Of a DNA stretch of 35,718 nt, positions 1 through 35,718 are shown piece after piece. Both the position numbers and the translations under genes were made by a program. This DNA is from a virus: the IMG/VR virus record IMGVR_UViG_3300047319_000870, positions 1-35,718 of that record; one strand, given 5' to 3'. Below the pieces are notes generated by a model. That model saw only the letters and a program-made list of their open reading frames with translations, was not told where the DNA came from and did no database searches. Each line of letters starts with the position of its first letter. Positions within the stretch are counted from its first letter, which is position 1.

Positions 1-1209
1 GATCTGCGTCAGCGCGTCATTCGGGTCAATGCCGTACTTCTCCTGCATGGCCTGGAGAATCAGGTTCTGGGTCCCTGGCGTGGACCTCAGGAACGATTGC
101 GAGTCAATCTTGTTCGGCGTCGGCGTCTGGCCCAGGAACGAGTCGGCCGTGGTCTGATTGGCACTCGGGTCCTTGATGTCGTCGATGAGCTGCTGCAGAT
201 AGCCCATCCCACCCTGCGTGTTGCCGCCCGCGGTCCCGACCCCGGTCACCGTATTGGGAGCACCGAACCCGGCGGTCGGCATGCCTTGCAGGATGCGGCC
301 GGCCTGGCCAATCACCTGCGCCTGACGGAACGGATTGGCCTGCAACGCTGCCGCGGAATTCACTGCGCCCATCTGCTGCGCGTATGCCTGCTGCTGCGCC
401 GCGAGGGTCGTCAGCGGCTGGCCATTCGTACTGATGGGCTGGCCCTGGGCGTTGACCGTGGGGTTGTACCCGTACAGGCCGGCGTTCTGCGCCTGCGCGG
501 CGAGGGTTTCCTGACCGTTGTACATGCCCGTCAGCCCGGCCGCGGTCACTCCCTGGCCGAACTGCTGCGCCTGCGCTGCTTGCGTCTGCTGGCCGTTGTA
601 GACGCCCGTGAGGCCAGCGGCGGTCATCGCGTTCTGCAGTTGCTGCGATGCGATGTCGGCTTGCTGCTTGAGTGACGCCAGGGTCGCCTGACCTTGATAG
701 GTGCCCGTCAGCGAGGCATCGGCCTGAGCCCCTGCCAACTTCTGCGCGGCAATGTCTGCTTGTTGCTTGAGCGCGGCCAGCGTCGGCGCACCCTGATACT
801 GACCCGTTACCCCGGCCTGGGATATGAGAAATCCCTGATTGAACTGGCGGACTGCTTCGGTGAACTTGGCCTGATCGAGTCCGTAGGTCTGGTTGAACTC
901 GCGGACCGTCTCGTCGAATGCCTGCTTGTTGCCTGACGCGATCGAGGCGAGGAGCTTGTCGATTTGCCCACCGAGATCACCACCAGCATTGGCTGCCGGT
1001 GCTGGAGTCGGAGTGGGAGTTCCGCCGCTGCTGCTGCTCGTGCTGCTGCTGGTGCTCTTTGGTGTGACGCTCTGGCCGGTCGTGGTCGCGTAGGCGTTGA
1101 CCACCGATGCGGCGTTTGAGGTATCTCCACCCCAGCCAGCATTCTTGAGCTGCTGCGCCATCGTGCTAACGGTCTGCTGACCGTTCTTGGTGTCGTAGGT
1201 GTCAGCCAT
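1..1209 (-). CDS. Gln/Ala-rich repeat virion protein, C-terminus cut by window edge
   Basis: An open frame of 403 codons runs from an ATG at 1209 to the left edge without a stop, so the C-terminus is missing. The start shares one base with the stop of the preceding gene (TGATG), which implies translational coupling. Residues 1-70 are polar with a Ser/Pro/Thr linker. Residues about 133-235 hold imperfect repeats that each begin G(L/V)TGxYxG and continue into Ala/Gln-rich helix. The rest is Gln/Gly/Asn-rich. No enzyme motif is visible. Its place directly after the polyvalent ejection protein and another Ala/Gln-rich protein suggests a virion structural or ejected protein. That role is inferred from position; the frame itself is clear because there are no stops and the composition is consistent throughout. 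Confidence 0.8.
   Translation of the reverse strand, partial: MADTYDTKNGQQTVSTMAQQLKNAGWGGDTSNAASVVNAYATTTGQSVTPKSTSSSTSSSSGGTPTPTPAPAANAGGDLGGQIDKLLASIASGNKQAFDETVREFNQTYGLDQAKFTEAVRQFNQGFLISQAGVTGQYQGAPTLAALKQQADIAAQKLAGAQADASLTGTYQGQATLASLKQQADIASQQLQNAMTAAGLTGVYNGQQTQAAQAQQFGQGVTAAGLTGMYNGQETLAAQAQNAGLYGYNPTVNAQGQPISTNGQPLTTLAAQQQAYAQQMGAVNSAAALQANPFRQAQVIGQAGRILQGMPTAGFGAPNTVTGVGTAGGNTQGGMGYLQQLIDDIKDPSANQTTADSFLGQTPTPNKIDSQSFLRSTPGTQNLILQAMQEKYGIDPNDALTQI
490..815 (-). repeat. Protein-coding imperfect repeats (GLTGxYxG units)
   Basis: The minus strand encodes four clear units and a degenerate fifth, each starting with GVTGQYQG, SLTGTYQG, GLTGVYNG, GLTGMYNG or the weaker GLYGYNP. Each is followed by 15-25 Ala/Gln-rich residues such as LAALKQQADIAAQ. 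Unit length shrinks from about 33 residues to under 20. This looks like internal duplication in a fibrous or helical virion protein. Confidence 0.75.
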
Positions 1210-2963
1210 CAGGTGTGGATCACAATCGTCGGTCCAGTCTGCGGTGCGGCGAACCCGGCACCGACCGCGCCCACTCCGCTCGAGGCGTACGGGTTCGAGC
1301 CTACCGTCACTGGAGCAGGGAACCCGTTAGGCGCATTACCCCAAGGATTGCCTCCACTGCCCGCATAGCCTGAGTTGACCGCGCCCAATGACCCCATGGG
1401 GGTAGGCGTGGGATTTGGCGTGGTCGTCACCGGCGCGGTAGTGCCGCCGTTCTGCTGGCTCTGGTTCGCTGCTGCCGTTGCCGCGACTGCTGGATGCGGC
1501 TGCCCGGTGACCTGGTGGTACTTGTCCAGCATGGTCGTCAGCGCGCCCACCGCGGTCTGCATGGCCGGGTCTGCCATGTTCGACTTCGGGTCGGCCATCT
1601 GGACCAACCGTGCTGCAGAGTCCAGCGTGTCCTGACCACCCATCAATGAGGAAGTCCAGCCGCTGATGCCATTCACGATGCCCGCACCGAGCCCCGCCGG
1701 CGCGGACATCAACCCGCCGCCGAAGTTGCCCGAGCGCTGGCCCTGACCCGCGATCCCCAGAATCTGACCGAGCATGCCCTGCGCGGTCTGTGCGCGCTGC
1801 TGAAGCATGCCCGCGCCGGTCTGCGCGTTGCCGCGGACGTTCGAGAGGATGTCGCCGGCGGCGGTGACCTGGTTCTGCTGCTGCGCGGTATCGGCGTTCT
1901 GCTGCGCTGCCTCGGCGCTGATGCGCTGGGTCTGCGCGTTCATGGTGTTGATCGCGCCGGTGATCAGGTCCTGGGCGTCCTTTTCGGACATCGAGCCCTG
2001 AGCGACCTTGACACCCAACTGCTGGGCGAGTTGCGACGTCGCTTCGCTTGCGGTAATCCGGTTCCCGTTGGGCTGCGACTCGATCTTTCCCGTGGCCGGA
2101 TTCATCGTCATGATGAGCGGCGCGACGGTGTCCGCGGTGAGCACCGTGGGCTCGGCCGCCTTGGCCGCGGTCGCCAGGTTCGCCGCGGTCTCTGCCTGGG
2201 TCAGACCGATCTCAGATGAAGTTGTGGCCGCAGTCTTGGCCGCTGTCGCTTCCTGAGCCTTGGTCTGAGCCGCAGTGAGCTCGATTTCGCCAGGTGCTTT
2301 CCGCTCGTTGATTGCGGCGTCGGCCGCGAGCTTGGCAGCGTTTGCGTCCTGAGCTGCGGCCTGAGCAGTAGCCAGCGCGGTGTTCGCCTCGGTACTCGCT
2401 CGCTGCAGCGCGAGGTTCTGCGGGTCGTTATCGACCGCCAACTTCGCACGCGCTGCCGCTGCCTGGGCATCGCTATACGCGGCCGCTGCACGCGACTGTT
2501 CAGCGTCCGCCTTGCTCTTGTCATCGATCAGCGCCTGAGACGCCTGCGGCGTGCTCTTCGTAACGTCGACGATCGGGTCCGCTGCGGTCCACGACAAGTC
2601 TTTCAGATTGCCGCTGTACAGGCTCGGGTTTGGCTTCCTGGCGGCCGGGTCGACCTGCCCCTTCGCATTCGGCGTGGTGTCAGCAACGGTGTCGTTGACG
2701 CCAGTCTGTGGAACGACCAACCCGCCTTTGATCGGATCGGCCTTTAGCGGCAGCTTTCGCTGATGTCCGTCGCTGTCCTGGATCACCACGACGTACCGAC
2801 CGGTGCCACGGTTGACCGTCGTCGCCGGAGTCCCACTCGCCGCGTCGGCGGGGACGTTGACCAGCGCCGTCTCTTCGACCGGCGTGCCGTTGCCGAACAG
2901 CGTCCAATTCGCCCCTGGACTCTTGGCGTTCAGTTGGTCGACGAGTTCCTGGATGTTGGCCAT
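1209..2963 (-). CDS. Ala-rich coiled-coil virion protein (584 aa)
   Basis: The product has 584 residues and is not a family I recognise. Residues 1-90 look globular; residues 53-73 form a short beta-like segment (RYVVVIQDSDG) preceded by a Thr/Ala linker. Residues about 140-275 are an Ala/Gln/Lys-rich, coiled-coil-like region (AAAYSDAQAAAARAKLAV). The C-terminal third is Gly/Gln-rich with a PTPTP linker. The ATG at 2963 overlaps the stop of the 1,620-residue gene (TGATG), and its own stop overlaps the next start. Tight coupling inside the late operon suggests a structural or internal virion protein. The low-complexity helical composition is typical of ejected or scaffold-like phage proteins, but no function can be assigned. 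Confidence 0.8.
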   Translation of the reverse strand: MANIQELVDQLNAKSPGANWTLFGNGTPVEETALVNVPADAASGTPATTVNRGTGRYVVVIQDSDGHQRKLPLKADPIKGGLVVPQTGVNDTVADTTPNAKGQVDPAARKPNPSLYSGNLKDLSWTAADPIVDVTKSTPQASQALIDDKSKADAEQSRAAAAYSDAQAAAARAKLAVDNDPQNLALQRASTEANTALATAQAAAQDANAAKLAADAAINERKAPGEIELTAAQTKAQEATAAKTAATTSSEIGLTQAETAANLATAAKAAEPTVLTADTVAPLIMTMNPATGKIESQPNGNRITASEATSQLAQQLGVKVAQGSMSEKDAQDLITGAINTMNAQTQRISAEAAQQNADTAQQQNQVTAAGDILSNVRGNAQTGAGMLQQRAQTAQGMLGQILGIAGQGQRSGNFGGGLMSAPAGLGAGIVNGISGWTSSLMGGQDTLDSAARLVQMADPKSNMADPAMQTAVGALTTMLDKYHQVTGQPHPAVAATAAANQSQQNGGTTAPVTTTPNPTPTPMGSLGAVNSGYAGSGGNPWGNAPNGFPAPVTVGSNPYASSGVGAVGAGFAAPQTGPTIVIHT

Positions 2964-5900
2964 CAGCGAGCACCTACCAGTGCATCATTCAGCGGATTGG
3001 TGATGAACTCGGGCGCCGCGGCCTGCTGGTTCAACTGGCCGGCAGTCCGTTGACCACCGAGCACGCGCGAGCGCAGCTCAGCCGTGCCGAGCACCTTCGT
3101 CACCGCGGCCACGCGGCCCGCGTCAACACTGTTGATCATCGCCTTCAGCATCAACGCCTTTCTGGGGTCCGGCGCGTTCTGGTATTCGGGCGCGTCCATT
3201 CGCTGAGCGATCTTGTCCAGCGCCGCGCCGGTGATCTCCGTCACCGCTCGCTGTTCGTCTGGGCTCAACGTAACTTTTGCTCCCCCGATCGTGACATCCT
3301 GAGGATACGCCTTGGGTGCAACTACATCCGTGAAGCCTGCTTTGTGGAGCCGGTCAGCCTCGACGGTGAGCGGCGACGCGACGTCCTGCTGACCACCCAC
3401 AAGGATGCCGGCTCCAGTACGAGCCTTGTTCAGGACCTCGCCGGTGGTGGGGTCGATCTTCGCCGGGAGTTGCTGCGCGAGTCCTGGCCAGTTGGCCATC
3501 GTCCCTTCCCAGAGCGAGGACACTCCCTTGCGGTTGATGTCCCGAGCCACCGGGTCGGTCAGGTTCTCGACGAAACGGGCGGCGCCGGGGACGGTGACGC
3601 GACTGACCGCGTCCTGCGCCAAGCCGAGGCCCGCGCCGGTCGCTCCCCCTTGCCCGAGGTTCGAGACGAACCTGATGAGGTTCTCGCCTGGAATCCCTTG
3701 CTGGAACGGTTTGAGTGACGCGTTGAGCGCAGCGCCGAACCGTGGCCCGAAGTAGTTGGTCAGTTTCTCGAGGTCGGTCGCACCTGGCGTGCTGGGTGGT
3801 ACGTCGTGACCGCCCTTCTCGTAGCCGTCGGCCCACGACGCCATGATCTGCATCGGCAGCGCGTACGCACCCATCTCGTTCATGCTCATCCAGTTGCCAC
3901 CGACCCGCACCGAGTTCGGATGCTCGGGATCGTCCGGCCCGGTGATGTTTCCATCGCCCACGTTCTTGGCGATGGCGAGCTGGATCATGGTCTCCAACGT
4001 GGTTTCGCCAAAGGCACGTTTCGCTGCACCCATGTTGCCCGCACGCAGCGCCCGTATCGTGCGAATCGCACCCGTCGCCTGAGCAGCGACCGGCAGACGG
4101 TTCAGCCCGATCTGGAGCATCTGCACCGGGACCCCGCTGAACGGGATACCGAAGTCCATCAGCGCGCCCCCGGCCTGGTCGCGGAGCCGCGGACTGGCGA
4201 GCAACCCTTCTTTGGCGTTGGAGTAGGTTCGGAAGATGTTGTCGAGCACGCCCGTCCCCTGCTCCGTGCTGGCAACACGGCCGAACACGCTCTGCGCGCC
4301 GGCGCGCGTCCCTTCGCGGTACAGGTCGGTCGCGTGCCTTGCCAGATAGCTCTCTGCCTGCGGGTCGCTTGCGGACATGCCAGCTTCGCGCAACAGTCTG
4401 CTCGCTTCCGCTGCCATGCCCTGGTACTCGCCCAGCGTGCGGGTGAATGCGTCCGAAGCGGACAGCGCACGGAACACCGACGACTTGACCGCGCCGCCGA
4501 CACCGGGACCCCCGATGGCGCCCCCTGGACGTTCCAGCGTGGCGAGCTGTCTGCCGCGCAACGCTGAGACCGCGGCGCCGACAGCCTCCGGCAGCGCGCG
4601 CCCTACTGCACTGACGCCAGCCACTGCATCGGCCCCACGACCGCCCAACGTGAGCGCCACCGGCTGACGCGCGAGCTCGATGGTGTTGCCGATGACGTTG
4701 GCGATGTGCGTCGCCGGGTTGGACAGCATGGACTGCTTGGTGAGGTCGACCGCCTGGGCGATCGGCCCTCTAGTTGGGGGTTGGGTCGGTCTGGTGGGAG
4801 GAAAACGCGTCTCGCGCAGACTCTGAAGATTCTCGAACACCTGCCGCTCGAGCGGACCAGCGCCCGCGAATCCTGCCGCGGTATTGGTTGCGAGCAGACC
4901 AGCTCCCACGCCGCCGGCGGTACGCGCGATGCGTTCCTCCGGACTCGCATCCTCAGGGGTACTCGCGTACCCAGCAGCGCCACCTGCCGCGGCACCACCG
5001 AGCCGTGCCGCGAGCAGCGGGTCCACCGCGCCACCCTGACGTCCGCTGATGGCGTTGCGGATCTTGTCCAGCGACTCGGGAAACACCACCGTCGCCTGAT
5101 GCTCGACTGCTGCTCCGGTTGCGTCCGTCATCGGGACGCGCTTGCCGCCGGCGTAGCTGATGCCGTCGAATCCAGCAGCGCGCAGGATCTCGTTTGGCTC
5201 GAACGCGGACGCCGGACGGCCAGCGTTGACTTCCCTGGCTCGCTCCAGCGTCGCCATGTCTTGCAGATGCCGGTACAGTTCTTCGCCGGTGGCGGGGCCT
5301 CGTTGAGCCAACTGCCCGCGCATCATGGGGTTGGTGTTTTCGGCAGGAAGCGCGGAGTTGATCAATTCCTGGCGCCCCTGCGGTGAGAGTTGGTCAGCAA
5401 TGGCGTGTACCGTCTGTGGCGTTACCGGTGCATCTGCATCAAACAGATTCAAGTTCTTCGGCACATCCACCGCGCGGACGTTAGGACCAGCGCCGATCCC
5501 AAGACGCTGACGCAATTGATCCAGTACCGGCTTCAGCCTTGGGTTACGGTCAGCATTGTCAATCATCGCCCCTACCTGCTCGGTCGAGAAGATGCCCTGT
5601 CGCCGCGAAGCAAGATCGTTGACTAAAGTGCCGCCGATATACCGTCCACCGGGTTGCTGAGCCAACTGGTCCGCCGCATCAGCGAATGCGCGATCAAGGT
5701 CCTCGCGATTGATGATCGTGCTCTGTGCGCTGTTCTGTGCGTATCCAGGCTCAATCACTTCACCCGGCGCGCGGGTCGAGAAGCTCCTGAGACTCGGCGC
5801 TCCGAGTTCACCGCCGGCCGCGACCACGCCGCCAGCCACGCGCGGGTCGCTGGTGACGTAGTACCCAGGTCCGAACAAACTCTCATCTGAGAACTTGCTC

Positions 5901-7825
5901 GGTCGGTCGAACGCTGCGCCGGTGCCGTGGTACATCCGCGTGCTCGCAGGCTCCGCTGGAGCAGCAGCCGGCGGAGTGACCGCGCCAGGCTCAGCCGGCA
6001 ACGGCTCGCGACCAATCCCGCGGCCCGTCAGCGCGATCGCCTGACCTTCCAGCATGGTGCGAGCAGCGCCGGCGACATCCTGGTCGGTGACTGGCGGAAC
6101 CGTGACCCCCTTCGCAACGCTCGCCTGACGGAACTGCTCGAGCAATTGCCGCGCGGTATCGGCCATCGGCTGCTGAAGAATCTCCTCGTCGCTCAGCAAC
6201 TCAGGTCCGCGCAGCATCCCCAGCGCGCCGCCGACGACTGGTGCGTTGGCGATCTGGTTGCGCACTCCCATCAGCGGCGGGTTGGCCTGATTCTGTTCGA
6301 TGGCTTGCCCGACGTTGGACACGGCCGCATTCGGATCGGCCACCGCGGACGAGATTGCGCCGCCGACATTCTGAGCGGCGTTCTTGACCGCACTGTCGAC
6401 TTGCTGCAGACCACCCGCGAGCACGCTCGCACCTTGCTCGACGATGTTGGTGGGAGCCGGCGCTGGTCGCGTCCCTTGCGACAGCGGCGAGGTCCCTGGG
6501 ATGTTCGGGTTGTCCGCAGCGAGACCACCCTGAAGCGGTCCCATCCGCTGCTCCATCTCCGCCGGCGTCATCCATTCTTTGCCACCGCGCAGGTCGGTCC
6601 CACTCGAGCCGACGTGGAACGCACCAGACGATGGGTCGTACGCGTCCGCTGTGAAATAGTGCCCAGGAGTCGACAGCGTGACCGGGTTGCCCGACTGCGC
6701 CTCTTTGGCGAAAGCCTGCCAGTCGGCGCCGATGACGCGGTGCGGGATGTTCATCTCGTCGAACAGCTTGCTCTCGGACTGCAAGCCGGCCATGCCCGTG
6801 TCTGCGGTCCAGCCGACGTTCTTGGCCAGATCGACCGCCTCTCTCAGCGTCGGGTTCCGTCCGAACATCTGCGCGAACCGCACTGCCGCGGCGGGCCCGC
6901 ACGCGGCGTAGGCTTCGGCGCTGTTGAGCTCGCGATCGCCGAACTGGCTCAGCGTCGGCAGCACCGCATTGGCCACCGTGCCGCGAGCAGTATCGGCCGC
7001 CGTCCCGACTGCGCTCGCCGCACCACCCAGGATGTTCCGAACGTAGCGCTGGGTCTCCTCGAACGGCGGCACGCCACCGTACTGGTCGACATTGCCGGGA
7101 CCAGCGTTGTAGGCCGCCAACGCTTTTGCGTAGTCGCCGCCGTACTTCTTGAGGTTCTGCGCGTCGAGCTGCGCCGCGGCGTCGAGCGCGGCGTAGGGGT
7201 CGGTCGGGTCGATGCCCATGCCCTGTGCGGTCGCGGGCATGAACTGCGCGATCCCGATGGCGCCGGCGCCGGACTTCGCGACGGGGTTGAATCCCGACTC
7301 CTGGTCAATCTGCTTGAGAAAAATGTCCGGGTCGATGCCAGCCTTGCGCGCGGCCTGGCGCGCATAGTCACGCAGGTCCCCACCAGGCGCTACGGACGGT
7401 CCGACCTGCGGCTGAGCGTTCGCGCTCGGCGACGTCGTCTGTGGCGTCTGTGCGGCGGCCTGTGCGCTGGTATCAGGCTGCTGCTGCTGCGGCTCCGGCG
7501 CGAGAGTCTGGCCCATGCTCGCGAGCGTGTCCTGTGCGTGCTGCTGGAGTCGGCTGACGATCTCGTTCGGGTCGATCTGGACGTTCTGCAGCGGTGGCTG
7601 GTTGGCTTGCTGCGCTGCATCGAACACGCCCTGAGCGTGCTGCTGCAGTCGCTGGATGATCTCGTTCGGGTCGATCTGCGGACCAGGGACCTCAACGGGG
7701 AGCTGCGTGTTCTGGAGCGGTGGCTGATTCGCCTGTTGGATTGACTGCAGCGCGTCCTGGGCGTGCTGCTTCAGACGATCGGTGACCAGTTGCTGCGCGT
7801 CCTCTAGCGGGATGACGCCCGGCAT
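2963..7825 (-). CDS. Polyvalent internal virion/ejection protein: transglycosylase, C39-like peptidase, ADP-ribosyltransferase-like domains
   Basis: About 1,620 residues. The ATG at 7825 follows GAGG by 8 bases; a TTG one codon earlier is an alternative. Residues 1-110 carry three RLxQHAQ-type helical repeats, two of them followed by QQANQPPLQN. Residues 150-265 are an SLT lytic transglycosylase: catalytic Glu about 176 in QESGFNP, then GAIGIAQFMPATA and LAAYNAGPGNV. Residues 295-430 look like a C39/papain-like peptidase, with Cys about 309 in CGPAA and His about 389 in PGHYF. Residues 630-925 resemble ADP-ribosyltransferases of polyvalent proteins (MYHGTGAAF, GPGYYVTSDP, LRAAGFDGI). Then come a Gly/Ala hydrophobic stretch (about 935-990) and the LSNPATHIANVIGN module common in large polyvalent phage proteins. 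It probably enters the cell with the DNA, cuts peptidoglycan and acts on host proteins. The SLT call is firm, the ART call fair and the peptidase call tentative. Confidence 0.88.
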   Translation of the reverse strand: MPGVIPLEDAQQLVTDRLKQHAQDALQSIQQANQPPLQNTQLPVEVPGPQIDPNEIIQRLQQHAQGVFDAAQQANQPPLQNVQIDPNEIVSRLQQHAQDTLASMGQTLAPEPQQQQPDTSAQAAAQTPQTTSPSANAQPQVGPSVAPGGDLRDYARQAARKAGIDPDIFLKQIDQESGFNPVAKSGAGAIGIAQFMPATAQGMGIDPTDPYAALDAAAQLDAQNLKKYGGDYAKALAAYNAGPGNVDQYGGVPPFEETQRYVRNILGGAASAVGTAADTARGTVANAVLPTLSQFGDRELNSAEAYAACGPAAAVRFAQMFGRNPTLREAVDLAKNVGWTADTGMAGLQSESKLFDEMNIPHRVIGADWQAFAKEAQSGNPVTLSTPGHYFTADAYDPSSGAFHVGSSGTDLRGGKEWMTPAEMEQRMGPLQGGLAADNPNIPGTSPLSQGTRPAPAPTNIVEQGASVLAGGLQQVDSAVKNAAQNVGGAISSAVADPNAAVSNVGQAIEQNQANPPLMGVRNQIANAPVVGGALGMLRGPELLSDEEILQQPMADTARQLLEQFRQASVAKGVTVPPVTDQDVAGAARTMLEGQAIALTGRGIGREPLPAEPGAVTPPAAAPAEPASTRMYHGTGAAFDRPSKFSDESLFGPGYYVTSDPRVAGGVVAAGGELGAPSLRSFSTRAPGEVIEPGYAQNSAQSTIINREDLDRAFADAADQLAQQPGGRYIGGTLVNDLASRRQGIFSTEQVGAMIDNADRNPRLKPVLDQLRQRLGIGAGPNVRAVDVPKNLNLFDADAPVTPQTVHAIADQLSPQGRQELINSALPAENTNPMMRGQLAQRGPATGEELYRHLQDMATLERAREVNAGRPASAFEPNEILRAAGFDGISYAGGKRVPMTDATGAAVEHQATVVFPESLDKIRNAISGRQGGAVDPLLAARLGGAAAGGAAGYASTPEDASPEERIARTAGGVGAGLLATNTAAGFAGAGPLERQVFENLQSLRETRFPPTRPTQPPTRGPIAQAVDLTKQSMLSNPATHIANVIGNTIELARQPVALTLGGRGADAVAGVSAVGRALPEAVGAAVSALRGRQLATLERPGGAIGGPGVGGAVKSSVFRALSASDAFTRTLGEYQGMAAEASRLLREAGMSASDPQAESYLARHATDLYREGTRAGAQSVFGRVASTEQGTGVLDNIFRTYSNAKEGLLASPRLRDQAGGALMDFGIPFSGVPVQMLQIGLNRLPVAAQATGAIRTIRALRAGNMGAAKRAFGETTLETMIQLAIAKNVGDGNITGPDDPEHPNSVRVGGNWMSMNEMGAYALPMQIMASWADGYEKGGHDVPPSTPGATDLEKLTNYFGPRFGAALNASLKPFQQGIPGENLIRFVSNLGQGGATGAGLGLAQDAVSRVTVPGAARFVENLTDPVARDINRKGVSSLWEGTMANWPGLAQQLPAKIDPTTGEVLNKARTGAGILVGGQQDVASPLTVEADRLHKAGFTDVVAPKAYPQDVTIGGAKVTLSPDEQRAVTEITGAALDKIAQRMDAPEYQNAPDPRKALMLKAMINSVDAGRVAAVTKVLGTAELRSRVLGGQRTAGQLNQQAAAPEFITNPLNDALVGAR

Positions 7826-7861
7826 CAACCAGACCTCAACCGGCGGCGGCTATAAGAAAGA

Positions 7862-7889
7862 CGCTCCAGGTGATGTGAAGCCTGGAGCG
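7862..7889 (-). terminator. Rho-independent-type terminator upstream of the polyvalent gene
   Basis: A perfect 9-bp stem (CGCTCCAGG / CCTGGAGCG) encloses a 10-base loop. Read on the minus strand it is followed by the T-rich run TCTTTCTTATA, as expected for intrinsic termination. It lies between the portal/170-aa gene group and the 1,620-residue gene, so transcription may be partly reset here. On the plus strand the same hairpin lies about 30 bases ahead of the 7918 gene. Confidence 0.6.
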
Positions 7890-7917
7890 CCCGCACCCCG
7901 ATCGTTGGAGGATCGAG

Positions 7918-8229
7918 ATGGATTTGCAGTTTATCGCCGACGACCCCTGGATGCTCCTGTGGCTTAGCCCGGCCATCCTGTTTTTTGCCTACCTGATCTT
8001 CGCCAGTCGGGGCATCATCCTGGCCGTGTTCGCTATTCAGTTCGCGCTCGCACTGGGTCTGGTCTTCGTAGGGCCACGCCTGGTCCAACTCAATGATGAG
8101 TTCACCCGTCATCCCTATGAACCGGACCTCATCAAGTGGGCTATCGGTCTGACTGCGCTCGCGTGTGTCTACCTCTGGGCGCAACGTCGTTGGCCGAGTC
8201 ACATGGCACCTGAAGGCGGCAAGGGCTGA
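7918..8229 (+). CDS. Three-segment membrane protein on the opposite strand of the late region
   Basis: A 103-residue plus-strand gene with a good ribosome site (GGAGG, 8 bases before ATG). Hydrophobic segments lie at about residues 11-29, 32-53 and 73-88, the last ending in a basic RRW patch. Codon choice favours G/C at third positions, as in the neighbouring genes. An overlapping minus-strand frame of 125 residues has no ribosome site and a poor composition, so this strand is preferred. It is the only plus-strand gene inside a long minus-strand block and its end overlaps the end of the 170-residue gene by 31 bp. Family unknown. A holin, superinfection-exclusion or other lysogeny-expressed membrane protein are possibilities only. 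Confidence 0.65.
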   Translation: MDLQFIADDPWMLLWLSPAILFFAYLIFASRGIILAVFAIQFALALGLVFVGPRLVQLNDEFTRHPYEPDLIKWAIGLTALACVYLWAQRRWPSHMAPEGGKG

Positions 8230-8711
8230 CCGTTAGGCCCCAGAATGACGGGCGGAGCCGGCGCTGGTACAGGTGGAGGAGCGAGAACCGGAGCGGGCGC
8301 CGCGGATAACGCCGGCGGAATGGGCATTGCTGCTACTGGTGGTGGCGGCGCCGCTGGTAATCCTTGCGGTGGTGCTGCTGACGCGCTCGCCATAGCCGCT
8401 TGAGCAAACGCGTTCGGATCGGGTGGTGCAGGTGCTCCTGGTGGCGGAGTGGTGACACCGAGCCGGTCGGTCACCTTCTCGAACTGAGCCGGGTCGCGTC
8501 TCGCCTCTGCCTGCAGCCAGGTCCGATCGTTGGCGATGTACTTCTGACGGTACAGGTCGTCGAGCTGTTGGTTAGAAACCTGCGACATGTCGGGATGGTT
8601 GGCGTTGTCGCCAAAGACGCCCTGCGCAATGTTGGGCGCGTCGCGTGAAATCTCCGAAGCGATCTCGTTCTTGAGTTGCAGGATCTCGTTCTGCTTCGGA
8701 GACGTGGCCAC
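8199..8711 (-). CDS. Pro/Ala-rich-tailed small virion-region protein (170 aa)
   Basis: Starts with GTG at 8711, immediately after the TAA of the 44-residue gene at 8712. Residues 1-85 are charged and helical (ILQLKNEIASEIS, LDDLYRQKYIAN). Residues 88-170 are an almost pure Pro/Ala/Gly tail. Not recognised. Its place between portal and ejection protein, where podoviruses often keep scaffold or small head genes, makes a scaffold or accessory head role conceivable. The Pro-rich tail is not typical of scaffolds, so no function is assigned. Confidence 0.72.
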   Translation of the reverse strand: MATSPKQNEILQLKNEIASEISRDAPNIAQGVFGDNANHPDMSQVSNQQLDDLYRQKYIANDRTWLQAEARRDPAQFEKVTDRLGVTTPPPGAPAPPDPNAFAQAAMASASAAPPQGLPAAPPPPVAAMPIPPALSAAPAPVLAPPPVPAPAPPVILGPNGQPLPPSGAM

Positions 8712-8846
8712 TTACTTACCCTTCGGCTCACCCTTCACGCCCATCTTGCGGTCCATGCGCTGGTCAGCCTTCGAGCCTGGCTTGATGCCCATGCGCTTGT
8801 CCATCGCGGTGTCCTTCTTGACCGACGTTCGAGTGACCTTCGCCAT
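8712..8846 (-). CDS. Small Lys/Met-rich basic protein (44 aa)
   Basis: Short gene with a near-ideal ribosome site: AGGAGG, 7 bases before the ATG at 8846. The product is strongly basic, with two related segments, MDKRMGIKPGSKAD and MDRKMGVKGEPKGK, that look like an internal duplication. It ends TAA and the next gene starts GTG directly after. The preceding stop overlaps its ATG (TGATG). The strong ribosome site, coupling on both sides and regular composition support a real gene. A nucleic-acid-binding or head-packaged basic peptide is possible; nothing in the sequence proves it. Confidence 0.68.
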   Translation of the reverse strand: MAKVTRTSVKKDTAMDKRMGIKPGSKADQRMDRKMGVKGEPKGK

Positions 8847-8947
8847 CACTGACCTCCTCGCTGCCCCCACCAGTAGAGGAACACGCAGAACGGCACGACG
8901 ATCACACTGAACGGGACGACCATCAACATCAACTCACGTTTGGTCAC
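8846..8947 (-). CDS. Tiny single-span membrane protein (33 aa)
   Basis: Begins GTG at 8947, six bases after the portal stop, with GGAGGG upstream formed by the end of the portal gene. It has a short basic start (TKREL), one hydrophobic span at about residues 7-27 (VIVVPFCVFLYWW) and a GQRGGQ tail. Its stop shares a base with the ATG of the 44-residue gene, and its last codons carry that gene's AGGAGG site. It may therefore serve partly as a coupling leader. Function unknown; small late membrane proteins are often lysis-related, but that is only an inference. Confidence 0.6.
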   Translation of the reverse strand: MTKRELMLMVVPFSVIVVPFCVFLYWWGQRGGQ

Positions 8948-8950
8948 GAC

Positions 8951-10975
8951 TTACCCTCCGCCCGGCGCCGCTGCGCCCTGCGGACCATAGGCTACGCCGC
9001 CCGGCGGCATGGTCCCGCCTGGCTGCTGCGCTCCACCAACCACCTGCGGATAGCCGGGCGGGCCGACGCCAGCACCGTTGGGTGCCGCAGCTAAAGCCGC
9101 TAAGTCTGGAACCCCGCCCGCACCGGGTCCGCCACCCTCGAACACGCCAGGTTGGGGCGTGCCCGACGGTAACGCTGGATTGTTTGCAGGCAGGTTGCCA
9201 GCGAGCGCTCGCTGTTCCATCTCCTGCGCTTTTTGCAGCATGTCGCCGCGGCCGGCTTCCATGAACACTTCCGCGTCCAGCCATTTCTGGTATTCGGGAC
9301 TGGCACGGATGCGGTCCCTGGCGATGCTGCGTCGGATCTCGTCGGGGTTGTCGCCCAGGTAGGTGACCGCTTCATCCTTGCCATAGGTGCCGGCTGCCAA
9401 CCGCTCGTGCGCGTACCGAGCCATGATCATCTCGTCGGTCGGAAGCTGGGCCTGGACTTCCCACTTGATGCGCATAGGACGCTCGAGGTCGGACGGGCCG
9501 AAGCCGATGAACTCCGCGACCGCTGTGCCACTGCCGACATCGACCCCACCTGAGAAAACCCAGACCTTTTCTTTGGCGCGGTCGCGGATGAGGGTCCACA
9601 GCTTTTCGGTCTGCCCTTTGAGCAGGCTCTCGATGCCGTGCCTGATGGGACCGACGCGCGTGCGGGAGTAGGACAGCACCTGGCTGATGGCGAAGCCGGC
9701 GCCCTCCATGCCACTCAGCGTGGTCACTCTGGGCGACTCCAGGTCGCGAATGGCGCCGTCTATGAGCGCCATGTGCTTTTCCAGCGTGGCCGCGTCGGGG
9801 TACTGGATGCGCTGCAGTTGCCGACCCGGCGGCAGGTTCAGGATCTCACCAGGGTGGACCGTGGGGTCCGTCTCTTTGGGCTTACCGTCGTCGCCGATGA
9901 TGGCCGAGGCCGGCGTATCGCCATACGTGACCAGGGGAGAGAGCAGGTCCCTGGCGACGTATTGCGCGTGCATGGCACGCAGGTATTGACGGTACTGGAC
10001 CAGCCAGAGCTTGGTGCGGCCGATGCCCCAGCCGACTTTTCGGTTGCGCCACCAGTTCATGGTCAGCCCTGGCGCGTAGTCGTAGGGGACCCCGAACGGG
10101 TATTTATGTTTGAACTGCTTGACGATGTACCCGGTGGGGTCGCCCTTCATGTTCTGGCCGCAGATCGCGTATGACACGAAGGTCTCATCCCAGTGCTCGA
10201 GGAAGGTGACGGTCGCGAGCATGTTGCGACTGGCTTCGATGACGTTTTGCGACTGGCCCAGTTCCTCAGGAACGATGTTCCCCTGCGAGTCGTAGCCGAG
10301 ACGGTAGCGCCGGAACGCTGAGCGCATCGGCATCTGGGAAACTTCCAGGACCTCGGTGAGCTTGCCGCCCGAGCGCTGCGGGTACACAGACCTCGGGTCG
10401 ACGTAGCTCCAGACGAACGGTGGACCCGCGCGCTTCTTGGCTTCTTCGGTCTGCTTGTCGTAGGCGGTGTAGTCCGCGGTGCTCGACGACGGGTCCTTGC
10501 TGGGGTCCTTGAGCCCGTAGCGTTCGGACCACAGGTCGCTGGCCCACATGATCTTCGCCCAGCCGCCGCCATCGTTCAGCGTGGCGTCGGTGACCTGAGT
10601 CATGGTGTCCGAGCCCGGCTCGCGCGTCCCGCATTCCCATAGCGTTTCCTCAGTGAAGTGCTCCAATTTGCTGGCTACCGTCTGCGCGGTGTCGCCCTCG
10701 CCGCCGACGATGGAAAGCTTTGGACGTTCGAGCGTCAGGATGGCGGTCTGTTGAAACGCCTCTTCGGTGATGTCCGGATCCCGCGGGTCAACGTGGACCA
10801 GGATGTAGTCCTTGTCGGCCTCCGACAGCGCTGGCTTTCGCATCTCGCGCTGCTCGCGAACCAGGTCGATGTCGGAATCCTGCTGCAGGTACAGGTCGCC
10901 GAGCTCGGTCTGCAGCGAGGTCAGGTACTCAGAATCGGGTGCCTTGAGTTCCTTCTTTGATCGGTCAATCGGCAT
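8951..10975 (-). CDS. Portal protein (podovirus type)
   Basis: 674 residues, close to the size of P22-type portals (about 725). The dodecameric portal forms the DNA channel at one capsid vertex, docks the terminase and carries the short tail. Supporting features are the acidic/aromatic N-terminal region (DSEYLTSLQTELGDLYL), the SYVDPRSVYP segment seen in this portal group, a long central alpha/beta body, and the helical segment around GAGFAISQVLSYSRTRV followed by IRHGIESLL. The last 80 residues are a Gly/Pro/Ala-rich tail. The ATG at 10975 overlaps the upstream 63-residue gene by 11 bases. The family is assigned from overall pattern and length, with TerL just upstream; adjacent capsid and scaffold genes were not found, which is unusual. 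Confidence 0.88.
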   Translation of the reverse strand: MPIDRSKKELKAPDSEYLTSLQTELGDLYLQQDSDIDLVREQREMRKPALSEADKDYILVHVDPRDPDITEEAFQQTAILTLERPKLSIVGGEGDTAQTVASKLEHFTEETLWECGTREPGSDTMTQVTDATLNDGGGWAKIMWASDLWSERYGLKDPSKDPSSSTADYTAYDKQTEEAKKRAGPPFVWSYVDPRSVYPQRSGGKLTEVLEVSQMPMRSAFRRYRLGYDSQGNIVPEELGQSQNVIEASRNMLATVTFLEHWDETFVSYAICGQNMKGDPTGYIVKQFKHKYPFGVPYDYAPGLTMNWWRNRKVGWGIGRTKLWLVQYRQYLRAMHAQYVARDLLSPLVTYGDTPASAIIGDDGKPKETDPTVHPGEILNLPPGRQLQRIQYPDAATLEKHMALIDGAIRDLESPRVTTLSGMEGAGFAISQVLSYSRTRVGPIRHGIESLLKGQTEKLWTLIRDRAKEKVWVFSGGVDVGSGTAVAEFIGFGPSDLERPMRIKWEVQAQLPTDEMIMARYAHERLAAGTYGKDEAVTYLGDNPDEIRRSIARDRIRASPEYQKWLDAEVFMEAGRGDMLQKAQEMEQRALAGNLPANNPALPSGTPQPGVFEGGGPGAGGVPDLAALAAAPNGAGVGPPGYPQVVGGAQQPGGTMPPGGVAYGPQGAAAPGGG

Positions 10976-11156
10976 CGACCGGCCCGCTCAGACAGTCGTG
11001 GCCGCGGTACGCCACCAGCTCGTCATGGGTGCGGCAGAGCAGTCGTTCGCACAGCGGGCAGTACGTCTCTGCCTCGGCCGTGCACTCTTGCTGCTCGCAC
11101 ACGCTGCCCGCGAGTGTAACGCTATCCGTGAAACATGGCGTTTCACGAGCCGGCAT
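10965..11156 (-). CDS. Small zinc-binding (B-box-like) protein (63 aa)
   Basis: A cysteine-rich protein with the order C-x4-C, then CPLCERLLCRTHDE, then another Cys near residue 55. This resembles treble-clef or B-box-like zinc sites. The ATG at 11156 lies one base after the stop of the PrimPol-like gene, and its end overlaps the portal start. No known family can be named. Co-transcription with PrimPol and portal is likely from the spacing. Confidence 0.68.
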   Translation of the reverse strand: MPARETPCFTDSVTLAGSVCEQQECTAEAETYCPLCERLLCRTHDELVAYRGHDCLSGPVDAD

Positions 11157-11157
11157 C

Positions 11158-11790
11158 TCAACTACCCTGCTGCACGTATCGCTGCCAGACCGTGTACAGA
11201 GAACGAGACGGTCTCAGCACGGTTGGCGTTCGGTCGAGATGGTGGCCCGTCACCGTGAGAAAGCGTCGCTGGGTGTACATCTCGACCCAGTCTCTTCTCC
11301 GTCTCCCCTCCGGCAGCGTCCCTCTGAGAAAGATGCGATAGCCGTCGCTGCTCGGGGATAGTTCGGTATAGCTGTCGAGCTGGTCGATGATCCACGCCGC
11401 GTCGCGTTTGTGCTCGGCGACGTGGTCCAGGTCGACACCGACGATGCCCCAGCGGATGTCGAGCGCGAAGCTCACGCCATCGTACGGACGACCGCCAGTA
11501 GTCGGCGCGTGCTGCGAGCGGTACGCCTCCAGGCAGATATCGAACGGGAGCCAGGTACTGCTGTCGCTGGGCTCGGCTCGGTCGCCTGTAACGGGGTTGT
11601 ACGGTGGCTTGCTCCATCGGTCGTTGTCGTACTGATAGCGCCAGCAGGCCCAGGCGTCATGGTGGCGCAACTCGAGCGGGATCTGCTGCGACTGGACCTT
11701 CAGCGCACCATCGGAGGGTGGTGCCTTCTGCGGCGCGCGCGTGCTGTCGACCTGAGCCTGCAGCCACCGCGGGAGTGTTGGCCTGGTCAT
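11158..11790 (-). CDS. Stand-alone PrimPol-like (archaeo-eukaryotic primase) domain protein
   Basis: 210 residues matching the N-terminal domain found in many phage and plasmid primase-polymerases of the NrS-1 type. Residues 40-70 hold HDAWACWRYQ and KPPYNPVTGD. The two catalytic acids lie in VGVDLDH (Asp 120 and 122). SPSSDGYRIFLRG (145-157) corresponds to the family's SGxGxH-like motif, followed by the VEMYTQRRFLTVTGHH segment (169-184). The usual helicase half is absent, so this is a separate primase/polymerase subunit. The expected His is Tyr or Arg in SDGYRIF, which may affect activity. The ribosome site GAGGAA is formed by the end of the adjacent pentamer array. It probably makes primers for phage DNA or acts in repair; its place in the packaging region is odd. 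Confidence 0.8.
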   Translation of the reverse strand: MTRPTLPRWLQAQVDSTRAPQKAPPSDGALKVQSQQIPLELRHHDAWACWRYQYDNDRWSKPPYNPVTGDRAEPSDSSTWLPFDICLEAYRSQHAPTTGGRPYDGVSFALDIRWGIVGVDLDHVAEHKRDAAWIIDQLDSYTELSPSSDGYRIFLRGTLPEGRRRRDWVEMYTQRRFLTVTGHHLDRTPTVLRPSRSLYTVWQRYVQQGS

Positions 11791-11795
11791 GGAGT

Positions 11796-11998
11796 TCCTC
11801 GCCTAGCCAGTCCCCGCCCCGCCAGACCATGCCCAGCCGAACCGCGCATCGCCCCGCCGTACCGTACCCAGCCTAGCCTTGTCATGCCCGTCCACACCTG
11901 ACCTGGCCTAGCCTAGCCGCGCCAGACCTTGACTTGCCGCGCCTCACACCGCATGGCCAGACCTTGCCACACCTAACCTCGCACCGCCTCGACCTGTC
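11796..11998 (-). repeat. Degenerate pentanucleotide array 1 (about 40 units, minus-strand GGYNN)
   Basis: On the plus strand almost every fifth base triplet is gcc or acc, separated by two variable bases (ta gcc, ag acc, tt gcc), in unbroken 5-bp phase across about 200 bp. On the minus strand this reads GG(C/T)NN repeated about 40 times. It fills the whole gap between the stop of the winged-helix gene and the ribosome site of the PrimPol-like gene, whose GAGGA comes from the last unit. No ORF of coding character is present. Function unknown. Confidence 0.9.
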
Positions 11999-11999
11999 T

Positions 12000-12467
12000 C
12001 TACAGCTTCCCGTCGGCGCGGAGCACGGACTCGATGCGTTGAATCCGTTGCTCGTGCGCCATCGTGATACTGGCTAGCGCCATGTTGATCCGGTTTTGCC
12101 GATCGAAGAACTCAAGTTCCGCTGGCTGCAGGTTGGCCAGATCAGTCGATCTGGCCACTTCAAGCATCCGTGTCATTTGTCGGCGTGCTCGGTGCTTGTG
12201 ATCATCGGCCACGTGAATATGCTCGTTGGCGTCGATCACGCGATAGCCAATCTTCGGAACCGCGACCAACCAACGGAGGCGTAGGTTTCCCAACTCACGC
12301 CTAGCCCGGTAGATCGGACTGCGGTGTAACTCGAACCGGCGACCCAGCACCGTCGTCAACTCTTCGTACGTTACGACCCTCCCATAGTCCGCATCATCGA
12401 GCAATTCGTCATAAATCTTGCGCCACTCCGGTTTATCGTCGAGCGGCTGGAACGCTTTGGCCACGTC
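12000..12467 (-). CDS. Winged-helix-like phage protein (155 aa)
   Basis: The chosen start, ATG 12467 (MDVAKAF), has GGGAG just upstream; ATG 12476 is an alternative and a longer frame to 12554 would overlap the previous gene further. Residues about 15-85 have a winged-helix look (WRKIYDELLDDADYGRVVTYEELTTV in pieces, then SPIYRARREL and a VPKIGYRV hairpin). Residues 90-155 are helical and charged. It resembles unnamed conserved phage proteins that pair a start-domain helix-turn-helix with a C-terminal helix. It overlaps the preceding gene by 35 bases, and the two are enclosed by pentamer arrays on both sides. DNA binding is plausible; target and role are unknown. Confidence 0.72.
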   Translation of the reverse strand, partial: DVAKAFQPLDDKPEWRKIYDELLDDADYGRVVTYEELTTVLGRRFELHRSPIYRARRELGNLRLRWLVAVPKIGYRVIDANEHIHVADDHKHRARRQMTRMLEVARSTDLANLQPAELEFFDRQNRINMALASITMAHEQRIQRIESVLRADGKL

Positions 12468-13071
12468 CATTGCTCCCATGCAAGACTTCTGCACGTGTCG
12501 CGTTGGCAACGACCACCGCGGCGAAGCGTCCATACCCAATCGCGCGCGCATCACCCAATCCGATACGTCCCGCGCGCTCCGCGACGTTGGTCAACTCGTC
12601 GAGATTCCAGATCGCTTCGTCCATCTCAGCATCGAACTCGAGTCGCCAGCGTCGGAAAATCGGACGCATTCGCATGACCCGCTGTCGCATCACCACCACT
12701 GGCAGGCGCGACCGGAACTCAGGACGCGCATAGAGCTCGTCGAGTGCCCGCGGCCCGTCGTACTCCAGCGGAATGCGATCGGTCCCAATAGCGATGCCCT
12801 GGCGTACTGCTTTGCCCTTCTTGATGGCGGTGCCGGCGTCCACGAGGCATCGGATGACGCTCGCGGCAGGCATATAGATACCGATGTCCTGGGCGTGGTA
12901 GAGACCACCGAACCACTCGAGGCGGTCGCGCTCGGCCTCGTCCGCCTCCGTTTTCTTTCGTTTCGCGTTGATGACCGCGATCTCGCGGGAAATGTCGTCG
13001 GTTTTGTCGATGAGTCGTGGATTGTGCTGAAGTAAGCCGGTTGTGCCGTCAAAGGCAAAAGCTAATTGCAC
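12433..13071 (-). CDS. Conserved phage protein of unknown function (212 aa, LxxHN / IGxGDxRxxGYGRF type)
   Basis: The start is GTG at 13071, chosen because GGAAAGGAGAG lies 8 bases upstream. The longer open frame to 13287 only reads through the pentamer array. I recall a recurrent phage family with TTGLLQHN near residue 12, a KRKKTEAD charged stretch, YMPAASVIRCLVDAG, and a C-terminal RIGLGDARAIGYGRF motif. Residues 60-170 alternate strands and helices, including RVMRMRPIFRRW. The family has no established biochemical role known to me. The GLGDxRxxGYGRF turn is reminiscent of glycine-rich loops in RAMP-like RNA-binding proteins, but that is a weak visual likeness. Overlap with the winged-helix gene suggests the two act together. 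Confidence 0.75.
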   Translation of the reverse strand: MQLAFAFDGTTGLLQHNPRLIDKTDDISREIAVINAKRKKTEADEAERDRLEWFGGLYHAQDIGIYMPAASVIRCLVDAGTAIKKGKAVRQGIAIGTDRIPLEYDGPRALDELYARPEFRSRLPVVVMRQRVMRMRPIFRRWRLEFDAEMDEAIWNLDELTNVAERAGRIGLGDARAIGYGRFAAVVVANATRAEVLHGSNGRGQSVPAARR

Positions 13072-13105
13072 AGTTCTGACTCTCCTTTCCCAAAGTGTTG
13101 TGATC

Positions 13106-13363
13106 TCCTCGCCTTGCCGAGACTTGCCCAACCAGACCGCGCCGGGCCGTACCGAACCCCGCCACGCCATACATCGCCCGACCATGCCCTGCCCCGCCGG
13201 GCCGAACCAGACCAAGGCCCGCCCCGCCATGTCCGCCCCAACCATGCAGAGCCGCGCCATGCCCCGCCGAACCGGGCCAAACCACACCTGACCGCACCTC
13301 GCCTAGCCCCACCGAACCGTGCCCGAGCTAACCCGGCCTAGCCTGACCCAGCCTTGGCGTGTC
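13106..13363 (-). repeat. Degenerate pentanucleotide array 2 (about 51 units, minus-strand GGYNN)
   Basis: Same pattern as the array at 11796-11998: gcc or acc every 5 bp with two variable bases between, unbroken over about 258 bp. It begins at the TerL stop and ends (minus strand) in GGCGAGGA, the same terminal motif as array 1, shortly before the ribosome site of the GTG-started 212-residue gene. Several accidental ORFs on both strands cross it and read as periodic Gly/Arg/Ala or Pro/Arg peptides; none has coding character. Confidence 0.9.
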
Positions 13364-14639
13364 ATCGTCGTCCTCCTGCCGCCGCGAACCCGTACCGCGA
13401 CCGCGCCGGCACCGGGGACTGTTCGCGTTCAGCACCCAGATAGGCCAACCCAAGGGCGATTACACAATCGTCATGCTGTCCGAACGGAGCTGAATATCTG
13501 ATCATCCCGCTTGGCAGGACGCTTGCTTCATAGCCGAGCAGCTCCGCTTGCTGGACGGCGTGGTCCAGCAGCGTGAGCGCGCCCTGTTCGATCGCCAGCC
13601 CGAGCGCCTGCACCAGCGCAGCCTTACTGGCATTGGTCGCTTCCCAGGCCCACACCGGCAGCGCCGCGCGTGCTCGGCCGAGCAGTCTGGCATACCCGGT
13701 CTGGAGACGTTCGGTGAGCGGGCCGCCCATGCTGTTGTGCTCCGCGACCACCAGGACCGGGTGGTACAGCTCGCACCACTTGTGCAACCGCTCAGTCTGC
13801 AGTTCGTAGTCGATCTCTGAGAACCTGTCCAGCGCGACCTGCTCCATCAGCGTCGCGTCGATCACACAGATAGCCGTGAAGTCGTTGGTCCTGCCCCAGT
13901 CCACTCCGATCACGTACTGGTGCCCGCGCTGGGGACCGCGCTGCTCGAGCCGTGACACCGCATCGACACCCCTGAACACCCCACCACCTTCGATCTGTAA
14001 GAACTCCGCACGGTACTCCTGGGCCCATGCTCGTTCGGGTAGTTCTGCCTTGGCCGCGGCCAGCTCGTCCGCGTCGATGAACGGATTCACCGCGGTCGGC
14101 ATCTGCCACGACGCCCAGTCGGACTGGAGTGGATCTTGCCCTTGCTGGTACAGGATGTGAAAATCGTTCAGCCCGCGCGGAGTGGACATGAACCATGCAC
14201 CACCAGATAAATCCGTGAGCGTTGGACGGAGTGCGAGCTGCCATATCTCCAGCAGGTCGCGCACCATCGCGGCTTCGTCCACCACGATGAGCCCGTACTT
14301 GCGTCCGCGAGCAGGGTTCGGGTCGTCGAGACTCCAGCACTCCAGCACGCCGCCACCCATCATCTCGACGCGGTGATCCTGCTCCGACTTCTGGACGGTT
14401 ACCACTTGAAGGACGTTGCGCACTTCCCTCCAGAATTCCGCCAGGAGCTTGTACGTCGGCGCAAAATAGCCGACTGGCTGACGCTTTTCCAGCGCGCGCA
14501 TGACCAGAACGTGCTGTGCCAGGGTGCTCTTGCCGGCTCTGCGGCCGAGTGCGACCACGTTGTAGCGTCTCGCCTCCTGCAGCAACTTCTGCTGAGTGGG
14601 ATGCGGTCTAGGAAGTTGAATCCGCGGCATGCACTCCAT
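13362..14639 (-). CDS. terL: Terminase large subunit
   Basis: 425 residues. TerL packages DNA into the prohead with an N-terminal ATPase and a C-terminal RNase H-like nuclease. Walker A is GRRAGKST (32-39), Walker B is LIVVDEAA (117-124), followed by the coupling segment STPRGLND (152-159). The nuclease domain starts at VIGVDWGRTNDF, with a catalytic Asp near 247; a second acidic site is in LVVAEHNSMGG, and a third acid is expected near QHDDCVIAL. ATG 14639 gives the longest form; ATG 14630 (MPRIQLP) has a ribosome site at a more normal distance and may be the true start. The start overlaps the 94-residue gene, consistent with coupling to it and TerS. The array at 13106 begins at its stop codon. 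Confidence 0.95.
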   Translation of the reverse strand: MECMPRIQLPRPHPTQQKLLQEARRYNVVALGRRAGKSTLAQHVLVMRALEKRQPVGYFAPTYKLLAEFWREVRNVLQVVTVQKSEQDHRVEMMGGGVLECWSLDDPNPARGRKYGLIVVDEAAMVRDLLEIWQLALRPTLTDLSGGAWFMSTPRGLNDFHILYQQGQDPLQSDWASWQMPTAVNPFIDADELAAAKAELPERAWAQEYRAEFLQIEGGGVFRGVDAVSRLEQRGPQRGHQYVIGVDWGRTNDFTAICVIDATLMEQVALDRFSEIDYELQTERLHKWCELYHPVLVVAEHNSMGGPLTERLQTGYARLLGRARAALPVWAWEATNASKAALVQALGLAIEQGALTLLDHAVQQAELLGYEASVLPSGMIRYSAPFGQHDDCVIALGLAYLGAEREQSPVPARSRYGFAAAGGRR

Positions 14640-14892
14640 TCTCCAAGCGCTGGAGTTCTGCCTGCAGACGCCTGAATTCCTCGAGCGCCTTGTTCCCTGC
14701 CTGGCTCAATGGTTCGCCAGCACTTGCGTACACCGTGACACGCACATCGTGTGCATTTCCCCCACGGAAGGATGGCTCAATTGCCACCATCGACTCCGCA
14801 CCCGGCCATCTCGTCAATCGCTTCACCACGTCCGTAAGCGCACGGATCTCCGTAGTCAACTCAGTAAATAATGCGCGTTCAGCAGGCGTCAT
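14608..14892 (-). CDS. Small protein between TerS and TerL (94 aa)
   Basis: The ATG at 14892 has GGGAGAA close upstream and overlaps the TerS-like stop; its own end overlaps TerL. Residues 1-25 are a charged helix (ERALFTELTTEIRALTDVV). A beta-like middle (HDVRVTVYASAG) is followed by a C-terminal helix rich in Glu/Arg/Leu (LEEFRRLQAELQRLE) that could form a coiled coil. Not recognised. The position suggests a packaging accessory protein. Confidence 0.75.
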   Translation of the reverse strand: MTPAERALFTELTTEIRALTDVVKRLTRWPGAESMVAIEPSFRGGNAHDVRVTVYASAGEPLSQAGNKALEEFRRLQAELQRLENGVHAADSTS

Positions 14893-15256
14893 TGCTTCTC
14901 CCGTTCGATTGCGGTGGCGACTCCAGCGCGTGTCGGATTTGCGATGGTGATACGCGGTCCACCATTTCGATTTCGATGACCACTCGGCCGTCCTGCTGGA
15001 CCTTCTCGGTGGCTTTGTAGCCGGCGCGATCCAGGATGTCTCGTGCCGCGGCGAGTGCGAGCGCTGGATTATCGTCGTCGGCGATGGTGCGCTGAATGCG
15101 TTTCAGTGACGGATCGACCAGCGCGCGGATGCGTTCCTCGGCTGACTGGCGCACCTGCGGAGCCCGTCCTCCATGCACCACGCACACGTGGCCGCCGCGA
15201 ATAGACGGAGCTCGACAGGGCTCGCCGTTGGTGCGGTGCGCGGTGCAAATCGTCAT
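14879..15256 (-). CDS. terS: Probable terminase small subunit
   Basis: 125 residues. The N-terminus has a zinc-like pattern, Cys4, Cys14, Cys25 and His28, followed by HGGRAPQVRQSAEERI. This arrangement is common in small terminase subunits of phages of high-GC bacteria. A helical middle (VDPSLKRIQRTI, LALAAARDILDRAGY) resembles the DNA-recognition/oligomerisation core of that group, and the tail VVIEIEMVD matches the beta-rich end. It lies two genes upstream of TerL and starts within an ATGA overlap with the previous gene. TerS recognises the packaging site in phage DNA. The assignment rests on motif and context; no helix-turn-helix is obvious. Confidence 0.75.
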   Translation of the reverse strand: MTICTAHRTNGEPCRAPSIRGGHVCVVHGGRAPQVRQSAEERIRALVDPSLKRIQRTIADDDNPALALAAARDILDRAGYKATEKVQQDGRVVIEIEMVDRVSPSQIRHALESPPQSNGRSNDAC

Positions 15257-15474
15257 AGGTCCGACGAGCTGATAGGTGCCGGTCGTCTGCGCCGGCGCTG
15301 CACCGCGACCGGCTCAGCAAGCAGTATGTGGTCCAGTGTGGTCTGCGAGATGACGCTCAGGTCGATCACCTGGCGTACGCCGCTGGTCATGCTGATGGCC
15401 CGAAAGACCGACTCCCGAGTGGTCTGATGCTCGGCCAGATCGGGCTCGAGCTCGACCAGCAGAAATCTCGACAT
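15253..15474 (-). CDS. Hypothetical protein (73 aa)
   Basis: Starts one base after the preceding stop and overlaps the TerS-like start by four bases (ATGA). The first 30 residues look like a small alpha/beta unit (SRFLLVELEPD, TRESVFRAISMT), and the C-terminus has a basic RRRRRP stretch that might contact nucleic acid or packaging proteins. No family is recognised. Confidence 0.65.
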   Translation of the reverse strand: MSRFLLVELEPDLAEHQTTRESVFRAISMTSGVRQVIDLSVISQTTLDHILLAEPVAVQRRRRRPAPISSSDL

Positions 15475-15475
15475 G

Positions 15476-15682
15476 TCAGCCTTTCAGCGCCCGATGCGGG
15501 ACATCCGTTTCATCTCGCAACTCGGCCGTGACCGGCTCAGGGAGCTGTTCGATGATAAATTTGATCTGATGGCCGTAGTGCTCGGCCATCAGATCGTTTA
15601 CCCGCTGACCAGCCAGGACGTATGTGTCCAGCCCGCTGGTATCGCGAGCAACCCGGGCGTGGATCTCGATGCGTTCGGTCAT
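15476..15682 (-). CDS. Hypothetical protein (68 aa)
   Basis: The preferred start is ATG 15682 (MTERIEIHARV). A GTG at 15721, four bases after the helicase stop, would add 13 Arg-rich residues. The protein appears alpha/beta, with a strand (RIEIHARVAR) and a helix (QRVNDLMAEHYGHQIKFIIEQL). Not recognised. It sits between the replication helicase and the terminase genes. Confidence 0.62.
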   Translation of the reverse strand: MTERIEIHARVARDTSGLDTYVLAGQRVNDLMAEHYGHQIKFIIEQLPEPVTAELRDETDVPHRALKG

Positions 15683-15724
15683 GACTCGGACAGCACGTAG
15701 GTCACACCGCCTCTCCCTCACGAC

Positions 15725-17722
15725 TCACGATGCCTCGTCCCAGGAGCATTGTGCGAGATCCTGCTTCCCATGCGTTTCCGGTCCCCGCCCACACCTTTTA
15801 CATAGTCCACCACCCCTAACACTACTATCACTGCTATATGGGCTATTGGTGCTAAGTGGCCTATTGGTGCTAAGTGAGTCAGTGTTGTTGTTAGGGATAT
15901 CCGTGTTAGGGGAGATAGGGGTAGTGGAACGCGTGCGCGCGTCACGCGCGTCTTTCGCGCCTTCGGCGTACTGGCCTACGGCTGTATTACTACTATAGTT
16001 ATCGGTGGTCGACTTCCCGGCTCGACTATTGGATGGAAAGTATTTGCCGTCGCGGTTGCGGACTTCGCCATCCCGAACCATGACAAACAGCAGGTATCGC
16101 ACCGATCCGCGAGTTTTCTGGACCGCGTCGGCGATCTCTCCAGCCGGCATCCCCGGCACACTGGCGATCACTTCCAGGATGGCTCGACGTTCCTTCGACC
16201 GCCGGTAGTCCTCCGCCGCACCCAGCAGCGACCACTGAAATTCATCCTTTTCCCAGCGCAGCGCCAGGTCCTGCTCCTCGACGTCGCGGCCAGTCGCGAA
16301 CAGCGAGGCGTCTGCCTGGCCACGTTCACGCCGCAGTACCAGCACCCCGTCCGCGGCACCAGTCAATCCCAGCGTGCCGCTGATCAGCTCGAGCGGGTCG
16401 TCAGACTCACCCTTGCGGGTGTGCAGCACCACCATGATCGCCACCCCGCGCAACCGTGCCAGCGCTGCCAGCGGCAGCACCGCATCGTAGTCCGAGTCGT
16501 ATAGACGAGCGTTTTTCTTTTCGGTTGCTCGAACCCGCTTGAAGGTGTCGACCACCACTAACCGCGTTCGGACGTGGCTCAGCAGCCACCGGTCCAGTTC
16601 GTCGAGCCCACCCTCGTCCAGTCGCGACCACTCGCAGGCGATGTGCAGATCCGACGGCGGAAGCCGTTCTCCAAACACCATCGCCAGACGTTCCTGAATT
16701 CGCTGCGGCCCGTCCTCGAGCGCGAGGTACAGACATTCCCCCTGCGTGGTCGCCATCTTGTGAAGAAATGCCGCGTTGCCGTTGGCGACGTCAACCGCCC
16801 ACCCCAGCGCCAACCAGCTCTTTCCCAGCTTCGGACGGCCAGCCAGAATGCTCAGTCCCACCGGCACCAGCCCGGGTATCGCCCATTGTGTCGGTGCAAA
16901 CGCTGCCGCCATCAATTCCGGAGAGCGCCAGATGTGACGCGCTTCTGGAACCTCGAGCATGCTCGCGATGCCGGCCGCAGTCCCGCCACCACCCAGGAAA
17001 TCAGCCGCGTCACCATGCTCCAGTGCCGCCGACCAGCGTATCCATTGCGGCGCAGGCTTCAGCAGCGCCGCGATACGGGCCATGTGCTCGCGACCAGCGT
17101 CATCGTTATCTGGCCACAGCCACACGTTCTCTCGGCCCTGTAGTGGCTGCAGTGAGGCTGCTGATGGGGTGCCGGCTGCGCCAGTCACGGTGCCCACGGC
17201 GAGCAACCCCATATCGATCAACGCCTGGGCAGCTTTTTCCCCTTCGCACACCACCACCGGCACACGGTAGTCAGCTTGTTCCAGGGCCGGCAGCCCGTAC
17301 AACGGCAGATCCGCGACCGGCATCCCGCCCAATCCGTTCTTGCCGTTGCGTTCCCAGCGGATCAGTTTGTCGTTGGTCGCCGTCAGGTCCTCGCGGACGT
17401 GCTCGGCGACCACCTCACCACTCCTGTTGAGCAACCGAAAGCGACGGACCGGGTTCCCAGTCTGTGATTTCTCGAACAGGTCGGCCATGCTCAGCCCGAT
17501 GGGTCGCAGGATTTCTTCGAGCTCGCAGCCGGTGAAACACTTCAGCAGGACTCGGCTATCTAGTCCCAGCCCGACCGACAGGCTGGGGTGTCGGTCCTGG
17601 CCGTCGCTGTGACGCGGCCCAGGACACGATGCCTCCCAGCCCGAGCCAGATTTCTTGACCCGTTCCAGCAGGCCCAGGATGCGCCAGATTGCGCTGTTGC
17701 CATCATGCCCGGGCCCTGCCAT
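15725..17722 (-). CDS. Primase-helicase: CHC2-like zinc site, TOPRIM and RecA-like ATPase
   Basis: 665 residues from ATG 17722, which has GGAG 9 bases upstream; a TTG five codons earlier is less likely. Residues 30-80 form a DnaG-like zinc region (Cys33, His38, HPSL, Cys62, Cys66). A TOPRIM domain covers about 150-225 (VVVCEGEKAA, then WPDNDDAG). The RecA/AAA_25-type ATPase follows: Walker A GRPKLGKS at about 295-302, Walker B RLVVVDTF, then MVVLHTRKG. A helix-turn-helix-like unit (MPAGEIADAVQKTRGSVRYLL) and a Ser/Thr/Asn-rich linker lead to a terminal zinc knuckle (CKRCGRGPETH...C). It should unwind and prime phage DNA at the fork. The linker-coding DNA is much richer in A/T than the rest and carries repeats, a possible origin. 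Confidence 0.9.
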   Translation of the reverse strand: MAGPGHDGNSAIWRILGLLERVKKSGSGWEASCPGPRHSDGQDRHPSLSVGLGLDSRVLLKCFTGCELEEILRPIGLSMADLFEKSQTGNPVRRFRLLNRSGEVVAEHVREDLTATNDKLIRWERNGKNGLGGMPVADLPLYGLPALEQADYRVPVVVCEGEKAAQALIDMGLLAVGTVTGAAGTPSAASLQPLQGRENVWLWPDNDDAGREHMARIAALLKPAPQWIRWSAALEHGDAADFLGGGGTAAGIASMLEVPEARHIWRSPELMAAAFAPTQWAIPGLVPVGLSILAGRPKLGKSWLALGWAVDVANGNAAFLHKMATTQGECLYLALEDGPQRIQERLAMVFGERLPPSDLHIACEWSRLDEGGLDELDRWLLSHVRTRLVVVDTFKRVRATEKKNARLYDSDYDAVLPLAALARLRGVAIMVVLHTRKGESDDPLELISGTLGLTGAADGVLVLRRERGQADASLFATGRDVEEQDLALRWEKDEFQWSLLGAAEDYRRSKERRAILEVIASVPGMPAGEIADAVQKTRGSVRYLLFVMVRDGEVRNRDGKYFPSNSRAGKSTTDNYSSNTAVGQYAEGAKDARDARTRSTTPISPNTDIPNNNTDSLSTNRPLSTNSPYSSDSSVRGGGLCKRCGRGPETHGKQDLAQCSWDEAS
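15813..15912. repeat. AT-rich stretch with iteron-like direct repeats and a distant inverted repeat (possible origin)
   Basis: Two 18-bp units, 17 of 18 bases identical (shared core ctattggtgctaagtg at 15843-15858 and 15861-15876), lie between perfect 10-bp inverted repeats cccctaacac (15813-15822) and gtgttagggg (15903-15912). A related gttaggg occurs at 15890. Base composition is far more A/T-rich than the surroundings. It encodes the low-complexity linker of the primase-helicase, so protein sequence is little constrained here. The layout is like origins embedded in phage replication genes; the role is inferred. Confidence 0.5.
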
Positions 17723-17737
17723 GGGCGAGATCTCCAA

Positions 17738-18466
17738 TCAGAAGGGAAGTTCGTGGTCGTCCTCAGGTCCACTGGTGCGGACCGATTTGCCATCAGGGGT
17801 AAACCGATCGAACCCCTGCGCTTGCTGCCGCTCGGGTCGGTGCTTGTCCTCGCGCTGCTCACCCGATTCGGCGATCAACGCGCGCAGCTTGCCGCGGGCG
17901 TGTGCGGTGTAGCCTTCGTCCTTTTCGCCGGGCAGACTGCCTACGGCCATCGGGCCGGCGAAGTTGGCGTAGACAGTGCTGCCATCCGCAGCCTCACGAT
18001 GGGTGATGGTCCCGTAGACCTCGAGCCCTTCCCACCAGCCCAGCCAGTCACCGATCGCCGCGAGCTCTGCCTGCTGATCGTCCAGGTCCGCCGGCCGCGG
18101 CGGACCACCACCACCAGCTACCCAGGACATGAATTTTTTGGCGCCCTCTTTGGCACAGCACGCTGCCAGGAAATCGGTGAGCTTGGTCGACTTGTAATTA
18201 CCGGTCTTGTCGACGTAGCCCAGCGACAGGCCGACCGTGTAGCTAGTGCGATAGCTCTGCTGGATACCCTCGTCAGGTTTTCCATATTCCTCGAGGATGC
18301 GTTCGATCTCTGACGGCGTCAGGTTCAACGGAAGTCGTACCTGGTAGTTGCCGTATTTTTCCGACAACTTCAGCTCCGGTTTTCCCACGACGAACCTGGC
18401 CAACCCCTCGGGCAATGGGCGCCAATCGCTCTGAGATGACTCGCTCGCACGTCGCAGCAATGGCAT
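17738..18466 (-). CDS. Probable single-stranded-DNA-binding protein with SSB-like acidic tail
   Basis: 242 residues. The ATG at 18466 follows GAGGAA by 9 bases. The body alternates strands and turns (RFVVGKPELKL, YGNYQVRLPLNL, EVYGTITHRE, STVYANFAGPMA), consistent with an OB-type fold and a zinc-poor core. The C-terminus ends PEDDHELPF, very like the acidic DDxxPF tip through which bacterial SSBs recruit partner proteins. It lies directly upstream of the primase-helicase and downstream of a VRR-NUC nuclease, the expected company for a phage SSB. No exact family can be named from sight; the tail and location carry the call. Confidence 0.65.
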   Translation of the reverse strand: MPLLRRASESSQSDWRPLPEGLARFVVGKPELKLSEKYGNYQVRLPLNLTPSEIERILEEYGKPDEGIQQSYRTSYTVGLSLGYVDKTGNYKSTKLTDFLAACCAKEGAKKFMSWVAGGGGPPRPADLDDQQAELAAIGDWLGWWEGLEVYGTITHREAADGSTVYANFAGPMAVGSLPGEKDEGYTAHARGKLRALIAESGEQREDKHRPERQQAQGFDRFTPDGKSVRTSGPEDDHELPF

Positions 18467-18516
18467 CGCTTACTTCCTCTCCACCATGTCGCTGGTGAAC
18501 CACGTTTTCAGGAAAT

Positions 18517-18852
18517 TCACTTCAGGATTCGTTTGATCTCGTCTTCGTCCGATGGGCGCCAGCAGTACGCCTCTACGCCGTGACAGCGGTCCAGCGCGCG
18601 GAGCCACCGCTGCTGATGCGCTGGTTCGCTCCCCCTTTTCACCTGTTCTGTTTTGAGTTCCGCGAAGAGCAACCGCGGAGGTCGGACCGCGATGAGATCC
18701 GGCAGACCGCGATCGGTACCCCACCAGATAAACCGTGAGTCGTTGTTGGCCGAGACCAGCTCCCAACCGTACCGTCGCATCCACTCGATCACGAGACGCT
18801 GGAATGGACGCTCTTTGATCTGCGCGAGCATGGCCTCGCGCATGGTGGTCAT
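18517..18852 (-). CDS. VRR-NUC domain nuclease
   Basis: 111 residues, the usual size for stand-alone VRR-NUC proteins, a PD-(D/E)xK nuclease family whose members include structure-specific and Holliday-junction nucleases. The core is visible: an N-terminal helix with Glu (FQRLVIEWMRRYGW), then GLPDLIAV with the catalytic Asp, then LLFAELK with the Glu-x-Lys pair, and a QQRWLRAL helix followed by a YCWRPSDED strand. The start overlaps the stop of the membrane-protein gene by four bases. It probably resolves branched DNA during phage replication or packaging. Confidence 0.88.
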   Translation of the reverse strand: MTTMREAMLAQIKERPFQRLVIEWMRRYGWELVSANNDSRFIWWGTDRGLPDLIAVRPPRLLFAELKTEQVKRGSEPAHQQRWLRALDRCHGVEAYCWRPSDEDEIKRILK

Positions 18853-19103
18853 AGACCGATGATCCTTTCAGCCGTTTTCCAGCCGACGTACATGAGAAAG
18901 CCGCCGGCGAACAAGACGACACTCACGCTGACGCCGAGCCCGAGCATCAGCACCGCGACCAGCGCGCGGTCGGTCCAGGTCTGGCGGCGATAGCGCGACT
19001 GCTGGAGTTGCCACGTGCTGACCACATGACCAGTCCGAATGGCCTGCACGCTGATGCGACCGTTCCGATGCACCGGGATCTCTTCCACTTCCTCGGCGCT
19101 CAT
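18849..19103 (-). CDS. Small membrane protein (84 aa)
   Basis: The start is ATG 19103, which overlaps the stop of the methyltransferase (ATGA); longer frames only read through that gene. Residues 1-45 are soluble and charged (SAEEVEEIPVHRNGRI). Residues about 50-78 are one long hydrophobic span (VAVLMLGLGVSVSVVLFAGG, then FLMYVGW). Co-translation with the methyltransferase and VRR-NUC genes is likely. Function unknown. Confidence 0.68.
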   Translation of the reverse strand: MSAEEVEEIPVHRNGRISVQAIRTGHVVSTWQLQQSRYRRQTWTDRALVAVLMLGLGVSVSVVLFAGGFLMYVGWKTAERIIGL

Positions 19104-20344
19104 GACTGGTCTGCCGCCATCAGCCGATGCCCTATGAATTCCGCGACCGGCGCCACCACCCCATTCCCGATGCAGCGATAGCGATGACTGTCCGGGATCT
19201 GCTTGCCATCCGCAGTCCACTTCGTATGGTCATCGCCCCAGCCCTGGAGCCGCTCGCACTCCAGCGGGGTGAGCCGACGCACGCCCATTGAGCCAGATAT
19301 CGCCGGCGGCACTGCGCCATCACCACCGCTGCCTTTCTTGATCGGCGGCGACTCGTTCTCGCGCCACTCCTCGTCAGTCCTGCTGCTATTGGGCTGGAAG
19401 GCGATCAGGTTGTCGGCGGCCCGGTCCGGGCCAGCGACCAACCAATCGGCACCGAGCTTCTTTCTGGTGGTCGCATCTAGCGTTCCGACATCGTCGCGTG
19501 CTGCGCAGTTCTGAACGTCCAGCACCAGATTCTCGTCGTCCTCGTGGTGCCGCCCAGGCATGTTGCTGTCGGGATGACCACCAGCGCTCAGCGTCGCGGC
19601 GACGTAGTTGTGCGCGTCACCCTGGAGCGCGCAGCTGGTGCCGTCCTCGGACACGTTCGGCTCACCCTGACCGTTGCTGACCGCAATCATCGGCAGCTCG
19701 ACACTAGCCCTTCGAGCGCCGTCATCAAGCGTGGGGGCAATGTCTTCCCCCGCTTCGCCGCCCGCCGCAGAATGCCCGCCGCAGCTTTCGCAGACAGCCA
19801 GTACCGCCGCGGCACGGGCCGCGTCTCCAAGACAGCCGACAATGAAGACACGACGACGACGCTGGGGGACTCCAAAAAATCTCGCGTCCAGAACCCTCCA
19901 GGCCACGCCAAACCCGAGCTCGACCAGCCCCCGCAGTACGACACCGAAGTCGGCGCCCGGCTCGGTTCCTGAGGAAAGGAGTCCGGGAACATTCTCAACG
20001 GCGACCCATCGTGGCCGCAGCTCGCGCACGATCCGGTGGAACTCAAACCAGAGACCGCTGCGCTCCGCGGATAGACCACCCCGTTTTCCGGCCACGCTGA
20101 CGTCCTGACACGGGAACCCTCCATAGACGAGGTCAACACCCCAGAGATCTGATTGGAAAGCCTCGCGAAGTGCGGTCGCGTCCACTTGGCGAACGTCTGT
20201 GATTCGCTCACAGTCGGGCCAGTGCCGCTCCAGCACGCTCAGGCACCACGGATCCTGCTCCACCTGGAGCACCGTCTCGATGCCAGCTCGCTGGAACCCG
20301 AGCTCGAACCCGCCGACGCCAGAGAACAAGCTGATCGCCTTCAC
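19100..20344 (-). CDS. DNA cytosine-C5 methyltransferase
   Basis: 414 residues from GTG 20344 (GAGG five bases upstream), which starts exactly at the family's N-terminus MKAISLFSGVGGFELGF (motif I, AdoMet binding). Motif IV is GGFPCQDVS with catalytic Cys 79; motif VI is VAVENVPG (Glu about 117); motif VIII is PQRRRRVFIVG; motif X is IGNGVVAPVAEFIG. The RLTPLECERLQGWGDDHT segment is also present, so all key motifs are intact. It transfers a methyl group to cytosine C5 in a target that cannot be read from sequence; the region between motifs VIII and IX (about 190-330) sets it. No cognate restriction enzyme is adjacent. A self-protection (anti-restriction) or regulatory role in the phage is likely. 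Confidence 0.95.
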   Translation of the reverse strand: MKAISLFSGVGGFELGFQRAGIETVLQVEQDPWCLSVLERHWPDCERITDVRQVDATALREAFQSDLWGVDLVYGGFPCQDVSVAGKRGGLSAERSGLWFEFHRIVRELRPRWVAVENVPGLLSSGTEPGADFGVVLRGLVELGFGVAWRVLDARFFGVPQRRRRVFIVGCLGDAARAAAVLAVCESCGGHSAAGGEAGEDIAPTLDDGARRASVELPMIAVSNGQGEPNVSEDGTSCALQGDAHNYVAATLSAGGHPDSNMPGRHHEDDENLVLDVQNCAARDDVGTLDATTRKKLGADWLVAGPDRAADNLIAFQPNSSRTDEEWRENESPPIKKGSGGDGAVPPAISGSMGVRRLTPLECERLQGWGDDHTKWTADGKQIPDSHRYRCIGNGVVAPVAEFIGHRLMAADQS

Positions 20345-20351
20345 GCACACC

Positions 20352-20744
20352 TCACCGCAGCCCCAACCGCCGGCTACAGGCCGGCCACGCTGCCCAGCCC
20401 TGCACCGCGAGCCCACGCTGAGCGATGAGAATCTGCGACTCGCGGCTGGCCAGGTCGGGACGCGACGCGAATGCACCGCCGCCATACCGGTGCCAGAAGA
20501 CCATGTCCTCCTGGAGACCGCCGAAATACCCATTGCCAGTATTGGCGTACCAGCGGCCTGTCGACTCGCACTGCGCGAGCGTGTCCCAGACGTTCCATAC
20601 AGGCTCAGTAACCACCTCAGGCTCGGGTGCGTCGTCTGGAGCGTCCTCGACGGCTGGCATGGCTACCGCGGCGGCTGGAGCGACGCCTGCACCATCCACG
20701 CTCGCCACCGTCACCAGCATCGCCAGAGCAGTCAGCGTGGCCAT
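20352..20744 (-). CDS. Secreted Rpf-like transglycosylase (resuscitation-promoting-factor domain)
   Basis: 130 residues. Residues 1-30 look like a signal or anchor segment (TLTALAMLVTVASVDGAG), followed by an Ala/Pro/Glu linker. Residues 49-128 match the Rpf catalytic domain: WDTLAQCESTGRW with the catalytic Glu, NTGNGYFGGLQ, then RPDLASRESQILIAQR, and QGWAAWPACSRRLGL. Two Cys (about 58 and 122) probably form the family's disulphide. Rpf proteins cleave peptidoglycan and are mainly actinobacterial. The ATG overlaps the previous stop and the methyltransferase starts seven bases after its end. Its location among early genes rather than lysis genes is odd. Confidence 0.85.
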   Translation of the reverse strand: MATLTALAMLVTVASVDGAGVAPAAAVAMPAVEDAPDDAPEPEVVTEPVWNVWDTLAQCESTGRWYANTGNGYFGGLQEDMVFWHRYGGGAFASRPDLASRESQILIAQRGLAVQGWAAWPACSRRLGLR

Positions 20745-20998
20745 CAGTCCGCCTCAGGCTCTAATCGCATGCGGTGCCATGCGTACTCAGGGTCCCCGCC
20801 GTCACACCAGACGACCGAGAGGTCGTCGCAGTAGTACAGAGTGCGGTTGTGCACCTCGCACTGCATCCCGAGTGGCACGTCGGGATGCTCGGCATCGGAT
20901 TCCGGATGCGAGCACTGAGACAGCAACAGCGATCCACCATCGGGCGTATCGACCGACCAGAATGCTGGCGCTACTGCCCATGTTCCTGGCTCAGCCAT
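20744..20998 (-). CDS. Hypothetical Cys/His-containing protein (84 aa)
   Basis: ATG 20998 lies within the end of the preceding gene (8-bp overlap) and its stop overlaps the Rpf-like start. The product has CSHPESDAEH, MQCEVHNRTLYYCDD and VVWCDGG, so four Cys and several His could bind a metal. The composition is acidic. No family is recognised; it is probably translated together with the Rpf-like protein. Confidence 0.65.
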   Translation of the reverse strand: MAEPGTWAVAPAFWSVDTPDGGSLLLSQCSHPESDAEHPDVPLGMQCEVHNRTLYYCDDLSVVWCDGGDPEYAWHRMRLEPEAD

Positions 20999-21299
20999 CG
21001 TGGACCCCGAGCTCGTCGGCGACGTCTTCAGGCGTGCTGGACCAGTAGGCCGAGCCGTTCTCCGATTCGCGCAGCAGGTCCACGAACTGGCTCATCGTCG
21101 GGATGGCATTGCCGATCGACGCCGAACGCCTGAGCGCCGACGCGCCACCCGCGAGCCACATCACCGCCGCGATCTCCAGCAGTTCGGGCGTGTCCTCCAG
21201 GTTGTGGGCGTAGAGAAACCGGTAGTAGACCGGCATGAGAAAGCCCATCTCGGCCTGGCTGATCGAGGGCAAGCTAGCGCCACGTGTTGATGGCGTCAT
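20991..21299 (-). CDS. Hypothetical helical protein (102 aa)
   Basis: Starts ATG 21299, three bases after the preceding stop. Mostly helical and Leu/Ala-rich, with FLMPVYYRFLYAHNLED and LLEIAAVMWLAGGASAL, then a TMSQFVDLLRESENG segment. The hydrophobic part is short and mixed with charged residues, so it is more likely a soluble helical protein than membrane-bound. No family recognised. Confidence 0.65.
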   Translation of the reverse strand: MTPSTRGASLPSISQAEMGFLMPVYYRFLYAHNLEDTPELLEIAAVMWLAGGASALRRSASIGNAIPTMSQFVDLLRESENGSAYWSSTPEDVADELGVHDG

Positions 21300-21302
21300 G
21301 AG

Positions 21303-21560
21303 CTAGGCCGCGGCTTCGGCTGATTGAGAAAGTTCGAGTGAGCCGAGGAGCTCGTCGAGTTGCGCCCGCGTCAGTTCGGTGTCGTCGCCCTGCAGCGATC
21401 GCCAGAGCGCCCACCGCAGCAACGCCAGGACCTGCAATCGCGGCGGTCGACCACGCAGGTCAGCGACCTCGTGAAGAGTGTCCCAACCTGCCGGGCCGAG
21501 GTCAGTACGCGCCAGCGCCGGCACACGGACCGGGCGGGCGTTGGCGTATCCGTCGTGCAT
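21303..21560 (-). CDS. Hypothetical protein (85 aa)
   Basis: ATG 21560 follows the intergenic stretch that carries the TGACGTGC sites, so this is the first gene of a run reaching to the replication genes. The product is Leu/Arg-rich and helical (LQVLALLRWALWRSL, LTRAQLDELLGSLEL). The ribosome site is weak. Function unknown. If the sites upstream are operators, this gene and those after it would be the regulated unit. Confidence 0.6.
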   Translation of the reverse strand: MHDGYANARPVRVPALARTDLGPAGWDTLHEVADLRGRPPRLQVLALLRWALWRSLQGDDTELTRAQLDELLGSLELSQSAEAAA

Positions 21561-21623
21561 GACACCAGCGTGCCGGCATCAGCAAATTCGCGTGCGCCAC
21601 TTGGTACGACACATGCCGCTATT

Positions 21624-21680
21624 TCTGACGTGCACCAACAGCACGTCAGAAGCACGTCACACTACGACAGTCTGACGTGC
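21624..21680. promoter_or_regulatory. Cluster of four TGACGTGC sites, including a perfect 10-bp hairpin
   Basis: TCTGACGTGC occurs at 21624-21633 and 21671-21680, and its reverse complement GCACGTCA at 21641-21650 (full 10 bases) and 21652-21659. The first pair forms a perfect 10-bp inverted repeat with a 7-base spacer; the outer two form a second, wider one. The set spans the end of the 169-residue gene and the space before the 85-residue gene. It could be a multi-site operator or a terminator-like hairpin (no strong T run). Palindromic spacing favours a dimeric DNA-binding protein. Confidence 0.6.
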
Positions 21681-22171
21681 ATTCCCATCAAGTGGATGAA
21701 GTGTCCGCGGAGACACAGACTGTACAGGACGAGCGCCGCAACAGCTCCCAGGTGGCCGAGCGTTCGAATCAGACGCCGCTCAATGAGCTTGCCGGTGCGG
21801 TCGTATACCTCGTCGTACGTCAGGTGAACCACCCCGTTTTCCTGGTCGCCCGGCGCAGGCGTAACGGGTGCAAGCGACTCCAAAAGCAGCGGCTCCCAGG
21901 ACGGGTGCCAGTCACGCGGTGGTGGCCAGACCTCGATCCAATCTCGGCCTGCCCATTTTTTATCTCGCAGATCGGCTTTGCGTCGATCCCACGTCCTCGA
22001 GTTCAGTCGCGGCATGTGTGCCGCGGCGATGTCCGCGTTCCGCGGCAACCGCGTGACCCCTGGCTGGTAGTAACGCCTGACCGCTTCCAGATACGCGATG
22101 GCCTGCCCAGGCACCATGCTCAACGGCACGCCCGGCAGCGACGGCTGACTGTTTTTCGCTTGCTGTTCCAC
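21662..22171 (-). CDS. Hypothetical protein with C-terminal membrane segment (169 aa)
   Basis: The start is GTG 22171; GGGAGG lies 11 bases upstream. An ATG at 22178 in another frame has a better-spaced site but a product of poor composition. Residues 25-75 are basic and helical (RKADLRDKKWAGRDWIE), followed by Trp/Pro-rich WPPPRDWHPSWEP. The tail has one hydrophobic span at about 138-160 (GAVAALVLYSLCLRG). The last codons lie inside the TGACGTGC cluster. No family recognised; it is the first gene leftward of the intergenic region beside the integrase. Confidence 0.62.
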   Translation of the reverse strand: MEQQAKNSQPSLPGVPLSMVPGQAIAYLEAVRRYYQPGVTRLPRNADIAAAHMPRLNSRTWDRRKADLRDKKWAGRDWIEVWPPPRDWHPSWEPLLLESLAPVTPAPGDQENGVVHLTYDEVYDRTGKLIERRLIRTLGHLGAVAALVLYSLCLRGHFIHLMGMHVRLS

Positions 22172-22376
22172 CGACCATCCAACCTCCCAGGGGACCGTCG
22201 TTATTTACACGTTCTGAACAAAACCCTACGACAACGGTACGTCATGCGTAGCGTCAGAGAGTATAGAACATCCGTTCCGGCGTCGGTCAGCTATCGGACA
22301 TGAGCAGTACATCGGTCCAAAAACTGTCGTACCGATTGGCGCACCGAGTTTTCCCAATGCCGGCAGACTGGGCTTC
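22172..22376. other. Intergenic region next to the integrase gene, with a possible leftward promoter
   Basis: About 200 bp without a convincing gene. On the minus strand TATACT (22265-22260) is a good -10 box, with a weak CTGACC about 19 bases upstream, a candidate promoter for the 169-residue gene and those after it. A plus-strand frame without a start codon runs through from 22218 into the next gene. Serine-integrase attP sites commonly lie near the integrase gene, but no core could be identified by eye. Confidence 0.35.
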
Positions 22377-22574
22377 GTGGTCGCTGATGAGCGGGTCGTT
22401 TCGCTGCCGCGGGACGTGTACGAGGTCCTGGCCAGGATCGTGCTGCGGAAGACTGAGCGGCAATTGGCACAGACAAAGCCGCCGCTTCCCGAGCTGGTCG
22501 AGAAGCGGCGTGTGCTGAGAAAATTCCTAGGGCTAGGCGGCGATGCGCTCGATGTCTCTGACGACCATTCCTGA
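22377..22574 (+). CDS. Possible small protein, tail-to-tail with the integrase
   Basis: A GTG-started frame of 65 residues with plausible protein composition: VVSLPRDVYEVLARIVL, a KTERQLAQ stretch and a LVEKRRVLRKFLGLGG helix. No good ribosome site. The same frame stays open without ATG, GTG or TTG back to 22218 (protein-like GPKTVVPIGAPSFPNAG just before), so it may be the 3' part of a gene whose start has been lost, or a frameshifted gene beginning at ATG 22300. It overlaps the integrase end by 42 bp. Unresolved. Confidence 0.4.
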   Translation: MVADERVVSLPRDVYEVLARIVLRKTERQLAQTKPPLPELVEKRRVLRKFLGLGGDALDVSDDHS

Positions 22575-24239
22575 CCGACGTAGAAGTACCCGGAGTTTCA
22601 ACAGGCTACGTCCACTCCCCAATCGAATGTCGGCAGTCCATTCCAGTCGCGCGTGCCGTTTCGGCTTGACCTGAACCAGCACGTCATCTTCGCCGGCGCT
22701 CTCGCCTTCGATGGGATAGACCTCCGCTCGTACGTTGAGCCGCTCAAGCAGTGCTCGCTTGTCCTCGCGGGTTGCCTGGTCGAGATCGCCCATGTCGGTG
22801 AGATATTCCCGCAGCGACGCCACCTCTTCGGCGGACATCCCCGCGGCGCGCGTGCTAGCCACCGTCCGCGCATGCTCGTCGCGCAGCCGGCTCAGCAGTC
22901 CCTTGGCCTCGTCGCGGGTCTTTTCCAGGACCGCGATCTCTTCGTCGTCCGGCTCGAGCTCGGTGAGCCGCACCACCGCCCGGTCCAGCTTGCGGCTAGT
23001 CAGCTTGATCTGTGCATCGAACGCGGCGAGCCGTCCGTCCAGTTTGCTCAACTCGGCGTCCCGCTGTTGCTGTGATTCGAGCAGCGACGAGTCCAGGCGC
23101 GCGGTATTGGTGAGTGCCTCCGCGAGCAGCAGCCAGGCTATTTCTTCAGCCAGGTCGGCCCTGAGCGTGGGGGTGGTGCATCGTCGATCGAGCGCGAACA
23201 GCCGGTCGATGCGCGACTCGAAGCGGTTGGGGCAGACGTAGTAGCGGCGCATCCCACCGGCCATTGCCTCGGTACGCAGCAGTTGCTCGTTGCCGGGCTT
23301 GCTGCAGACGCCACAGACCAGCCGGCCGCGGAGCAGGTACTCGTCGTCTTCGTCGCGCCTGTGCCCGGAGGGGCGGTGCGCTCGGCTTGCCATAGCTCGC
23401 TCGACGTCGTCGAAGAGGTCCTCGCCGATGATGGCCGGCACTTCGATGGGGTTGCCGGCGTAGGTGCCCTTGCCGGTGTACAGGCGATTGGTGAGGACGC
23501 TGTACAGGGTCGAGTGGTGCCAGACCAAATCGGCCCCCTTGCGGCCGCGGGAATGTCCCGGCGAGGGGATGACCGACTGATCGAGCCAGCGCAGGATCTT
23601 TGCCCCGGACATGTGGCGAGCCCGATCGAAGAGCGCGCGGACGATGCTCGCCTCGGCCTCGTTGATCCTGAGCCCGATGATGCGTCCCTGCTTGCCAGTG
23701 GCCATGTCGGTGCCGGTGCGGATGGGTAAGTAGCCGAAGGGGATGAGTCCGTTGCCAACCCATCGTCCCATTTCTGCCTTGGCGCGCCGGCCGCGCATGC
23801 TGGAGCGCCGCCGTTTGGCGCGGTCGTACTGGCTGAAGGCGTGGCTGACACCGTTGAGCAGCTCCGCCTCGGCGCTCTGCTCGGCGCTCAGCGGTGGCGC
23901 GTCGAGGTACTGCACGCGCACGCCTAACGTGGCGAGCTCGGCCTCGATCACCATTGCCTTCACCTGGTCGCGGGCGAGCCGGTCGTGGGACGGAACGATC
24001 AGAACCGTGAACCTGTGGGCGCGCGCGGCATCGAGCATCGCGTTGAGCGCGGGCAGGTCCCAGTCGGCACCACTGGTGTCCTGGTCGACCCCGTCGCGGA
24101 AGTGCAGATCGGGCAGGAGCGCCCATCCCTGCTGTTGAGCGAAGCTGGCAGCATCCTGGCGCTGAGCTCCCAGGCTGTAGCCCTGAGCGGCCTGCACCAT
24201 GGTAGAGACGCGCTCATAGTCGGCGGCGATTACCGTCAT
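22533..24239 (-). CDS. int: Large serine recombinase (phage integrase)
   Basis: 568 residues, typical of large serine integrases, which recombine attP with attB via a 5'-phosphoserine. The N-terminal resolvase domain has the catalytic Ser12 in DYERVS, the SLGAQR segment, and LIVPSHDRLARD with the active-site Arg. The recombinase domain follows (IPFGYLPI, ILRWLDQ, LTNRLYTGKGTYAG). The zinc ribbon is CGVCSKPGNEQLL with YYVCPN, then RRC. A long coiled-coil-like region (about 400-480) precedes the beta-rich C-terminus. ATG 24239 overlaps the upstream zinc-ribbon gene by four bases. All expected domains are intact. Synapsis is controlled by the coiled coil, and excision needs a directionality factor that is not identified here. 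Confidence 0.95.
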   Translation of the reverse strand: MTVIAADYERVSTMVQAAQGYSLGAQRQDAASFAQQQGWALLPDLHFRDGVDQDTSGADWDLPALNAMLDAARAHRFTVLIVPSHDRLARDQVKAMVIEAELATLGVRVQYLDAPPLSAEQSAEAELLNGVSHAFSQYDRAKRRRSSMRGRRAKAEMGRWVGNGLIPFGYLPIRTGTDMATGKQGRIIGLRINEAEASIVRALFDRARHMSGAKILRWLDQSVIPSPGHSRGRKGADLVWHHSTLYSVLTNRLYTGKGTYAGNPIEVPAIIGEDLFDDVERAMASRAHRPSGHRRDEDDEYLLRGRLVCGVCSKPGNEQLLRTEAMAGGMRRYYVCPNRFESRIDRLFALDRRCTTPTLRADLAEEIAWLLLAEALTNTARLDSSLLESQQQRDAELSKLDGRLAAFDAQIKLTSRKLDRAVVRLTELEPDDEEIAVLEKTRDEAKGLLSRLRDEHARTVASTRAAGMSAEEVASLREYLTDMGDLDQATREDKRALLERLNVRAEVYPIEGESAGEDDVLVQVKPKRHARLEWTADIRLGSGRSLLKLRVLLRRSGMVVRDIERIAA

Positions 24240-24550
24240 GGCCGCAGTCCACAGTAGCGCTCAAGGCGTTCGAGTTCTGCCTCACGTTCAGCGATGTAAG
24301 ACGCAGGAGGCGGGGGCAGAAGCCAGCCGGGCATAGGCTCCTTGGCGAACGCAATGGTGTCGCGCAGTGCCCTCAGCCTCAAATCGTACTGTTCCTGGCG
24401 CCGAGTCATTGTCTCGGTATGTCGGTTGGCCGATCGACATCTGGAGCAGGTATCTGGAGCGCTATCGCGCATGCCTCCGCCACACCCAGGACATCTGATA
24501 AGTTGGCCCGTGTCATAACGTGGCCGTTCGTCGCGAGATAGACTTTTCAT
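24236..24550 (-). CDS. Zinc-ribbon protein co-translated with the integrase (104 aa)
   Basis: ATG 24550 has AGGAG 10 bases upstream. Residues 18-40 form a zinc ribbon (CPGCGGGMRDSAPDTCSRC). Residues 48-70 are a basic/charged helix, then a Pro-rich WLLPPPPASY and a C-terminal helix (AEREAELERLERY). It overlaps the integrase start by four bases, so the two are translated together. Recombination directionality factors are often small and lie near serine integrases, but they share no motif, so this is only a candidate. It may instead aid repression. Confidence 0.72.
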   Translation of the reverse strand: MKSLSRDERPRYDTGQLIRCPGCGGGMRDSAPDTCSRCRSANRHTETMTRRQEQYDLRLRALRDTIAFAKEPMPGWLLPPPPASYIAEREAELERLERYCGLRP

Positions 24551-24584
24551 TGCAGGTCATCTCCTTTACCGGTTGACTTGTCGC

Positions 24585-24617
24585 GACCCCCGGTCGGTGG
24601 CTTCCGACGCGGGGGTC
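24585..24617 (-). terminator. Strong hairpin after the repressor gene
   Basis: GACCCCCG / CGGGGGTC (8 bp) continues into GTCGG / CCGAC (5 bp) with a one-base bulge and a 6-base loop. It overlaps the stop codon of the XRE gene. Read on the minus strand no T run follows, so it may be an mRNA-stabilising or attenuating hairpin rather than a complete terminator; the T-rich side is on the plus strand. Confidence 0.5.
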
Positions 24618-24906
24618 ATTCTTTGTTTTCTTCCCAGAGCTCGAATGGTTTGACGTGTAGGGCTCTGGCCAATTTTTTGACGGTCGGCGGCAGCGCGTCT
24701 GGGTCGCCTGCCTCGAGTCGGATGATCGTCGTCCTGGCCACGCCTGAGCGCTCAGCCAACTCAGCCTGAGTCATGGCGGCACGAAGCCGCAAGTCCCGCA
24801 GCCGGGTCAGGACTGGCATTTTCTCAGGTCCGACGGTAGTTGAATCGGTGTAGGTCAGGAGTTCGCTCAGTGTACTCTGCGCGTCCTGCGAGTCAGCGGT
24901 TGCCAT
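24616..24906 (-). CDS. XRE-family helix-turn-helix repressor
   Basis: 96 residues. Residues 34-90 form a Cro/C1-type helix-turn-helix: LRDLRLRAAMTQAELAERSG, VARTTIIRLEAG, PPTVKKLARALHV. The tail ends FELWEENKE. Residues 1-30 are an unstructured Ser/Thr-rich leader; ATG 24819 (MPVLTRL, preceded by GAGAAA) is a possible shorter start. It is transcribed away from the rightward early operon, from a shared promoter/operator region, the standard arrangement of a phage immunity repressor. No protease-cleavable domain is present, so release from repression would need another route. Confidence 0.88.
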   Translation of the reverse strand: MATADSQDAQSTLSELLTYTDSTTVGPEKMPVLTRLRDLRLRAAMTQAELAERSGVARTTIIRLEAGDPDALPPTVKKLARALHVKPFELWEENKE

Positions 24907-24936
24907 CTGGTTGAGTCTCGTTTCCCCTTCTCACAC

Positions 24937-24981
24937 AGTGTACCATAGATGTTGCATGGGTGTCGTATGGTGAGTATACTT
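24937..24981 (+). promoter_or_regulatory. Divergent promoter/operator; rightward promoter of near-consensus form
   Basis: Rightward: TTGCAT (24952-24957), a 17-bp spacer, then TATACT (24975-24980). The predicted start is within a few bases of the ATG at 24990, so the transcript is leaderless or nearly so. Leftward: TACACT (minus, 24942-24937) with ACGACA 18 bp upstream serves the repressor. An inverted repeat, accata (24942-24947) and tatggt (24966-24971), lies between the two and overlaps both promoters, a plausible repressor operator. Confidence 0.7.
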
Positions 24982-24989
24982 TGGGCACG

Positions 24990-25382
24990 ATGAACAACCA
25001 ACTGAGGCCGATCACCAAGGCGATGGCAGGGACCATCCGCCAGGACGGCACTGGACGAATCCTTCGCCGCGAGTGCTGGGAAGCCACCACCACCGATGGC
25101 GAATGGGCCTTCGAGCGCATCGAGGATGTCGGCACACCCTGGGCCGTCGTGCATTACCCCAGCACCCCACAGGCCGAGACCGCCAGCGCGATGTTCGGCA
25201 CACTCAAGTCAGCCCGACAGGCCGTCGAGCTCGGACTCGACCGCTGGCTCCCTTCCACTCAGGCCGCGGCTCACGCTCGTGGAGAGCACGAGACGGTCGA
25301 GAGCCCCTACGGCTGCCCGGTCTGCTCTGAGGCGCGCGTCGCCAAGATGCGAGCCGAGACCGAAGCGCGGTGGGCGCGATGA
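24990..25382 (+). CDS. First gene of the rightward early operon (130 aa)
   Basis: The start is taken at ATG 24990 rather than GTG 24960, because the latter lies within the promoter. The product begins MNNQLRPITKAMAGTI. It has a beta-like middle (WEATTTDGEWAFERIEDVG, PWAVVHYP), a helical SARQAVELGLDRWL segment and, near the end, CPVCSEARVAKMR, a possible half zinc site. Not recognised. It ends in a four-base overlap with the SWIM gene. As the first gene from the promoter under the repressor's control it may be an early regulator or host-takeover protein. Confidence 0.72.
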   Translation: MNNQLRPITKAMAGTIRQDGTGRILRRECWEATTTDGEWAFERIEDVGTPWAVVHYPSTPQAETASAMFGTLKSARQAVELGLDRWLPSTQAAAHARGEHETVESPYGCPVCSEARVAKMRAETEARWAR

Positions 25383-25678
25383 GCACCCAGCCCGTCGACA
25401 AGCGCAGCGCGCGTGCGCTGGACCTCACCGAGACCGCCGGCCAGTGGCGCCACCTCATCACCCGCGACGGTGAGCCCGTCGTCGCCATGCCCAGCCAGAC
25501 CGTCAAGGGCCTCTACTACCTCGTCACCGAGACGAGCTGCACCTGCCAGGATTTTCAGCAGTACGGGCTGCGCCACACCCGCATCGGCGACGTCGGCCTG
25601 CACATGCTTTGCAAACATATCCGGGCCGTACATTTCCTCAGGCTCAAGGCCGAAGAGCAGCAGGAGTACGCATTCTGA
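25379..25678 (+). CDS. SWIM zinc-finger protein (99 aa)
   Basis: ATG 25379 overlaps the previous stop. The protein carries a SWIM-type zinc site: CTCQDF, then after about 20 residues LCKHIRAVH (C-x-C ... C-x-H). A preceding beta part (YYLVTETS) is usual for SWIM domains. SWIM fingers bind DNA or protein partners and occur in transposase-, helicase- and plasmid-linked proteins. The ribosome site is absent or weak, so coupling to the upstream gene is probable. Its stop shares a base with the next ATG (TGATG). Confidence 0.78.
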   Translation: MSTQPVDKRSARALDLTETAGQWRHLITRDGEPVVAMPSQTVKGLYYLVTETSCTCQDFQQYGLRHTRIGDVGLHMLCKHIRAVHFLRLKAEEQQEYAF

Positions 25679-26019
25679 TGACCGTCGAAGGGACCGTCGA
25701 GAGCGCCAACCCGAAGGGGATCAAGCTCGGCGGCGAGTGGCGCAACGTCAGCAAATTCAGACCCGTCGACTTGCCGCCAGTCGGCAGCACCGTCCGGGCC
25801 GACATCGACGCCAAAGGCTTTCTCACCTCAATCGAACTGCTGGACGAGCACGCCAGCGTGACAGCTAGCGTGTCGCAGCGCGACCGTCAGATTGCGAGAC
25901 TGGCCGTCCTCAAAGCCGCCGCGGCGTTCTGCGCCGGCAAGGCTATGTCGACTGAGGTCAGCTCGCGGGATGTGCTGCTCATCGCTGACGCCTGGCTCGA
26001 GTGGGTGAACCGTGACTGA
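25678..26019 (+). CDS. OB-fold-like small protein (113 aa)
   Basis: ATG 25678 overlaps the SWIM-gene stop. Residues 1-55 look like a small beta barrel (VEGTVESANPKGIKL, GEWRNVSKF, STVRADIDAKGFLTSIEL), resembling OB folds that bind single-stranded nucleic acid. Residues 65-113 are helical (IARLAVLKAAAAFCAGKA, VLLIADAWLEWV). The order SWIM then OB-helical is reminiscent of early modules in plasmids and phages of high-GC bacteria, though I cannot name the family. Co-translation suggests it works with the SWIM protein. Confidence 0.72.
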   Translation: MTVEGTVESANPKGIKLGGEWRNVSKFRPVDLPPVGSTVRADIDAKGFLTSIELLDEHASVTASVSQRDRQIARLAVLKAAAAFCAGKAMSTEVSSRDVLLIADAWLEWVNRD

Positions 26020-26095
26020 GCCGGCGGTCTGGTTCTTTGCCGCGCTGCTGGCGCTAACCTTGGCGGTACTCCTGTGGGACCGTCTCGACGGATGA
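26012..26095 (+). CDS. Tiny membrane peptide (27 aa)
   Basis: GTG 26012, inside the end of the previous gene, opens a frame of 27 residues: a hydrophobic span (VWFFAALLALTLAVLLW) and the tail DRLDG. No clear ribosome site, but an 8-bp overlap could allow coupling. A membrane peptide is plausible; chance cannot be excluded at this length. Confidence 0.45.
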   Translation: MTEPAVWFFAALLALTLAVLLWDRLDG

Positions 26096-26114
26096 GGTCA
26101 CCATAATTGTTGAT

Positions 26115-26390
26115 ATGACTACCAAAGACGACGAGATACCCGGACCACCGTGGATCACGCTGGCCGAGAGCGACTGGTGCGCGATGACCCGCGAACGTGA
26201 CGCACTCCAGGCAGCGCTCAAAGCCGCCCTCGAACAGAACGCGCGGTTTGCGGCTGAGATTGCTCTACTTCGCGTCAATCGCGACCTCGTGGGTGATTTC
26301 CTGCGAGTGACTGAGGAAATGCTGTTCAGATCGTCCGAAGGCCGTCTGTTTCGCATTGAGAGAGTGCTTGCTAGTGATAAAGATGGCTAG
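26115..26390 (+). CDS. Coiled-coil protein (91 aa)
   Basis: ATG 26115 has no close ribosome site (GAGG about 18 bases upstream). After a short acidic start and WITLAESDW, a long helix with heptad character covers residues 26-75 (RERDALQAALKAALEQNARF, IALLRVNRDLV). It ends DKDG. The stop lies in the motif taaagatggctag that also holds the start of the next gene. Likely an oligomeric early protein; function unknown. Confidence 0.68.
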   Translation: MTTKDDEIPGPPWITLAESDWCAMTRERDALQAALKAALEQNARFAAEIALLRVNRDLVGDFLRVTEEMLFRSSEGRLFRIERVLASDKDG

Positions 26391-26625
26391 ATCATCTACC
26401 GAAATGCAATGCCCTGCGTGCGGTGGAACGCAGGGCGATGGCACAAAACCGTGCGCTTATGCTGGGTGCCCGAAGCGCGAACAACTGATCGAGATCGCAG
26501 CGTGGGTAGCGCAAACATGCTTGCTGTTCGGCGCCGCGCCGAGTACGTCCTATACCGTCGCCGGGCTATTCGTAGAAGGGCTAGAGCACGAGTGGACCAA
26601 GCTTGATCGACCTAAAGATGGTTAG
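26383..26625 (+). CDS. Small zinc-site protein (80 aa)
   Basis: ATG 26383 sits in taaagatggctag, just before the preceding stop. Residues 9-27 hold CPACGGTQGDG and CAYAGC, a probable zinc ribbon. The rest is helical (REQLIEIAAWVAQTCLL, SYTVAGLFVEGLEHEWTKL). It ends PKDG like its upstream neighbour ends DKDG, with nearly the same junction sequence. Possibly a clonally related pair of junctions. Not recognised. Confidence 0.68.
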   Translation: MARSSTEMQCPACGGTQGDGTKPCAYAGCPKREQLIEIAAWVAQTCLLFGAAPSTSYTVAGLFVEGLEHEWTKLDRPKDG

Positions 26626-26815
26626 CGATACCAAGCGGAAGCGAAGGGTCACCGAAGTTGTGGCCGATGGCGTGCGCTACCCGAGATATGGATGGAGCGG
26701 ATGCGACCGTTGTCAGCGTTATCGGCTCGTCTTCTATGTGACCGATGAACTGGCCGGCGCACCTGGCGAGGCGTGGTGTCGGCCCTGCATCGTGGAACGT
26801 CTCAAGGGTTGCTAG
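26618..26815 (+). CDS. Small zinc-ribbon protein (65 aa)
   Basis: ATG 26618 lies inside taaagatggttag, overlapping the previous stop by eight bases; an earlier ATG at 26603 is possible. Basic N-terminus (TKRKRRV), then CDRCQRYRLVFYV and WCRPC, giving a CxxC...CxxC zinc ribbon. Small proteins of this kind often bind nucleic acid or RNA polymerase. Not recognised. Confidence 0.68.
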   Translation: MVSDTKRKRRVTEVVADGVRYPRYGWSGCDRCQRYRLVFYVTDELAGAPGEAWCRPCIVERLKGC

Positions 26816-26835
26816 AAATTAGTGCCGATATTCCG

Positions 26836-27321
26836 ATGGTGACTGAAGCAAAGCGTCGTATGGACTTCGAGCGGTTCGTAAATCGCACGGAGACATGCTG
26901 GCTATGGACTGGCGGCAAGAGCCCCAGTGGATATGGCATGTTCCGCGTAGGCCACGTCCACGGCATGGCGCATCGCTGGGCTTGGCAGTGGGCTAACGGT
27001 CCCATCCCTGAGGGCATGCAAGTCCACCACGTGTGCCACATCCGGCTCTGCGTAAACCCGGACCACCTGTCAGCGGTCACTCGCCGACGGAATCTCCAAC
27101 ACCGCAACTTCGACTCATGGAAAGACATTGATGGACGAGTCGAGGTTCTGGAAGGCGAGCCGTTGACCGTTACGCTGACCGCGGAGCACTCCTCATGGGT
27201 CCGTGCTCGCGCCGCGGATACCGGGCTCTCGCACAATGAGATCGTTGCCAAGGCGATGTACCGGTACATGGCACGCTGGATAGGCGGATGGGCCAAGCCA
27301 ACACAGAGCGCCGCTGACTAA
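26836..27321 (+). CDS. HNH endonuclease fused to a ribbon-helix-helix-like domain (161 aa)
   Basis: The start is ATG 26836; the longer frame to 26773 would overlap the previous gene. Residues 20-90 are an HNH nuclease of the small phage type (GYGMFRV, AHRWAWQWANGPIPEG, then His64-His65, CVNPDHL with Asn74 and His77, VTRRRNL). Residues 103-150 look like a ribbon-helix-helix unit (LTVTLTAEHSSWVRARA, LSHNEIVAKAMYRYM), which would bind operator-like DNA. Homing HNH nucleases usually carry other DNA-binding modules, so this pairing is unusual. It closes the early operon, followed by a strong hairpin. Activity could be a nickase or homing nuclease. Confidence 0.82.
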   Translation: MVTEAKRRMDFERFVNRTETCWLWTGGKSPSGYGMFRVGHVHGMAHRWAWQWANGPIPEGMQVHHVCHIRLCVNPDHLSAVTRRRNLQHRNFDSWKDIDGRVEVLEGEPLTVTLTAEHSSWVRARAADTGLSHNEIVAKAMYRYMARWIGGWAKPTQSAAD

Positions 27322-27353
27322 CTAACTGCCCGTAGATCTGGTAAGTGGCTCGA

Positions 27354-27390
27354 CTGAGTGTTCAGAGCTTGCAATACCCTGAACACTCAG
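27354..27390 (+). terminator. Perfect 12-bp hairpin after the early operon
   Basis: CTGAGTGTTCAG (27354-27365) and CTGAACACTCAG (27379-27390) pair perfectly around a 13-base loop, 33 bases after the HNH stop. On the plus side it is followed by CTTCGCTTTT, a moderate T-rich tail. It probably ends the rightward operon. Confidence 0.62.
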
Positions 27391-27422
27391 CCTTCGCTTT
27401 TGCGACCCCGCTGAGTCGCTCT

Positions 27423-27473
27423 GGGCACGAATTCCAGAAGGGGGTTATTGGAGGTGTTCCAGAACCCGTGCCC
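27423..27473 (-). terminator. Second inverted repeat between convergent operons
   Basis: GGGCACGAATTCCAGAAG (27423-27440) matches the reverse complement of 27456-27473 at 13 of 18 positions, with a perfect 7-bp outer stem (GGGCACG/CGTGCCC). It lies 15 bases beyond the end of the leftward holin-like gene, so it may stop that transcript or be a protein-binding site. T-rich sequence after it is poor. Confidence 0.4.
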
Positions 27474-27487
27474 ATGTCCACGTTCAC

Positions 27488-27724
27488 CTAGCGGGTAAGC
27501 AGTTCCTGGATGTTGGCGCCCTGGTTGACGTTGATCAACAACAGCCCCAGGATGGCCAGCCAGATCAGGACGATCTGAACCCGTAGTCCCTGAGGCACCT
27601 CGCTCTTGCCGCGCGTCGCCAGGACCACCACCGCCTGCGAGAGCACCCCGCCGATGAACCCGGCCAGCAGGGGCGTAGAGGCCCCGACCATCCAGTTGAT
27701 GAGCGAGATGAAGAAGTGGTCCAC
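27488..27724 (-). CDS. Small two-span membrane protein, holin-like (78 aa)
   Basis: GTG 27724 starts nine bases after the preceding stop. Hydrophobic spans lie at about residues 10-37 (PLLAGFIGGVLSQAVVVLA) and 48-66 (VQIVLIWLAILGLLLINV) with a basic loop between (TRGKSE). The size and topology fit class II holins, which open the membrane for endolysin release. No ribosome site is evident, so coupling to the 48-residue gene is likely. The lysis role is inferred from topology, the neighbouring membrane protein and the peptidase-like gene. Confidence 0.6.
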   Translation of the reverse strand: MDHFFISLINWMVGASTPLLAGFIGGVLSQAVVVLATRGKSEVPQGLRVQIVLIWLAILGLLLINVNQGANIQELLTR

Positions 27725-27733
27725 ATCAGCAAT

Positions 27734-27880
27734 CTATAGGAGCCGTGCCAGCGCGACGCCTCCGATGAGCAGCGCCTCCAGCACGTCGAGTCGTCCGATG
27801 ACCGCCAGGACCACGCAGAGCAAGAGCACGATGACAGCGATGATCCAGCCGATGGTTATGACTGGTGCAGCAATTTGCAT
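27734..27880 (-). CDS. Small membrane protein (48 aa)
   Basis: ATG 27880 has GGGGG 8 bases upstream. The product is almost all hydrophobic: span one at about residues 5-28 (ITIGWIIAVIVLLLCVVLAV), the turn GRLDVLE, then a second span (ALLIGGVALARLL). It lies directly after the papain-like peptidase gene and before the holin-like gene. A holin, antiholin or pinholin partner is a fair guess; nothing but topology and location supports it. Confidence 0.68.
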   Translation of the reverse strand: MQIAAPVITIGWIIAVIVLLLCVVLAVIGRLDVLEALLIGGVALARLL

Positions 27881-27895
27881 GTCCGATTCCCCCTT

Positions 27896-28570
27896 CTAGC
27901 TCGAGCTCCAGAGACAGCTCCACGCGCCCAAAGCGTCCCAGTCCGCGCGAGTGATCTCGTTCCAGATTCCCCTGTATCCGGGCGCGCTGTTCGCGATGTA
28001 CAGCCTGCCGTTAGCGGCGCCGCGGAACGCCACCCAGTGGTAATAGCTCTGGCCCGAGCCGAGACCGACCACGTGACTGTAGATCCCGTACGCCTGATCG
28101 AAGCTGAGCCACCCCTGTTGCATCTCCAGTCCCGCGTGCTCGCGAAGCACCCGTTGCAGCTCCACGCCACTGCCATCATGCAAGCCGAGTGCCGGGCTGA
28201 TGTTGTCGGGGTAGCCGATCGCGTAGACGACCTGCTCGCGATTGCTGTAAACGTCGCTGCCGCGGCCGGCACCGACGCTCCGCTCGGTCCATTCCGTCGC
28301 CGCCGCAGAACACGTCCAGTCGTAGAGCTGCGCCGGCTGTTCTGCCCACGGGTCCCAGGCCACCCCGTCAGCCGGGACCTCCCCCTCAAAAGGGACGCGG
28401 TTCGTTCGATTATCCGCCTCTATCCAGAAATAGGTGGCGTCGCGGCCGAAGGTCTGGCTGATCTTGTTGCCCTCCCGCAGGACAATGAAGACCTCGTCCG
28501 ACCTCGGCTCATCGCCCGCGTCAGCCATCGCTTGCTGGACGCCTGGGCCTACAGAGAAGTCGGCCACCAT
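27896..28570 (-). CDS. Papain-like/C39-like peptidase, possible endolysin (224 aa)
   Basis: The start is ATG 28570, with GGAGG five bases upstream. Residues 1-80 are a separate N-terminal part (FSVGPGVQQAMADAG, ATYFWIEADN). The core shows a cysteine-peptidase pattern: YDWTCSAAATEW (Cys87), then YPDNISPALGLHDGSG, YYHWVAFRG (His178) and YIANSAPGYRGI (Asn194), ending ALGAWSCLW. Such C39/NlpC-like hydrolases cut peptide bonds in proteins or peptidoglycan. Its position just upstream of two membrane proteins supports a lysis endopeptidase. The fold call is from motif layout only; a virion-associated protease is the alternative. Confidence 0.6.
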   Translation of the reverse strand: MVADFSVGPGVQQAMADAGDEPRSDEVFIVLREGNKISQTFGRDATYFWIEADNRTNRVPFEGEVPADGVAWDPWAEQPAQLYDWTCSAAATEWTERSVGAGRGSDVYSNREQVVYAIGYPDNISPALGLHDGSGVELQRVLREHAGLEMQQGWLSFDQAYGIYSHVVGLGSGQSYYHWVAFRGAANGRLYIANSAPGYRGIWNEITRADWDALGAWSCLWSSS

Positions 28571-28629
28571 CGCACCTCCATGTCAAAGAACGCGACGTCG
28601 ACACTGAACCAGGCGTAAGCGTCGGTCAC
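28549..28629 (-). CDS. Possible tiny protein between virion genes (26 aa)
   Basis: A GTG at 28629 overlaps the stop of the 130-residue gene (GTGA) and opens a 26-residue frame with aromatic segments (AYAWFSVDVAFFD, VRWWPTSL). It overlaps the start of the peptidase gene. No independent ribosome site. Coupled translation is possible, but this may be chance. Confidence 0.3.
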   Translation of the reverse strand: MTDAYAWFSVDVAFFDMEVRWWPTSL

Positions 28630-29018
28630 TTGTGTGCCGCGGCTTCCAGGACTGCGAGCGCCGCGTCGTCGAGGACCCAGCGCTGTTCTCCATCGGTGTC
28701 GATAACGCGCTGTTTCACGTCGGCTACCACCTGATCGGCGCTCTTGCTGCCGCGCGTGGCAGGCTGGGTCAGGCCGACCATGACATGCAGGCTTTGGCCC
28801 ATCAGCGCATCGGCACCACCGCCGGGAGGCCAGGCCGAGACCGCTCCGCACTCAGGACACAGAACCAGAACCACATCCTGATTCGGCGTGCGATCCGTGT
28901 TGGTGCCGTAGGTGACGGTGGAGGGGTCGAGCGTCCCGCCGTGGCTACCGCCTGGGGCGTCATCGTGGATGTACTCCCACGCCGTGGGGTCGTCGAAAGA
29001 AGTAGGTCGTACACTCAT
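28626..29018 (-). CDS. Hypothetical tail-region protein with single CxxC (130 aa)
   Basis: ATG 29018 follows directly after the stop of the fibre-like gene. The N-terminus is Asp/Gly/Thr-rich (DDPTAWEYIHDD). A CPEC pair occurs in LVLCPECGAVS, then Ala/Gly-rich and helical SADQVVADVKQRVI, and VLDDAALAVLEAAA. No family recognised. Location suggests a small virion or fibre-associated protein. Confidence 0.62.
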   Translation of the reverse strand: MSVRPTSFDDPTAWEYIHDDAPGGSHGGTLDPSTVTYGTNTDRTPNQDVVLVLCPECGAVSAWPPGGGADALMGQSLHVMVGLTQPATRGSKSADQVVADVKQRVIDTDGEQRWVLDDAALAVLEAAAHK

Positions 29019-30212
29019 CTACGGATTCGCCTCAACTGAAATAGTCGCCGTCCCGGCTGCCGCACTTGCAAAGGGCGCCGCCTGACCAAGAGCTAACCCA
29101 CTCGCTACGGTCATAGCAATATTGCATGTCGTTGAGGAAACCTGACCGGGAGCCACTACTGTTGCAGCGAGACCTGCGCCATTCGTTGCGGCGGTCTGCC
29201 AGGCTGCAGCCGCGCTCAGCGTCACCGTAGGAGCAACTGCTTTCACTGTCTTGTACGCCAGTGGGGCGACGATATTCGTAGTGGCGTAAGCGAAGCCCAT
29301 CGCGGCATAGCCCAAAGCTGCGGGCTGAGCCACTTCGTAGTACCTGAGACACCGCGCCAGGTCGTCGGCCGGGTGCAGCGGCGCGTAGTCCGCGTACTGC
29401 GAGCCCACCACCAGCATCGCGTTGTCGATGTAGTAGGTCGTGGTCGCCTGCAGGTTGATCCACACGCCGAGCTTTCCAGAGGCGTTGCTCGCAGCCGGCG
29501 TACCGGTTACAGAGAACGTCTGATAGGAAGTCGTCAACGAGGCCGCCGCACTGGAGGCCAGAACGGTCGACCCGTCCACATCGATGAGCTGGAGCACTGC
29601 CGCGTTCGAGATGCTGGTATTCGCTTTGATGCGAACCGAGAAGGTGACCGTCTTGCCCTTCAGGCTGTTACCTACCTCCAGCGACTGCGACAAGACAGAC
29701 GCCGTCGTGCCGAAGGTGTGAGTACAGGTCCAGCAATAGTTCGATTGAAGGTCAGCGTTCGCGGAGTCGCGGGTGATGGAAGACGCAAAGCTTGTACCAC
29801 CCGTCCCCGCGACGGCAAACCAGCGGTCCGCGCTGTACAGACTGCCTCCGAACGGCCCAACTCCTCGCTGCCAGATCTCGAACCCGCCGTTGGTCAGCAG
29901 GTTCGCACGAGCCGTATCACTGGCTAGTTTCGCATTGGTGACCGCGGCATTCGCAATGTCCACCGTCGCGATCGTGCCGTCGGCGATCTTGACCGACGTA
30001 ACCGCGCCATCCGCCAGCGCCGTTCCAGGAATCGATCCTGGTGGCACCCCGGTGAACGCGACCGCGAGTCCCTTGCCTGACCCGTCATGGGTATGGGTGC
30101 TGAACGCCGCGGCGACGTTCTGGACATCTTCTTTCTTGAAGATGTCCGTGGGCGCCGTCGCTCTCGAGAATGTCGGCGCGTTGTAGTTTGGATCAGTCTC
30201 GATACGTGCCAT
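29019..30212 (-). CDS. Tail fibre/receptor-binding-type protein (397 aa)
   Basis: ATG 30212 has GGGAG 8 bases upstream. An N-terminal 60-residue region includes THTHDGSGKG, a sequence typical of trimeric fibre shafts. Next is a repeat of short units (GAVTSVKIADGTIATVDIAN type, AVTNAKLAS). Residues about 105-275 look like a jelly-roll carbohydrate-binding domain: LLTNGGFEIWQRG, SADRWFAV, VTFSVRIKAN, TYYIDNAMLVVG. The C-terminal 120 residues are Ala/Thr-rich beta. Fibres of this plan bind cell-surface sugars and set host range. The overall class is fairly clear; the receptor is not. Confidence 0.78.
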   Translation of the reverse strand: MARIETDPNYNAPTFSRATAPTDIFKKEDVQNVAAAFSTHTHDGSGKGLAVAFTGVPPGSIPGTALADGAVTSVKIADGTIATVDIANAAVTNAKLASDTARANLLTNGGFEIWQRGVGPFGGSLYSADRWFAVAGTGGTSFASSITRDSANADLQSNYCWTCTHTFGTTASVLSQSLEVGNSLKGKTVTFSVRIKANTSISNAAVLQLIDVDGSTVLASSAAASLTTSYQTFSVTGTPAASNASGKLGVWINLQATTTYYIDNAMLVVGSQYADYAPLHPADDLARCLRYYEVAQPAALGYAAMGFAYATTNIVAPLAYKTVKAVAPTVTLSAAAAWQTAATNGAGLAATVVAPGQVSSTTCNIAMTVASGLALGQAAPFASAAAGTATISVEANP

Positions 30213-30223
30213 CAGCTACTCCC

Positions 30224-32179
30224 TTATATCCATTGCACGGCTTTGACTCTGAGAGAACCCCGCCACTGGCGACCGATCTCGTCGAATGATTGCATCACTG
30301 AATAGTCTGTAAATGAAAGGTTCTGCGAGCTCTCGTCAGGCAGGACCACCGCCACCGCGCCAGGAGTGTCGACCGCGGCCTCGATCAGCTTCTGGATCTG
30401 CTTGCGCCCCATCCTGACCGGCACTCCATCACGTCGGACCAGGCCATCGGCACACAGGATGTCGCACTGGAACTCCATCACTCGCCGCGGCCTCAGCGCG
30501 TGCCCCAGGCTGACGCCCGACACCAATGGGGTCGACGTGTGGTCGGTGTTGTGCAAATGCACACGCAGCGCGACCAGCGTGGCCGCCGCGCTGATCGGGA
30601 ACATCGCTCGCTCGTACACCGAAGAATCAAAGACGTTGCCAAACGCGGTCCACGCCATCCCTGGAGTCGGGTCCAGTCGATAGTCCAGGGTGACGTAGTT
30701 GTTCGGGTCAAGTTTGGACCCGGTGACGCTGAAGTGACGCAAGCTCTTCTGGCTGGCGTGATAGCCGCCGTGCCATAGCGGAAGGTCCACCCACCCGTCG
30801 CCAACGAAGTATTTGTAGTCGACGCAGCCCGCGGGGTTCGGCGTGCAGGGGTTCAGCATCCAGCCAATGCCGCCATCAGAAAAGCCGATGTACGTCCTGG
30901 TGTGGCCGGCCACCGCGGAGCCAACCTGCGAGACGAACAGGTGTTGTATCGCCCTCCCAACGAAGGGAATGGAGACGCTGCCATGCCAGGCGTCGATGTG
31001 CACCGGCTCACCGGTGCCCTGCGAGCCGAGCGCGGTGACCAGTGTCGACTGCCTCGGTCCGCGGACGCCCATCCCCACCCACGCGCCGAACTTGCACAGG
31101 TAGCCGGTGTTGGTGTTCCGATCGAGCAGCGCGGAATACGCGAACATGGTCTCCACGCCCGCGAATGCGGTGACCTGGCCAGAGATGCCCGCCACGTTTG
31201 AGGACAGGTCGTCAGGCCCGACCGAGGTCCAGGACAGGTCGGAATCGATCCTCCCCAGACTGTTCCCGTACGCCACGTACAACCCGTTCTCGAAGGTGCC
31301 CCACGTTCTGCCATTGGTCCCCACATCGGCGTAGCGCAAAAATGGGAACACCTCGCGATCGTCCCCCGCGGCGTTCAGGGTGTACATCCCGTCCGTCTTG
31401 GCGACTACCAGCGTGCCTCCAGCGGTCACCAGTAGCGAGTTGATCTGCGATGACTTGTCGCCAGCCCAGAAGATCAGGCTGGTGTAGTTGGCTTCATTGG
31501 TCGGGTCAGCGTTGGTGTCCAGTTTTCTCAGGCGATTGACACTGTCGGCCCACCAGAACTCTTTCCCGATCACGGTGAAGGCGAGCGCGGTGAACGTGGC
31601 CATCGCGGTGTACGCGCTGCCGTTCGACGTCCACTGAGCCACCGCTCCCGCACCGAGCGCAAAGAACGCGCGCTGCACCCCGTCGAAGTTGGACGAGAAC
31701 ACGCAGACGTCCAGAATCGGCGCCGCGAATGTTTTCACGATCGACCAGGTGTCCGCGCCGGCTGCCTTCTTCAACACATTGGCGCCATTGGCCGCGTACA
31801 GATCCGTACCGAGCTCGAAGAAGCGGTTGATGCCGTGCACCGCGTCGACGCTCGCCGGCGTGGTCGTCCCGATCTCCGGACCCAGCACCCACGGCCAGAC
31901 CGACAGGTCGACCGCGTTCGCGCTCATATACCGCTGGTCGTCCCACTTCTCTTGAATGGCCAGGCCGAGCCCGAGCGTGAGCTGCTGGAATGGTTCCTCG
32001 CGGTCGTTGGTCGGGTTCGCGCCGGCGTACGAGTAGTCGGGTGGCGCGACCGCGCCGATGTCCTGCGACTTGGTCGACACCAGCGCCGGCTGGCCAGCCT
32101 GCGGCGAGCCTATGAGAAAGCCGACGCCACCGATACGGACGTGGAACGGATAGGGACTGCGCTTGGCGTACAGGCTCAT
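30224..32179 (-). CDS. Large tail protein, beta-propeller-like (tail tubular B-like)
   Basis: 651 residues, beginning four bases before the stop of the previous gene (ATGA). The sequence is rich in short beta segments with repeated Trp/Gly/Asn turns (VDLSVWPWVLGPE, NGSAYTAMATFTALAF, FENGLYVAYGNSLGRI, YTLNAAGDD), as in propeller domains of short-tail nozzle proteins. The C-terminus (LVRRDGVPVRMGRKQIQKL, GRQWRGSLRVKAVQW) is alpha/beta. The order 341-residue then 651-residue gene mirrors the tail-tubular A/B pair of podoviruses. Identification rests on size, composition and order, not a specific motif; another tail or baseplate protein is possible. Confidence 0.65.
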   Translation of the reverse strand: MSLYAKRSPYPFHVRIGGVGFLIGSPQAGQPALVSTKSQDIGAVAPPDYSYAGANPTNDREEPFQQLTLGLGLAIQEKWDDQRYMSANAVDLSVWPWVLGPEIGTTTPASVDAVHGINRFFELGTDLYAANGANVLKKAAGADTWSIVKTFAAPILDVCVFSSNFDGVQRAFFALGAGAVAQWTSNGSAYTAMATFTALAFTVIGKEFWWADSVNRLRKLDTNADPTNEANYTSLIFWAGDKSSQINSLLVTAGGTLVVAKTDGMYTLNAAGDDREVFPFLRYADVGTNGRTWGTFENGLYVAYGNSLGRIDSDLSWTSVGPDDLSSNVAGISGQVTAFAGVETMFAYSALLDRNTNTGYLCKFGAWVGMGVRGPRQSTLVTALGSQGTGEPVHIDAWHGSVSIPFVGRAIQHLFVSQVGSAVAGHTRTYIGFSDGGIGWMLNPCTPNPAGCVDYKYFVGDGWVDLPLWHGGYHASQKSLRHFSVTGSKLDPNNYVTLDYRLDPTPGMAWTAFGNVFDSSVYERAMFPISAAATLVALRVHLHNTDHTSTPLVSGVSLGHALRPRRVMEFQCDILCADGLVRRDGVPVRMGRKQIQKLIEAAVDTPGAVAVVLPDESSQNLSFTDYSVMQSFDEIGRQWRGSLRVKAVQWI

Positions 32180-33201
32180 CCGGCCATCCTGACCGCTGGC
32201 CCGAACGTTCGCTGGCGGTACAGCTTCTTTTGCGGGATGTCTGCTACCAGGTGCTCGCGGACCAGGTCGTTGAACCAGGCGACCGCGGTGGCCTGGTCCC
32301 TGACCAGTCGCTGATTGGCCGCCGGCTCCAGCAGGTGTCCGAACTGACGCCAGCCGGCGACCAGCGCCGCGGCCGCCACCCAGTCACGCGGCACCGGCGC
32401 CTCGTCGGTTTCCAGAGCTAGGCCGGACTGGTCACCGAACGAGCCGCCGGCGGCGCGACAGTGATCGTACGCCCGCTTCAGACAGCGCAGATAGATCAGA
32501 TCGCCATCGTTGAAGGTGCGACTGCCGGTGTTCAGGTAGAAGGACCCACCGTCACGCTCGACCTGGCCCATGATCCGACGCTCGAACGGGTCATCGAGGT
32601 TGCGATTGTCTGCCGCGGCGAGCATCCCGACCTGGAGGATGTCGCCCGAATCGATCAGCCACGGTGCTGCAATGCTCAGGTCGTGCCGCGAGGTCTGGAT
32701 GGTCGGAATGCAGGCGACCTCGACCACCAGCCAGCAATGTCGCAGCCCTTCGTTGATCAGGCGGTGACTGGTCGGAACGTCAAACGGTCCAAGGATCTCG
32801 AACCGCTCGCCGACGCCGGTAATCCCCGAGCCCTCGAGGTCGACGTACTCGTAGGCTTCCATGTCGTGGTAGGTGAACGCCTCGAGAAAACCGTAGGTGG
32901 TCCCGGTGGCGTCCGAGTAGGGAGCGACCGTCCAGGGGATGTCAGGAGTGATGGTGCCCGTCGACGGGTCGTACGCCATCACGTACCGATTCCGGTCGGT
33001 CTGGTGGGTGGCGTTCGGACGGTAGAGTGGCCGGTCGATGAGCTGGTCCTGTTGCGGGATACCGGACTGGATGGGATAGATAGTGCAGACCAGTTGCGTA
33101 AGGCTCGAGCCGCCCATCGCGCGCACCTCGTAGGCGTCCGGGCCGATGTACGGTCCAGCCTCCGTGGAGAACGACGATCTGTACTGCTGCAGCGTGGGCA
33201 T
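32176..33201 (-). CDS. Tail connector-like protein (tail tubular A-like, 341 aa)
   Basis: ATG 33201 has AGGAG 12 bases upstream, and its stop overlaps the next start. Mixed alpha/beta protein with FTYHDMEAYEYVDLEGSG, FEILGPFDVPTSHRLI, WLVVEVACIPTIQTS and a helical C-terminus (DWVAAAALVAGWRQFGHLL, TAVAWFNDLV). It directly precedes the 651-residue propeller-like gene, the same order as tail tubular A then B. It likely links portal to nozzle. No family motif was recognised, so the role is positional. Confidence 0.62.
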   Translation of the reverse strand: MPTLQQYRSSFSTEAGPYIGPDAYEVRAMGGSSLTQLVCTIYPIQSGIPQQDQLIDRPLYRPNATHQTDRNRYVMAYDPSTGTITPDIPWTVAPYSDATGTTYGFLEAFTYHDMEAYEYVDLEGSGITGVGERFEILGPFDVPTSHRLINEGLRHCWLVVEVACIPTIQTSRHDLSIAAPWLIDSGDILQVGMLAAADNRNLDDPFERRIMGQVERDGGSFYLNTGSRTFNDGDLIYLRCLKRAYDHCRAAGGSFGDQSGLALETDEAPVPRDWVAAAALVAGWRQFGHLLEPAANQRLVRDQATAVAWFNDLVREHLVADIPQKKLYRQRTFGPAVRMAG

Positions 33202-33216
33202 GGCTCAAGACACTCC

Positions 33217-34593
33217 TTACGGTACTGGCACCAGTGAGGGTGCTCCAGAGTCGAACATGGCAACCAGTGAGGGTGCTCCAGTTGCGCCGGCGAGCACCAG
33301 CTCAGGAGCCCCGAGCGGAGGGGAATCTTGCAGCGGTGGAGCGAGCGCGCGCGGGACCACCACAACCACCGGCGCGTACACCTGAGCCGCAGTCGAGATG
33401 GTGCCAGGCTGGAGGTCAGGGAAGGTAAACCCAACGAACGCCGGCGCGTAAACAAGCTCCGCGGTGGTGATGGACCCCGCCTGGACAGTCTGCGGAGTGA
33501 CCAGCGCGACGCTCGGCGAGTAGACGAGTTCCGCAGTCGTGATCGCACCTGGCAGCACGCTCTGTTTGACCGTGGGCCCGTAGACCACTTCAGCAGTGGC
33601 GATGGCTCCAGGAGTGACGGACTGGCCGGCGCCCACATTGACCGTAGGCGCGTACACCACCACCGCGGTCGCGATCGTTCCTGGCACCACACTGGTCGCG
33701 ATGGTGGGCTGATAGACCGACTCCGCGGTCGCGATCGTCCCTGGAAGGACCTGCAGCGTGACCGTCGGCGCGTACAGGACCACTCCTGTCGCGATGGCGT
33801 TCGGCATCAGCAGTTGCGTCTGGATGATCGCCGGCTGGTACACCGACTCCGCGGTGGCAATGGCGCCGGCGGTGATGGTCTGCGGTGACGGACCCCCGCC
33901 GCCTGACAACTTGAAGACCGCGGCGGCAAGTGCCCAGGTCGTCGACCCTCCCGGCACGCCGGACGCCATCTGGCCATTGACGGTGCTGCCAGATGTGCCC
34001 GAGTCCTTGTAGGCGCTCAGGTAGGAGCCGGTCTGCCCACCAGAGAGACCGTCCAGCCAGGTCCAGCCTGAGCCCTGCTGACCGCTGGACATCGAGACGC
34101 CCCAGCCATCATCGCCGTAGATGAACAGTGCAAACTCGCTGGCGGAGCCCGTCGCACCAGTGGCGCCTGATGCCGCGGTCCCGCCGGAGCCGCTGCCGGT
34201 CGATGCCTGCACGTCCACCGCACCGGCCCCGTTGACCGAGCCGAGCCCGGAGACCTCGACCGCCGCGACAATGCCGCCGTGCGCCGTGGAAGCGGAGAAG
34301 CTTGCGGTCGGGTTGGTGCTCGCGCTCGAGGTCACCACCACCGAATGGATGGCAACCTCACCGAGAAAACCGCCATCGTCGATGCTCGCGCTCAGGTGTT
34401 TGGTGTAGCTGCCGTTGACCGAGTCAGAGACGGTCGCGAGCGGACGCCCAGCCGACTGCTCCCACTGCTCGGTGACCACGATGATGCGATTGCCGACGAC
34501 CGGGCTGGTACTGAACGCGCCGAGCGCAGAGCCGGTGTAGGGAGACGAGCCGCTAAAGCCAGTGCGCTTGCTCTGGACGACCGCCCAGGCCAT
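33217..34593 (-). CDS. Repeat-containing tail/virion protein (458 aa)
   Basis: ATG 34593 follows the previous stop directly. Residues 1-230 form a beta-rich globular domain (VVQSKRTGFSGS, IIVVTEQWEQSAG, GGIVAAVEVSGLGS, FALFIYGDDGWGVSMSS) ending in a Gly/Pro linker. Residues 241-410 carry eight copies of a (P/A)G(A/T)I(A/T)TAExVYxPxV motif spaced 16-24 residues apart. The end has three GAPxLV elements (428-456). Similar IxxAExxxxP repeats occur in phage tail and structural proteins. The first domain resembles lectin-like folds of adhesive tail proteins. Probably a decoration or receptor-contact protein; the exact role is unknown. Confidence 0.72.
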   Translation of the reverse strand: MAWAVVQSKRTGFSGSSPYTGSALGAFSTSPVVGNRIIVVTEQWEQSAGRPLATVSDSVNGSYTKHLSASIDDGGFLGEVAIHSVVVTSSASTNPTASFSASTAHGGIVAAVEVSGLGSVNGAGAVDVQASTGSGSGGTAASGATGATGSASEFALFIYGDDGWGVSMSSGQQGSGWTWLDGLSGGQTGSYLSAYKDSGTSGSTVNGQMASGVPGGSTTWALAAAVFKLSGGGGPSPQTITAGAIATAESVYQPAIIQTQLLMPNAIATGVVLYAPTVTLQVLPGTIATAESVYQPTIATSVVPGTIATAVVVYAPTVNVGAGQSVTPGAIATAEVVYGPTVKQSVLPGAITTAELVYSPSVALVTPQTVQAGSITTAELVYAPAFVGFTFPDLQPGTISTAAQVYAPVVVVVPRALAPPLQDSPPLGAPELVLAGATGAPSLVAMFDSGAPSLVPVP

Positions 34594-34908
34594 CTATTGA
34601 GCCGGTCCCCACTTGATTTGAAAGGTGTAGGGAAAGACGACCGATGCGTGACCGAGCTTGTCCACGCTCGCGAGCATGTGGATGCCGTACTGGCTCGCGG
34701 GGAAGGTCGAGTACCCGGACTTGTCGGCCCTGGTCGCGGTGTACAGCACCGTTCCAGTGGAATCGACCACGTTGGCGATCACCTGGCGGACGCTCTGCGC
34801 GTTCTGGGTAATGAGGACCTGGGTGATCAGGAGCGAGGCATCGTCGTAGGAGTAGGCCACGCTGCTGCCCTGGCCATCGGTGCCGACCTCCCTGCTGACC
34901 AGTGCCAT
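34594..34908 (-). CDS. Small structural protein (104 aa)
   Basis: The start is ATG 34908, five bases after the previous stop; longer frames read into that gene. A beta-type protein with QGSSVAYSYDDASLLITQV, IANVVDSTGTVLYTATRA and VFPYTFQIKWGP. The dense beta pattern and position point to a tail or head decoration protein. Not recognised. Confidence 0.7.
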   Translation of the reverse strand: MALVSREVGTDGQGSSVAYSYDDASLLITQVLITQNAQSVRQVIANVVDSTGTVLYTATRADKSGYSTFPASQYGIHMLASVDKLGHASVVFPYTFQIKWGPAQ

Positions 34909-34913
34909 CAAAC

Positions 34914-35336
34914 CTACAATGTGAACAATCCGGAAACGTTGAACACGACGGTGATGTCCGCACCGTTTGGCGTCACCGGTAGTCCTGTCCCCGTGTCCAC
35001 CCAAGCGATCAGTCGCTGCGCGGACGCCGCCACGTCAGCTCCGCCCGTCACCGCGCTGCTCTGAAAGTAGAGCAAGCTATGACCGCTGGCGTTGGCAGCC
35101 GGCGCGGTATAGGTGATGTCCGCTGCGTCCGCGGTACCGCTGGTCCCTGTCTTGGACGCGAGCGCGGCAGACGTGGCGTGCAGCACGCCGCTCGCGCCGG
35201 TCACATCCGAGACAAACTTGTGCGCGGCGTTGAAGGTGTACGCCCGCACCAGCGCGACCTTCATTACCGCCGTATCCCAGTCGATCTCTCCGAGCAGGAA
35301 GCCTTCACGGCCCGGATTGAAAAGTGCGTTTGCCAT
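34914..35336 (-). CDS. Small virion protein (140 aa)
   Basis: ATG 35336 has AAGGAGAA about 7 bases upstream. The N-terminus ALFNPGREGFLLGEIDWDT leads to beta segments (VMKVALVRAYTF, ADITYTAPAANAS, LIAWVDTGTGLPV, ADITVVFNVSG). This is the kind of sequence seen in small phage structural proteins near tail genes. No family is named. Confidence 0.7.
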   Translation of the reverse strand: MANALFNPGREGFLLGEIDWDTAVMKVALVRAYTFNAAHKFVSDVTGASGVLHATSAALASKTGTSGTADAADITYTAPAANASGHSLLYFQSSAVTGGADVAASAQRLIAWVDTGTGLPVTPNGADITVVFNVSGLFTL

Positions 35337-35348
35337 GAAGCCTTCTCC

Positions 35349-35567
35349 TTAGCCTGCGTACTTCAGGTCTTCGATAGAGTTCGGCACGTTGGCCGCCGTC
35401 GCCTCGAGCGCCGCTACACGCGCGACCAGGGTCTGCCAGTCATCCGGCAGGGTGATCGTGACCACGGTGCCCGTGCTCAGTCGATAACTGACCCGCAACC
35501 GACCGGTGTGAATCCAGAACCCATCGGTGATGTGGTCGCTGGGAACAACCGGCGCCTGGGTCGTCAT
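35349..35567 (-). CDS. Small virion-region protein (72 aa)
   Basis: ATG 35567 shares one base with the previous stop (TGATG). Beta-like first part (GFWIHTGRLRVSYRL, TVVTITLPDDW), then helical LVARVAALEATAANVP. Probably a small structural or assembly protein in the tail block. Not recognised. Confidence 0.65.
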   Translation of the reverse strand: MTTQAPVVPSDHITDGFWIHTGRLRVSYRLSTGTVVTITLPDDWQTLVARVAALEATAANVPNSIEDLKYAG

Positions 35568-35718
35568 CAGGCATTGACCACCCGTGCGCCTGGCCGTTTG
35601 ATGACGATGCTCGCGTGGACTCCGCCCTGGGACTCGCGGTTGTCGCGACGGTACACCGCGGCCTCGATCTGCTCGTAGACCCGTCGGTAGTCCGCCTCCC
35701 TGGTAAGACCCAGCTCGG
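35567..35718 (-). CDS. Gene cut by the right edge (last 49 codons)
   Basis: Only the C-terminal part is in the window. The frame ending at TGA 35567-35569 encodes a charged helix (LTREADYRRVYEQIEAAVY), then RRDNRESQGGVHASIVIKRPG. The other two frames are less protein-like. It belongs to the same leftward virion block. It does not continue the frame of the left-edge gene, so the window is not a closed circle. Function unknown. Confidence 0.68.
   Translation of the reverse strand, partial: ELGLTREADYRRVYEQIEAAVYRRDNRESQGGVHASIVIKRPGARVVNA

Follow-up and report, generated by a model that had tools for sequence, protein, structure and literature searches.

A predicted exported Rpf-type lytic transglycosylase in a phage gene slot with apparently interchangeable catalytic domains

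Our analysis of a 35,718-base stretch of viral DNA, presumably from a soil phage of actinobacteria (the window, which is a whole IMG/VR virus record classed as linear), identified, at 20352-20744 on the minus strand, an ORF that encodes a real Rpf catalytic domain, matched far beyond chance and preceded by a hydrophobic leader. Comparison with related phages shows that this ORF occupies a slot, that is, a gene position at which the catalytic domain is interchangeable, being either Rpf or SLT-like.

The Rpf-type enzyme and its leader

The profile search matched PF06737 to residues 52-123 of this ORF (E = 2.6e-27; 95.7 bits against a cut-off of 27), and PHROG 29757 ("transglycosylase") matched it with an E value of 3.8e-25. 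At E <= 0.1, its PDB matches comprised eight distinct sequences, all of them mycobacterial RpfB, RpfC or RpfE, the best one being RpfB 3eo5 (E = 4.2e-24). Glu60, Cys59 and Cys123 pair with RpfB residues and are invariant in 20/20 aligned rows. The structural model, based on an alignment of 20 phage sequences, reached a pLDDT of at least 90 at 78 residues and superimposed on RpfB 4emn with an rmsd of 1.0 Å over 79 columns (51% identity; Foldseek), and the 16 Foldseek matches at E <= 0.001 were all Rpf entries. The PF06737 score, the PDB matches and the invariant residues bear out the original prediction of an Rpf domain with a catalytic Glu and a Cys pair. The following features were assigned to the ORF:

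20352..20744 (-), whole ORF: predicted exported Rpf-type lytic transglycosylase, 130 aa (profile, PDB, alignment and model)
20595..20744 (-), N-terminal leader followed by an acidic Pro/Ala linker, together residues ~1-50; hydrophobic core spanning residues 3-16; Lys/Arg absent
20376..20591 (-), Rpf catalytic domain, PF06737 positions 6-77 (profile; pLDDT and Foldseek results as above)
20568..20570 (-), Cys59, first Cys of the pair (alignment to RpfB)
20565..20567 (-), Glu60, catalytic Glu (alignment to RpfB)
20376..20378 (-), Cys123, second Cys of the pair (alignment to RpfB)

The enzyme shares its catalytic fold, its Glu and its Cys pair with actinobacterial RpfB, RpfC and RpfE. It differs from them in that the Pfam profile search recognized no domain beyond Rpf, in that it belongs to a phage-only clade (see below), and in that it scores below the NCBIfam equivalog cut-offs for both Rpf (71.1 against 180 bits) and RpfC (76.9 against 200 bits). 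It has the Rpf/RpfC catalytic domain and is the equivalog of neither.

The leader is hydrophobic and uncharged, with no Lys or Arg (none in the first 8 residues), and so has no positive n-region. An uncharged 12-mer with a mean hydropathy of at least 2.0 lies within residues 1-28 of 28/30 slot enzymes from the window and related phages, and such an N-terminal 12-mer is found in 0/30 of the other window genes. The 12-mer is missing from two slot enzymes, L005 and L222, whose leaders bear AxA sites and are either charged or slightly weaker. Early Arg or Lys together with AxA sites characterize the leaders of L005, L058, L212, L225 and L222, which look like cleavable signals. Lacking a positive n-region, the window leader makes export less certain than the AxA-type leaders of these relatives do, and the absence of Lys/Arg combined with the acidic linker would allow either cleavage or anchoring. 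Its composition would also be compatible with the N-terminal segment of a SAR endolysin. Overall, the hydrophobic uncharged leader is in line with the proposal that this is a secreted or anchored muralytic enzyme.

Gene neighborhood and exchange of the catalytic domain

The window has three close relatives (records G007, G008 and G009), with which many of its genes are common at 80-100% identity. Its minus-strand order runs from an HTH repressor through the integrase, a hairpin, small ORFs, the Rpf enzyme, a methyltransferase, a one-TM protein and a VRR-NUC-like protein to the primase/helicase:

24616..24906 (-), HTH repressor-like protein
22533..24239 (-), serine integrase (profile matches)
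22480..22510 (-), terminator-like hairpin 3' of the integrase, 13 pairs (9 G-C), which sets the enzyme's operon apart from the integrase
21662..22171 (-), first ORF of the presumed early operon, no assigned function (ORF list, profile search)
21303..21560 (-), small ORF of the enzyme's operon, no assigned function (ORF list, profile search)
20991..21299 (-), small ORF of the enzyme's operon, no assigned function, kept in G007, G008 and G009
20744..20998 (-), small ORF of 84 aa, rich in Cys and His; the A of its stop TGA is also the first base of the enzyme's ATG
19100..20344 (-), C5-cytosine DNA methyltransferase (PF00145), next downstream, with a GTG at 20344 or 20350
18849..19100 (-), small protein whose C-terminal part has a single strong transmembrane segment, no family; kept in G007, G008 and G009 between the methyltransferase and the endonuclease
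18517..18852 (-), VRR-NUC-like endonuclease, weak profile match
15725..17737 (-), primase/helicase

The terminator scan returned five sites against 4.0 expected by chance, and the integrase hairpin is notable for its strength and place only; the sigma-70 promoter scan returned one site against a chance expectation of 1.0 and was disregarded. The small upstream ORFs, with their one-base overlap, and the adjoining methyltransferase, which starts 1 or 7 bases past the stop of the enzyme, are present as originally described. A one-base stop/start overlap at the exact start of the leader, with an upstream ORF of at least 50 codons, was found in 15/24 Rpf loci examined (including two pairs of near copies), and the upstream gene in these loci varies. 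Such overlaps suggest that the slot enzyme is usually translationally coupled to the preceding gene. A RecT-family gene lies 128-693 nt downstream of the enzyme in 9/29 loci compared (two called by Pfam and seven by homology), and an integrase near the enzyme was identified in L003 and L006. The placement of the enzyme in the early/replication region, which was part of the original prediction, rests on comparative gene order and, together with the coupling, this order argues for it. PF00145 is present in 11/27 records and adjoins the enzyme only in G000, G007 and G008; a constant methyltransferase partnership is thus ruled out, as the two genes are adjacent only in the window's own lineage.

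At the same place in G007, G008 and G009 (loci L008, L009 and L010, respectively), the leader DNA is 85-91% identical to that of the window over the first ~145-165 nt. After the leader, DNA similarity ends, to resume at the stop codon in L008 and L009 (85.7% over 631 nt in L008). Between leader and stop, L008 encodes an SLT-like domain (PF01464, 24.4 bits; cut-off 21.3) that gave no BLASTP alignment with the window Rpf domain at E <= 100. Given that the flanks are so similar, divergence of the two domains in place is not a reasonable explanation, and the catalytic domain was replaced by recombination.

A second, independent background for the swap is provided by a linker module of ~45 residues, located between leader and catalytic domain and joined to either Rpf or SLT-like domains. 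It was found in six Rpf proteins, and an HMM built from these six and searched against 2,270 sequences detected it in the SLT-like proteins L223 (1.9e-19), L225 (1.8e-17), L212 (9.5e-10) and L034 (4.5e-9), and no unrelated ORF passed the inclusion threshold. A pattern like VDPxDLxGAxxTTGLxPxxYLxxxGEL can be seen in the linkers of L006, L044, L052, L054, L058, L096, L212, L223, L225 and L034.

A scan with a gene that lies upstream of the enzyme and that we call X (L003:7612-7923 and relatives, alignment A4) gave 29 loci, 9 of them present by construction (eight alignment members and one near copy). Gene X was followed by an Rpf enzyme in 11 loci, by an SLT-like enzyme in 4, by a leader-bearing protein without Pfam match in 1 (L222) and by no such enzyme in 13. 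In the independent count, an enzyme follows X in 7/20 loci (three Rpf, three SLT-like and one unassigned) and 13/20 are without one. Each of the 16 enzymes downstream of X overlaps its stop, by four bases in L222 and by one base in the other 15. In the seven loci L215-L221, X is followed by a Cys-rich zinc-finger-like ORF of 63-67 aa, to which the window ORF 10965-11156 is similar by eye. Gene X and a 242-aa window protein (17738-18466, minus strand), neither of which matched any family, both have an acidic tail with an LPF-like end, which resembles that of single-strand DNA-binding proteins.

Of the SLT-like proteins, L008, L212, L223 and L034 exceed the PF01464 cut-off, and L010 and L225 stay under it. 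L225 scores higher with PF06737, still below the cut-off, and SLT-like domains also give below-cut-off PF06737 scores. In view of these weak Pfam scores, "SLT-like lysozyme-family" is the safe name for the alternative domain. The model of the SLT-like variant was poor (pLDDT 60.9) and matched no PDB fold at E <= 0.001, and the profile comparison A2-A3 (78.7% probability) was set aside as uninformative on the domains, with the shared leader included in it. Further small phage proteins with an SLT-like C-terminal domain were seen (L237 and L240-L249), most with leader-like N-termini and several with ATGA-overlap starts.

Near relatives, lysis genes and distribution

The record carries genes for a terminase, a primase/helicase, a serine integrase, a repressor-like HTH protein, a tail fibre and an SLT-bearing virion-type protein of 1621 aa. 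G007 has two copies of the SLT domain at a distance of 39,173 bases, which suggests a unit genome of ~39.2 kb. The window is without ~3.7 kb present in G007, the major head protein included, and is therefore not a complete genome; no lysis gene was seen in this extra ~3.7 kb, where 7/8 ORFs scanned match no family. Identity between the integrases of the window and G007 is only 22%, whereas most neighboring genes exceed 90%, indicating that the integration module was exchanged.

No holin or standard endolysin was recognized among the window ORFs scanned, nor any lysis cassette beside the Rpf enzyme. The claim that the gene lies far from the lysis genes could not be confirmed, as the record has no recognized lysis cassette to measure from. 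Two further proteins bear on lysis:

2963..7828 (-), virion-type protein, 1621 aa, with the SLT domain, the only other recognized muralytic domain
27896..28570 (-), candidate late lysin or virion peptidase, 224 aa, with Cys87, His178 and Asn194; labeled by eye only

The former gives, just past its SLT domain, a weak Peptidase_C39-like match (E = 0.047), and the protein resembles phage internal virion or lytic tail proteins. The latter has relatives in 14/27 records (counting the window) and its Cys87, His178 and Asn194 are invariant in 7/7 rows; it had no Pfam or PDB match and is named by no library. Its gene comes last among the structural genes. In several relatives, the first ~62 residues and the C-terminal part of its counterpart are in different frames, as if the protein were a fusion in the window's lineage.

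An IMG/VR profile scan yielded 196 relatives of the enzyme. Among the 80 retained, the Rpf domain forms the C-terminal end in 39, and the others mostly have long C-terminal extensions. In a tree of only 79 columns, the window Rpf falls within a phage clade of 19 rows (support 100/98) with 0/25 host rows inside, which rules out a recent capture from a host. The small phage Rpfs do not make up one clade: 18/23 are in the window's clade, another four make up a clade of their own and L096 is placed elsewhere. Values of dN/dS were 0.11-0.36 in 12/13 Rpf pairs (those giving a value), several dS values being saturated, and 0.16-0.27 in three SLT-like pairs, suggesting that the phage-only Rpf clade of the window is under purifying selection. 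A degraded gene is ruled out by the open frame, the invariant residues and these dN/dS values below 0.4, subject to the same saturation.

The Rpf domain was matched in 164 of 50,697 phage records, none of the matches covering 80% of the query, and the 60 matches listed include many tape measure proteins and also stand-alone genes. Gene X, which lies upstream, and a 674-aa protein had no match in the same 50,697 records, which were searched for cultured relatives. In the genome scan for a host, the best 80 of at least 352 relatives, in at least 600 stretches, have the appearance of ordinary cellular Rpf genes. Away from the Rpf itself, ten of these best 80 loci matched phage-locus proteins, the matches listed being second Rpf copies, and no prophage copy was recognized among the 80.

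Function of the enzyme and comparison with known systems

Considering domain, residues, leader, gene order, coupling and swap together, we give an even chance to the reading that the window enzyme is an early-made, exported, accessory lytic transglycosylase, its activity, export, timing and part in lysis being predictions. It would be a small Sec-exported or membrane-tethered enzyme, made early or in mid-infection through translational coupling within a DNA-metabolism operon, and would nick the host glycan strands from the outer side of the membrane. Since Rpf-type enzymes are weak muralysins and the host would repair its wall, it could build up without lysis, to turn decisive once the membrane is de-energized and the peptides are cleaved by a late enzyme. 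With no holin and no certain late endolysin recognized, this partner is hypothetical, and the 224-aa protein at 27896-28570 is a candidate by eye. The Rpf/SLT-like interchange points to a generic exported lytic transglycosylase and counts against an Rpf-specific wake-up signal, and wall cutting is probably the job of the enzyme, rather than the dormancy-ending effect of its Rpf relatives. Of the roles originally suggested, namely to wake or remodel the host or to help release, helping release is favored, and a specific waking of resting hosts is unsupported given that an SLT-like domain fills the same slot. Speaking against accessory lysis, a lysis gene is unusual in an early operon, and 13/29 gene X loci have no such enzyme after X.

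Such an enzyme would resemble the accessory lysis enzyme Tgl of the Staphylococcus kayviruses, except that its catalytic module is Rpf instead of IsaA/SceD-like. Kayvirus Tgl is described as a secreted, early-transcribed, muralytic enzyme that lyses S. aureus in combination with nisin and has been proposed to support the late LysK (PMC7150955). Tgl is a phage-encoded lytic transglycosylase related to host autolysins, and so, by prediction, is the window enzyme. According to the same source, Tgl has its own signal peptide, early-like transcription and no premature lysis (PMC7150955); for the window enzyme, export is predicted and the timing comes from gene order. Unlike the IsaA/SceD-related Tgl as described there, the window domain is Rpf and is exchanged for an SLT-like one, and whereas tgl lies within the lysis module of a Firmicutes phage, a few genes from lysK and the holin, the window gene stands among DNA-metabolism genes.

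The PF06737 domain of the window enzyme has been reported in mycobacteriophage tape measure proteins and cluster A LysA (PMC3314691, PMC6392294, PMC1796659), where it is part of large virion proteins or of three-domain lysins, in contrast to the stand-alone window enzyme with its leader; mycobacteriophage endolysins are said to be without export signals (PMC6116114). Small stand-alone PF06737-type proteins outside the tail genes are Rhodococcus phage Weasels2 gp46, Streptomyces phage GiJojo gp174 and Mycobacterium prophage prophi79-1 gp102, one of which adjoins methyltransferase and thymidylate synthase genes, but these belong to other genome types and no slot with exchange is shown for them. 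The Rpf/Sps non-orthologous domain displacement in Firmicutes concerns host proteins across phyla, whereas the present case concerns phage alleles in otherwise similar genomes. The T7 gene 3.5 lysozyme is likewise a wall enzyme coded between DNA-metabolism genes but, unlike the window enzyme, it is an amidase without signal sequence that also inhibits RNA polymerase.

We regard as unlikely the alternative that an early phage Rpf resuscitates its host by loosening the wall of a starving or dormant cell, which would sense anhydromuropeptides, regrow and give a larger burst. The domain is a true Rpf domain in a presumed early operon, some mycobacteriophages infect Rpf-deficient hosts less well according to a conference report (PMC12908700), a peptidoglycan motif in the tape measure is described as aiding TM4 infection of stationary cells (PMC1796659), and the culturability of soil bacteria is reported to be raised by both Rpf and anhydro-MurNAc (PMC10569661). 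Anhydromuropeptides could come from any lytic transglycosylase, which fits resuscitation too. With near relatives carrying an SLT-like domain behind the same leader, however, Rpf identity is unneeded and an Rpf domain need not mean resuscitation. Moreover, a dormant cell must transcribe and translate the phage operon before any enzyme exists, and no dormancy-linked gene was recognized beside the enzyme. It is quite unlikely, in our view, that early wall editing serves superinfection exclusion by barring rival phages that depend on their virions to cleave the same glycan bonds: early position, predicted export signal and exchangeable wall-active domains would agree with it, as would the SLT domain in the phage's own virion protein, but lysins too are expected to exchange domains.

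The exported enzyme might also cause lysis alone, as a main endolysin of perhaps signal-anchor-release type, an idea encouraged by the absence of Amidase_2 from 25/27 records and of any standard lysin among the window ORFs scanned, by the weak uncharged hydrophobic leaders, and by the putative SAR-like second endolysins described in Streptomyces cluster BE phages (PMC11705968). We consider it very unlikely, as the enzyme has no cell-wall-binding domain, Rpf-type enzymes are weak muralysins and the AxA leaders of relatives appear cleavable rather than anchored. The presence of an integrase and a repressor-like gene means that the phage is probably temperate and brings in lysogenic conversion, in which an enzyme expressed from the prophage would help the host grow, separate or compete; we hold this to be highly improbable, given that the gene sits inside what is presumed to be a lytic early operon, among nuclease, RecT or primase genes, rather than by the repressor or an attachment end, and that the best 80 genome loci held no recognized prophage copy.

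A literature search on Rpf in phages, prophages and viral contigs, run mostly without subscription journals, found no paper on an Rpf-bearing, domain-swapping early slot. That PF06737 occurs in cluster A lysins and in tape measure proteins of phages is already published; what appears to be new is the early slot with its Rpf/SLT-like swap. More speculatively, and in our view rather improbably, an early-operon slot for an exported lytic transglycosylase (Rpf, SLT-like or perhaps another lysozyme-family domain) could be widespread in uncultured actinobacterial phages, the selected product being anhydromuropeptide or wall softening that restarts or loosens slow-growing soil hosts before replication. 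If the reading as an early, exported accessory enzyme is true, actinobacterial phages would bring a host-type Rpf activity to bear on the host wall as soon as infection begins, a step for which the literature found offers one example, an enzyme of a staphylococcal phage. With one leader in front of either domain, the natural Rpf/SLT-like swap gives a matched pair for asking whether "resuscitation" needs the Rpf domain or just glycan-strand cleavage.
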